Source: Strigamia acuminata (taxonomy: Eukaryota > Arthropoda > Chilopoda > Geophilomorpha > Linotaeniidae). Taken from it: a DNA stretch of 64,000 bases. The stretch is from NCBI GenBank assembly GCA_949358305.1, contig OX442319.1:13206001-13270000 (forward strand). Direction: 5' to 3'. Below the pieces are notes generated by a model. It ran no database searches and was not told the origin of the DNA. It was given only the letters and a program-made list of their open reading frames with translations. Below, piece by piece: positions 1 through 64,000 of the stretch (position 1 is the stretch's first letter; each line of letters opens with the position of its first letter). A program made the translations under genes and the position numbers.

Positions 1-1035
1 TTAATTTCAACTCGCAGTACACGTTGCACCATCGTAGACGATGTGAGTTTGTATAATCGCGTTCGACGAGTTTGCAGACACTTTGAATTCGTTCGCTTCG
101 AGCCATCATGGAGATCCGAGGGTTTCGGTCGAAATTTCCTGAATCGATTTGAAACGGTATTTCCCACCCACGGGTGTTCTGCTCCACCACGAACATTCCG
201 GCGACCATTGCGGCGACCATTGCGGCAACGAGCGCCTCACCTACGGTGAATGCGGGGCAGCTGGCACCGACGAGTGTCGGCAGCCCCAACAACTTGTTCC
301 AAAATAAGCCCACAGACAGACACACCTATAAAGCGTGTTTATTTCAAACAATTGTGCAAAAACACCCATTTAATTGTTTATTTATTTGTTCCTCGTGATA
401 CGCGCGTGGCCTGTGCGTTGACGACGTGTTCGCGATTTCACGACGGAATTCGTGGATCCGTTCGTCGGGATTGGACTTTTGGGTGTCGGGTGAAAACGAC
501 CGACCGGGGACGAAATTCGAGGCGGAGAAGGGAGAAGGGAGCAAACAAGCGCGCGCGCAAGACGCCAAACGGAGTAAAAAAAATATCCAAAGAAGATGAC
601 TAAACTTTACTTTACTTTACTTAATTTTCGAATACTATGAGCACCCGGGATTCCATACTAAGGTCGAAATGACTAAAGTCGAAATCCCGTTTCGACCTAA
701 TTCGTTTCGACCCAGGTATCCCATCTAGTCTAAAATAAAAACAAACTCGCTGTTCACTTAAATATCTATATTTAAAGTTTTTACAGTTTCTACAGTTTGC
801 AGAATGTTATAAAAAAAAAAAAAATAAATAAATAAATAAATAAATAAATAAAAATAAAAATAAAAACAAATAAACAAATAAAACGGAATAAAACAAAACG
901 ATGAAACAACGATACATTGAAGCGACGATTATATGGTGGAATAACGCCGAAAAAGTTACGCGAAAACGACAGTTATTTATTTGTATAACATTTTTTTCCC
1001 ACATTTTTTACCCCATTTACACATAGAATTGCCAT
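1..1035. repeat. Gene-free composite repeat, with an AAATA/AAAT-rich run near 817-870
   Basis: No convincing gene is seen. The first 310 bases are one copy of the composite repeat (the shared segment with CACCATCG and GAGTTTGTATAATCGCG, then a GGGGC...GCCCC hairpin at 254-287). The part around 470-605 resembles 3255-3390 and 5215-5325. An AAAT/AAAAT microsatellite occupies about 817-870. Open frames here are not supported by any domain or splice structure. Confidence 0.6.
254..287 (+). repeat. Conserved hairpin of the composite repeat, copy a
   Basis: GGGGC pairs with GCCCC, and an inner stem CCGAC/GTCGG closes a GAGT loop. It is followed at once by AACAACTTGTTCCAAAATAA. This hairpin-plus-AATAA string recurs at least six times in copy 1. 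Confidence 0.6.
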
Positions 1036-1579
1036 TTATTGACACTTGTACATTTTATCTGGATATTCGACAAAGTACAAATTCATCCATGGAACAAATC
1101 CATACTCGAATGGGATGGTGACGCCAAGTTTATCGTCTTTGAAGAATCGATCAAACCGCGCGGAAGATAAATTCGAGTCCCAAAGGAAACGCGTCCCCAA
1201 GACGAGAGTTCTTTCTTTCGTCACGACGATGAAGTTGGTTTCGGTGCCTCGATTCACCCACTCGACGTCCATCTTGATCTGTCCAATTATTTGGAAATGG
1301 TCACCAACGACGTTTTTTAGGTACCGGTGTCTATCGTCGTCGTCGTCTAGTTCGCGGATACTGTCCCGAGGGTAGCCCGTTTCTTCGAATAAACGTTCGT
1401 CGATGGCGCAGAAGCGCGACCACTCGATTACCAGGGCATTACGCGCGAGATTCCCTATCTTCACCTTGAGCAAGGCATGTTCGTTCGTGGGTTCAAGCGG
1501 TTTCGGCTGAATAAGAGAAGTTTTAGATTAAAAATTATACGAAACAATTCGTATCTGTTCCTGGAATTACCTGGAACAT
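1036..1579 (-). CDS. Gene R, copy 1: small retropepsin-fold-like protein lacking the DTG motif
   Basis: Two coding exons: 1571-1579 (Met-Phe-Gln, donor GTAATTCC) and 1036-1506 (acceptor TTATTCAG), giving 159 aa. An in-frame TGA lies two codons upstream of the ATG, so this start is the first available. The order of motifs resembles a stand-alone aspartic protease domain: LLKVKIGNLARNALVIEW where retropepsins have their first strand and D-T/S-G, then IDERLF, then GDHFQIIGQIKMDVEW, then LVLGTRFLWDS, which resembles the retropepsin (I/L)LG-x-x-(F/L)L strand. The catalytic triplet itself is missing: E-W-S stands at that place. If the fold is right, the protein is not an active protease and may bind peptide or act as a dimer. 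The assignment is from motif layout alone; the protein could be an unrelated small beta protein. A near-identical copy lies at 42329-42872. Confidence 0.55.
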
Positions 1580-2115
1580 GGTTCAATGTTGCGAGGAACT
1601 TCAATGTTGCGAGGAACGCCAACGAGACGCGGAAAACAGTTTTGTATCGTGTCTGAACTTGATTTGGATGCAAATGAGACACGGGTTACGTCAGATGGCG
1701 TGGCGGTTGTGAGAAATTACGTCACACAGGCGCTCGCGCGGAGTTAAATAAAAATCCTCGAAATATAGAAATTGATTTATCGACTCGTGGAACCGATTCC
1801 ACGTCGAGCGTCCCAACGATTAATTAGATTATAGAACTGGGTGTTGTCCGAAACGAAGATCGCGAACGCTCCGATCGGTTTACGATTTAAATTTCAACTC
1901 GCGGTACACGTTGCACCATCGTAGGCGATGCGAGTTTGTATAATCGCGTTCGACGAGTTTGCAGACACTTTGAATTCGTTCGCTTCGAGCCATCATGGAG
2001 ATCCGAGGGTTTCGGTCACAATTTCCTGAATCGATTTGATACGGTTGTTCTGCTCCGCCACGAACACTCCCTGGTTCGTCAAAAAACACTCCAAAGTGGG
2101 TTCGTCGGAGAACAC

Positions 2116-2150
2116 GGGGCAGTTGACGACCGATGCGCGCCGACAGCCCC
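2116..2150 (+). repeat. Conserved hairpin, copy b
   Basis: GGGGC at 2116-2120 and GCCCC at 2146-2150, followed by GACAAATTGTTCCAAAATAA. Confidence 0.55.
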
Positions 2151-2854
2151 GACAAATTGTTCCAAAATAAATCCAAGCTCCCACAACGTTGTTTTCGATA
2201 CGCGCGTTCCTACACGCGATGACGCGCGTGATGCGATGCGGGTGAGTGTGACACGGGTTTTCGAATTGGGCGTCGACGATGATGTTTGTCAACGTGGATA
2301 AACGTCCGCAAAGTGCCCGGAACGCAGTTAATTACCGACGAGAATTGAAAATGTAATTGTTTTTGATAAAAAGAAACCCTCGTAACGTTGAAACGATAAA
2401 GAGAACGCAAAATTCGGATTCGAATTCAGGTTCGATCCGCGAACTGTCGAGGCGCGACATGCCAAGCGTGGAGGGGAGCGTTTATCGCTCATAGGTGCCC
2501 GATGATCGGAGATGGGTGGGTGATGGGTGGGTGATCGGTACCAGACAGACACAAAACAGAATAAAATCTACCCCCGTACTTCGGTCGTCACTAAGATTAC
2601 CTTCGCAGTGACCGACTAGAATAAGAGTTTTGCAAAATATCCGTCGTTTCATATTTTAATTTTGTCTTTCCGGCGTCTCGCGCCATCGCTTTCGACGTGA
2701 GTTTGTGTCATTGCGTTCGGTGGATTTGCAAGCGCCTCTAGGTCGATCGAGACCAGACACGCTTACTTCAGAGTAGGGACCACTCCACCACAAACATTCC
2801 GAGGGTATTGGCGCGCAAAAAGGACGGGGTCCTATCTTCTCGCCACGCAGAATA

Positions 2855-2878
2855 CGGGCAGCCAGCATTGGCAGCCCC
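2855..2878 (+). repeat. Conserved hairpin, copy c (degenerate)
   Basis: A weaker version: CGGGCAGCCAGCATTGGC then GCCCCC, followed by AATAACTTGTTCCAAAATAA. The downstream string is better kept than the stem. Confidence 0.4.
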
Positions 2879-3849
2879 CAATAACTTGTTCCAAAATAAG
2901 ATCGAGTTGATTAGATTCCTTCACTCATCCCGTAAATACCGTAAATTTCGTAAATGTCACAATACGTGGTGAAAATGATGCGTCACGTGTCTTATCGCGC
3001 ATTGGGTCACATTTAAACGCACGTATCGTTAAGGGTGTCGCGTTCATGGTGGTACATTGGTGCCGGGATGTTCAGATACGCGCTCCCGTACGCTTCCACA
3101 GCGTTGGTATTGTTTGGTTATAGCGATTGTTTGTTCCAAATAATTGTGCAAAAACACTAGTTTAATTGTTTATATATTTAATCCTCGGGAGATGCTGTGC
3201 GACCTATACGCCGACCCCAAGCTCGTGATTTTGCTGCGGATTTCGTGGATCTGTCCGGGCTTTTGGGCGCCGGACAAAAAAAAAGTTCGATTGGAAATGG
3301 GTCCCCGGACGAAGAAAAGAGAAAGGAGTAGACACGCGCGCGTGGGACACCCTGTGGAATAAAAAATACCCATGGAAGACAATGAAAGTTTAATCCCACA
3401 ATCGTCGAATCGGTTTCGTGGTTTGCGCTCCAACTGTTAATTAGATTATCGTCGTTGGGACCGATTGAAACAAATTGTTTTGTGAAAAATTTGCAGTTTC
3501 AGATTTTAACTTTATCTATCTCCCAGACTTCTTGCCCCATCGCTGTCTACGCTGTCTACGCGAGCCAGGCGACAATATGAGTCCTGAGGTCCGAGAGCGA
3601 GTCTGCATGTCCCAGGGGACGGCATGCGAGTAGCCACTCGTGCGCCCCTTGCCATCGCCAGACATGCTTTCGCCAAAGTATGAACCGTGACAACTATATT
3701 AAAACAATGTTTATTCGATCGAAGGAATCTATACAACAATTATGAGTACACTTGTCAATTTATTTATCTATTTATTTGATAGAATCTTGGTTGTGGTCAC
3801 TGTCGGTCACATCGTAACCATCGTCTTCAGGGCCCATCACCCCTTCTCC

Positions 3850-4532
3850 CTACCACTCCTTTTCATCGCCGTTATCATCGAGTCCTTCGTAACCACAGCC
3901 ATCTTCCTCCTCCATCATGTCCACCATGTCCATCTCCATTTCCTTCACCTCCGCCTGCACCGCCTCTAGCTTCTTCCCCACCGACTTCAACACGCACAAC
4001 GTCTTCGTCTTCTTTTCCCGCCATCTCGCCGCTTTCTCCATTCGCTCCGCAACCACTTTGTCCAGTTGCTCCGCCAACACCTTCTCCATTCGCTTCGCCA
4101 TAACCTTCTCCACCACATTCTCCGCCACATTCTCCGCCACATTCTTCACCACATTCTTCACCACATTCTCCATTTTTTCTGTTATCACCGCCTCGACCCT
4201 TGTTGCCAATCTCTCTTCCCGCAGCACCGAAGGTGAAGACGGCGGCGGCAATGATGTCTCTCTTCGCGACTGGAAAGGGAAAGGGAGAAAAAAAAAAAAG
4301 AGAATAAGCAAATAAATAAAACCCAAGACGTGGCGCGTACCCTCTTGATCAGCGTCAGTTTACTCCTTTTCTGCCTGCCTGGACGCTTGGACAAAGCGGG
4401 ATCGAGCGGTACCGACGCGATAGCGGCAGTCGACGACGGCGATGTGGTTCTAGTCCGCGTCGCACGGAGAACGGGCGCCGAGATGGACGATGTCTCCCCT
4501 TCCCCTTTCACCTTCCATGTTCCTGTCATCAT
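3850..4532 (-). CDS. Gene C, copy 1: small two-exon coiled-coil protein
   Basis: Exon 1 is 4341-4532 (donor GTACGC), exon 2 is 3850-4269 (acceptor TTTCCAG). Both junctions are phase 0, giving 203 aa. The ATG doublet lies just after a CTTTTTCAG acceptor, so an upstream non-coding exon is likely. The N-terminal exon is Ser/Thr/Pro-rich and ends in a basic patch (RQKRSKLTLIKR). The second exon is a long amphipathic, probably coiled-coil, region with a short repeat of the type NVVKNVAENVAENVVEKV, followed by ERMEKAARWREKK and an acidic tail (MMEEEDG, DDNGDEKEW). The layout (basic exon-1 end, phase-0 intron, coiled coil, acidic C-terminus) is shared with genes A (28347-28896) and B (39695-40283). 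Function is unknown. A copy lies at 54159-54840. Confidence 0.65.
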
Positions 4533-5635
4533 GGTCTCTGAAAAAGAAAAAAACGCGATAGATAAAATCAAAAGAAAAAGAAAAAAAAAAAAACAAAAAA
4601 AAAAAAAACAAATGGGTTATTAAATTGAGCTTCATTTTCTGTTAGCAACAATAACCAAACAAACAAATTTTTTCTGCGCGCGCGCTTACGGATACAATAC
4701 GTGCATAATTGGGCGGGAATAATTGACAAATGATACCACAAAACACTTGGCTCATTCGCTCGTTCACTCGCTCGCTCACTCACGTTTAACGAAACGAAAC
4801 TAAACACGCAACTGCAAACGCAAACTGTCTTTGCCCGGCTCTAGCCCGATTTAAAAATGGCGACAATTGAAACGAAGCTTCGTGCTTCACTGCAACGTGG
4901 TGTCGACGAGAGCGAGGGCGAGAGCGAGAGTGAGAGCGAGAGAAAGCGAGTGAGTGGGTGAGTAAGTAAGTAATCAAGTGGAGCATGCGTGGACTGGCGA
5001 CGATATTTCCGCAGTCGTTCAATTTGGCGTGGGTTTACAACTCCGCTTATTTGGTCGCTGATCGAGTCGGCACGCACTTTAAACATGTCGACGGCAAACA
5101 ATACACGCGGGAAAAAAAATAACGCTAAGTTGTACGTAAGAAGAGTCTTCATTATGAATAAATGCAAAGGACCGAACCCCGAATATCCGAGTGTCCACAC
5201 AACCTATCGTCCACCGGGTCTCGGTGTCCGGGTAGAAAGAGGGAGGGGACGTACGCGCGCGTACCGGACATTGCCACTCGGAACAAAAAATGTGCATAAT
5301 AGGGAAAACGATCAAAGTTTAATTTCCTGATCTTGGAGTCGGTTCCGCGATTTGTGTTCCGACCAATAATTAGATTATCCTCGCAGCGACCTACTGGAAC
5401 AAAGATTTTGTGGAAAATCCGTCGTTTTATATATTTTTTTTTCTTTTCCGGTTGTCTCGCACCATGTAATCGACGCGAGTTTTTGAGATTGCGCTCGACC
5501 GGACTTTGCGAACATTCTCAGAGCGAGCGTTCCGGGCCCTCGCGGATATCCGGAGGGTTCCGGTGTGCGGCATCGGTTTGATTGCGCTCGTTTTATTCTG
5601 CGTCGTCACTGGCCAGACGCGAATGGTCGGAGGGT
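4533..5635. repeat. Region upstream of gene C plus composite repeat
   Basis: It holds poly-A and AAAAC runs (4575-4612), a GAGCGAGAGT-like simple repeat (4908-4970) and, from about 5215, another copy of the composite repeat (TAATTAGATTATCC near 5370, CGCACCATG near 5460, a CGGATATCCGG palindrome near 5542). The purine/pyrimidine-rich stretch near 4900-4980 could be part of the 5' leader of gene C on the minus strand. No coding region is supported. Confidence 0.5.
5632..5635. other. Target-site duplication GGGT, left
   Basis: GGGT stands before the LTR here and again after it at 14948-14951. The uninterrupted site in copy 2 has a single GGGT (55934-55937). Confidence 0.92.
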
Positions 5636-6227
5636 TGTGACGGTTTTTAATGGCTATAAATGCCTATTTTCTATAGAAAAGCGCTGTTGTGTCATTATGA
5701 CGGTATTTTTACAGTATTCTGTGTAAAACGGATATAATTCCTAAATAAAGCTATTTATGAGGTTTCCATGATAAAAGATGATGTATTAATTAGTATTAAT
5801 AACATTCCTACATGATATCAAGATATCACGACCAAATCACGATGATTCGTCTACTAAAACCGCATTTGTCAATGCGCAATGTTGTCGCCAGATGGCGCGA
5901 TCACGATTTAGCGGTAAATTCAAGATATGAATATAAAACATGTAAATAAATATAAAACTATATTTACTAGAACGAAACGAAGCTTTGTGAACATTAATAT
6001 AAAGATATATTAATGTCTTTTGATGTTAAATACATTATAACTTCCATTTTCTGCGGGATAGAACATTTGGTGATCAATCGATCAACCGATCGATCTGATT
6101 GGTGGATCCATTTCCGGCCCTGGGTATCCAGTTCCGGTTGTGGTGAGAATTAGCATAATGCTCCTCCGTATCCACTTCCGGTGATACGGGATTGGAGGGA
6201 TTCGTGGAACCCATGTTCCAATTGGAT

Positions 6228-6252
6228 GACTGGATTAATCCTTAATCCAGTC
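6228..6252. repeat. Perfect inverted repeat next to the LTR promoter
   Basis: Arms GACTGGATTAA and TTAATCCAGTC are separated by TCC, five bases before a TATATAAA box. It could form a hairpin or be a dimeric protein binding site. It recurs in the 3' LTR. Confidence 0.6.
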
Positions 6253-6256
6253 AGGT

Positions 6257-6264
6257 TATATAAA
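6257..6264 (+). promoter_or_regulatory. TATA box of the LTR
   Basis: TATATAAA lies mid-LTR. Together with AATAAA at 7433 this would put the transcript start roughly 30 bases downstream and define U3 as about the first 650 bases. The start site itself is inferred. Confidence 0.5.
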
Positions 6265-7432
6265 CCCAAACAATCGGCCATTCCGCAGCTCTGTTTGATT
6301 ATTTTCTGTTTGGTATTGTTACTTAAGAAATATGATTCGTTGTTCACGTAAAAAACCTTTTGGTTCTTTGTTGATTTATTCGCAAAGAACCGTTGCATGA
6401 TTCTACAGAATCATGCCACCGCCGGCAATTGAAGTCGAAGTGCTGGGATTATTATGTTGCATAAATGTTACAGTCTACGGTTGCGACGCCGAAGGAGAAC
6501 CCGCCGTTGTGCAATTCAGTATCCTCCGGACAGGACCAAGTTGTCTTTTTCGGTATGAACGTATTCCGTTACCACGAGTAGCATCGGTATTGTTGAGAAT
6601 CGGTTCCTTCACCTGATGGTGCCAAAGCAGTCTGTTTTACAGTAACCACGAGTAGCACCAAGTGTTTGGCAAGCTGATTCTCATGGTATTCGATGCCAAA
6701 GCAGTCGGTCTATTATTAGTACCGCGAGAGATAAAACTGCTGTGCGGAGCCGCGAGCTATCGACCCCTGTGTACGTGGTACCGTCAACCACTCGATGGAC
6801 GACCGTGCTGCGACGCCGGGGACGCTTGATACCGTTCTGCATGGCAAGGCGTATATTCTAATCGATGGCAATTGTGTGTTGCGACGGGAAGCTTAATCTT
6901 CATTTTATTTATAACAGAAAAACTTAAACTCGACAACCAGTTGGACCAAAATCAAGTCAGAAGACTTAATCTCATATTGAACTCAATATAACCGATAAGT
7001 TGACGACAACTTATTCCCGAAATATCTAAATAAGAATTCACAACGATATGAATTAAATATAATTCATAAGTGGAATATTGATAAGTAAATGAATACATTT
7101 ACTTACACCAATATCCTCCCAAAGTTGTGGCGGTGCAGACAAAGTCAACCGCAATGCTCAGATCATTCGATTTATCGACGTGCGATAGTTTACACAGCGA
7201 ACCAAGGAAACCAGCGAAGCCGTATCGGACTCCAGGACACAGCCATCCGGCTTAAGATGACATCTATAATCAGGTCGAGCGATGGGGAAACCGCTCCCAT
7301 ATTCCAGACCCGTAGTGATATTATTCTAGGGCCAGTTGGCCAATTCTTTGTATAGTTTAATAGCTGATTTAACTTGCCAAATGTCGGCATTAGTCCTATG
7401 TATAATTTAGCTCATCCATATTGTTTGCCAAC

Positions 7433-7438
7433 AATAAA
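7433..7438 (+). promoter_or_regulatory. Polyadenylation signal AATAAA in the LTR
   Basis: AATAAA about 100 bases before the LTR end, the usual position for R-region polyadenylation. The same signal in the 3' LTR would end the genomic RNA. Confidence 0.5.
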
Positions 7439-7535
7439 CTGTCTTGTATTTATCTCGTATTGTATTCACTGTTTATTTATTGCGATCTCTTCCCGGTACC
7501 ATTGTTAAATGGGAGTTGTGGTCGTCACCGTCACA

Positions 7536-8160
7536 CGTGGAGGTCCCACCGAGATTAGGTTGCAATTAAATTCGATTGAATTGCAACAGTGAATATTGGA
7601 GATAAATATTTAACTAAAAGATTTAAGTTAAAAATAGACAGATTAAATTTTCAGTTTATATTTCCATGTGAAGAAGTTAAACTGATGAAATAGAAATACG
7701 TAGTAGATTTTCCTTCATTATTTTCGTTTGAAGATTTTAGGGATTTCAAAGACTACCACCTAATCTCACACGTGGAGGTCCCACCGAGATTAGGTTGCAA
7801 TTAAATTCGATAGAATTGTAAAAGTGAATTTTGAGATAAATATTTAACTAAAAGATTTAGTTAAAAAACAGACAAGTTTCAAACCATGTTTATTTTCTTG
7901 AGAAACACCAAAACAGTCCTTTAACTAGGAATTTCGGAAGTTATAGACCTATCACACGATCACTGAAATAGGTTGCAAATTAATTCGATCGAATTGCAAA
8001 AGCGAATCTTGAATCCGATATTAACTAAAAAATTTTAGTTAAAACAGACAAATAGATTTTCAGTTTATATTTTCATGTGAAAAGTTAAACTGACGAAATG
8101 GAAACGTTTAGTGAACTCTCTTTACTATTTTCGTTCGACAATTTAAGGAATACGAAGTAT
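7536..8160 (+). repeat. Leader segment repeated in tandem, with two primer-site copies
   Basis: The segment beginning CGTGGAGGTCCCACCGAG and containing AGGTTGCAATTAAATTCGAT recurs at about 7771, and a more diverged third copy without the primer site starts near 7965. All three include the motif TTCAGTTTATATTT or its derivative and TTAACTAAAAGATTT-like strings. The unit is about 230 bp. The second primer site (7773-7791) is an exact copy of the first. Confidence 0.75.
7538..7556 (+). other. Primer binding site, tRNA-Gln type
   Basis: TGGAGGTCCCACCGAGATT starts two bases after the LTR. Its reverse complement, AATCTCGGTGGGACCTCCA, matches the 3' end expected of an insect tRNA-Gln including CCA. 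Identity is from memory of the tRNA family rather than a search. Confidence 0.75.
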
Positions 8161-11078
8161 TTTAAATAAGAAATCAAAAAAGTTTCGAGTGAAATAAGAA
8201 TACAGATATTTTTTTTCGAAGTTTGTTTTATTTCGAAAAGCTAAAAACATACAAGTTTAGAAGGCGGACTTCTTACGAATTTATCTTTCCACCTGAAAAG
8301 TTAAAACGAAGAAAACACCGCAACTATTTGGAAATATTTACAAGAAATTAAGTTTCTTGTAACTGTACGTCGACACCGATAGCCAGCGACCACGCGCCAT
8401 AGCAATACGCGTCGATCTCCGTATCAAACGCAGCAGGGAAGCTACTCAAACCTTCAACGCAAGGTGCGAACGAATGCTTGGAAATTATGGCGGACAACAG
8501 ATAAAAGACAGCGGAGAAATGTTACAGAAGGTTCGTAGAGATTTATTTAAGTGTCGCGAACTAATTTTTCCACTGCCATCGGTACCAAAGATAATTTAGT
8601 TGTTGGAGAAAAACAACACACTCCATTTCGCAGAAAAGATTTGCAAATCGAAATGAATATTACCTTTATTTGAAGGAATTAACTATTTTCACAAAAAGTA
8701 CATTTTTTCCTTCGGGACAATGGAAATTAAGAAAATATAAAATGGCGGCGAATGAAGTTGCCGACCACGTAGAATAGTATTTTTTACATTGAAAGTTACG
8801 AATCACGATAAACGCTTTCCCTCGGAAAAGTAAAAGGATTTCATTCAATCTTTCCTTTCGGAAATTTAACAGTGTTTTAAGTTTCCAACGATATTTGGGT
8901 CTCCCAAATTTTGAGAATTTCTAAATGAAATTTAGCTGTTTGAAAAACAACGAATATTTTTAGTAATCTAATCGGACATTTTCCCACATGATTTCTTAAA
9001 ACCGGAATAACAAATCCATTTGTGGCTATGAACTTTGCCACATGAAATATTTACGGAGCGAATATTTTTTAATTGGATTGAAGCTTTAAAATCAGATAGC
9101 TGATTTAAACGAAGAAAATAAGTTTCAAAGTAATTATTTTTCTTTCGGAAAAATCAAATAAATCACCGCTGATGAAAAGTTGTATTTTTCCATTCGAAAA
9201 AACTAAGAATTGCACAAGATTTATCTTCTATTTTGAACATAGATTTTATTCGGAAAAGGAAAGATTCTAGATACATTATTTTTCTCTAAAAATTAAGAAT
9301 TTAGTCAATTTTCCTAAAGGTTAATGGAATGTCATCATATATTTCGTTCGTAATTTACGTGTTAAAGTTTAATCAGAAAAACGATTGAATATGTTTTATT
9401 TGCGATAAGTAAAAGAAAGGTTCTTTAAAAATGGAATTTCGATGCAAATCCCACAGTAAAGGGAATGTTATGTGTGAGCAATTAACGAAAAGTTGGAATA
9501 ACTTCATTTTATTTCATTCAAAAGTAGTTGTGAAAAATCAATTTCAAATATTTTTCAAAGAAAAATTATTTTTATCGGAAAAAAGTAATTTACATGTCCT
9601 CGCGCGGACCGAGTAGTAAACTGCTTAATTGTGACATCGATACTGTTATTGTGTCACGTGTTATACGGAATTCCAAACCAGTGAATTACGAATTTTGGCG
9701 CGATAGGAATAGAAGTTTGACAGTGAAAGTTCTCCAGATTTGCCTTTTCATTTGAAAAGTTCAAATTGAGGAAATGCTGCAGCAGATGAAGGTATTTACG
9801 ACAATTGAGATTTAAATATTCTTTCATTCAAAAGATAAAAGATCTCTGCAAAAACATCTCGTTATTAGAGATAAGGGGGACGAAAATTATTAAAACGAAT
9901 AATCAAAGACACGTCCTTCGTAAATATCGCAAAGGAATAACTAATTGTGAAAACAATTGTCCGCTCAGGAAAAGTGGAATTTAGCTAGATATTTTCTTTC
10001 GAAAAATCAAAGCAATTGTCATCAAAAAAGAAAGATTTGATGAATAATTTTTACCCAAAAGTCTAAAGGATTGTCGAATAGTTTTCTCCCGAAAAACAAG
10101 TACACATTTGTACCAATAACTTTATCGTTTAAAGTAAAATTTCGAATATTTTCTTTTGGAAGATTAGAGAATTAGATAATTTTTCTCGCAAAACAAATTT
10201 AAAGAATTTTAACGAATTTTTATTTGTTAAAAAAATTTGTTAAAAAAGGGGGAGATGGATGGTGAAAATTTATTTTTTCACACTCGAAAAATGGAATTTA
10301 AACCCGAAAAAGTAAAGACTTGGTCAAATTATTCTTCCTATTGGAAATGAATACACAATGTTGGGAATCGAAAATAGATTTCAATTTACAAATAAATGAT
10401 TATTTGAAAGATAATTGAAATAAGGATAAGGAAAAATTGAGAGTTTGAGAAAACTTTATTAAAGTTGTGGTTGTAACGATATCACACACTAACGGAATGA
10501 TTAAAAGAAAAATATTTTTTGGAGAAAAGTTATTTAATTATTTGGATTGGTAAAAATCCCAAAGTTCAAGAAGATTGAAGTAAGTTTATTTTATTTTCAT
10601 TTGAAAAATACAATATTTTACGAATGTCTTCCCGAAGGAATTTTATTTTATCGGTAAAACTGAAATTTCCAAAGGAACGGACTTAGTAGAGAACTGCTAA
10701 TTAAGTATAACGTCCATTATACTATTGGTTGTCGGTGAAATCCGCCAATCAGAAGTCAAGAGATCTAGGGATCCCCAGCCACCTGCTATTAAAGGAGGAC
10801 CAGATCAGACACTGATCATTCGTTTCCAGACCAGACCCGCAGACGTGTTCCAGTGCCATCTTGACCACGCCGTCCGATTTCAGTCACGTTTCGAATTTTG
10901 TGTGCCGTGTAACCTGCAAAGCTAACACGTGTTAAACAAACGCGAAGTTTAATTTTACTTGTTAAAAGTGAAGTTTAGAAGTGTTTCTTGCGAAAAGTGT
11001 ATTATATCGTCTTTTAAAGGGCGTATATTCGTGTTCTTTATAATTAAAGAATTAAAATCGTCAGATTCTGAATTTAGT
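8161..11078 (+). other. AT-rich untranslated leader of the gag-only element
   Basis: About 2.9 kb without a supported gene. It is very AT-rich, with many short variants of a TTTCNNNCGAAAA-type string spread along it (for example near 9185, 9245, 9985), suggesting it grew by local duplication and decay. This long non-coding leader is what makes the element resemble large retrotransposon derivatives. Confidence 0.55.
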
Positions 11079-12464
11079 ATGGCTCAAAAACCATTGAAAA
11101 TGGTCGATCTCGAGGGAATTAATAAACGGACAAACTTAAATTTAAGTTATGTACCACTTGGCGATCAAACAGAAAAGATTCCCGATCATTTTACTCTGTA
11201 TTGTAATCGTCATGGACTGGATAAAACCAAGTTTAAAAATATAATCGAAGCTTCAGACTATGTAAAAGCTAGGAACTGGCGAGATCGTACCCAATCTCAA
11301 TCTTCACATCAAGATCCAGTACGGAATCCACAAACATCCAGTCGAAACTTAGTGAATCAAGATTTTCATACTATGTTTCAAACATCCAGTAGGGGATCTA
11401 ACTTAGAAAAGTTTAAACCACCTAATTCGGTAGATAAGGGGGAAGAGAATTATAAACCTAATAATTCTCGTCCAGAGAGTTCGTTAACTAACCAGTCGGT
11501 TGTTCAGAACAAATTAAAACTCGTTTACAATCGGGATCAGCTAATTTCAGTTCGATATGCTAATCCAGCTGAAGCACAACGATATGTGGCTAGCCTTAAT
11601 CTGTCGATTAACCTACCGTTATCAAAAGAATTGGGAACCGTAAACAAAAGTTTTGGGCCACCAATATCAACACAAAAGAAAGATGTTCGAGCTGTAAACA
11701 AACGTTTGCTGTCGCCGAATCCCTGCGATGGATTTACAACTTCGTTTTCCAATCCCACGAAAAAGAAGAGTAGTTTGCATACTCCAAACAAACGTTTGCA
11801 GTCAAATAACTTACAACAACGTGCCCGATCGCCAATCACAAACTCATGTTTGCGGACGAATGATTTGTCTACCAAGAAGAGTCCCCAGCCAAGACAATTC
11901 TACCTAACACCCATTTCAAATCGGAAAAGGTTCAAACAAACTCTTTTTCCCTTGGAAAAGTATTACCAACACGATACGAGTACAAAAACAATAGTTTCAA
12001 CTACTCAAATAAGAGGACCGTTCGATGGAACGTCTCAGGAAAAGAATACTTTCATCACAAAACCGAAAGTTGAAAAAGTCTTGCTCAGTCGGTTTAATAC
12101 TAGTTCAACCAGCAATGAGACCAACAAATATAAATATGGTGAGACTGGCTTACACCATTCTGTTCCTGAAGCTACAAATTCACAAGAGGCCACCTTCACT
12201 TATGTCAGGAAATGTTTTCATTGTAAACAACCGGGACATACCAAACAAGATTGTCCCACATGGTCTAAACGAAAATTTAATGACCAACGTAAAAATTTTG
12301 ATTATTCAAATGTGTCAAAAGACTCATTTAAACGACCCCGACAAAATTGGGTCACCACCGAAGTATTAGAACAACGGTTTACGGAAATGGAAAACAGAAT
12401 AACTGCAGTTATTAATAAGTCTATGTCCGACTTATTTGAGAAGCTTTCTCAACACAAAATGTAA
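11079..12464 (+). CDS. gag: Gag-like nucleocapsid protein of the non-autonomous element
   Basis: The ATG at 11079 (context TTTAGTATGGCT) gives 461 aa. The frame is open 40 codons further upstream but without another ATG. The first 70 residues hold a folded-looking segment (YVPLGDQTEKIPDHFTLYCNRHG). A long Ser/Thr/Asn/Lys-rich, low-complexity middle follows, typical of a disordered RNA-binding protein. A CX2CX4HX4C zinc knuckle starts at residue 379 (CFHCKQPGHTKQDC), and a short predicted coiled coil (EQRFTEMENRITAVINKS) ends the protein. The knuckle supports RNA packaging; I see no clear capsid major-homology region. No protease, RT or integrase frame exists before or after it. The intact frame suggests selection or very recent insertion. 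Confidence 0.8.
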   Translation: MAQKPLKMVDLEGINKRTNLNLSYVPLGDQTEKIPDHFTLYCNRHGLDKTKFKNIIEASDYVKARNWRDRTQSQSSHQDPVRNPQTSSRNLVNQDFHTMFQTSSRGSNLEKFKPPNSVDKGEENYKPNNSRPESSLTNQSVVQNKLKLVYNRDQLISVRYANPAEAQRYVASLNLSINLPLSKELGTVNKSFGPPISTQKKDVRAVNKRLLSPNPCDGFTTSFSNPTKKKSSLHTPNKRLQSNNLQQRARSPITNSCLRTNDLSTKKSPQPRQFYLTPISNRKRFKQTLFPLEKYYQHDTSTKTIVSTTQIRGPFDGTSQEKNTFITKPKVEKVLLSRFNTSSTSNETNKYKYGETGLHHSVPEATNSQEATFTYVRKCFHCKQPGHTKQDCPTWSKRKFNDQRKNFDYSNVSKDSFKRPRQNWVTTEVLEQRFTEMENRITAVINKSMSDLFEKLSQHKM

Positions 12465-13047
12465 GATCAAAAGATTTCCCGATTTCAGAGTAACAGAAAA
12501 ATCCTTTCTCTATAAATCATGACCTCGTTTTCTAAAGAAAAGGGGAACAAAATATAAAAGTTAGAATTAACAAAATTTTGAAAGGTAATGCTACATTATT
12601 AAGACAACTAGTTTAATTAAATTAGTCAATTGTACAAAGAATACCAAGTGACTCCGGTCATGACAATTAAGGGGGACATTTTGATTCTTAATTGTCAACT
12701 CTTATCATCCGAAAGCTATTATTGTATATTTATAGCAATACATCTGACTAGGCATATGAAATAAATATTTTGTGATAACACAAATGATGATTTTATGTAT
12801 GACGAAAGTTTCTTCAAAAAGAAGACTTGGAAATAAATTCTGGACTTGAATTTAGGCTATTAGAAAAGATTATTTCGGCAGAAATCCAGAACTTAGATAA
12901 TTCAAGTTAGTTTATGTAAACTCAAATTCGAAATTGGAAGTCACAGTATCTCCAAGATACATCAAGTCCGAAAATAGCATTTATGCTAATTAGGAGAATA
13001 ACGAAAACTCTATAAAATATTATATAGTTGTGTTATTAAGGGGGATG
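12465..13047 (+). other. 3' untranslated region of the gag-only element with purine tract
   Basis: No gene. The polypurine tract AAGGGGGA (13038-13045) immediately precedes the 3' LTR. A second similar tract, AAGGGGGACA, occurs near 12669. Confidence 0.7.
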
Positions 13048-14947
13048 TGTGACGGTTTTTAATGGCTATAAATGCCTATTTTCTATAGAAAAGCGCTGTT
13101 GTGTCATTATGACGGTATTTTTACAGTATTCTGTGTAAAACGGATATAATTCCTAAATAAAGCTATTTATGAGGTTTCCATGATAAAAGATGATGTATTA
13201 ATTAGTATTAATAACATTCCTACATGATATCAAGATATCACGACCAAATCACGATGATTCGTCTACTAAAACCGCATTTGTCAATGCGCAATGTTGTCGC
13301 CAGATGGCGCGATCACGATTTAGCGGTAAATTCAAGATATGAATATAAAACATGTAAATAAATATAAAACTATATTTACTAGAACGAAACGAAGCTTTGT
13401 GAACATTAATATAAAGATATATTAATGTCTTTTGATGTTAAATACATTATAACTTCCATTTTCTGCGGGATAGAACATTTGGTGATCAATCGATCAACCG
13501 ATCGATCTGATTGGTGGATCCATTTCCGGCCCTGGGTATCCAGTTCCGGTTGTGGTGAGAATTAGCATAATGCTCCTCCGTATCCACTTCCGGTGATACG
13601 GGATTGGAGGGATTCGTGGAACCCATGTTCCAATTGGATGACTGGATTAATCCTTAATCCAGTCAGGTTATATAAACCCAAACAATCGGCCATTCCGCAG
13701 CTCTGTTTGATTATTTTCTGTTTGGTATTGTTACTTAAGAAATATGATTCGTTGTTCACGTAAAAAACCTTTTGGTTCTTTGTTGATTTATTCGCAAAGA
13801 ACCGTTGCATGATTCTACAGAATCATGCCACCGCCGGCAATTGAAGTCGAAGTGCTGGGATTATTATGTTGCATAAATGTTACAGTCTACGGTTGCGACG
13901 CCGAAGGAGAACCCGCCGTTGTGCAATTCAGTATCCTCCGGACAGGACCAAGTTGTCTTTTTCGGTATGAACGTATTCCGTTACCACGAGTAGCATCGGT
14001 ATTGTTGAGAATCGGTTCCTTCACCTGATGGTGCCAAAGCAGTCTGTTTTACAGTAACCACGAGTAGCACCAAGTGTTTGGCAAGCTGATTCTCATGGTA
14101 TTCGATGCCAAAGCAGTCGGTCTATTATTAGTACCGCGAGAGATAAAACTGCTGTGCGGAGCCGCGAGCTATCGACCCCTGTGTACGTGGTACCGTCAAC
14201 CACTCGATGGACGACCGTGCTGCGACGCCGGGGACGCTTGATACCGTTCTGCATGGCAAGGCGTATATTCTAATCGATGGCAATTGTGTGTTGCGACGGG
14301 AAGCTTAATCTTCATTTTATTTATAACAGAAAAACTTAAACTCGACAACCAGTTGGACCAAAATCAAGTCAGAAGACTTAATCTCATATTGAACTCAATA
14401 TAACCGATAAGTTGACGACAACTTATTCCCGAAATATCTAAATAAGAATTCACAACGATATGAATTAAATATAATTCATAAGTGGAATATTGATAAGTAA
14501 ATGAATACATTTACTTACACCAATATCCTCCCAAAGTTGTGGCGGTGCAGACAAAGTCAACCGCAATGCTCAGATCATTCGATTTATCGACGTGCGATAG
14601 TTTACACAGCGAACCAAGGAAACCAGCGAAGCCGTATCGGACTCCAGGACACAGCCATCCGGCTTAAGATGACATCTATAATCAGGTCGAGCGATGGGGA
14701 AACCGCTCCCATATTCCAGACCCGTAGTGATATTATTCTAGGGCCAGTTGGCCAATTCTTTGTATAGTTTAATAGCTGATTTAACTTGCCAAATGTCGGC
14801 ATTAGTCCTATGTATAATTTAGCTCATCCATATTGTTTGCCAACAATAAACTGTCTTGTATTTATCTCGTATTGTATTCACTGTTTATTTATTGCGATCT
14901 CTTCCCGGTACCATTGTTAAATGGGAGTTGTGGTCGTCACCGTCACA
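13048..14947 (+). repeat. 3' LTR of the gag-only element (1900 bp)
   Basis: Starts TGTGACGG and ends CCGTCACA. Same length and, by eye, same sequence as 5636-7535. Confidence 0.93.
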
Positions 14948-14951
14948 GGGT
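14948..14951. other. Target-site duplication GGGT, right
   Basis: Matches 5632-5635; backbone sequence resumes with CGCGTTCGCG, as in copy 2 at 55938. Confidence 0.9.
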
Positions 14952-14968
14952 CGCGTTCGCGACAAATA

Positions 14969-15002
14969 GGGGCAGTTGGCGCCGACGAGCGCCGGCAGCC
15001 CC
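14969..15002 (+). repeat. Conserved hairpin, copy d
   Basis: GGGGCAGTTGGCGCCGACGA then GCGCCGGCAGCCCC, followed by GACACATTGTTTCAAATAAA. Confidence 0.55.
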
Positions 15003-16058
15003 GACACATTGTTTCAAATAAAGCTCCTGTCGAGTTGATTCGATTCGATTCGTATCGTGTTAATTTATCTCTGCGATCTACGCGGTGGAAACAATGCCCC
15101 GCTCTTCTACCCCGTATTGCGCGCCTCATCGCGCATTAGATCGCATTTAAACGCGCGTACAATTAAGGGTGACGCGATCACGCCGCTAAATCGACGCACA
15201 CTTTACTCACGGATGCGCACCGGCACTGAAACGTCCAGAAACAAGCTTCTACACGTTTCTACGGCGTCGGCATTGTTTATTTATTTGTTTATTCGTTTAC
15301 TTATTTATTAATTCATCTATTCAGACCTCGTGGTGTGCAAATTGCGGAAAGGTCCACTCATTTTTAGCGTTACGGCGGCCTGTGTATTGGTCCCGTGTTT
15401 GCAATTCTGACTTGAACGCAGCCAGTCGACCGAGACCCGACGTCAAATTCGATAGCAACGCGTCGGAATGCAAATAACTATCGACGAAAATTAAAAGTAT
15501 AATTGTTTAATAAAAGGAAACTGACGTAATGTTGAAACGCTAAAAAATACGTAAAATTAAGATTCAAATTCGGGTTCGATCCAGGTCAGATTAAGTCAGA
15601 TCAGATCAGATCCACGAACTCTCGAGGCGCGACATGTTTATCGCTTAAAGATACCTGGCGATCGACGATGGGCGGACGACTGGAGTTCGATTTCCCGACC
15701 ATGGGATCAGTTTCGCGGTTCGTGCTCCATTGTTTAATGAGATTATCTTCGTTGGGGTCGATCCCAACAAAAAAATTGAAAATAAATTACATTTTACATT
15801 TTAGAACTGGCTTCCGGACGCCTCGCACCATCCCCGGCGACGCAGTTGTTGTCGTTGGATTCGACCGACTCTGCGGACATTTTCAAACCCAGACCAGACA
15901 CACTTGTTTCGAACAAGGAGCCATCAAGCGCTGAGCGCTTAAACGGACCTGTTTCGTCCTTTTTGTGTCTCAATACCCTCGGGGTGTTCGTGGTGGAGTA
16001 GATGTCATTTATGCGTTGTAAAAAGTGTTTTCTCTATTGCATCGGCATACGGGCATAC

Positions 16059-16082
16059 GGGGCAGCTGGTGACGGCAGCCCC
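16059..16082 (+). repeat. Conserved hairpin, copy e (short)
   Basis: GGGGCAGCTGGTGACGGCAG followed by CCCC and AATAAATTTGTTCCAAAAAT. The loop arm is shortened relative to the other copies. Confidence 0.45.
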
Positions 16083-16630
16083 AATAAATTTGTTCCAAAA
16101 ATAAGTTCCCGTCGAGTCGTGTCGATTTCTCTTTCTCTCTCTCTCTGGTCCGCCGTGATTGCGCTTCATTGCGCTAAATTGCCGCCAGAACGCGCTACCG
16201 TCGCATCAGGCGAACATTTTTGGCGTCCATTAAAGGACGCGGATTACGGGTCACGTGAACGGGCGTCAAATCCCGCGCGCAAACGATCGTGTCGAGTTAA
16301 ATAAAAGAATAGAAATCGGTGACAAGTGTTGCGCGAAACGAGGCCACGAACGCCTCTATTGGTTTACGATTTTATTTTCATCCCATTGTACTCGACGCGC
16401 CAGCGTAGGAGAAGTGAGTTTTCGTCACTACGTTCGATGGATTTACAAACAAACAGACAAACAAACAAACAAACGGTTTCAGACCGTTCCGGGTCCTCGC
16501 GGATATCCGGAGGGTTCCGGTGGTGGATTTGTCTCATCACTTTTAATCTATCCTGTGTTGTCATCGGCCAAACCAGTGCCGGTTTGCACGGTACAAAGGG
16601 TCGTGCAAAGGGTCGCATTCGCGGCAAATA

Positions 16631-16668
16631 GGGGCAGCTGGTGTCGACGGACGAGCGCCGGCAGCCCC
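16631..16668 (+). repeat. Conserved hairpin, copy f
   Basis: GGGGCAGCTGGTGTCGACGG at the left and GCGCCGGCAGCCCC at the right, followed by GACAAATTGTTCC. Confidence 0.55.
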
Positions 16669-17344
16669 GACAAATTGTTCCAAAAAAAGCTCCTGTCGGG
16701 TTGATTCGATTCGATTCGACTCGTGTTAATTTATCCCTGCGACCCGCCCCCGTAAATGTCGTAATACGCGGTGGAAACGATGCCCGCTCTTCTACCCCGC
16801 ATTGCGCGCCTCGTCGCGCACTAGGCCGCGTTCAAACGCGCGTACTATTAACGGGTGACGCGATCTCGCCGGTAAGTCGACATGCGCTTTACTCACGAAT
16901 GCGCGTCGGCACCGAAACGTTCGGAAACATGCTTCCGCAGTGTCGGCATTGTTCATTTATTAAATTATTTGTTTATTCATTTATTTAAACTCCGTGGTTG
17001 ATTGATGGGCGTGTGGATTTCGCGATTTGCGTTGGCCCTGTGTTCACAGTTTTGATTGATTTGAACGCAGCCAATCGAACGAGACCCGACATCAATCTCG
17101 ATAGCGACGCGTCGGAACGCAAAGAACTGCTCACCGAGAATTGAAAGTGTAATTGTAAAACAAATAATCAACAAATAATCAATGTGGAACAATCATCGTG
17201 TAATATTTTATTAATAAATTGTATTTTGAAAAAAAAAACAACAACAACAACAACAACGACAACTAATTTATCTTTCGATGCGAGTAAATTACAAACTTTG
17301 TCTTTGAGTTTTAGTCACCCCAAAAGTTGAATCAAATTTTCAAT

Positions 17345-17566
17345 TTAATTATTAATTCCATCTATCCGTCTGCCTGTCTTCTCCTTGCAGCACCCCGGGT
17401 CCGCAGCGATGGGACGCGCGCCGTCGACGAGCGTGTACGTGCTGAGCGGCCCATTGCCCGGCATCGCAACGGAGCATTTCGAGCGACCAGACTCGGTGTC
17501 GTCGTAGAGGAGACACAGACTGCACGTCCTTCTCGTTGACGCACCAGGAGCTGATACCATCGTCCA
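17345..17566 (-). CDS. Possible terminal exon of an unidentified minus-strand gene, copy 1
   Basis: After a CTCCTAG acceptor the frame is open for 73 codons to TAA. It shows G/C-rich third positions and a cysteine-rich stretch (CSLCLLYDDTESGRSKC, then CC near the end). Third-base preference supports this frame over the two others. However, the opposite strand also has an acceptor (TTGCAG near 17391) and a short open frame, so strand is uncertain. I could not connect it in frame to upstream exons. The same exon lies at 58337-58558. Product unknown. Confidence 0.3.
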   Translation of the reverse strand, partial: WTMVSAPGASTRRTCSLCLLYDDTESGRSKCSVAMPGNGPLSTYTLVDGARPIAADPGCCKEKTGRRIDGINN

Positions 17567-19101
17567 CTAGGAGGCAACACGCCACGTCTAGGTTGCAATT
17601 AATCAATCAATCAATCAATCAATCAATCAGTTTAACAAAATCCTGCAATCATAAAACGTCTGGTTAAAATTCAAATATTTATACATTTTCTGATTATATT
17701 TCACCCATCCAACAACTCGTTTCGTTCCAGGTGTCGCGAAACACTCGATTTTATATCTAGTCGGTCACTTGTTTTTCTTCCACCTGAAATTCAAGATAAA
17801 TTAATTCAATTCGTTCAAACCAAATAAATCAACTCGTATTAAAAAGATTCGATCCGCACTATTTCACTCGGTTTAACATCGTTAACCTGTATGAAAAATA
17901 GAAATAAAGTCATAAATCAGTTTTTTTCTACATGCACCGGTAGTTTCGATGGATGAACGGTCCTTCAGCAATGTTGTGCGAAAAACGATGCACGCAAATT
18001 CGTTGAATTTCCTCCAGATTCCGTAACACCAATTCGAGTGGCCTTATATGTATGCGCGCGCGAGTATGTATGTGTGTGTGTCAACACGCGAGAACGACGC
18101 GAGGACTCCGTGTGACATCTGTCGCGAGCAACCGAGAATGACACGTAGCAAACCGTCTGCACATCGTGTTTCCTGCAAAAATGAGAACGATCTGTTTTTA
18201 ATACGCTGTCAGAAGTATGTGACGTGAAAAGAACTCATCTAATTGCCCTTCCTTTCCTATTTTCCACTCTCTGTCGCTTCGTTGTCGACAAATGCGTCCT
18301 CGTTGTCCCTTTCTATTTCCAATATAATCGTGAGAGGACCGTGGTGCGTCCTATTCTCTTCCCGATGGACCCGCGCTAATGTCCTAGAAAAAATGTACAC
18401 TCTTCAGTTTATTTCCTCGGGATTTATTTGAACTCAGGCATCCGAATTTTACTCACCTGTTGTGCTTGTTTTCGCGGCTTTTTTTCCTCCCGGGCTCCGT
18501 CCTAGTTTGTCGACTCGCGCGACCCGGCTCACTCACTCCTCCGCACGGTTATACGCGCCCGTCGAATCTCTGCTGGAGATACTAATGTTTGCAAAAATTT
18601 AAAGCAAAGCTCGCACGTTCTTCTTACCTTCCTGCTTGGTTTAGACGTCTCGCGTTATGTTATTTGTCTCCATCCGCTGACGCTTATTTCTCGTCGTTTC
18701 CAACGGCGGCCATTGCTTTCGTTGCGAATCTTCTCTGTTTTCGGGTTTTATCAATTCCCGTCCCGAACTGCTCCCGTCAACATCGCTTTTAGACAGTTTG
18801 TGCCCGTTTAGACTATCGATTCGAATAAATGTCCATTAGTTCCTATCAGTTAATCGAAGCTAGTTAGGTCGTTTTCACGACCCGATGTCACTCAAACGGA
18901 TTTATTAGCGCCTCTCTACCGTTTTTTGCCCGTTTCAATCGAGTTTTAGTGTTACCCACTTCTCCCGATGTTCTTCGTCTTTGAAGAATTTACTTATTGT
19001 TTACTCTATTCGTCGATAATAAACAGTCAAACTTAAACACCGCCCAGTCTCTCGTCGCACGCCGGACCAACCGGATGTTACACCTGCATTATTAAAATAG
19101 A

Positions 19102-19149
<48 letters not shown>

Positions 19150-20157
19150 ACAAACAACGCCATCTATTGGGCGTGAATGCAACACACGATTCCACGGGGT
19201 TCCCATTGAATTTATTTACGTGGCCGCGCGTAGATAGTAAATAAATGAATAAATAGATAAATAAATAAATAAATAAATACATATATAATATATATTATAT
19301 ATACGCAATGTTCTCTCCATTCGAGTAAACTTGTACTTTTATTGCCCTTTTGCACATGTGGCGTTGCCTCCGGTCAACGTTTTTGACCCACGATAAAAAC
19401 TCCAAAATAAACAAATAAGTAAAGGGGACAAAAACCCGAACTTGTTGGTTTGTTTAAACGCGACTGGAGTGAAGTGGGCATCACAGCACCCCGCTCACGA
19501 TCGCGCGCTCGAAATTATAACGGAGCCCAAAATATTATCGTCTGACCCAAAATTGTTTCGTTTTTAATTAAAAAACGATCACATAGCCGACTCCAAAACC
19601 AAAACATCGTAGCTCTTAAAAACGGATGTAAATCGGAGACTTTGAATCAAAATCATTCGCGGAATCGCCAACAGGTGTCGCGTCAACAAACTGGTAGCGA
19701 GCATACATGAACTGGAAATGGAAGCGGGAAGTTTATGCTCGGTCGCGTCTCCGCAGGTAAATTTGGGCGGCTTTTACGAATTTTTGCGATATTTTTGTCA
19801 ATGAATCGCGTCCGTGGTCGTACGTGTGCACACGTGTGGTCGTCGAACAACGCACATGGATTTTTTGTGTTTGGTCGCGGGAGTGTACGTGAGTGAGCGT
19901 TTGCGGTGTAACGTGGATGATTTTTACCCGATCGACGGCGAACGAGGTTTATTAAAATTAGACGAATGTATACATTTTTTATTTATTGATTTATATATGC
20001 ACACGTGTATACCGTATTGGTCCACTCGTTGCCACGCACCGTCGTCGAGCACGGATTTGTGGTCGTTTTCAAATCGCGCGTTTAGAGCGGAATATGCCGA
20101 CACAAACGAAAAATGTTTTTATTTTTATTTTTATTTTTTATTTTCTCTCCCTTACAG
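17567..20157. other. Gene-poor region between the array and gene F
   Basis: No complete gene can be built. On the minus strand there are splice-like signals, for example AACAG/GTGAGTAAAA near 18456, TTTTTTCTAG near 18388 and TTTTTGCAG near 18174, which might belong to a 5' part of the gene ending at 17345. An AATC repeat lies at about 17600-17628 and AAAT microsatellites at about 19100-19152 and 19238-19280. On the plus strand CTCCGCAG/GTAAATTT at 19757 is a good donor and probably ends a non-coding first exon of gene F. Confidence 0.45.
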
Positions 20158-20193
20158 ACATCCGACGCAAACAAAGAGACGGAAGGTGGGAAG

Positions 20194-22133
20194 ATGGAAA
20201 ATGAAAAATTAGAAACCGAGGAGGGGTCAACCGAAGTTGCAACCACGATGACGGTGAGTGGAAAAATTGTCTCACGATTAACAATATTATTATTATTATT
20301 ATTATTGATGAAAAATAGATAAACAAACACATAAATAAATAAATATTTCTGCCTAATTCGCGAAATAAAAATAGAAAATAATTTATTTATTTCCGCGCGG
20401 ACATTAAAAATTGATTCATATCACGTGTAAAAATTTCATTTTTTTAAATTTAATTTTTTTGTCCCATTTATGCGCGATCTCTTATCTGTGCCAATTTTAA
20501 GCAATGACAAACGGTCCCGATTCTCCAACCATTTAACAGCATCGAATGCCAATTGCAAAGTAGTGATCAAATTTTTCTTCCGACAATTAAATCTGAGATC
20601 CGTGGAGAGGGGCCACGTCGGGATAGGAATAAATTCTAATATCCGCGTGGAAATGGGCACGGTCCGGGGTACGGACCCGCTATTTTCCATTTTTCTAAAC
20701 TTTCTTTGTTTTATTTTATTTTATTTATTTATTTTTTAAACGCTGATTTATTCATACACATTCGTATCGTTCCAGGACACGGAACCGCACGTGGACGAGA
20801 GGTTGGTCACTGTGGAAGCGTCGACGGCGGTGAGTGAAAGAATTGGCCCATAATCAAAATTAATTTTGCGAGGATAAGCTTTCGTTGCTGGTTCTGGCGC
20901 GATCGACGCAATTGTGACCCATTCTCCCATGTTTGTGCGCGCGAAAATACGCGAACACGCGCGTCCAATTTTTTGTCGTTTGACGCCCCGCGTCTCGATT
21001 TGTTTTACGTGTCCGCTCCCTTCCCTCCCCCCCCCATCCCCCCCCCCTTTTTTTTTTTTCTTTTAATTGATTTTTCTTTTTCTTTTTCTATTTTTATTCA
21101 TTTTTTTATTTTTATTTTTATTTTTTTGTTTTTATTTTTATTTTTTTATTTATTATATTTGCTCGTTTTTAATCAGGCCACAATGGACACATCTCGACGA
21201 CGTCCAGTGGAGTCGATTCTGGACGACTCGCAATCGCAACCAACAGAGCCGATGCTGGAGGAATCCCAAGACACGGAATTCAGCGAGTCTCAACCCTCCG
21301 AGTCCAGGGTGGTGTTGTACCACGAAAGGCTGGTGGAGAGGGTGGTGGAGAGGCGGGTGGATAGGCTGACAGAGAGGCGGGCAATAATGGAGGCCATCGT
21401 TGGAGATGCAGGGACGGTGAGTGAATTAGAATTAGAAAAATAGAAATTATATACCGTATATCTCCAAATAGTGCATCCACACGCTATCTGGGGACAAATT
21501 TTCTCATGTGTACGATCAGAGGCCCGCGCGCGTTATTCGTGAACTAAAATTGTCCCACCGAAGACACGTGTACAAATCGAGGATACCGTTTATCTGTAAA
21601 TAGCGCACCCGTGCGCTATTTAAAAATAAATGGTCCCGCGCGCTATTAAAGACCCGCAGAGTAATCACAGATATACTGTATACAGTATATGCATTTTTTT
21701 TTCTGTTTTGTTTCTTTTTCTTTTCAATCCGTTTGAATATTCACATTTGTTTGTTTCCTGTCAGGCCGCGTCCGAAGTCATGTCGACCGTCTTGTTTCGA
21801 GTCGCACAATGCATCGCGTCGTCTTCCGGGGCACCGGACCATGAACCCGCAACTGCAACGGTAGGCTAAAGAATCAAAGTCGAGTTTACAAGAGTGTTCT
21901 TGACTCTCATGTTTCCGACACGATCGGCGCAGACGAAATGTGAAAACGACCAACCAACGCGCGTCATCTCGAGTTAGGCGCGCACATCAAATGCGTGCTC
22001 TTTACCGACACATTTAACGTCAGGGTCTATTTAAATTTAATTCATTTATTGGTTAATTTTTTCCTTTTCTTTTTTTTTACTACAAGTTAGTCATTTTAAT
22101 TGTGGGCGTCTTTTTGGCCCCCTTTTTTTATTT

Positions 22134-22164
<31 letters not shown>

Positions 22165-24276
22165 TTTTTTAATTATGCACACGTTTGTAATTATATTTAC
22201 TCGTTTCTTACCAGGACGGACCCAACGACGACGGTGCCTTGGACCTATCCCAAAGCACGGGGCATTCCGTGTGGTCATCGAGCCTGCCACAAACGTGAGT
22301 TCCACGCGCTCTTCGGGTCTTGCACGCAACGTCTCACAATTTATTTATTTATTTTTTTTTTTAGAGAAACGGATGGGACGGCGGATGAGATTGTGGGGGG
22401 GGTTGTGGATGAGATCGTGGAGGAGGTGGGGAAGGCGAGGGCGGCGGAAGAGACTGTGTCGGAGACGGAGAAGAAGAAGGCGGTGGAAGAGACTGTGTCG
22501 GGGAAGGAGGTGGAAAAGGAGATGGCGGTGGAAGAGACTGTGTCGGAGACGGAGAAGGAGAAGGCGGTGGAAGAGACTGTGTCGGGGAAGGAGGTGGAAA
22601 AGGAGATGGCGGTGGAAGAGACTGTGTCGGAGACGGAGAAGGAGAAGGCGGTGGAAGAGACTGTGTCGGGGACGGAGAAGGAGAAGGCGGTGGAAGAGAC
22701 TGTGTCGGGGAAGGAGGTGGAAAAGGAGAAGGCGGTGGAAGAGACGGTGGTGGAAGAGACAGTGGAGGAGATGGGAATAGTGTGGCCGGAGATGGAGGTG
22801 GAGTTGGAAAAGGAGAAGGAGACGTGGAAGGAAACGGCGGTGGAAGAGGCAGTGGAGGAGAAGGAAAAGGAGAAGGAGACGGCGACGGCACCGAAGAAGA
22901 GGACGTGTGTGAGGAAAGGGGGTGCGAAAAAGAAACGGAAGACCGTTGAGAAGGTGGAAAAGGAAGTATTCGAGGTAACGTAGTAACTGACCATTTTATT
23001 TTGACAATCAACGTGATCGCGTTCCAATTTGAAATTGAAAAGCGATCACGTTGATTTGACGTAAATTAATAATTCCCGCGCGCGCACTATAATTTAACCT
23101 GCAAATTTAATTTGCCGCGCGCGCATTGAGCGGATTGATCGTATGAATCCGACCCGCGCACAAACTTGGATTCGACGTGCAATATCGTATATTTATTTGC
23201 CCGTCTGTTTGTTCGTTTATTCATTTATTTATTTTTTTTTTTTCTCCAGTCGTTGCCCAGCACATCAGGTTGCACTTGGACGATGCCAAGCGTTGTGACG
23301 GTCCCGTCGTCACCAGACCTGTCACCGCCGCTGTCGCCACCACTTCAACCAACGGCGACATTAGGCAAAATGCCTTTAATGTGCCCCGTCGTGAGGTTGG
23401 AACGGCTGCAATTGCCGATCCTCACACCAATGCCACGTCCTGTCGTGTCGGCGCCGTGCCCGGTTATGTCGACGCCGTGTTTCACCGTGCCACCATCTGC
23501 GCCCATCGCCCCCCCGCCGCCGCAAGAACAGCAACTGGCGCGTGTCATCGCCAAGCCGCGAAGATCCGCGTTGAAGCGGCCCGCATCACCGTCATGGGAA
23601 CCCGCGTCGAAAAGGTCGGAGACTCGAGTCACGCGGCGGTCGACGGAAAAGGTAACCTGTCTGGTCTATTTGTCTTTGATCGTTTGTTCAATCGTTCCTT
23701 CCATTTCTTTCAGATACGAAAGGCATCTGCATCCCAGGGCTCGGTGGTGCCGTCTGGCAGGGCAGGACCGAGTGGGCTTCCGTCCAACCTTCCGTCCAAC
23801 TTTTCGATGGAGTTGGATCGACGGTTCGGAGAATTTCAGGAATGGGTGCTCCGGAAGGTGGGGGAGGTGGAGACGGGGGCGGTGCCAACACGGCAACGAC
23901 GCCAGGGTGGAGGGAAAGGAAAGAAGGGAGAAAAACTCCGGACAGAGGGCGGGAAGTCGTTCTATTGTGCTCTGTGCGCCAAACAACCGGGTAATGAGAA
24001 ACATACATTTGTTTATTTGTTTGTTTATTTTTTGTCTAATTTTTATTTTTTTTTTTATTTTTTTTTTTTTCCTTTCCTCTCCCGCGTACCTTAGGGGTGT
24101 CGAAATACGGGCGTTTTAGCGAGGACGCGTACCGCCATTGGCGCCAACATCACCACCTAGACGCAGTTAAGCGCGAGGATGAAATCTCCAAGAGAGTTAG
24201 AAAGCATCTGCGGGACTATTCGCGTAGACCCGATCTCCTGTTGCCGGTGGGTATTTAATCAATTAGTCGATTCGTT

Positions 24277-24307
<31 letters not shown>

Positions 24308-25283
24308 TTTTTTCCTCTGTTTCCTAGAAGTTGAAAAAAATGCACAAGGCCCTGAAACGGTGCCCATTCTGCATTGCGAGGCCTGTGGTTGACCGACTAG
24401 AGGACCACTGGTTGGTCAAACACAGATATCGCATTGCATGGGCACCGGGGATGGGAGAGGGAGAGGGAGAGCGCGTCGGAGACAACGACGACGACGACGA
24501 CGACGACAACGACGGTGATTCGGCGTCACGTTCATCATCTTTTCAACGAGGCGATGCGCAGGAAGAGGAACGGGTGTTGCGATCGAGGGTGGTTCCCGTT
24601 GCGGAAGGGGGCAGCGAACCCAACAACGATCCCAACTATTGGGACGCTAGCCACGAAATGAAAATCTTTCGCGACGGGAGCATGCGGTTCTCCATCCATT
24701 CGCTTACTATCCTGCTCTTTACGATACGGGCTCAGGTTCAGGCGGAACAAGTATATATATTTTTATTTTTATTTTTATTTTTATTTATTTATTTATGTAT
24801 ATATTTTTTTTATTTTTTATTTTTTTTTAGTATTGGGACGATCCCGACATCAAGACCCACTTACTCCGGATGCTGGGGATGTTAAACCAATGGAACGACA
24901 TGTTGGTGAGTGAATCTACCGCGCGCGTCTACGTCGACACTTTTCAGATATTGATTTTCCCGTTTTATTTGCAGAATAAAGATTTCTCGTTCGGTGATGA
25001 GGTGCTGATGAAGGAGAGGTTTGTTGTCGTCGACGAGCCCGAGAACGACGGGTGTGAAGAAAAGAGACGCCGGGAAGAAGAGCGTGAAACAGGCGAAAGG
25101 TGTGAAGAGGAAAAAGAAGACGACGACGAAGATTACAGAAACTCTGAATTTGAGGACGATGCGGAAAGTGATGAGGACGAAGACGAAGAAAAGAAACTGG
25201 CGAGGAAGGAGAAAGAGAAACGGGCAAGGAGCAAGAGAAAGAGGAAAGGAAAGGGAAAGTCGAGCGCCGGAAAGAAAAAGTGA
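20194..25283 (+). CDS. Gene F, copy 1: 12-exon acidic/coiled-coil protein with two C2H2-type zinc fingers
   Basis: Exons: 20194-20253, 20776-20829, 21177-21416, 21765-21860, 22215-22294, 22365-22974, 23250-23651, 23714-23990, 24095-24246, 24328-24750, 24831-24905, 24975-25283. All junctions keep frame, with GT...AG introns and mostly GTGAGT donors, giving about 925 aa. Order: acidic, Glu/Ser-rich N-terminus; a charged tandem repeat in exon 6 built on AVEETVSETEKEK and AVEETVSGKEVEKEM; a Pro-rich exon 7; a first finger (YCALCAK in exon 8, HWRQHHH in exon 9, so split by an intron); a second finger in exon 10 (CPFCIARP then HWLVKH); a poly-Asp run; and a Lys/Arg-rich C-terminus that looks like a nuclear localisation signal. 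A nuclear DNA- or RNA-binding role is inferred. Gene H has the same two-finger order. The start is the first ATG in the first in-frame exon; an upstream coding exon cannot be excluded. Confidence 0.75.
22441..22767 (+). repeat. Coding minisatellite in gene F exon 6
   Basis: Tandem units of 39 or 45 bases share GTGGAAGAGACTGTGTCG and alternate between a GAGACGGAG and a GGGAAGGAGGTGG continuation, keeping frame. The order and number of units differ from copy 2 (63434-63797), so the array is length-variable. Confidence 0.85.
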
Positions 25284-26284
25284 ATTCGCCTAATCTGCTC
25301 CTCAAATGTACGAATACATGTTTCAAATTTAATTTTAATTTATTTCACTCCTTTAAAACTCGTTCTTTTTTTTACAGACAAATGGGCACGTCGGTGTTTG
25401 ATAGCGACGCAATCGTGTTGTTCGTTGTTCGAGCGCATCATTTTTCGGCACCCCCAATCACAACGATGTCTTCTCTCGCACACGTGGAATGTGGCAGCCT
25501 CGTCCACGTCGAGTCTGGTTCGAGTGGACTCTGACAAAACAGCGAAGCTACTCGAATTCTCGACGTCAGTGTGTTTGGTGTCGTTGTTGTTTCGGTCACA
25601 CGAGTGGCGCCCTCTTCACGTCCGCGCGGAGAAACGCTAAAAATTGCGGACAGCGTTCCAAAACAATCAACGGTCATTCACAGCGAATTACTAATCTGAC
25701 AATAATTTCGGTGTTCTTGGTGTTGTTTTTGATTACGGTGTTGTTCTTTTTAACAATCAAGCATGGTTCTGCGTTTAAAACACACCGATTTTATTTCTTT
25801 TTGTGCTTGTTTGTTTTTTTTTTGTTTTTTTTTTTTTAATTTTATTAGATTTCAAACAGTTTTCCGGATCGAAACTAATTTTTTTTTTTGCTTATATTTA
25901 ATACTTCTGATAAAAAATAATAATTTATATTTTTCTGAGTTTACAACTTGCAGTTTTATTTTAGTTTTGGTGTGGTAGCATTTAATATTTGCGTGTTTGT
26001 TTGTTTGAATCTCGATTAGTCTGGTATAAAAGATGTTATGTTATGTTTGTTTATTTAATGCTGAATTTTAACAATATTGATTTAAAAAAATAATCGATAG
26101 ATAATTTAACATGTGCATGTTAATTACAAACGAGTTTTAATGATTAAATATGATTATGAAAATTAAAATTAAAATTGAAAACGATTTGAAAAATTAAAAA
26201 TGATTTATTCACAAAAAAATAAAGAAATATATATATATATATATAAAAACGAGTTGTTTACAAAAAAAAAAGGAAAAAAAAAAA
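25284..26284. other. Downstream region of gene F, no gene seen
   Basis: An acceptor-like TTTTTTTTACAG at 25377 suggests an intron in the 3' untranslated region of gene F. The rest is AT-rich with poly-T runs, a TATATATA stretch (26229-26245) and AATAAA at 26219. Open frames are short and unsupported. Confidence 0.5.
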
Positions 26285-26701
26285 TTAAAAATTAAAGTGA
26301 CGAGTTGCCATCTCGGCCGCGAACAAAGTTGCCCGTCGCACCTCCTCGGCTGCTTCGGATGAGGCTACGGCGGCATCGACAGCCTCTTCAATGGCGGCCA
26401 CGACGTTGGGGTCAGTGACGTTGGCCGACGCGACGACCCCTGCCACCGCCGCCACCGACTCCCGTGTCGCTCTGGTCGACTGCGACAGAGTCATGGCCGC
26501 TGCGGCAGCCGCCGTGGCCACCATGACCAAGGACAACGCCGGGTCCCGCACTTGGGCGGCAAACTCAACCGACCCGGTCGCGCGCGCAGTTGCACGCGCG
26601 CGTCCTTCCGCCTCCGCCGACGCACGAAGTGCCGCAATTCGATGTCGCATTATCGGCGGCCGTGGTGGCGGCGGAAGGCTGCAACAAAGAATAAATAAAT
26701 A

Positions 26702-26736
<35 letters not shown>

Positions 26737-26914
26737 CGACCAATCGTGTCAATTTGCAATTTACTCACCTCGGTTGGGCGTCGCGTCTAAGTGCGAACTG
26801 CTGAGGGCGGGGTAGGGGCGACGCCCACATCTCGTTAATCGAGGGGACACCCCTCCACGCCGCCCTACCCCGTCCTCGGATTCGACGCGATCGTTCATCA
26901 TCACTGTCTGCCAT
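26285..26914 (-). CDS. Gene D: small alanine-rich helical protein
   Basis: Exon 1 is 26769-26914 (donor GTGAGTAA) and exon 2 is 26285-26678 (acceptor TTGTTGCAG). The intron is phase 2 and the frame joins exactly, giving 179 aa. The ATG follows a TTTCCTAG acceptor directly, so a non-coding upstream exon is likely. The N-terminus is acidic then Arg-rich (ADSDDERSRRIRGRGRAAWR), followed by a Pro-rich hinge at the exon junction. The remainder is Ala/Val/Thr-rich helix (VMVATAAAAAAMTLSQS, VVAAIEEAVDAAVASSEAAEE). It has no signal peptide and no recognised domain. The intron carries (GATT)n and TTTA repeats before the acceptor, like the other cassette genes. Function unknown. Confidence 0.6.
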
Positions 26915-26937
26915 CTAGGAAACAAAAATATAAAAAA

Positions 26938-27022
<85 letters not shown>

Positions 27023-28346
27023 ATAGATAAAAGATAATAAAAGTTGAACGAAATAAGCGGAGAAGAAACTTGAGTCGAAGCTGGGATGCATGTTGACGGA
27101 ACATATAAACCCGATGTCGGCAATAACACTGCACCGAGGATGATTTAACAACTTGAAATTGGAAATTCTGTTTGTTTTGAATTTTTAAATTTACCGTCTA
27201 TTTGTTTGTTATTTTGATTGATTTTGTAGTGTTTTGTTTTGCGTTGTTCGGTCAGGCTAGATTGGACGTTGGTTTTCGAGTTATTGTGCCACAGTTGTTG
27301 CCGAAATCTGGTATGTATGTCGCGTTCCGTCAACGCGGAGGCGAGAAACACTCGCTACGCTTCATCGCGCCCGTCTGTCTAATTATTTGTTTGTTTGTTC
27401 GCTCCTCCTCAAATTCGTCTATCGAACAATTGTTCAAACCCTCGATCGATAAATTGCCGAATTGATTCAATTCGGACAAATTCCCTCCGGAAACAATCGA
27501 TTGTTTACTTACGGTAAATGCGCGAGTCGAGGTGCTTCGTTTGCTTCGCTGTGGTTAATGGTTCCGACACCGGGTTAAACGCGTCGCTAGCGTCGCGTGT
27601 ATACAACCGCGCGTGTTTGAAAAATAAAATGGGTGAAAATTAAAGAAAAAATATTTATTGGTGAATTATTAAAATAATTGATAAATTAATTAATTAAAAG
27701 AAAAAGAAAAAGAAAAAAAAAAATAAAATAAAATAAAATAAAATAAAATAAATAAATAAGTTTGGCCGTTGCCGCCATCTGTCGCGTGGACTCATCCACT
27801 CACTTGCTCACACTCGCTCACTGTCGACCAACCGTGTGAGAACGTTAAAAGGTAAGTTAACCATTTCACATATTCACATACACACATACACACACAAAAC
27901 TCGCCCACCCGCACTCCTAAATGCACGTCCAAACACGCGCCCAAACGCATATCCACGTGGAATTTGGCGAGCCACGCGCGTAGCCATTTTTTATTTTTCC
28001 GCCCCACGTTGTTGTTGTCGTCGCCGCCAACAGAAACCAAGCGATATTGAGTTTAACGTCTCGCGCGGGGTTTTCGTTTTCTCTTTTTTCGGGAATTCCC
28101 GGTTCCCAGTACCGGAATAGCGTCTTTTCTTTCTTTTTCTTTTCGTCATAAATTATCGTTTTTATCAATTTTTTAGTCAGTCAAAAGTGGCCATTCTCGT
28201 TATTGAAACGTAATAAAATATAACGTTTCGTTGACAAAAATGGCGTCTCGATTTCCAGGTTCCCGACATTAAAACCATAATCCCGCGTGTTTTGTTTTCA
28301 CTTTATTACTTTTTTTTTTTTTATTTTTTTTTTCATGGAAGAAAAA
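26915..28346. other. Intergenic region between divergent genes D and A
   Basis: Holds a long AAAT microsatellite (about 26938-27024) just upstream of gene D on its strand, and an AAAAG/AAAAT run (27698-27755). From about 27770 the sequence GCCGCCATCTGTCGCG leads to a donor AAAAG/GTAAGTTAACC at 27852, which I read as a non-coding first exon of gene A. No further gene is seen. Confidence 0.5.
27770..27851 (+). promoter_or_regulatory. Probable non-coding first exon of gene A
   Basis: Contains CGCCATCTGTCGCGT and ends at the donor GTAAGTTAACCATTTC. The same donor string and a related CGCCAGATGCCGCGT precede gene B at about 38893-38979, which supports a shared 5' gene structure. Confidence 0.4.
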
Positions 28347-28896
28347 ATGGAACCCACCATGTCGTCTCCTGTCTCCATTTTGCAGTGCGTCGACTATAAG
28401 TCGCCGCCGTCGACGATCGGTAGTTCCCCGCCGCCGTCGACGATCATTTGTTCCGGGGCGTCTAATAAACGTCGCTCGGTGGATTCGAAGAAAGCGGGCA
28501 CTCCCGCAAAAAGAAGAAGGGTCAGTATTCTATCAAAATTATCGCCCACCTATTTATTTGTGTATTCGTTAATTCTCTTTCCTCGTTTTTCAGAGGTCGC
28601 TCTTGACACCAAGGACACCAGGTGCCAAGAAGGTGGAAAGAATAGTTGCGGACAAGATTGAGAAGGCGGTGATGAAAAGGATGAGGAGGATCGAGAAGAC
28701 GGTGGCAAAAGGATTCGAGGAGATGATGGCAAGAACGGAGAGAGTTGTGTTGGGTATGGAAGCGAGGTGGCGAGAGCGCCTGGAGAAGATCGAAGAGGAG
28801 GAGGAAAGCGAAGGCGATGGAAAAGAAGATGGCGACGGGAGGGGAAAGGATGCCGGAAAGACTATCAACGACAGTGATGTTTCGATGGAGTATTAG
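28347..28896 (+). CDS. Gene A: small two-exon coiled-coil protein
   Basis: Exon 1 is 28347-28520 (donor GTCAGT) and exon 2 is 28594-28896 (acceptor TTTTTCAG), phase 0, 157-158 aa. The chosen ATG follows a CATGGAAG acceptor that is mirrored in gene B; an ATG at 28335 is in frame but would lie in the intron. Exon 1 is Ser/Pro-rich and ends in KAGTPAKRRR, a likely nuclear signal. Exon 2 is a charged coiled coil (KVERIVADKIEKAVMKRMRR) with an acidic stretch and a C-terminal DSDVSMEY. Gene B ends similarly (GSDLSMEL). No known domain. Same family as genes B and C. Confidence 0.65.
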
Positions 28897-29015
28897 GGGG
28901 GGGAGGGGGTGCGCCTAAAGGAACAAAACTTTATTTGCTGTTCAGTTTATTCATTTATTCGGTTCATTCGTCCATTTATTTATTTATTTGTCTGTTTTGC
29001 AATTGTTTCACTTCG

Positions 29016-29058
<43 letters not shown>

Positions 29059-29341
29059 TCTCTTTCCTTTTTCTCAAATTATGGAAAAAGTTTGTAGAAT
29101 TTTATTTTCGTTCGGTCCATTAAACTAATGCATTCGATCGATTCAGTGTGACATTTTATTAAATTTGAATAAAAGATGTGAAAAAATGGATAAAACGCAA
29201 TGATCGCGCGCGTGACCGAGCGCCTAATTGCGTGACCGTGACTATCCGCTTCCGTCACCGCTCCGGGAGGTTTTCCGATCTTGTACGACATAGTAGATGG
29301 ATGTGGCGTTGGTGGAACCCTTCAAAAATTTAAAAAAAAAA

Positions 29342-29386
<45 letters not shown>

Positions 29387-29395
29387 ATAGATAGA

Positions 29396-29446
<51 letters not shown>

Positions 29447-29448
29447 AA
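29342..29448. repeat. AAAT microsatellite
   Basis: More than twenty tandem AAAT units with two GATA-type interruptions near 29390. Confidence 0.95.
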
Positions 29449-29574
29449 TATCATAGAGAAACAAAACAGATGAGAGATCCGTTCGTCGTTTAGTTACGAC
29501 GACTGAATAAGTAGTTTAAAACGTAAATAAATTAAATAAAACCAAAAAAAAAATAAGTAAATAAATAAAAGGGA

Positions 29575-29779
29575 TCAAATCTTTCGACCCCTCCCCCCCC
29601 TCCCACAGGCCCTGGGGAAGGGAGTATGTGTAATGGCACGTACACATCGTCTTTTTTGAATATTTATCCCGTAGATATGAAGAAGATCGACTGAAACGAA
29701 AATTCGGGAGAGTCGAGACTCGAACCCACGACCCACGACTCCGTAAGGCGGGTGACTACCCACTCGACCACCTGGGCCG
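29575..29779 (-). mobile_element. tRNA-derived SINE, minus strand
   Basis: On the minus strand the head at 29779-29706 has a pol III A box (TGGTCGAGTGG) and B box (GGGTTCGAGTC) at tRNA spacing. The two acceptor arms do not pair, so it is not a functional tRNA. About 130 bases of unrelated tail follow, ending near an AAAT-rich stretch. A second head of the same type lies at 40591 on the plus strand. The 3' end is approximate. Confidence 0.6.
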
Positions 29780-29808
29780 ACGATAAAAGGTCGCCGTTAT
29801 CGGTGTTG

Positions 29809-29819
29809 TTGTTTGTTGT

Positions 29820-29879
<60 letters not shown>
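29809..29879. repeat. TTG trinucleotide array
   Basis: Some twenty TTG units; on the minus strand it reads CAA. No gene frame is attached to it. Confidence 0.95.
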
Positions 29880-30113
29880 TTTTGTTTGCAATTAGTGTCA
29901 CTAGGTATCGCGTCATAGCGCCGTAGTGTCACGACATTTCAGTTCGCCGCGCACGTGTGGCTGCCCCCTCGCTCGACGGCGTCACACAGCGAGTGGTCCA
30001 ACTATTCTACTTTCCCAACAACCGGAAACTCGTGGCACAACGAACCAACATTGATGTTGCCACCACCATCGTCGTTTTATTCTCTCAGCGGTGTCGAAAT
30101 TGTCCGTTTTCAG

Positions 30114-31467
30114 ATGGAACCGAAGCGTGAAGAAGAGAGGCGACCAAGATGGCCACCTATTCCCGTTATCGTGGTAAGCGCGTTTACATCCTTATGAACC
30201 CGGGCTATTAAACGGAGTGGTACGGCGCGTATGTGCATATTTTTCTGATTTGATTGATTAATTATTTCCAGGTCGATGACGAGGAAGGGGACGATGACGC
30301 CACCCTCACTATTGTCGCCGCCGCCGCCAACGTCAACGACGCACCGTTGTGCAGTGCTAAAGAGGAACACGAAATCGAAGTGAGAATCTGTAATGTCGTG
30401 CCTTGGTTCACCTCGATCCATTAATTCGTCCATTTACTTACTTACTTACCCATCTACTGGTCTGTGTCTCTAGATTGGGGTGGTTGAGGTAGAAGTACCA
30501 TGCGAGGGAGGAGGAGGAGATGAGCGACCCGCGATGGGAGAAGATGTCGAGATGGAACGGGAACTCGCGATTGAGGAGAATCGGAAACGCGCGATTGGAG
30601 AAGATCTGGAACGCGCGATTGGAGAGGATTTGGAACGCGCGATTGGAGAGGATTGGGAACGCGCGATTGGAGAGAAACGGAAACGCGCGATTGGAGAGGA
30701 AGAGCGAGAAAATGGAGAATCAATGAGCGCGCGGTTTCTATTGGCGCAAATTCAACAAACACGAGAGGAGCAGCGACAGTTGCGTCGAGTCGTGGATGAC
30801 GAGTTGGGGGAGTTGAAGCGAGAGATAGGATCGCTTCGAGGGCAACTGGAGGAAAAAGAAAAATTGATGATCACAGAGAGGATGAAAGATCTGGATGCGT
30901 GGCACCAAAAAGAATACCGACAACAATTGAAATACCATAAGGAATATGAGGAGCATCAATTACAATTGCGTCTCGCGCAACTGGAGCGAGAAAAAAAAAT
31001 TCAGTTGGAGGAGTGGCGCGAAAAGGACCTAAAGAGGCAAAAGAAGTGTCGCAAAGAAGACCTGAGGCAGCAGCGGGAATGGGCAATGCGCCCACCCGGA
31101 CAAGGAGTATCGTGGGCCCGGTATGTAGGAGGTTATGCGGAGCAGTTGAAAAATAATTCAACGGAGCTAGGGGTTCGGGCCGCGAAGATAGAGGCGCTCG
31201 AAGTGCTGGTGGAAAGTCTCAAAGACCGGTTGCGGAAGGAGTGGCAAATTCGACGTAACCAAGAACGGAGTTCGCGGTTGATCGCCAGATTCGTGAGTGT
31301 ATCTATCTCTTTCTTTCTTTCTCTTTCTTTTTTTTTTTTTTTTTTTTTTTCCCCCCCCTTCATTCTCTCTCTCTTTTTAGGGGTCGTTTCCAAAGTTGAG
31401 TCGCCCCCCGGATCTTTTTGACAAAGCCATTCAAACCGAGCAACCAGAAAAACCCGAAACAATTTGA
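30114..31467 (+). CDS. Gene E: four-exon coiled-coil protein with an octad-type repeat
   Basis: Exons: 30114-30173, 30272-30379, 30474-31292, 31381-31467, all phase 0, 357 aa to TGA. An in-frame ATG at 30054 is an alternative start, but CAG directly before 30114 could also be a splice acceptor. Exon 2 is acidic then Ala-rich. Exon 3 starts with an array of about six units resembling ERAIGEDL (ERAIGEDW, KRAIGEE), then a long Glu/Lys/Arg/Gln-rich coiled coil. It also has one less charged segment (GQGVSWARYVGGYAEQL). The last exon is short and hydrophilic (IQTEQPEKPETI). It looks like an elongated, self-associating scaffold protein. No catalytic or nucleic-acid-binding domain is seen. It converges on the transposase gene, with 235 bases between the stop codons. 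Confidence 0.7.
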
Positions 31468-31702
31468 GGGCGACTCGGACGATACAAAAACCGACGCGAG
31501 ACCAACGAGTCAATTGATGCCCATTCTTATTTTAATTATTATTATTATTATTACTATTATTATTGTCATCTCATCATCGCCACCGCTGCATCTATCACAC
31601 GATAAATAGATAAAAAAAAATTGTTACATGTTCTGGTGGAAATCATAAAAGTTTATTTATTTATTTATTTATTTAGTTTTACAAACAAAAGAGCATAGAA
31701 AA
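31468..31702. other. Short gap between convergent genes E and the transposase
   Basis: Contains an ATT-rich run (31533-31563) and a TTTA microsatellite (31652-31676). It is the shared 3' region of both genes. Confidence 0.6.
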
Positions 31703-34023
31703 TCACGGCAATCTACCCACGCCGGCTTCGTGGAGTTGGAAACAATTGCGGTAGCGTGGGCGACATAGGTGGGTCCGGCAGGGAGCGCACCAGAAACTGC
31801 TCTCGTGGCGTTCTTTGTGGACCTCGCGACACACCACGCATCGACAACTTTTCCCCGCGCGCTCCATTCGATGGACGACGGGTCCAGTAGGTAGGGCCGC
31901 GCGCGAGGCCGTGGTTGTCGTCCTCGTCCTCTCCCGAGCCAAGAGTTGAGCGACAAGTGCCCTTCGGAATTGTAATTGCGATCGATCGCCGCGCGCGGAG
32001 GCTGTGACTTCGCGCATGTTGATTCGGGCGTTGACACACACTGCGGGGAATAAATGGAAAACGACGAGTCGAGATTAAGATTGTAACGATAACAATAATG
32101 ATAATAATCAGAGATTGGGGCCTTGATCCCACCTTGATTCAGCTTTTGAAAGAAGAAGTATCGGTGCCAATAACTGGACCGGCGTCCGATGTGGAATGAG
32201 GAGACGAGTCGGTTCAAGACGTCTACCCAATGAAAATTTTCGATGTAGGACAGTGCGGGCGCCGGACATGCAATATCCACGTTCCTGCCACCGATACGAC
32301 GCGAGACACGGCCGGCCGCTGACAGTGGGTCGACGTTCGTACTGAGCAAACTCACGGTGGTTGTGTCTCGCCACGCAGTGAGCACCAACCGACCGTTTTG
32401 TCGTTGTATGAAATCGCCTACAAAAAAAAAAAAAATGAGAGAGATAGATAGAATAAAAATTAATAATTGAATGAATCAAACGCGCGTTCACGTCCGAGCA
32501 AATGCGTTACCTCTCCGGTTGCCTTGATATCGTCTGAGTGTCGAAAAATCTGATGGCATCTGGGCCGAATTGGCCCGCAGCGTCCCCACGGCCATGGTGT
32601 TGTGGCGGGTGAAGAGGTGTTCGAATAACACGGCGGACGAAAATCGATTATCGCAGGCGATAGTGTACCCCATGCCGAGATAGTGTCTGGCCACGTATAC
32701 GACGATGCGTCCGAGGACACTACCCGGATACCTAGCAAGTTTGGAGTAAAGCAATCCGAGGTGAAAATAGAAAAGGCGATGAATTGACTCACTCTGGTTC
32801 CGGCTCTTCGTCCGGGTCAAAATACATCTTGGTGCGCTTACCCAAGTGCACCTCGTCGTTCAGCACGTAGCCGGTGCCCGCTTCGCACAACGTGAAAAGT
32901 TCAAATCCCCATTTGATGGGTTTGGCCGGTTGGAAGACCTGGAAGAAATTTGCCGAACGAATGAACAAATGTAGACAACTGGATGAATAAATAAATAAAT
33001 GTACGCACTTTTATCTTTGATCGACCTCGGAAGGCGATCATCGACTCGTCAATGCAGAGCGTCGTCCTTGGTTGCCGACATGCGCGGAAGCGTTTGTTGA
33101 CCAGGTCGGCGAACAAGCGAACTTTCATCGCGCGGTCGTCCTGTTCGCGTTCTTTCAAAAATGACACCCTTTCCGCCGTTGTGCTGCCGCCATCGGGGCC
33201 GCGTGCAGAGCCGGTAACGTGCAACCGTTGGTAGGACGGTTGCGTGCCGTAATGAAGGTACCGCGAAATCTCCTGAAACCTCTTGTGTGTCATGGCTCGC
33301 CCAACGGCCGGTGCACCGAGATCGCCGACGTTGCTGCTCGACCAGTAGTGTCGCAATTCGGGTTGTTTGTTGTAGCCGGCCAAGACGTGGATCCCTAGAT
33401 ATACATAAAACTCATCGAGCGTTAGAGGGCGGACCCGCGCGCGCGCCCTTGTCGCTGTCCCTCTCGGTTGTGGCGGGTGTTGCGATCGAGACGGAAGTCG
33501 GGGCTGTCGCCCGGCGGCCAGCTCGGCTGCCCTTCTGTCGGCCGCGGTGATACACACTCTCAAAACACTGCGTTGTGGTCCGGGTGCTCCAGCGCCACTA
33601 CCGCAAGCCACGGCGACCAACGTTCTTTGTCTAGTTCTCGGACCTCGTGGTCGTTGCATCGAACGCGTCTAAAACGAAAAACATGTATATTATACGAACA
33701 ATCAACCAAAAGCGCGTCTGAGAACCCCCGTGAACGACGTGTGCAACGTGTGCGTCAACTTTTCCCAACACCTGTACTCGCGTTCTTCCCACTTCTTTCT
33801 CCTGCTTCGCCTCTCTCCGAATGGCCCGGTTCGTCGCCGTCACGGTGAAGCGGGCCGCCTCGCCGAAGAGTTCCTCGAAATAGTCGAATTCCGAGCTGGT
33901 AGCCACGCATCGGCCGCGATAGCCGGGTGTTTCGCCGTCGAATCCGACGTCCTGTCGGTACCGCGTCGTCGTGGCGGCCCATACGCGCGTGTCGTTGGGC
34001 GTTTTTGGAAAACCGTCCGTCAT
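31703..34023 (-). CDS. piggyBac-type transposase split by five introns
   Basis: Exons in coding order: 33772-34023, 33009-33668, 32793-32938, 32511-32731, 32133-32417, 31703-32040. Every junction joins in frame with GT...AG introns, giving 633 aa, a normal length for this family. Hallmarks of DDE_Tnp_1_7 are present: RPLTLDEFYVYLGI and HYWSSS, then RFQEISRYLHY; the first catalytic Asp in CIDESMIAFRGRSK (D291), the second in ACDNRFSS (D380), the third in HWVDVLNRL (D492). The residue three positions after the third Asp, Asp in Trichoplusia ni piggyBac, is Asn here. A Cys-rich C-terminal zinc domain (CRCVVCREVHKERHESSFWC) is intact. The family acts by cut-and-paste at TTAA. Five introns in an otherwise intact gene suggest a domesticated gene or a large intron-bearing element; terminal repeats were not identified. 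An acceptor-like TTGCCTAG before the ATG suggests another exon upstream. Confidence 0.88.
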
Positions 34024-35118
34024 GGACCTAGGCAAAACAAAACAAAACAAAAAAACAAAAAATAAAACAAAAAAAAAGTAAAGTAAAGTAAAGTAAAGTA
34101 AGTACGGACGAACGAGAAAATTTTGCAGTGGAAATAGCGCGGGTGGCTATTTGCATTGGTATTTCAGGGAAAATAGGATGCAGGATATTCCCACGATATG
34201 TATATGCATTATTGCGACAACATTTGGTGCACCTTTCTTCGCGATTTACCAGAGTCGGTCGAGTAGATCTTTTAACAAACCTCCGAGAAGGGTTGGACAC
34301 GGGTATCTGATAATAGGGGGTTCGGGTTTGCAAATAACGCGCGGTCATTAAATGGCGCGCGGGTTGGTGCGCGTGTGCAGCGCGGATGAACGTGATCGTT
34401 GTCACGTGCTGGGAACGTGATTAAAGGGGAAGCAATGGCACACGTGTTATCCTCCCTTCCCCCTTGAAATACCGATGCGTTTTAAATTTCATCACGGGTT
34501 TAAATGGTAAATGATGCCAATCTTCATTTAAATTTAGAGTAAAATACAAATTATGTTAGCTTTTGAATGCAACTGGTGAAAATATCTACCCACGCTATTT
34601 TCGTCAAATATTTCTCTCGAAATATCTGTGGGAGCAAGATGGTGACAATTACACCGCTTGTGGTTCCCGTCTGTGTCCGTCCGCGAACATGGCGCTCGCT
34701 CGTCGACATACCTGCTTAATTCGATGGATAGGCCGGTTGATAGACCGGTTGATTCAATTTTCTTCCTCTTTTTCTCGCTGGAAAAGTACTTGGCAGTTGA
34801 CCAACTACTCGCTGCCACGCCGTCGTCGTGCAGAACGCGTGTAGGATGAACCGAGGGATGATGGGAAACCACAGGGCTTTCACAAGGCTCGCGCGGTCGA
34901 GAGGCGAGTATGGAAATCGGACGCGCGTGTATATAATCAACCGCGCGTGCGTGTGCAATTTTACACAACAACAATTTATGTGCTGAAAATTTTGTTAAAC
35001 GCATGGATAAATAAATAAACGAAAGAAAAACAATGCGAAACGGGGTGCGTGTTTGTTTATTCGAAACCGCAAATGAAAAATAAAAAATAGAAAAGAAAAT
35101 CTGACAAACTGTGCCGTT
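34024..35118. other. Region between the transposase and gene H
   Basis: An AAAGT repeat lies at about 34076-34104 and AAAAC runs before it. A TATATA stretch near 34928-34935, read on the minus strand, could belong to a promoter for the transposase. No coding region is convincing. Confidence 0.45.
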
Positions 35119-37903
35119 TCACGGACTGGCACGCGTGTCTTTCAAATCGTCAACAAAATACCGCGGGCGATCCACATTAGCCAGGAAAAAGTCTGCGTGG
35201 TCCCGGTCGATGTCCTCGATCTTAGAGATCAATCGGGTCAGAAATTCGGGAATTGCGACCGCTGTCATGAATGTTTCAATTCCGTCTGGTCCCCACGTCT
35301 GCGCATACTGTGTTTTTATGGGCAGCTCCGTCCTTATTTTCTTTATAATAGAATGAGCAAAACGTTTGCACTGAAATGTAAATGAGCAAAATTCAATCGA
35401 ACGAAAGCAAAGAACGAACAAACAAACAAACAAACAAACAAACAAACAAACAAAAACATATAAAAATAATAAAAAATCTATAGTCTGTACCAGTTCTTCG
35501 TCTTGGATCAGTAAATCGTGTCGGTTGGTCGACATGGACGATCGCTTCGGGGCACCTTTGTCAAAGAGGTTCATCCGCCAACTTTTAACCTTTCCATTGA
35601 GTACGTCTGCGACGTGTTGGAAGCAGATGTTGAAGTGTTTGGTGAGATTTTGCTCAATCGAGTAAGTGGAGTACCTGTGTAAAATAATGAACAAGCGAAT
35701 TAGACTACGGTGTGGTCAAAAAAATTATAGTTAATTACAGAATAAAATGAAAGAAAACACTCACCGCAGTTTCGTGATAGGAGCGGGACGAATTTTACGA
35801 CAACCGCTACAAAAGAACTTGGTGTAGCTTTTCCGGTTGGTCCATGTCCGCCCCACACATTCTTCGTGTACCGAAGAGGAACACGATTTGCAACTCAGTC
35901 GCGGACTAGTCGACTCCGCGCAGTAAACACTGTCGCATTTGCTTCCCGTGATGTCTCGTTTCTCGCGATACAAGGCTGTCTGAAATTTCAGTCAAACACG
36001 AACCACCAAATTAATGAGAGCAGCGGAAAGGATCCCTTTCCTTTACCTTGAACGGATCCGGTTTGTCATTGTCCGGCGACGACGACGACGACGACGATGG
36101 CGACGACTTTGTAGTGGGAGTCGGCCCGCGTCCACGTATTTGTTTAGCCTCACGTTCGCGTTTGCTCTTCGCAATGCTAGCGATTAGACCGCAATCGCGC
36201 TTCATCCCGCGTCCAGGAGCGGTGCCGCGACCATGTCCGACGCGACCGCCGTCGTTTCCACCGTTTCCATCGCCTTCGCCTTCGCCTTCGTCTTCGTCTT
36301 CGCCTTCGTCTTCGTCGTCTTCGATGTCGCTACTGTCATCGTCGTCGGGTCGTGTCTTCCCGAACAAAAACTCTAGGGCCCGAGCTTGTCGATTCAAATC
36401 GATGGGTTGCTGAAATAAAACAAACAAACAAACAGACGGACAATCGATCAGTCTAGTTGCCCGGGCAGGTCCTTGGGGCGAGACACTCACGTTCTTCTCC
36501 CATTGCGTGTATCCTTCTCGCAACAACTTCATGGTCTTTGGTGTTACCACGATTGCCTAGAGAGAGAAAATGTCAATGACAAATAAACCGAATTGTTTTT
36601 CCCTCACCTCGTCACCCTTCTTCTTCTTCTCGTTCCCTTGCTGTTGTCGAGCACCACTGTGGTGGGGAGGGGTATCACCTCCTCTCTTCGTGCCCTTCCC
36701 ACTTAGCTTCAGAAATGTGGGCAGTACGTCGAATCTGTGTGTCTCTCGCAAATGATATTGCATATTTTCTGATCGTGTGTTGCATAAAGGACAGTCGTCC
36801 GCCTTCTTCCTCGTTAACATCAGTGCCTGTTGAAGAAGAGATGAACGATTGAGATGATCACATCAATGAAAATGGGGGAAAAAAAAAAAAATAAAATAAA
36901 TTAAAAAAAAAAATAAATAAATAAATAAATAAATTAAATTAATAAATAAGTAAATAAACAAACAAATAAATAAAGAAATACAGTGTAAGCTATGTAGCCC
37001 GGATGTAGGATGGGGCCCAGAAATGTGTCCAGTCCAGGCGATGTTCGTTCTGTAGGGTGTGTACACCTTTTTTTATTTATTTATTTTTTTTTATTTTAGT
37101 GTTTTTGTTTTTGTTTTTTTTTCTAATTTATTTCATTGGAAAATCGACATTTTTTATTTTTGTCCGAACCACACGGTAATTTTTTCCTTATATGGGATGC
37201 ACCGCTTTGCCCGGAATTCGGAAAGGGAAGTCGTCCAAACCAAAGAGTAAATCTAGCATCGCTCCTTATTGGTTGGGCCCGGGCCCGGACAAAATTGTCC
37301 GGACCACGTAGTTGTCCGGACGGTGTTATGTCCGAGCTACGCAGCTTACATTGTAAATAAAGGCGAACAAACGAATCGCGCGCGTACGCGCTAGGAAATA
37401 CCCGACAAAAGTTCTCAAAGTTGCCAACGTGATTGCGCAACAACTCCCTGGCCGGTTTGATTTTTCCAACGTTGTGCATATGCCGCCAGTGATTACATAT
37501 GTCGGCTTTGGGGCCCTTCGGGACTTTGTTTGAGTCGGGACACAACCAACACACCCCATTTCTCGTATCGATGACAGGTTTGTCCTAAACGAGAAAGATG
37601 ATTGAACGAACAAACGAACGAACGAATGAGCTGATTGATTGTCGTCGTTGTTACCTTAAGGTGGTCGTAGGACGACCAAATAGCCTGTTGCGACGCACTA
37701 GTGGTCACGCGTTGCGATGTACTTGCGGTCATGTGTTGCGATGTACTGGCGGTCGTGAGTCTTTCTTCGATTACACTCAACCTTTGATTAAGGGTGCGTA
37801 ATTCTTCCGCAATTTGTGTGTATTTAGTCCCACGTCCCTCTTCTTGCTGGTACAAGAAATCTACGCGTGTTTTTAGAACCGTTACATCCTCTGTTCTCGG
37901 CAT
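35119..37903 (-). CDS. Gene H: eight-exon protein with two C2H2-like fingers and a PHD-like finger
   Basis: Exons in coding order: 37655-37903, 37402-37584, 36608-36826, 36491-36556, 36047-36409, 35765-35979, 35491-35674, 35119-35370. All joins keep frame, giving 576 aa. Order: an N-terminal coiled coil (ELRTLNQRLSVIEERL); a finger with CWLCPDS and HWRHMH; a second with CPLCNTRS and HLRETH; an acidic stretch of Asp/Glu/Gly; Arg/Gly and Ser-rich linkers; a C4HC3 PHD-like finger (CDSVYC, CKSC, HEEC, CSGC) near residues 370-415; and a C-terminal domain with no recognised family (PEFLTRLISKIEDIDRDHAD). PHD fingers usually read histone tails, so a chromatin-associated role is inferred, not shown. 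The two-finger part follows the plan of gene F. It starts 57 bases from the assembly gap, so an upstream exon could be missing. Confidence 0.78.
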
Positions 37904-37959
37904 CGTCGACGTGAGTCTGCCGTCATCGAGTCTAGTGGGGGGGGGGAGAGGAATAAAAA

Positions 37960-38159
37960 NNNNNNNNNNNNNNNNNNNNNNNNNNNNNNNNNNNNNNNNN
38001 NNNNNNNNNNNNNNNNNNNNNNNNNNNNNNNNNNNNNNNNNNNNNNNNNNNNNNNNNNNNNNNNNNNNNNNNNNNNNNNNNNNNNNNNNNNNNNNNNNNN
38101 NNNNNNNNNNNNNNNNNNNNNNNNNNNNNNNNNNNNNNNNNNNNNNNNNNNNNNNNNNN
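37960..38159. other. Assembly gap, 200 N
   Basis: Exactly 200 N, so the true distance is unknown. It lies between the end of the copy-1 cassette and the sequence leading into copy 2. Confidence 1.
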
Positions 38160-38879
38160 TTACTTCGTGCGTTTCCGGATTAGCACGATTGTCCCGCGAT
38201 TAGTTTATCATTGTATTATGTCCCGGAATTGCAGATCAGTTGTTATTGCTTTTTATCTAATGCGTGTTTCGTTACCACAACTGATTTACCTTTATATAAT
38301 GATTTGTCTAATTGTCGTCTGCTCTTATGAGCATTTTGCATTAAGAACTTGTTCTGTTTTAAGTTGTTTATGTTTAAACATTGTACAGGACAAATCAAAT
38401 TGAATACAATAGTGATTTGTCCTTCTTATTGTTTGTGAGGTGAAATAACCTCAAACCATGTATCATTTGTTCTCACATGTTTTTCCATGATATTAAAGAT
38501 GGCGGCACAATTTGTGCTAGTGTTACAAAACATTGAAAACTGCTTCAACTCACCTTATTTAAGATTAAAGGCCAACAGTCAATTGGTTGATTGGTAGATA
38601 GATAGATAGATAGATAGATAGATTGATAAATAGATAAACGGCATGTATAAATGGACAGGTATATAGTAAACTTGCTCAGCAGCGAAGCACGTGGCGCGGA
38701 ATCAGCGGTCAGGTATGGCGGATTTCGATAACGACGCTTGGTGATCGGAGTTACAAAAAAATAAAAATTTGAAAGCATCGTGAAACAAATAGATGAATAA
38801 ACAAATAAACATAAATATATAAATAAACAAATAAATAAATAAAATAGACAAAAATAAACAAACAACGTCGCATCACGCG

Positions 38880-38979
38880 CGGGATTCCATGGTTGTCGCC
38901 AGATGCCGCGTCGAATCACTCGCGCGCTCGCCATCAGTAGTGTGGACCCCGTGTCGCGAACAAGTGGAACGATTAGAGG
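38880..38979 (+). promoter_or_regulatory. Probable non-coding first exon of gene B
   Basis: Ends at a strong donor GTAAGTTAACCATTTT that matches the one upstream of gene A. It contains CGCCAGATGCCGCGTCGA. Exon start is a guess. Confidence 0.4.
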
Positions 38980-39114
38980 TAAGTTAACCATTTTCCCGGT
39001 AAACACTCGTCAGTTGGCGTTTTTACACGCGGTTCGCGGCCCTGGACTGCATTGCTTTTTGCGGCAGGTGAGAGTCGGGACCGCGGTGCCGTTTTAAAAC
39101 CGAGACGGTATCGT

Positions 39115-39367
39115 GTACCAGGGCCACGGTACTTTGAAAAACTCGTGTAACGCGAACCGACTTTGTCGTACAACGAGAAAATACAAGATTCTCATTTTTT
39201 CTCGGTTTTGCTTTCATTTGATTAATTCTTATGTTACGTTTCAATGCAATTTATCTCATTTCAGAAAACTACAAGACACGAATAAAAAGAAGATTTTTTC
39301 GTCTGTTTCTTATTGCATGGCGGGTTAAGCCTATATATAAGATTTTTCTCATTTAATTAGAAATAAA

Positions 39368-39402
<35 letters not shown>

Positions 39403-39573
39403 CTTTTTATATGTGTCTCGCAGACTTCTGAAATAAGATAAATTGTATTGAAACCAAAGGTAAGAATTAACCAAATGGAAGTAAAACCGAGAAAATACGA
39501 GAACTTCGTATTTTCTCGTGTTTTCTCGCATTGTTCCGCGGTAGGCATCAAATGTACCACGTCCAACACGTAC
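39115..39573. mobile_element. Foldback (MITE-like) inverted repeat in the gene B leader intron
   Basis: The left arm (about 39115-39300) and the reverse complement of the right arm (about 39393-39573) share TCTCGGTTTT, TTAATTCTTA, TTTCAATNCAATTTATC and TTTCAGAA in the same order. Both ends begin GTAC. The loop is about 90 bases and includes a poly-A run. There is no coding capacity and no clear target-site duplication. Confidence 0.6.
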
Positions 39574-39694
39574 ATGTACGCGCGTAGACTTGCGCGAACA
39601 ATATGTGCGCGGATGTTTTATTCGACGTCCCACGTTTTGGTTCTTTTTGTTGCGATTTTAATTTTTATCTTTTTTTTTTCACATTGAAGAAAAT

Positions 39695-40283
39695 ATGGAA
39701 AAAGGAAAGAAAGGAGAAAAGCCGTCCACAAAGTCGCACCTGTCACCCGTCGTCCGTTTGAAACGCATCGACTTCATGGAGGCGTGGAGCCACACGCCAA
39801 ACTTGAGCGCCGCCAGTAGTTCCGTGCATGATGCACGCGAGCGAAAAACTAATGATCCCACGAAGATCAAGGGGGTATGTGTCCCATTCCGATATTTACT
39901 CTTTTGTCTTTTTTATTTGACCTTTTTTTTTTTTTTTTTTTTTTTATATTTATTCGTTCTTTTCTCTCTTTCTCCAGTCGCTCGGTCAAAGACAGACGAA
40001 GGTCCAGGAGACGGCAATGGCGACGACGGAGGAAAGGGTCGAAAAAATGATGGAGGGACTAGAGGAGAGAATTGAGGAGTTGATAGACAGGACGGAACAA
40101 AGACTCAAGAAAATGGTAAAGGCGACGATGGAGGAATTTGAGAAAACATTTGAAAAAGCAGAGGAAAAATGGTGGAAGGCGATGGAGGGAACGATGGGTT
40201 GGATAGAGGATGTCGTTGACGACGATGATGACGAAGGCGCTGAAGAGGCAATTGGTGGTTCCGATCTTTCGATGGAATTATAA
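39695..40283 (+). CDS. Gene B: small two-exon coiled-coil protein
   Basis: Exon 1 is 39695-39874 (donor GTATGT) and exon 2 is 39978-40283 (acceptor CTCCAG), phase 0, 161 aa. The ATG lies five bases after an ACATTGAAG acceptor, as in gene A. Exon 1 is basic and hydrophilic (EKGKKGEKPSTK). Exon 2 is a charged coiled coil of Met/Glu/Lys (ERVEKMMEGLEERIEELIDR) followed by an acidic run (DVVDDDDDEGAEEA) and the tail GSDLSMEL, similar to gene A. Function unknown. It is the gene closest to the start of copy 2. Confidence 0.65.
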
Positions 40284-40570
40284 GAGGAGACGGTTTATTC
40301 CCACTCTCGTTTGTTTGTTTGTTTGATTTAGTTTTTGTTTTGGTTTTTAATTTTATTTATTCATTTATTTATTTTTTTTTTCAATTGTCAAAGATGTGAC
40401 ACAACTCTTATGGGACAAAAACAACAATCCACCATCTCATTGTCTCGTATTGTTTGTTCATATTGCGTATATTTTGTTTCTCATTGTAAAAAAAACATCT
40501 CATCGGGTGATTAAATATACGTCTTTATTTTATTTATTTTATTTATTTATCTGTTTCTCTTCTTTTCTAT
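40284..40570. other. 3' flank of gene B
   Basis: T-rich with TTTG and TTTA runs; nothing else is seen. Confidence 0.5.
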
Positions 40571-40590
40571 ATTTTAGCACAATTTATAAT

Positions 40591-40760
40591 CGACCCAGAG
40601 CGGTCGAGTGGGCAGGACTACCTGCCGCATGGAGCCGTGGACTCTGGGTTCGAGTGTCGCTTCCGCGATCTTACGTTTGCTTTGTGCAGAAAAAAGGAAA
40701 GAAAGAGACTGACTGACTGCTGGGCGACAATGATGATGGTATAAACTATTAGTCGTACCC
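40591..40760 (+). mobile_element. tRNA-derived SINE, plus strand
   Basis: The head has a pol III A box (GCGGTCGAGTGG) and B box (GGGTTCGAGTG). Like the head at 29706-29779 it starts with a CGACCCAG/CGGCCCAG-type string, but it is not a foldable tRNA. It continues into a tail with AAAGAAAGAG and GACTGACTG runs. The 3' end is approximate. Confidence 0.55.
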
Positions 40761-42328
40761 TCTCGCAAGGTCCGAGAAATTCAACCCTTCTTTATTTTGT
40801 TTTAATTTTTATCCTATCTATTTAAAACAATTACCGTCAGAGTGCGCTACCGTCGGAGATTTTTTCGTGATTGCCGTGCGCGCGAGAAAAATTGCAACCG
40901 ACAAACTTTTCCACATTGAAATTGGAAAACAAAATATATGGGGAGATCCACGTAGACAAGTAAATCAAGATTAACTTGGTTTCGGAATTTATAGGACACC
41001 TTTTAACGCGGGAAACGCAAAAATCCGCATCGAATGGACACTTTGGCGTCCATCGAAGGGCACGGCTTACGTCGGGTGGCGTGGCGGTTCTGGGAAATTA
41101 CATTACAGGCCACGTGACCAGGTACAAAGTCCTGCGCACAAACGCTCGAGCGGAGTTGAATAAAAGTCCTTGAAATATATAAATCGATTTATCGACAGTG
41201 GAACTAATTCCACGACGAGTGCCCCAACGATTAATTAGATTATCGAATTGGGTGCCGTCTGAGTCGAAGATCGCGAACGCCCCGATCGGTTTACCATTTT
41301 AATTTCAACTCGCAGTACACGTTGCACCATCGTAGACGATGTGAGTTTGTATAATCGCGTTCGACGAGTTTGCAGACACTTTGAATTCGTTCGCTTCGAG
41401 CCATCATGGAGATCCGAGGGTTTCGGTCGAAATTTCCTGAATCGATTTGAAACGGTATTTCCCACCCACGGGTGTTCTGCTCCACCACGAACATTCCGGC
41501 GACCATTGCGGCGACCATTGCGGCAACGAGCGCCTCACCTACGGTGAATGCGGGGCAGCTGGCACCGACGAGTGTCGGCAGCCCCAACAACTTGTTCCAA
41601 AATAAGCCCACAGACAGACACACCTATAAAGCGTGTTTATTTCAAACAATTGTGCAAAAACACCCATTTAATTGTTTATTTATTTGTTCCTCGTGATACG
41701 CGCGTGGCCTGTGCGTTGACGACGTGTTCGCGATTTCACGACGGAATTCGTGGATCCGTTCGTCGGGATTGGACTTTTGGGTGTCGGGTGAAAACGACCG
41801 ACCGGGGACGAAATTCGAGGCGGAGAAGGGAGAAGGGAGCAAACAAGCGCGCGCGCAAGACGCCAAACGGAGTAAAAAAAATATCCAAAGAAGATGACTA
41901 AACTTTACTTTACTTTACTTAATTTTCGAATACTATGAGCACCCGGGATTCCATACTAAGGTCGAAATGACTAAAGTCGAAATCCCGTTTCGACCTAATT
42001 CGTTTCGACCCAGGTATCCCATCTAGTCTAAAATAAAAACAAACTCGCTGTTCACTAAAATATCTATATTTAAAGTTTTTACAGTTTCTACAGTTTGCAG
42101 AATGTTATAAAAAAAAAAAAATAAATAAATAAATAAATAAATAAAAATAAAAATAAAAACAAATAAACAAATAAAACGGAATAAAACAAAACGATGAAAC
42201 AACGATACATTGAAGCGAAGATTATATGGTGGAATAACGCCGAAAAAGTTACGCGAAAACGACAGTTATTTATTTCTATAACATTTTTTTCCCACATTTT
42301 TTACCCCATTTACACATAGAATTGCCAT
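40761..42328. repeat. Composite repeat leading into copy 2
   Basis: From about 41040 the sequence parallels 1680-2180 and 42980-43480 (GTGGCGTGGCGGTT, GAGTTGAATAAAAGTCC, CAACGATTAATTAGATTATC, GATCGCGAACGC). So gene R in copy 2 is flanked on both sides by direct copies of this unit. From 41299 it is the duplicate of position 1 onwards, including the hairpin at about 41552-41585. No gene is seen. Confidence 0.6.
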
Positions 42329-42872
42329 TTATTGACACTTGTACATTTTATCTGGATATTCGACAAAGTACAAATTTATCCATGGAACAAATCCATACTC
42401 GAATGGGATGGTGACGCCAAGTTTATCGTCTTTGAAGAATCGATCAAACCGCGCGGAAGATAAATTCGAGTCCCAAAGGAAACGCGTCCCCAAGACGAGA
42501 GTTCTTTCTTTCGTCACGACGATGAAGTTGGTTTCGGTCCCTCGATTCACCCACTCGACGTCCATCTTGATCTGTCCAATTATTTGGAAATGGTCACCAA
42601 CGACGTTTTTTAGGTACCGGTGTCTATCGTCGTCGTCGTCTAGTTCGCGGATACTGTCCCGAGGGTAGCCCGTTTCTTCGAATAAACGTTCGTCGATGGC
42701 GCAGAAGCGCGACCACTCGATTACCAGGGCATTACGCGCGAGATTCCCTATCTTCACCTTGAGCAAGGCATGTTCGTTCGTGGGTTCAAGCGGTTTCGGC
42801 TGAATAAGAGAAGTTTTAGATTAAAAATTATACGAAACAATTCGTATCTGTTCCTGGAATTACCTGGAACAT
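42329..42872 (-). CDS. Gene R, copy 2: retropepsin-fold-like protein lacking DTG
   Basis: Exons 42864-42872 and 42329-42799, with the same splice sites as copy 1, 159 aa. Only one amino-acid change from copy 1 was seen (Met to Ile near the C-terminus). The E-W-S replacement of the catalytic triplet is identical, so it is not a sequencing error in one copy. Confidence 0.55.
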
Positions 42873-44464
42873 GGTTCAATGTTGCGAGGAACTTCAATGT
42901 TGCGAGGAACGCCAACGAGACGCGGAAAACAGTTTTGTATCGTGTCTGAACTTGATTTGGATGCAAATGAGACACGGGTTACGTCAGATGGCGTGGCGGT
43001 TGTGAGAAATTACGTCACACAGGCGCTCGCGCGGAGTTAAATAAAAATCCTCGAAATATAGAAATTGATTTATCGACTCGTGGAACCGATTCCACGTTGA
43101 GTGTCCCAACGATTAATTAGATTATAGAACTGGGTGTTGTCCGAAACGAAGATCGCGAACGCTCCGATCGGTTTACGATTTAAATTTCAACTCGCGGTAC
43201 ACGTTGCACCATCGTAGGCGATGCGAGTTTGTATAATCGCGTTCGACGAGTTTGCAGACACTTTGAATTCGTTCGCTTCGAGCCATCATGGAGATCCGAG
43301 GGTTTCGGTCACAATTTCCTGAATCGATTTGATACGGTTGTTCTGCTCCGCCACGAACACTCCCTGGTTCGTCGAAAAACACTCCAAAGTGGGTTCGTCG
43401 GAGAACACGGGGCAGTTGGCGACCGATGCGCGCCGACAGCCCCGACAAATTGTTCCAAAATAAATCCAAGCTCCCACAACGTTGTTTTCGATACGCGCGT
43501 TCCTACACGCGATGACGCGCGTGATGCGATGCGGGTGAGTGTGACACGGGTTTTCGAATTGGGCGTCGACGATGATGTTTGTCAACGTGGATAAACGTCC
43601 GCAAAGTGCCCGGAACGCAGTTAATTACCGACGAGAATTGAAAATGTAATCGTTTTTGATAAAAAGAAACCCTCGTAACGTTGAAACGATAAAGAGAACG
43701 CAAAATTCGGATTCGAATTCAGGTTCGATCCGCGAACTGTCGAGGCGCGACATGCCAAGCGTGGAGGGGAGCGTTTATCGCTCATAGGTGCCCGATGATC
43801 GGAGATGGGTGGGTGATGGGTGGGTGATCGGTACCAGACAGACACAAAACAGAATAAAATCTACCCCCGTACTTCGGTCGTCACTAAGATTACCTTCGCA
43901 GTGACCGACTAGAATAAGAGTTTTGCAAAATATCCGTCGTTTCATATTTTAATTTTGTCTTTCCGGCGTCTCGCGCCATCGCTTTCGACGTGAGTTTGTG
44001 TCATTGCGTTCGGTGGATTTGCAAGCGCCTCTAGGTCGATCGAGACCAGACACGCTTACTTCAGAGTAGGGACCACTCCACCACAAACATTCCGAGGGTA
44101 TTGGCGCGCAAAAAGGACAGGGTCCTATCTTCTCGCCACGCAGAATACGGGCAGCCAGCATTGGCAGCCCCCAATAACTTGTTCCAAAATAAGATCGAGT
44201 TGATTAGATTCCTTCACTCATCCCGTAAATACCGTAAATTTCGTAAATGTCACAATACGTGGTGAAAATGATGCGTCACGTGTCTTATCGCGCATTGGGT
44301 CACATTTAAACGCACGTATCGTTAAGGGTGTCGCGTTCATGGTGGTACATTGGTGCCGGGATGTTCAGATACGCGCTCCCGTACGCTTCCACAGCGTTGG
44401 TATTGTTTGGTTATAGCGATTGTTTGTTCCAAATAATTGTGCAAAAACACTAGTTTAATTGTTT
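42873..44464. repeat. Composite repeat array, copy 2
   Basis: Duplicate of 1580-3166, with the same hairpins (near 43409 and 44148). No gene is seen. Confidence 0.6.
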
Positions 44465-44468
44465 ATAT
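44465..44468. other. Target-site duplication ATAT, left
   Basis: ATAT before the LTR and again at 53475-53478; the empty site in copy 1 (near 3173-3176) has a single copy. Confidence 0.88.
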
Positions 44469-44961
44469 TGTTACGCGGTAGAGCCGTACCGTGTATCGGC
44501 TGGCTCTGCTCGCTCTGTTTAGGCATTTAATGCAATGAATTCTCACTAGACGGCGCTGTGCACCTAATTAGATGCACAGACCGTTCAACTTAGTTGATAG
44601 GGGGAATAGGAGTTTACTTAGTGAGCTGATTAAGCCAGAGAGCTCAGATCTCTTTTGATTCTCAAACTGTTACCTTCACCTACTACTGCCAGCCGGTTGA
44701 CGGTCAGGCAGGACTAGGTTTCCTGAATTGAATTGAATAAACAACAGCATCATCCTTATTTGATTTGAATGAACCATTTATGTGTTTTAGGTTTAATAAA
44801 TGAACAAATGTAATAAGAGCTGATGACCGAACATTTACATTAGTAAATGTCCGACTTTGAACAATAAAGCCAACAGGCATTTTACATATAAAACCCTGTG
44901 TCATTCTTGATTGAATTCATGTCACGTAGGACTAAATCAATCCCCATTTAGCCACGTAACA
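44469..44961 (+). repeat. 5' LTR of the Gypsy element (493 bp)
   Basis: TG...CA ends, with the short terminal inverted repeat TGTTACG/CGTAACA. Same length and sequence by eye as the 3' LTR, indicating a young insertion. Confidence 0.95.
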
Positions 44962-44963
44962 AC

Positions 44964-44981
44964 TGGTGGAGATGCGGTCTC
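44964..44981 (+). other. Putative primer binding site
   Basis: TGGTGGAGATGCGGTCTC starts two bases after the LTR. TGG is the complement of a tRNA CCA end. I could not name the tRNA with confidence. Confidence 0.5.
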
Positions 44982-45417
44982 GATTGTAGCCCGTTTAGAT
45001 TTAAAATCCCATTAAAATTGGATTAAAATTGCCAAAATAATTTAATAAAAATCTAGAAATAAAAACTTGAAAATTGCTGATTTTATAGCAATTATCTTGA
45101 ATGACTCAGAGTTGGTAAAAACAAGTGAAGTCACAGCTTGAATATTTAATGTCATTGTGTGAAATAATTTGCATTTTGGAAATGAAAATAGAGTTTAATT
45201 GTTTATTAGGGATTAATAAATTGATTTACAATTGTTATATTTAGAATAAATAAAATATATAGTGTATAAATACTAATTTTGATATTTATTTACAGGAAAT
45301 TTTGTGAATTTATGGGAATTGAAAAAATTGTTTTGAAATGTTATTGATGGATTATTTTCTTTGTAATTTTGAGTGTAATATTTATGTATTATATGCTAAT
45401 AACACTTTAAGTTTTCA

Positions 45418-45420
45418 GGT
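45418..45420 (+). promoter_or_regulatory. Candidate splice donor in the Gypsy leader
   Basis: TTTTCAG/GTAATG, a good donor, 88 bases before the gag start. Joined to the acceptor at 51188-51189 it would remove gag and pol and leave the third ORF as the first frame. Confidence 0.45.
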
Positions 45421-45506
45421 AATGAATTCGTGTTAGTGTATTCAGTGTTTAGAAAGTGAATCAGTGCTAGTGAAAGTGATAAAAAGCGCAATATAAAGGC
45501 TTTAGT

Positions 45507-46838
45507 GTGGCTAAGCCAATAAAATTGTCGCAGTTTAATACGGATAATCTTCAAGATTTACAAAATTGGGAATTGCCCGAACCGGATTTGAAAAATATCA
45601 CCACTAGAAGAAGTAAAAACGCTAAATCCGAATCTGACACTGAACCTCAGAAGGAAGATAAAGAAGTCCGATCTCAACCTCAATCAATATTACAGAAATT
45701 GGATTTTGCTACTCCAGCAATAAAATTAATTCCACAAAAAGGTTTAGAAGAAATAATAAAGACATTTACACCAGTAAAAACTAAACCAGTTCCAACCTCA
45801 ATTAAACCAAATTTTCCGAAAATGACATCACCACAGACTCCAACGGACGTATTGACCGACTTATTGAAGAGTTTGGTAGTGCAGAAGCGACCTGTTGTCA
45901 CTTATGATACAGAAAAGGGCAACATCGACCAATGGCTTGTGGCATATGAAGCTACAATAGAAACAGATGATGAGAGAGTAAAACATCTAGCATTAGCCTT
46001 AAAGACTGATGGATTGGCATGGTTTGTGGAACAACTAAAGAAGAATCCGACATGGAAATGGACGGATTGGAAACCACAGATCGAGAAAAAATTTAGAAGA
46101 AGCCAAGAAAATGTTTACAATACTCTCCACTTCATGAAACACAAAGAGGGTACAGCAGATGCCTTCATGAAGAAAGTCTTGGCCGAATGTGCGTTTATTC
46201 TACCAGAAATGACTGAAACTCAGAAAATAAATTATGTTTACCAAGGTTTGAAGCCTGCAATGCAGAAGATGATGATAACAGTATTTCCATCGACGTTAGA
46301 AGAAATGGAACAGAGACTTAAATTGTATGAAAGTCACAAAACAGAAGAACCAGCGGATCTACTGCTCACAATGTTCAAAAAAGTTGTAGATGAAAAGGTG
46401 AACCCTACGACAACAGGTATACTGTCTGGAACAGGGGGATCCCCAGTAAGCTACGCCGAGTTATTAGCTGAAAATATTAAATTAAAACAGCAAAAGCTCG
46501 TTAGTGAGTCAGTAGAGCCACAACAATCGGTTCCATTATTCATACAAGGCGAGTGGTATATTCCAGCATCGCAGCGCGGACAGAACTTTAGAGGTAGATA
46601 CAACAGAGGTAGACAGCGGTCAAATAGCAGTCCGACAACAACGCGTTCATGTGGATGTTGGCATCGTTATGGTTGTGAACATAACACATCAGCGCCACAG
46701 GAGCAACAATCTCAAGAAAATAGAGGGAACCCAAACAACAGAAGGTGGTTTAAGAAGAAAAGGACACAAGGGGGCGGTAAAACGAACCCTAATCCTAAGC
46801 AGAACCCACAACAAGGTCAACAAGAAGAGGAAAACTAG
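45507..46838 (+). CDS. gag: Gypsy Gag polyprotein
   Basis: 443 aa reading from the GTG at 45507; the frame has no upstream ATG before a stop at 45480, and the next in-frame Met is about 100 codons on. The context TTTAGTGTGGCT is the same as TTTAGTATGGCT at the gag start of the other element, which suggests the normal start is ATG and that GTG is a point change, or that non-AUG initiation is used. Residues about 130-270 form a retrotransposon-gag-like helical region (IDQWLVAYEATIETDDERVK, WKPQIEKKFRRSQENVYNT). The C-terminus is Arg/Gly/Asn/Gln-rich with a non-canonical Cys/His cluster (CGCWHRYGCEH) starting at residue 382 rather than a standard CCHC knuckle. It packages the genomic RNA in a cytoplasmic particle. 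Confidence 0.85.
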   Translation: MAKPIKLSQFNTDNLQDLQNWELPEPDLKNITTRRSKNAKSESDTEPQKEDKEVRSQPQSILQKLDFATPAIKLIPQKGLEEIIKTFTPVKTKPVPTSIKPNFPKMTSPQTPTDVLTDLLKSLVVQKRPVVTYDTEKGNIDQWLVAYEATIETDDERVKHLALALKTDGLAWFVEQLKKNPTWKWTDWKPQIEKKFRRSQENVYNTLHFMKHKEGTADAFMKKVLAECAFILPEMTETQKINYVYQGLKPAMQKMMITVFPSTLEEMEQRLKLYESHKTEEPADLLLTMFKKVVDEKVNPTTTGILSGTGGSPVSYAELLAENIKLKQQKLVSESVEPQQSVPLFIQGEWYIPASQRGQNFRGRYNRGRQRSNSSPTTTRSCGCWHRYGCEHNTSAPQEQQSQENRGNPNNRRWFKKKRTQGGGKTNPNPKQNPQQGQQEEEN

Positions 46839-49800
46839 TGGGTCGGCCACAAGGAAGATGTCACCATCAACAAGGAAGATGTTGTCATCCAAAGAAGAAA
46901 AGAAAGAATAGAAGAGAGAAGATAATCGTAGTCAAAATGAACATTTCAGAATCTCTATTGGAAATTCCAGTAATAGTGAACAACATGGAAGTCAAGGCAG
47001 TTATGGACACTGGAGGAAAACGCAATGTTATCAGCGAAGAGCTTGCTGAAGCTTTACAGTTGAAGTACCCGCCAAGCCCAAATATACGATTACAAGGGGT
47101 AAGCGGAGAACTTGTGACTCCAATAGGAAAAGCCAAGATGAACATTACAATTGGTGAATTAACATACAGGATCGAGGTCCTGATTGTTAAAGGATTTCAT
47201 TATGAACTACTGCTAAGTGACCCATTCATGCTGTTCGCGAAGTGTGTGTTAGACTACGACAAACAAAAAATCTTTGTGGGCCGAACTAGTGGAAAGGAAG
47301 TGTCATTTCCAATGAATAAAACTTTTGTTGATCAGAATTATGTTGCGAGGGTAATGAAGAACATCACAATTCCACCAATGCATGAATGCATTGTTCCCAT
47401 CTATTTGAATAAAGCAATAACATTAGACATGTTTGTGCAACCATTACATAATGTTACTGATAGATTTGCTGTGATAGGTTGTAAAACTTTAACAGATTTC
47501 AAGAACGGCAAAGGCATCATTCGAGTGGCTAACCCAACCAAGAAGACAGTCTTTCTGAAGGAGAAGTCAGCAATCGCAAAAGCTTATTATGTGGTTGATG
47601 TTGGGGTGTTTGATGAAAAACAGGTACACTGTTTTGACTTTGACTCCTCAATAGCAAAAGACAAAATGAATAAAGACCAACAAGAGCAAATGCGACAACT
47701 TCTTCAAAAGAATCAAGACAGATTTGCTGTTTCTGACAAGGATTTGGGACGAGTTCAAGTGTATAAGCATAAAATCGATACTGGAGACCATGAACCAATA
47801 CATTTGCAACCGTATCGTCGTTCTATGAAGGAAAAAGAAGTCGAAGCTGAGGAAACAAAGAAATTGCTTGATATGGGAGTGATAAGGGAATCAGAAAGTC
47901 CCTGGAGCGCGCCTGTATTGCTAATAAAGAAAAGAGATGGTAAGTGGAGATTTTGTGTCGACTGGAGACGTTTGAATGCGATAACAAAGAAAATGGTGTA
48001 CCCATTGCCAAGAATAGATGACACTTTAGATCAGCTGGCAGGTGCACAGTTCTTCTCCATGATGGACCTTATTCAAGGATATTATCAAGTCGAAATAGAT
48101 GAACAAGATCGCGAAAAAACAGCATTTACCACTTCAAGCGGACATTTTGAGTTTAACGTCCTAGGAATGGGATTATGCAATAGTCCAGCAGCTTTTCAAA
48201 AGTTAATGAATAAAGTTTTAGGCAACCTCCTAGGCAAAGTCTGTATAGCGTACATTGACGACCTTATCATTTTCTCTAAAACATTCGATCAGCATTTGAA
48301 AGATCTAGACAACGTTTTCGACAAGCTTAGACAATCTAACTTAAAGGTGAAGTTGAGCAAGTGCACATTTGGGACGAACACCATCAAGTATTTAGGACAT
48401 GTCGTGGACTCTGAGGGTATATCACCAGACCCAAGGAATCTGGAATCCGTCGCGAAGTTTCCAGTTCCTACTAACCTCAAACTTCTTCGAGGATTCATAG
48501 GGCTCTGTTCGTATTACAGGAAGTTCATTCCAGGTTTTGCGGACATATCCAAGCCCTTAGTCAATTTGACGAAGAAGGACGAGAAATTCGATTGGGGCCC
48601 ACCTCATGACAAGGCCTTTAAAACATTAAGGACCGCCCTTATCACCGTGCCAGTGCTTGCGCACCCTAATTTTGAAGAACCCTTCATGGTATCGACTGAC
48701 GCGAGCGCATATGGTCTTGGAGCAGTGTTGAAACAGAAGATAAACAAACAAGAACATGTGATAGCTTATGCCAGCAGACTTCTCAGCCAAGCAGAACAGA
48801 ATTACACAGCCACAGAAAGGGAATGTCTGGCTATTCTGTTTGGAATTGAAAAGTACCGACCTTATTTGTATGGTAAGAAGTTCCAGATAATTACAGACCA
48901 TTCGGCACTCCAATGGCTAAAATCAGTCAAAAACCCCAATGGCAGACTAGCTAGATGGAGCCTACAGCTAGTAGACTTTGATTTCGATGTGATCTACAAG
49001 AGCGGAAAAGCGCACAAAGATGCCGACGCCTTGAGTAGAATTCCAGAAGATTTAAGCGAGGAAGAAAACGAAATAGTTCCCTCACTTTTACTCGAACAGC
49101 TCGACCTTCCTGCTGAGCAGCGTAAGGACAAGAAGCTACTGGAATTGATCACCGCAATGAATCAAGTAGAGCAACTTCCGAAGAAGAGAAGACGTCCTCT
49201 AAAGCAGTTCGTTCTTCTCGACAATGTGTTGTTTAGGAAGAAAAATTCTTTGAATTCCCTAGACACGGAAGTAAATCTGTTATATGTTCCGCAGCATTTG
49301 AAAACTGCAGTTCTTGAAGAAATGCATGACGGACTGACGGGTGCTCACTTGGGCCTAAACAAAACGTGGAAGAGAATGAGAACAAGATTCTTCTGGCCCC
49401 GGATATATAAAGACGTTAGAAATTACGTACTTTCTTGTCCACATTGCGCGAGCTCGAAATCAATGACAACAGCGCCAAAAGGTTTAATGCAGCCGTGGTC
49501 TACAATATCTAAGCCTTTCGAGAGGATTGGAATCGACACACTGGGAAGTTTTCCGACCTCCGAAAAGGGCAACAAGTATGTTTTCGTAATGACAGATTAT
49601 TTGTCGCGGACAGTGATTGCTAGAGCAGCTCCAGCATCAACAGCGTTGGAAGCAGCTAGAACCTTGCTTTATGAGTTAATGTTGAAGGAAGGCAGTCCGA
49701 GAGAAATCCTGAGCGATAGAGGCACAGAATACAGAAACAAAATGGTGGAAGAAGTATCAAATATGTTTAAAGCCCTACACAAAACCACTTCAGGGTACCA

Positions 49801-50782
49801 TCCAAGGACCAATGGCCTTACAGAAAGATTTAATGCGACGTTTGCAAAAATGTTGCAGATTTATGTTGATAAGGACCAGAGGGACTGGGATGATTTTTTG
49901 CCATTTTTGCTTTTCTCATATAATACCGGTGTGCATGAAACGACAGGATATACACCTTATTATCTTTTGAAAGGATATGAAGTTGATTTGAACGTGGACG
50001 TAAACCTCAACTTACCTCAAAAAGAATTTACCTTGCGAACCTCAAAATTCATCAGAGAAGCTAGGAAGATAGCAAATGAAAGGTTGGAATGGCAAGGAGA
50101 AAAAAGCAGAAAAAGATTCGATCAAGGCCGAGTCCATGTGGAATTTGACCCAGGAGAATTAGTATATCTCAAAACACCCAATAGAAAAGTTGGGTTAAGT
50201 GAAAAACTCCTACCACAGTTCTCAGGCCCATACGAAATAGTAAGAAGAACCGCGCCAAATGACTACGAAATTAGAAGTTCAAATGGAAAGAAAACAGATA
50301 TTGTTAATATTGAACGATTAAAACCGTATAAACCCAGAGAAGAAATTCCAGCGGAGATATTAGAAGAATTGACAGCTAAAAAAGTCACATTTGCTGATGA
50401 AACTGCAACACAGAGTGAAAAACAACAAGAAATTGAAGAAAACACGTCAATTTCGCCAATTCCGATCGCTAAAGAACGATTTATTAGCGATGACGATCAA
50501 ATTTCGTTAAAAACACTCTTTGAACCTGAAGAAAATACAACAAAAGTGTCAAATTTCCCAATTCCAAGCGAAAAAGAGCGATTAAAAGCGCTCTATGGAC
50601 CGAAAGAAATTATGGAAAGATGGCAAAACGAAGACGAACGGAAAAACAAAGAAAATCAATTGCGAAAACCGCCGACAGGTGTCGCTGACGCAGTCGATGA
50701 CGCGTCGCCGCCTGAAATCGAGAGTTTCCGGTCACGTCGCCTTCGCAAACAGGCTCGTCGTGACTACAGTGGATTGTGTTAA
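46799..50782 (+). CDS. pol: Gypsy Pol polyprotein (protease, RT, RNase H, integrase)
   Basis: The frame opens at 46799 and overlaps the end of gag by 40 bases in the -1 frame, with no usable ATG near, so -1 frameshifting is likely; GGAAAAC just before the gag stop is a candidate site. Numbering from 46838 there are 1314 codons. Aspartic protease DTG is at 57-59. Reverse transcriptase has SPWSAPVLLIKKRDGKWRFC and the YIDD box at 472-475. RNase H begins at STDASAYGLGAVL (D621) and has TDHSAL. Integrase has the HHCC zinc finger, then D900 (IGIDTLG), D960 (LSDRGTEY) and E996 (TERFN), a DD35E core. A GPY/F-type module follows (QFSGPYEIVRR). The last 150 residues are charged and low-complexity; no chromodomain was recognised. 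All catalytic residues are present, so this copy is probably active. Confidence 0.95.
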   Translation, partial: AEPTTRSTRRGKLVGRPQGRCHHQQGRCCHPKKKRKNRREKIIVVKMNISESLLEIPVIVNNMEVKAVMDTGGKRNVISEELAEALQLKYPPSPNIRLQGVSGELVTPIGKAKMNITIGELTYRIEVLIVKGFHYELLLSDPFMLFAKCVLDYDKQKIFVGRTSGKEVSFPMNKTFVDQNYVARVMKNITIPPMHECIVPIYLNKAITLDMFVQPLHNVTDRFAVIGCKTLTDFKNGKGIIRVANPTKKTVFLKEKSAIAKAYYVVDVGVFDEKQVHCFDFDSSIAKDKMNKDQQEQMRQLLQKNQDRFAVSDKDLGRVQVYKHKIDTGDHEPIHLQPYRRSMKEKEVEAEETKKLLDMGVIRESESPWSAPVLLIKKRDGKWRFCVDWRRLNAITKKMVYPLPRIDDTLDQLAGAQFFSMMDLIQGYYQVEIDEQDREKTAFTTSSGHFEFNVLGMGLCNSPAAFQKLMNKVLGNLLGKVCIAYIDDLIIFSKTFDQHLKDLDNVFDKLRQSNLKVKLSKCTFGTNTIKYLGHVVDSEGISPDPRNLESVAKFPVPTNLKLLRGFIGLCSYYRKFIPGFADISKPLVNLTKKDEKFDWGPPHDKAFKTLRTALITVPVLAHPNFEEPFMVSTDASAYGLGAVLKQKINKQEHVIAYASRLLSQAEQNYTATERECLAILFGIEKYRPYLYGKKFQIITDHSALQWLKSVKNPNGRLARWSLQLVDFDFDVIYKSGKAHKDADALSRIPEDLSEEENEIVPSLLLEQLDLPAEQRKDKKLLELITAMNQVEQLPKKRRRPLKQFVLLDNVLFRKKNSLNSLDTEVNLLYVPQHLKTAVLEEMHDGLTGAHLGLNKTWKRMRTRFFWPRIYKDVRNYVLSCPHCASSKSMTTAPKGLMQPWSTISKPFERIGIDTLGSFPTSEKGNKYVFVMTDYLSRTVIARAAPASTALEAARTLLYELMLKEGSPREILSDRGTEYRNKMVEEVSNMFKALHKTTSGYHPRTNGLTERFNATFAKMLQIYVDKDQRDWDDFLPFLLFSYNTGVHETTGYTPYYLLKGYEVDLNVDVNLNLPQKEFTLRTSKFIREARKIANERLEWQGEKSRKRFDQGRVHVEFDPGELVYLKTPNRKVGLSEKLLPQFSGPYEIVRRTAPNDYEIRSSNGKKTDIVNIERLKPYKPREEIPAEILEELTAKKVTFADETATQSEKQQEIEENTSISPIPIAKERFISDDDQISLKTLFEPEENTTKVSNFPIPSEKERLKALYGPKEIMERWQNEDERKNKENQLRKPPTGVADAVDDASPPEIESFRSRRLRKQARRDYSGLC

Positions 50783-51187
50783 GGTTTTCTGAGACGAACC
50801 AGGTTTACTGTGTGACTCAAAGAAACCTAAAGCATTAATAACAGCAGCAGTTGATTTGTGTGTGATTCCGTAAGTGAAAGGAGTGGATTTTGAACGAATT
50901 TGGCGAATAAATAGCTTAAAAACGAAACGAATCTATCGCGAATTTTGTGAAAAATAACATCGCGAAATGGAAAATTAGGCTTAAATAATTGTGTTAAAAC
51001 TTCGAAATGAAATTTTAGTGTGTGCATACATTATCAAGTGACTAATTAGTTGAAGAATTGTTAAATTTAGTGTAAATTAGTGCAACATGAGATGTTAAAT
51101 GAAATAATGAATGGAAATTGGAATAATTTTGTGAAAATTTTGAATTAATGAATTAATTTTTTTTATTTTCTTTTCAAACAATATATT

Positions 51188-51189
51188 AG
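51188..51189 (+). promoter_or_regulatory. Candidate splice acceptor for the third ORF
   Basis: A pyrimidine-rich stretch (TTTTTTTTATTTTCTTTTC) followed by ATATATTAG/G lies eight bases before the ATG of the third ORF. Confidence 0.5.
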
Positions 51190-51196
51190 GATCCGA

Positions 51197-52570
51197 ATGG
51201 ACGAAATGGCAAGCAAATTTGATCGGATGGATGTGCGTAGTGACAGTGACAGCGATGCGGATTCAGTTTGCTCGATGCAAGTGGGCGATCTTTTGGAACG
51301 TCAACTTAAGAAAGGCGATGACTTGGAAATTTATTTAGCAAATAAGCCGAGCACAAGTAAAACTTTGGACGAATTGGTTAACTGCCCACGCCCGTTTACA
51401 GAAGGAAAACAAAAGGCGGAGGAAGATAAAAAGAAATATGCAGGACCATTAACAAAGGGTGAAGAAGGCTTATTGCGTCGTCGTCGTAAGAATCGACAAT
51501 TGAAACGAGATAAGAAAGCACAAAAGAAGAAAGTGTTTGACGAGCAATCGAAAAGAATCCGGGAAGAAGAAATGCGTCACACCGTTGATCGAAACAAACG
51601 CCGATTAAATGATTTGCGAATGGAGCACCGGAATATGGTCAACGCCATTAGAGCCAGGAAATTAAAAGGAGTGATGGGATTGCCCGACTATCAGTTGTGG
51701 AGAACAGGGGCGAATGCTTTGCTGATCCAGGAGGCGAAGATAAGAAAAAATATTTTAAAAGCCATCGCCCTAGCGAGAAGAGAGTCCTTCCAGGACCCTA
51801 GTGTAGTATTTCCTACTCCTATACGGGTATACCGTGTGGAGTTGGACGCTGCACGACAGGTCCAGGCTCTCGGACTTGCATTAGACTATAGTAATGCGCC
51901 AAAATATGACTTAGCATTCGACGCCGTAGGTTGTCCGCCGATTAAAGTCATGAACTATCAGATGGCAGCATTAGGCGATCTAACGCCGGGACGACAGAGC
52001 TGGACGTATGACAGCGTCGTTGATCACTACCTCCAACTGTTAGAAGAGCGATATCCCATATTGGCACCAATTCAATCTGAGTGGGTCTTCAAAATGGTGG
52101 ACCCAGCTAAACGAAAGGAAGCGATCTATTGGCTAATGAAGAGACTTCCAAGTGCTCAAAAGAAGATTTGGGTGTTTCCAGTTCCTATTGAAGAGCATTG
52201 GCAGCTTTTCATAGTGGATTGGCGGAAAAAGCCAACCCAATACGTGCTTTACGACCCAAGCGGACCAATAGAGCGCACATATCCAAAGTGGGAATCTTTA
52301 AGGTACTCGTTGATGGATGCAGGAGTAAAGTTTCCAAACAAATTCATACGTTGGGACCCGCCACGTATGCACCAATTGGATAATGACAGCTGTGGCCCAA
52401 CCATACTCTACTTCACTAGAAGATATGTTGAAGACCGTGACTTAATGCAGTTTGGGGAGCCATGTGAGTTACGCTTACGATTTGTGTATGAGATTGCAAA
52501 CCGTGAAATTCTCCCATTCGAATTGATCAAGGAAGAGGATAAGAAAGATCAAGCGGAAGGAGGAGAGTGA
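51197..52570 (+). CDS. Third ORF of the Gypsy element: Ulp1/C48-type cysteine peptidase
   Basis: 457 aa from ATG to TGA. The N-terminal 60 residues are acidic and Ser-rich. Residues about 70-150 are strongly basic and coiled-coil-like (RRRRKNRQLKRDKKAQKKK) and could be a nuclear signal or RNA-binding region. The C-terminal 200 residues follow the clan CE/C48 plan: PGRQSWTYDSVVDHYLQLL at the place of the family's LND-x-x-I-N-x-Y segment, VPIEEHWQLFIVDW with His334, YVLYDPSG with Asp353, and HQLDNDSCGP with Gln393 and Cys399. Spacings of H to D (19) and D to C (46) fit Ulp1-like enzymes, which cleave SUMO or related modifiers; the viral relative is adenain. There is no signal peptide or membrane segment, so this is not an env. 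The frame is intact although it lies outside gag-pol, which argues it is useful to the element. Confidence 0.88.
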   Translation: MDEMASKFDRMDVRSDSDSDADSVCSMQVGDLLERQLKKGDDLEIYLANKPSTSKTLDELVNCPRPFTEGKQKAEEDKKKYAGPLTKGEEGLLRRRRKNRQLKRDKKAQKKKVFDEQSKRIREEEMRHTVDRNKRRLNDLRMEHRNMVNAIRARKLKGVMGLPDYQLWRTGANALLIQEAKIRKNILKAIALARRESFQDPSVVFPTPIRVYRVELDAARQVQALGLALDYSNAPKYDLAFDAVGCPPIKVMNYQMAALGDLTPGRQSWTYDSVVDHYLQLLEERYPILAPIQSEWVFKMVDPAKRKEAIYWLMKRLPSAQKKIWVFPVPIEEHWQLFIVDWRKKPTQYVLYDPSGPIERTYPKWESLRYSLMDAGVKFPNKFIRWDPPRMHQLDNDSCGPTILYFTRRYVEDRDLMQFGEPCELRLRFVYEIANREILPFELIKEEDKKDQAEGGE

Positions 52571-52981
52571 AGTGAACTTTAACTTCTTTAAGTGAATAAG
52601 TGTAAAATCAACACGAACTTTGAACATTTTTTTTTGTGTGTGTTTTTTTTTTATTTTATAGAAAATTGAAAACTGAAAAAAAGTAATATAAAACAAAAAA
52701 ACCAAAAAGTGTTATTATTGATGAAAAGTGTTAATTTTATTTAATTTTAAACTTTGAAAATTGTTTCCAATGTAAAAGTGTAATAAAAAGTGACTATGAC
52801 ATTTATAAACATTGAAAAGGGTATCATATTATATTTTTGTAAAAATAAGGATGATGAAAAGAGATTCTCAAAAATTGTAAAATTGTGTTTATGATTTGAA
52901 AATTTTTTTATGTAAAAGGAGATGCGTTAGTTAGAACAATTCATTGTTTTTCGAGAGACCGAAAAAATTAAAGGGGGGGGC
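52571..52981 (+). other. 3' untranslated region and polypurine tract of the Gypsy element
   Basis: AT-rich. Ends in AAATTAAAGGGGGGGG (polypurine tract, 52970-52980) one base before the 3' LTR. Confidence 0.8.
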
Positions 52982-53474
52982 TGTTACGCGGTAGAGCCGT
53001 ACCGTGTATCGGCTGGCTCTGCTCGCTCTGTTTAGGCATTTAATGCAATGAATTCTCACTAGACGGCGCTGTGCACCTAATTAGATGCACAGACCGTTCA
53101 ACTTAGTTGATAGGGGGAATAGGAGTTTACTTAGTGAGCTGATTAAGCCAGAGAGCTCAGATCTCTTTTGATTCTCAAACTGTTACCTTCACCTACTACT
53201 GCCAGCCGGTTGACGGTCAGGCAGGACTAGGTTTCCTGAATTGAATTGAATAAACAACAGCATCATCCTTATTTGATTTGAATGAACCATTTATGTGTTT
53301 TAGGTTTAATAAATGAACAAATGTAATAAGAGCTGATGACCGAACATTTACATTAGTAAATGTCCGACTTTGAACAATAAAGCCAACAGGCATTTTACAT
53401 ATAAAACCCTGTGTCATTCTTGATTGAATTCATGTCACGTAGGACTAAATCAATCCCCATTTAGCCACGTAACA
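52982..53474 (+). repeat. 3' LTR of the Gypsy element (493 bp)
   Basis: Begins TGTTACGCGG and ends CACGTAACA, followed by the ATAT duplication (53475-53478) and resumption of backbone sequence matching copy 1 from about 3177. Confidence 0.95.
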
Positions 53475-54158
53475 ATATATTTAATCCTCGGGAGATGCTG
53501 TGCGACCTATACGCCGACCCCAAGCTCGTGATTTTGCTGCGGATTTCGTGGATCTGTCCGGGCTTTTGGGCGCCGGACAAAAAAAAAGTTCGATTGGAAA
53601 TGGGTCCCCGGACGAAGAAAAGAGAAAGGAGTAGACACGCGCGCGTGGGACACCCTGTGGAATAAAAAATACCCATGGAAGACAATGAAAGTTTAATCCC
53701 ACAATCGTCGAATCGGTTTCGTGGTTTGCGCTCCAACTGTTAATTAGATTATCGTCGTTGGGACCGATTGAAACAAATGTTTTGTGAAAAATTTGCAGTT
53801 TCAGATTTTAACTTTATCTATCTCCCAGACTTCTTGCCCCATCGCTGTCTACGCTGTCTACGCGAGCCAGCCAGACGACAATAATATGAGTCCTGAGGTC
53901 CGAGAGCGAGTCTGCATGTCCCAGGGGACGGCATGCGAGTAGCCACTCGTGCGCCCCTTGCCATCGCCAGACATGCTTTCGCCAAAGTATGAACCGTGAC
54001 AACTATATTAAAACAATGTTTATTCGATCGAAAGAATCTATACAACAATTATGAGTACACTTGTCAATTTATTTATCTATTTATTTGATAGAATCTTGGT
54101 TGTGGTCACTGTCGGTCACATCGTAACCATCGTCTTCAGGGCCCATCACCCCTTCTCC

Positions 54159-54840
54159 CTACCACTCCTTTTCATCGCCGTTATCATCGAGTCCTTCGTA
54201 ACCACAGCCATCTTCCTCCTCCATCATGTCCACCATGTCCATCTCCATTTCCTTCACCTCCGCCTGCACCGCCTCTAGCTTCTTCCCCACCGACTTCAAC
54301 ACGCACAACGTCTTCGTCTTCTTTTCCCGCCATCTCGCCGCTTTCTCCATTCGCTCCGCAACCACTTTGTCCAGTTGCTCCGCCAACACCTTCTCCATTC
54401 GCTTCGCCATAACCTTCTCCACCACATTCTCCGCCACATTCTCCGCCACATTCTTCACCACATTCTTCACCACATTCTCCATTTTTTCTGTTATCACCGC
54501 CTCGACCCTTGTTGCCAATCTCTCTTCCCGCAGCACCGAAGGTGAAGACGGCGGCGGCAATGATGTCTCTCTTCGCGACTGGAAAGGGAAAGGGAGAAAA
54601 AAAAAAAGAGAATAAGCAAATAAATAAAACCCAAGACGTGGCGCGTACCCTCTTGATCAGCGTCAGTTTACTCCTTTTCTGCCTGCCTGGACGCTTGGAC
54701 AAAGCGGGATCGAGCGGTACCGACGCGATAGCGGCAGTCGACGACGGCGATGTGGTTCTAGTCCGCGTCGCACGGAGAACGGGCGCCGAGATGGACGATG
54801 TCTCCCCTTCCCCTTTCACCTTCCATGTTCCTGTCATCAT
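54159..54840 (-). CDS. Gene C, copy 2: small two-exon coiled-coil protein
   Basis: Exons 54649-54840 and 54159-54578, with the same lengths (192 and 420) and phase-0 intron as copy 1, giving 203 aa. The intron differs by a base or two in the poly-A run. The protein appears unchanged, including the NVAENVAENVVEKV repeat. Confidence 0.65.
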
Positions 54841-55933
54841 GGTCTCTGAAAAAGAAAAAAACGCGATAGATAAAATCAAAAGAAAAAGAAAAAAAAAAAC
54901 AAAAAAAAAAACCAAATGGGTTATTAAATTGAGCTTCATTTTCTGTTAGCAACAATAACCAAACAAACAAATTTTTTCTGCGCGCGCTTACGGATACAAT
55001 ACGTGCATAATTGGGCGGGAATAATTGACAAATGATACCACAAAACACTTGGCTCATTCGCTCGTTCACTCGCTCGCTCACTCACGTTTAACGAAACGAA
55101 ACTAAACACGCAACTGCAAACGCAAACTGTCTTTGCCCGGCTCTAGCCCGATTTAAAAATGGCGACAATTGAAACGAAGCTTCGTGCTTCACTGCAACGT
55201 GGTGTCGACGAGAGCGAGGGCGAGAGCGAGAGTGAGAGCGAGAGAAAGCGAGTGAGTGGGTGAGTAAGTAAGTAATCAAGTGGAGCATGCGTGGACTGGC
55301 GACGATATTTCCGCAGTCGTTCAATTTGGCGTGGGTTTACAACTCCGCTTATTTGGTCGCTGATCGAGTCGGCACGCACTTTAAACATGTCGACGGCAAA
55401 CAATACACGCGGGAAAAAAAATAACGCTAAGTTGTACGTAAGAAGAGTCTTCATTATGAATAAATGCAAAGGACCGAACCCCGAATATTCGAGTGTCCAC
55501 ACAACCTATCGTCCACCGGGTCTCGGTGTCCGGGTAGAAAGAGGGAGGGGACGTACGCGCGCGTACCGGACATTGCCACTCGGAACAAAAAATGTGCATA
55601 ATAGGGAAAACGATCAAAGTTTAATTTCCTGATCTTGGAGTCGGTTCCGCGATTTGTGTTCCGACCAATAATTAGATTATCCTCGCAGCGACCTACTGGA
55701 ACAAAGATTTTGTGGAAAATCCGCCGTTTTATATATTTTTTTTTCTTTTCCGGTTGTCTCGCACCATGTAATCGACGCGAGTTTTTGAGATTGCGCTCGA
55801 CCGGACTTTGCGAACATTCTCAGAGCGAGCGTTCCGGGCCCTCGCGGATATCCGGAGGGTTCCGGTGTGCGGCATCGGTTTGATTGCGCTCGTTTTATTC
55901 TGCGTTGTCACTGGCCAGACGCGAATGGTCGGA
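54841..55933. repeat. Copy 2 equivalent of 4533-5631
   Basis: Same simple repeats and composite-repeat segment as copy 1. No gene is seen. Confidence 0.55.
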
Positions 55934-55937
55934 GGGT
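55934..55937. other. Empty insertion site of the gag-only element
   Basis: A single GGGT in uninterrupted sequence GGTCGGAGGGTCGCGTTCGC. This is the pre-insertion state of 5632-14951. Confidence 0.92.
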
Positions 55938-58336
55938 CGCGTTCGCGACAAATAGGGGCAGCTGGTGTCGACGGACGAGCGCCGGCAGCCCCGACACATT
56001 GTTTCAAATAAAGCTCCTGTCGAGTTGATTCGATTCGATTCGTATCGTGTTAATTTATCTCTGCGATCTACGCGGTGGAAACAATGCCCTGCTCTTCTAC
56101 CCCGTATTGCGCGCCTCATCGCGCATTAGATCGCATTTAAACGCGCGTACAATTAAGGGTGACGCGATCACGCCGCTAAATCGACGCACACTTTACTCAC
56201 GGATGCGCACCGGCACTGAAACGTCCAGAAACAAGCTTCTACACGTTTCTACGGCGTCGGCATTGTTTATTTATTTGTTTATTCGTTTACTTATTTATTA
56301 ATTCATCTATTCAGACCTTGTGGTGTGCAAATTGGGGAAAGGTCCCTCATTTTTAGCGTTACGGCGGCCTGTGTATTGGTCCCGTGTTCGCAATTCTGAC
56401 TTGAACGCAGCCAACCGACCGAGACCCGACGTCAAATTCGATAGCAACGCGTCGGAATGCAAATAACTGTCGACGAAAATTAAAAGTATAATTGTTTAAT
56501 AAAAGGAAACTGACGTAATGTTGAAACGCTAAAAAATACGTAAAATTAAGATTCAAATTCGGGTTCGATCCAGGTCAGATTAAGTCAGTCAGATCAGATC
56601 CACGAACTCTCGAGGCGCGACATGTTTATCGCTTAAAGATACCTGGCGATCGACGATGGGCGGACGACTGGAGTTCGATTTCCCGACCATGGGATCAGTT
56701 TCGCGGTTTGTGCTCCATTGTTTAATGAGATTATCTTCGTTGGGGTCGATCCCAACAAAAAAATTGAAAATAAATTACATTTTACATTTTAGAACTGGCT
56801 TCCGGACGCCTCGCACCATCCCCGGCGACGCAGTTGTTGTCGTTGGATTCGACCGACTCTGCGGACATTTTCAAACCCAGACCAGACACACTTGTTTCGA
56901 ACAAGGAGCCATCAAGCACTGAGCGCTTAAACGGACCTGTTTCGTCCTTTTTGTGTCTCAATACCCTCGGGGTGTTCGTGGTGGAGTAGATGTCATTTAT
57001 GCGTTGTAAAAAGTGTTTTCTCTATTGCATCGGCATACGGGCATACGGGGCAGCTGGTGACGGCAGCCCCCAATAAATTTGTTCCAAAAATAAGTTCCCG
57101 TCGAGTCGTGTCGATTTCTCTTTCTCTCTCTCTCTGGTCCGCCGTGATTGCGCTTCATTGCGCTAAATTGCCGCCAGAACGCGCTACCGTCGCATCAGGC
57201 GAACATTTTTGGCGTCCATTAAAGGACGCGGATTACGGGTCACGTGAACGGGCGTCAAATCCCGCGCGCAAACGATCGTGTCGAGTTAAATAAAAGAATA
57301 GAAATCGGTGACAAGTGTTGCGCGAAACGAGGCCACGAACGCCTCTATTGGTTTACGATTTTATTTTCACCCCATTGTACTCGACGCGCCAGCGTAGGAG
57401 AAGTGAGTTTTCGTCACTACGTTCGATGGATTTACAAACAAACAGACAAACAAACAAACAAACGGTTTCAGACCGTTCCGGGTCCTCGCGGATATCCGGA
57501 GGGTTCCGGTGGTGGATTTGTCTCATCACTTTTAATCTATCCTGTGTTGTCATCGGCCAAACCAGTGCCGGTTTGCACGGTACAAAGGGTCGTGCAAAGG
57601 GTCGCATTCGCGGCAAATAGGGGCAGCTGGTGTCGACGGACGAGCGCCGGCAGCCCCGACACATTGTTCCAAAAAAAGCTCCTGTCGGGTTGATTCGATT
57701 CGATTCGATTCGACTCGTGTTAATTTATCCCTGCGACCCGCCCCCGTAAATGTCGTAATACGCGGTGGAAACGATGCCCGCTCTTCTACCCCGCATTGCG
57801 CGCCTCGTCGCGCACTAGGCCGCGTTCAAACGCGCGTACTATTAAGGGTGACGCGATCTCGCCGGTAAGTCGACATGCGCTTTACTCACGAATGCGCGTC
57901 GGCACCGAAACGTTCGGAAACATGCTTCCGCAGTGTCGGCATTGTTCATTTATTAAATTATTTGTTTATTCATTTATTTAAACTCCGTGGTTGATTGATG
58001 GGCGTGTGGATTTCGCGATTTGCGTTGGCCCTGTGTTCACAGTTTTGATTGATTTGAACGCAGCCAATCGAACGAGACCCGACATCAATCTCGATAGCGA
58101 CGCGTCGGAACGCAAAGAACTGCTCACCGAGAATTGAAAGTGTAATTGTAAAACAAATAATCAACAAATAATCAATGTGGAACAATCATCGTGTAATATT
58201 TTATTAATAAATTGTATTTTGAAAAAAAAACAACAACAACAACAACAACAACAACTAATTTATCTTTCGATGCGAGTAAATTACAAACTTTGTCTTTGAG
58301 TTTTAGTCACCCCAAAAGTTGAATCAAATTTTCAAT
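55938..58336. repeat. Composite repeat array, copy 2
   Basis: Duplicate of 14952-17344, with hairpins near 55958, 57049 and 57621. Small indels in TTCGATTCGATT and CAA runs distinguish it from copy 1. Confidence 0.6.
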
Positions 58337-58558
58337 TTAATTATTAATTCCATCTATCCGTCTGCCTGTCTTCTCCTTGCAGCACCCCGGGTCCGCAGCG
58401 ATGGGACGCGCGCCGTCGACGAGCGTGTACGTGCTGAGCGGCCCATTGCCCGGCATCGCAACGGAGCATTTCGAGCGACCAGACTCGGTGTCGTCGTAGA
58501 GGAGACACAGACTGCACGTCCTTCTCGTTGACGCACCAGGAGCTGATACCATCGTCCA
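58337..58558 (-). CDS. Possible terminal exon, copy 2
   Basis: Same frame, acceptor and stop as 17345-17566, with the cysteine-rich stretch CSLCLLYDDTESGRSKC retained. Coding status and strand remain uncertain for the same reasons. Confidence 0.3.
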   Translation of the reverse strand, partial: WTMVSAPGASTRRTCSLCLLYDDTESGRSKCSVAMPGNGPLSTYTLVDGARPIAADPGCCKEKTGRRIDGINN

Positions 58559-60093
58559 CTAGGAGGCAACACGCCACGTCTAGGTTGCAATTAATCAATC
58601 AATCAATCAATCAATCAATCAGTTTAACAAAATCCTGCAATCATAAAACGTCTGGTTAAAATTCAAATATTTATACATTTTCTGATTATATTTCACCCAT
58701 CCAACAACTCGTTTCGTTCCAGGTGTCGCGAAACACTCGATTTTATATCTAGTCGGTCACTTGTTTTTCTTCCACCTGAAATTCAAGATAAATTAATTCA
58801 ATTCGTTCAAACCAAATAAATCAACTCGTATTAAAAAGATTCGATCCGCATTATTTCACTCGGTTTAACATCGTTAACCTGTATGAAAAATAGAAATAAA
58901 GTCATAAATCAGTTTTTTTCTACGTGCACCGGTAGTTTCGATGGATGAACGGTCCTTCAGCAATGTTGTGCGAAAAACGATGCACGCAAATTCGTTGAAT
59001 TTCCTCCAGATTCCGTAACACCAATTCGAGTGGCCTTATATGTATGCGCGCGCGAGTATGTATGTATGTGTGTCAACACGCGAGAACAACGCGAGGACTC
59101 CGTGTGACATCTGTCGCGAGCAACCGAGAATGACACGTAGCAAACCGTCTGCACATCGTGTTTCCTGCAAAAATGAGAACGATCTGTTTTTAATACGCTG
59201 TCAGAAGTATGTGATGTGAAAAGAACTCATCTAATTGCCCTTCCTTTCCTATTTTCCACTCTCTGTCGCTTCGTTGTCGACAAATGCGTCCTCGTTGTCC
59301 CTTTCTATTTCCAATATAATCGTGAGAGGACCGTGGTGCGTCCTATTCTCTTCCCGATGGACCCGCGCTAATGTCCTAGAAAAAATGTACACTCTTCAGT
59401 TTATTTCCTCGGGATTTATTTGAACTCAGGCATCCGAATTTTACTCACCTGTTGTGCTTGTTTTCGCGGCTTTTTTTCCTCCCGGGCTCCGTCCTAGTTT
59501 GTCGACTCGCGCGACCCGGCTCACTCACTCCTCCGCACGGTTATACGCGCCCGTCGAATCTCTGCTGGAGATACTAATGTTTGCAAAAATTTAAAGCAAA
59601 GCTCGCACGTTCTTTTTACCTTCCTGCTTGGTTTAGACGTCTCGCGTTATGTTATTTGTCTCCATCCGCTGACGCTTATTTCTCGTCGTTTCCAACGGCG
59701 GCCATTGCTTTCGTTGCGAATCTTCTCTGTTTTCGGGTTTTATCAATTCCCGTCCCGAACTGCTCCCGTCAACATCGCTTTTAGACAGTTTATGCCCGTT
59801 TAGACTATCGATTCGAATAAACGTCCATTAGTTCCTATCAGTTAATCGAAGCTAGTTAGGTCGTTTTCACGACCCGATGTCACTCAAACGGATTTATTAG
59901 CGCCTCTCTACCGTTTTTTGCCCGTTTCAATCGAGTTTTAGTGTTACCCACTTCTCCCGATGTTCTTCGTCTTTGAAGAATTTACTTATTGTTTACTCTA
60001 TTCGTCGATAATAAACAGTCAAACTTAAACACCGCCCAGTCTCTCGTCGCACGCCGGACCAACCGGATGTTACACCTGCATTATTAAAATAGA

Positions 60094-60132
<39 letters not shown>

Positions 60133-61152
60133 ACAACGCCATCTATTGGGCGTGAATGCAACACACGATTCCACGGGGTTCCCATTGAATTTATTTACGT
60201 GGCCGCGCGTAGATAGTAAATAAATGAATAAATAGATAAATAAATAAATAAATAAATACATATATAATATATATTATATATACGCAATGTTCTCTCCATT
60301 CGAGTAAACTTGTACTTTTATTGCCCTTTTGCACATGTGGCGTTGCCTCCGGTCAACGTTTTTGACCCACGATAAAAACTCCAAAATAAACAAATAAGTA
60401 AAGGGGACAAAAACCCGAACTTGTTGGTTTGTTTAAACGCGACTGGAGTGAAGTGGGCATCACAGCACCCCGCTCACGATCGCGTGCTCGAAATTATAAC
60501 GGAGCCCAAAATATTATCGTCTGACCCAAAATTGTTTCGTTTTTAATTAAAAAACGATCACATAGCCGACTCCAAAACCAAAACATCGTAGCTCTTAAAA
60601 ACGGATGTAAATCGGAGACTTTGAATCAAAATCATTCGCGGAATCGCCAACAGGTGTCGCGTCAACAAACTGGTAGCGAGCATACATGAACTGGAAATGA
60701 AAGCGGGAAGTTTATGCTCGGTCGCGTCTCCGCAGGTAAATTTGGGCGGCTTTTACGAATTTTTGCGATATTTTTGTCAATGAATCGCGTCCGTGGTCGT
60801 ACGTGTGCACACGTGTGGTCGTCGAACAACGCGCATGGATTTTTGTGTTTGGTCGCGGGAGTGTACGTGAGTGAGCGTTTGCGGTGTAACGTGGATGATT
60901 TTTACCTGATCGACGGCGAACGAGGTTTATTAAAATTAGACGAATGTATACATTTTTTATTTATTGATTTATACACGATTCATCGATTCATATGCACACG
61001 TGTATACCGTATTGGTCCACTCGTTGCCACGCACCGTCGTCGAGCACGGATTTGTGGTCGTTTTCAAATCGCGCGTTTAGAGCGGAATATGCCGACACAA
61101 ACGAAAAATGTTTTTATTTTTATTTTTATTTTTTATTTTCTCTCCCTTACAG
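58559..61152. other. Gene-poor region, copy 2
   Basis: Duplicate of 17567-20157. AAAT arrays are shorter here (about 60097-60132). An insertion of CACGATTCATCGATTCATA-type sequence near 60974 distinguishes it from copy 1. The probable non-coding first exon of gene F ends at CTCCGCAG/GTAAATTT (60736). Confidence 0.45.
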
Positions 61153-61188
61153 ACATCCGACGCAAACAAAGAGACGGAAGGTGGGAAG

Positions 61189-64000
61189 ATGGAAAATGAA
61201 AAATTAGAAACCGAGGAGGGGTCAACCGAAGTTGCAACCACGATGACGGTGAGTGGAAAAATTGTCTCACGATTAACAATATTATTATTATTATTATTGA
61301 TGAAAAATAGATAAACAAACACATAAATAAATAAATATTTCTGCCTAATTCGCGAAATAAAAATAGAAAATAATTTATTTATTTCCGCGCGGACATTAAA
61401 AATTGATTCATATCACGTGTAAAAATTTCATTTTTTTAAATTTAATTTTTTTGTCCCATTTATGCGCGATCTCTTATCTGTGCCAATTTTAAGCAATGAC
61501 AAACGGTCCCGATTCTCCAACCATTTAACAGCATCGAATGCCAATTGCAAAGTAGTGATCAAATTTTTCTTCCGACAATTAAATCTGAGATCCGTGGAGA
61601 GGGGCCACGTCGGGATAGGAATAAATTCTAATATCCGCGTGGAAATGGGCACGGTCCGGGGTACGGACCCGCTATTTTCCATTTTTCTAAACTTTCTTTG
61701 TTTTATTTTATTTTATTTATTTATTTTTTAAACGCTGATTTATTCATACACATTCGTATCGTTCCAGGACACGGAACCGCACGTGGACGAGAGGTTGGTC
61801 ACTGTGGAAGCGTCGACGGCGGTGAGTGAAAGAATTGGCCCATAATCAAAATTAATTTTGCGAGGATAAGCTTTCGTTGCTGGTTCTGGCGCGATCGACG
61901 CAATTGTGACCCATTCTCCCATGTTTGTGCGCGCGAAAATACGCGAACACGCGCGTCCAATTTTTTGTCGTTTGAGGCCCCGCGTCTCGATTTGTTTTAC
62001 GTGTCCGCTCCCTTCCCTCCCCCCCCATCCCCCCCCCTTTTTTTTTTTCTTTTAATTGATTTTTCTTTTTCTTTTTCTATTTTTATTCATTTTTTTATTT
62101 TTATTTTTATTTTTTGTTTTTATTTTTATTTTTTTATTTATTATATTTGCTCGTTTTTAATCAGGCCACAATGGACACATCTCGACGACGTCCAGTGGAG
62201 TCGATTCTGGACGACTCGCAATCGCAACCAACAGAGCCGATGCTGGAGGAATCCCAAGACACGGAATTCAGCGAGTCTCAACCCTCCGAGTCCAGGGTGG
62301 TGTTGTACCACGAAAGGCTGGTGGAGAGGGTGGTGGAGAGGGTGGTGGAGAGGCGGGTGGATAGGCTGATAGAGAGGCGGGCAATAATGGAGGCCATCGT
62401 TGGAGATGCAGGGACGGTGAGTGAATTAGAATTAGAAAAATAGAAATTATACACCGTATATCTCCAAATAGTGCATCCACACGCTATCTGGGGACAAATT
62501 TTCTCATGTGTACGATCAGAGGCCCGCGCGCGTTATTCGTGAACTAAAATTGTCCCACCGAAGACACGTGTACAAATCGAGGATACCGTTTATCTGTAAA
62601 TAGCGCATCCGTGCGCTATTTAAAAATAAATGGTCCCGCGCGCTATTAAAGACCCGCAGAGTAATCACAGATATACTGTATACAGTATATGCATTTTTTT
62701 TTCTGTTTTGTTTCTTTTTCTTTTCAATCCGTTTGAATATTCATATTTGTTTGTTTCCTGTCAGGCCGCGTCCGAAGTCATGTCGACCGTCTTGTTTCGA
62801 GTCGCACAATGCATCGCGTCTTCCGGGGCACCGGACCATGAACCCGCAACTGCAACGGTAGGCTAAAGAATCAAAGTCGAGTTTACAAGAGTGTTCTTGA
62901 CTCTCATGTTTCCGACACGATCGGCGCAGACGAAATGTGAAAACGACCAACCAACGCGCGTCATCTCGAGTTAGGCGCGCACATCAAATGCGTGCTCTTT
63001 ACCGACACATTTAACGTCAGGGTCTATTTAAATTTAATTCATTTATTGGTTAATTTTTTCCTTTTCTTTTTTTTTACTACAAGTTAGTCATTTTAATTGT
63101 GGGCGTCTTTTTGGCCCCCTTTTTTTATTTTTATTTATTTATTTATTTATTTATTTATTTTTTAATTATGCACACGTTTGTAATTATATTTACTCGTTTC
63201 TTACCAGGACGGACCCAACGACGACGGTGCCTTGGACCTATCCCAAAGCACGGGGCATTCCGTGTGGTCATCGAGCCTGCCACAAACGTGAGTTCCACGC
63301 GCTCTTCGGGTCTTGCACGCAACGTCTCACAATTTATTTATTTATTTTTTTTTTTAGAGAAACGGATGGGACGGCGGATGAGATTGTGGGGGGGGTTGTG
63401 GATGAGATCGTGGAGGAGGTGGGGAAGGCGAGGGCGGCGGAAGAGACTGTGTCGGAGACGGAGAAGAAGAAGGCGGTGGAAGAGACTGTGTCGGGGAAGG
63501 AGGTGGAAAAGGAGATGGCGGTGGAAGAGACTGTGTCGGAGACGGAGAAGGAGAAGGCGGTGGAAGAGACTGTGTCGGGGACGGAGAAGGAGAAGGCGGT
63601 GGAAGAGACTGTGTCGGGGAAGGAGGTGGAAAAGGAGATGGCGGTGGAAGAGACTGTGTCGGAGACGGAGAAGGAGAAGGCGGTGGAAGAGACTGTGTCG
63701 GGGACGGAGAAGGAGAAGGCGGTGGAAGAGACTGTGTCGGGGAAGGAGGTGGAAAAGGAGAAGGCGGTGGAAGAGACGGTGGTGGAAGAGACAGTGGAGG
63801 AGATGGGAATAGTGTGGCCGGAGATGGAGGTGGAGTTGGAAAAGGAGAAGGAGACGTGGAAGGAAACGGCGGTGGAAGAGGCAGTGGAGGAGAAGGAAAA
63901 GGAGAAGGAGACGGCGACGGCACCGAAGAAGAGGACGTGTGTGAGGAAAGGGGGTGCGAAAAAGAAACGGAAGACCGTTGAGAAGGTGGAAAAGGAAGTA
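61189..64000 (+). CDS. Gene F, copy 2: first six exons, cut by the window end
   Basis: Exons 61189-61248, 61768-61821, 62165-62416, 62765-62857, 63208-63287 and 63358 to beyond 64000. All splice sites match copy 1. Exon 3 has an in-frame 12-base gain (an extra VERV-type unit in VERVVERVVERR), exon 4 has lost one Ser codon, and exon 6 has a different number and order of AVEETVS units. Every length change is a multiple of three, which supports the reading frame. The zinc-finger exons lie outside the window. Confidence 0.75.
63434..63797 (+). repeat. Coding minisatellite in gene F exon 6, copy 2
   Basis: Same 39/45-base units as 22441-22767 but one unit longer, with an extra GGGACGGAG-type unit in the middle. 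Confidence 0.8.

Follow-up and report, generated by a model that had tools for sequence, protein, structure and literature searches.

The stretch of DNA analyzed here (hereafter the window) comprises 64,000 nucleotides of the Strigamia acuminata contig OX442319.1, and carries at positions 44469–53474 a Ty3/Gypsy element with LTRs, gag, pol, and an intact third open reading frame (ORF3), all on the forward strand. Its 5′ LTR (44469–44961, TGTTACG...CGTAACA) and 3′ LTR (52982–53474) are identical over their 493 bases, with 0 mismatches, indicating a recent insertion and thus a young element, and the flanking bases read as a target-site duplication, ATAT, at 44465–44468 on the left and 53475–53478 on the right. 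Across 19 loci, among them that of the window copy, 17 LTR ends (CCACGTAACA) were identified, and each is followed by NTAT (further matches to CGTAACA were treated as internal and not counted), which suggests that insertion favors particular targets and duplicates 4 bases. A polypurine tract can be read in the sequence before the 3′ LTR (52970–52981). A piecewise search of the window, in which pol was compared by protein only, found no other repeat of the element beyond a single 33-base segment from the 3′ untranslated region, and a tRNA scan of the window found none. The presence of a reverse transcriptase and LTRs, together with the lack of any inverted repeat of at least 40 bases between 42 and 58 kb, rules out a Ginger1-type DNA transposon.

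The gag frame (45507–46838, 443 codons) opens with GTG and has its first ATG at codon 106; the part before that codon (45507–45824) is open without an ATG, and a non-AUG start or a spliced leader is possible. Its match to the Pfam family Ty3_capsid is weak (E 8.7e-4, 19.2 bits, against a curated cut-off of 29.1). Abutting the gag stop codon TAG lies GGAAAAC (46829–46835), a motif of a type that we take to be a frameshift site and which, read in the sequence with pol in the −1 frame, is a candidate −1 frameshift site into pol. The pol frame (46838–50782) has Pfam matches to an aspartic protease, a reverse transcriptase, RNase H, and an integrase at residues 43–118, 363–522, 611–714, and 817–989, respectively, which is the domain order of Ty3/Gypsy elements. 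Elsewhere in the window we noted a 501-codon frame with a CCHC zinc knuckle (10959–12464), gag-like by eye and apparently belonging to another retroelement, a minus-strand frame resembling by eye a fragment of a piggyBac transposase (32901–33659), two near-duplicate low-complexity frames 41 kb apart (22100–23027 and 63099–63923), and direct repeats ∼1.65 kb apart that are 85–95% alike (55827–57928).

ORF3 follows pol at 51197–52570, starting with ATG and running without stops for 457 amino acids, just as the initial annotation had described it for the position normally occupied by env. Seven nucleotides before its ATG, a T-rich tract ending in ATATTAG provides a candidate 3′ splice site (51188–51189), picked out by eye and unscored. 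Of 19 loci, 17 show the ORF3 start, and in these a T-rich tract and an AG are likewise visible by eye within ∼60 bases upstream of it, easily recognized in some families but faint in others (for example, L031 and L040). The N-terminal part of the protein (residues 1–244, 51197–51928) has no family match, and a C48-type peptidase domain was delineated at residues 245–445 (51929–52531) by profile, PDB-chain, and Pfam comparisons. Within this domain lie the catalytic His, H334 (52196–52198, followed by W335), the catalytic Asp, D353 (52253–52255), Q393 (52373–52375), presumably the Gln of the oxyanion hole, the nucleophile C399 (52391–52393), and W269 (52001–52003), which aligns with the tryptophan of the SENP1 WLND motif.

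The assignment of this domain draws on several comparisons of differing sensitivity. A profile built from 16 aligned ORF3 proteins, when compared with PDB chains, returned SENP1 (E 9e-12), SENP5 (2e-8), SENP2 (6e-7), SENP3 (3e-5), Ulp1 (9e-5), and XopD (1e-3), with 18 chains at E ≤ 1 in total, and phmmer with the window domain returned SENP1 at E 7e-5 and 14 SENP/Ulp1 chains at E ≤ 0.02, with one unrelated chain at 0.35. The Pfam C48 family was matched at E ≤ 1 by 14 of the 16 ORF3 proteins (best 1.2e-4), the window protein not being among the 14. The full-length window protein has no Pfam match at E ≤ 1, and its domain alone scores 14.7 bits against Pfam C48, under the cut-off of 20.7, such that the case for the domain rests on the other comparisons. 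A search of NCBIfam gave one weak unrelated name, and none of 5.8 billion proteins matched ORF3 at E ≤ 0.01 (7997 candidates scored). The four residues stand at the positions given in the initial annotation, in His-Asp-Gln-Cys order and with C48-like spacing. When residues 201–445 were shuffled 200,000 times, the spaced motif set arose in 0.02% and 0.08% of cases for two patterns, both of which were written after seeing the sequence. Taken at the level of sequence comparison, we regard the predicted C48-type cysteine peptidase domain in the C-terminal half of ORF3 as confirmed.

H334, D353, Q393, C399, W269, and W335 are invariant in 16 of 16 aligned ORF3 proteins, and within the element's own family all 38 copies compared retain W269 and the catalytic residues. 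The equivalents of the two tryptophans presumably line the tunnel that accepts a Gly-Gly tail, and their conservation suggests a ubiquitin-like substrate. The Asp of the SENP1 WLND motif is a SUMO contact; the matching residue, D272, is present in only 7 of the 16 proteins, and the substrate need thus not be SUMO. Near the N-terminus, M4, K7, and F8 are invariant in the 16 aligned proteins, of which only L036 lacks the first Met. Two single-sequence structure models are of low quality (mean pLDDT 44.9 and 39.6); residues 87–157 are basic and, in a single-sequence model with a pLDDT of 46–92 over this block, helical, and the basic stretch at residues 92–112 could point to a role in the nucleus or with RNA.

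ORF3 is widespread in this genome (237.5 Mb in 157 contigs), with at least 94 matches belonging to several families (93 of 510 candidates scored; two broken copies are counted twice among the 94). By hand count, 79 of the 94 matches listed have no stop inside the matched stretch, and 45 of the 94 share at least 91% identity with the window ORF3, 37 of these 45 being full length and without stops. We fetched 20 stretches with divergent copies, all of which contain ORF3, with pol sequence upstream in 19 (fragmentary in some); the remaining stretch, L035, has a gag match only and no pol upstream of ORF3. The alignment of 16 proteins consists of the window protein and 15 of these 20, leaving out L021, L038, and L039 as broken or partial and L023 and L024 as near-duplicates, and it falls into eight clusters at 80% identity, the lowest identity to the window protein being 32%. 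Among the best 120 of 1946 pol relatives, those named are mostly from a pseudoscorpion, with others from a moth, a tick, Daphnia, a frog, rotifers, and a coral, and ORF3 was found in none of these 120. No relatives were found among viral contigs searched with ORF3, pol, and the pol alignment, in a genome-contig collection searched with the pol alignment, or in a plasmid search.

The genome contains 29 other C48 matches, 13 of which were fetched. None of the 13 was found by ORF3 itself at E ≤ 10, and the ORF3 profile found 7 of the 13 weakly (best 1.6e-7, in this small set), such that close kinship of ORF3 to the genome's other C48 genes is rejected for the 13 of 29 that were fetched. Several of these other matches are multicopy, with six equal-score matches in frames of 1075 codons and two more in frames of 1828 codons, which plausibly represent other C48-bearing transposons; by eye, L053 resembles a C48 domain with a zinc-finger (PHD-like) stretch behind it.

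Across the copies, ORF3 is shown to be under strong purifying selection. In 38 own-family copies of equal length (from 40 fetched out of the 45 listed matches), pN/pS is ∼0.08 in both halves of ORF3, and 0.07 without three stop-bearing copies. Among the 20 divergent pairs that we computed, 8 have dS < 0.5, the others being at or near saturation, and dN/dS is 0.05–0.10 in 7 of these 8 (for example, 0.05 at dS 0.41 and 0.06 at dS 0.44), with the eighth, L026/L027, at 0.39 with a dS of 0.017. We note that the copies were recruited through protein matches, which favors well-kept copies; given the size of the effect, a neutral origin of the low pN/pS is nevertheless implausible.

ORF3 has also been lost repeatedly. 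Searching with the integrase end of pol gave at least 113 scored places (from 3468 candidates), of which 52 belong to the own family and 61 to other families, a further 24 rows being second pieces of the same copies. A listed ORF3 lies within 4 kb downstream of the listed pol in 44 of the 52 own-family places and 19 of the 61 others, leaving 50 of 113 listed pol places with no listed ORF3 downstream; conversely, among the matches listed, 31 ORF3 matches have no pol match. The pol copies lacking a listed ORF3 comprise L074–L093 and 40 further copies, and 10 of the 50, hand-picked rather than random, were inspected. ORF3 is deleted in all 10, with a remnant ranging from none to ∼220 bases of its 3′ end. 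Numbered from the ORF3 start, and with junctions taken from the ends of blastn alignments that are good to ∼20 bases, the deletion runs from approximately −53 to +1305 in two own-family copies, from +3 to +1138 in L088, from −112 to +1381 in L089, and from −192 to +1221 in L092 and L093; L086 and L087 have one junction in common, and the deletions in L090 and L091 (approximately −73 to +1254 and −104 to +1236) are possibly one event. This likely amounts to six or seven distinct deletions, some of which were copied on. The pol frame of the 10 copies is open for 1310–1360 codons in nine and for 862 in the tenth, and ORF3-less copies with long open pol frames have multiplied.

In addition to being lost, ORF3 segments have been exchanged between elements. 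When 10 loci were compared in 45 pairs, identity in pol correlated with identity in ORF3 (r of 0.89 and 0.90, one value per half), and the two genes have thus been inherited together on the whole. In the pair L027/L040, pol dS is 0.07–0.30 in each of six bins and ORF3 dS is saturated, with nucleotide identity falling from 92–99% to 62–75% near the end of pol and no recovery in the available stretch. In L032/L034, pol dS is 0.25–0.42, ORF3 is again saturated, and identity falls from 82–98% to 58–70% before returning to 93% just after ORF3. The control pair L032/L033 shows no such step (87–98% through pol and 88–94% in ORF3), and L034/L036 forms the reverse mosaic, with the pol tail and spacer 59–89% alike and ORF3 95–97% alike. 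The simplest cause of such mosaic elements would be template switching during reverse transcription, with homogenization of pol by conversion as the alternative.

Strong conservation, exchange between elements, and repeated loss together make an intracellular benefit of ORF3 to the element probable. On balance, we consider it somewhat more probable than not that ORF3 is a trans-acting, intracellular, isopeptidase-like accessory enzyme of a Ty3/Gypsy clade. The C48 (Ulp1/SENP-type) cysteine peptidase, placed behind a basic, helical N-terminal part, would constitute such an intracellular enzyme, probably translated from a spliced RNA and probably acting in trans to detach a ubiquitin-like modifier from a protein of the host or of the element, with the nucleus, or the route to it, as the likely site of action and a silencing factor, as proposed in the initial annotation, as one option among several for its target. 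A pN/pS of 0.08 combined with repeated deletion in copies that are still multiplying is the pattern expected if the ORF3 product acts in trans; an equally valid reading of the deletion derivatives is that an element can move within one germ line without ORF3.

A more specific version, which we put forward tentatively and would not expect to be the eventual answer, is that a diffusible deSUMOylase-like enzyme takes the place of env and blunts host silencing. Retrotransposon silencing in animals uses SUMO, and an enzyme working in trans would be a shared good, its ORF3 segments being traded by recombination while ORF3-deleted cheaters multiply and live on the enzyme of intact relatives. Such a SUMO-type peptidase, carried by a transposon and strongly selected, would offer a direct way into the study of how elements respond to silencing. 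Whatever the substrate, the presence in one genome of families with and without ORF3, and of similar pol genes with different ORF3s, makes the role testable by comparison.

An alternative that we judge unlikely is that the C48 fold has been kept for binding rather than catalysis, making ORF3 a regulatory protein acting, for example, in RNA export like CERV of Cer1. In favor of this reading, dN/dS and pN/pS show the N-terminal half to be under as much constraint as the domain, and Cer1 is described as having an accessory protein that is nuclear and whose mRNA is spliced (PMC10309623). Binding alone, however, would not require all four catalytic residues to be invariant, as they are in the 16 aligned proteins and in the 38 own-family copies.

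Slightly less favored again, and likewise doubtful, is an adenain-like particle-maturation protease that cuts the element's Gag or another structural protein. Adenain and poxvirus I7 are related viral proteases with a role in particle maturation, and the window domain does have a weak match to the I7 family (C57, E 0.22), as the ORF3 profile has to the monkeypox protein MPXVgp068 (E 0.72), which we take to be an I7-type protease. The same profile, however, places the SENPs far above this sole viral protein (E ∼0.7), with adenain absent from the 18 PDB chains at E ≤ 1. The processing of Gag, suggested in the initial annotation, is further weakened because pol already encodes an aspartic protease and because the ORF3-less copies with long open pol frames have multiplied.

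It is very improbable that ORF3 serves an env-like function between cells. Its position, the candidate splicing of its RNA, the exchange of its segment, and its repeated loss all have known counterparts in env; against this, the protein shows a peptidase profile instead, contains five cysteines and one N-glycosylation motif, and, judged by hydropathy only, has no long hydrophobic stretch, the highest 19-residue mean being 0.72. With no membrane-spanning segment by this measure, both an env protein and an env-bearing errantivirus were rejected as candidates. A functionless host gene fragment captured by one copy is hardly credible, and single-copy capture with decay elsewhere, which the initial annotation had set against its own proposal, is ruled out by the at least 94 matches, the several families, and the pN/pS of 0.08.

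The intracellular accessory enzyme that we favor can be compared with several known systems. ORF3 resembles the SENP/Ulp1 (C48) peptidases in its His-Asp-Gln-Cys order, in the HW that includes the catalytic His, and in the Trp in the N-terminal part of the domain, and its alignment reaches the end of the SENP1 catalytic domain. It differs from them in its low identity, in having SCGP in place of the DCG of SENP1, in not conserving the Asp of WLND, and in being encoded by an LTR element with an N-terminal part of its own. C48 peptidases on mobile elements are themselves not new, as Ulp1/C48 domains are described in the available text on Ginger1, Mutator-type, Crypton, NeSL, and Utopia elements (PMC2836005, PMC4640811, PMC3212892); those are DNA transposons, tyrosine-recombinase, or non-LTR elements, whereas the peptidase described here is a separate ORF following pol in an LTR element.

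Enzymes in the env position likewise have precedent. According to the available text, the ORF3s of bdelloid LTR retrotransposons encode a GDSL esterase or a DEDDy exonuclease, and resemble the present case in being enzymes in this position that are shared among retroelements and missing from the earliest branches; the enzymes are different, and the term Ulp1 is absent from the main text (PMC5408684). Insect errantiviruses with env-F and Cer1 with CERV share with our element a further ORF besides gag and pol (PMC12992720, PMC10309623); in the portions available, env-F is a membrane fusion protein, unlike ORF3 (PMC12992720), and CERV is made from a spliced mRNA, is nuclear, and is described as lacking obvious homology beyond nematodes (PMC10309623). 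A screen of plant LTR elements lists 15 unusual domains, with peptidase, C48, Ulp, and SUMO absent from its main text (PMC9289625), and for insect LTR elements the available text proposes RNA helicases as silencing suppressors (PMC6338049). The combination of a C48 peptidase with an LTR-element ORF3 was not found in our limited literature search, including the accessible parts of PMC7264820, PMC12992720, PMC2774666, PMC10175614, PMC8220671, and PMC11963269. The initial proposal that the third ORF of this Ty3/Gypsy element encodes a C48-type domain is upheld by the profile match to SENP1, and selection on it is likewise supported. Even leaving counter-defense aside, ORF3 adds one more enzyme to the enzymatic ORF3s of LTR elements: C48 peptidases in transposons and enzymatic ORF3s are both known, and what is new, within the literature searched, is the two combined.
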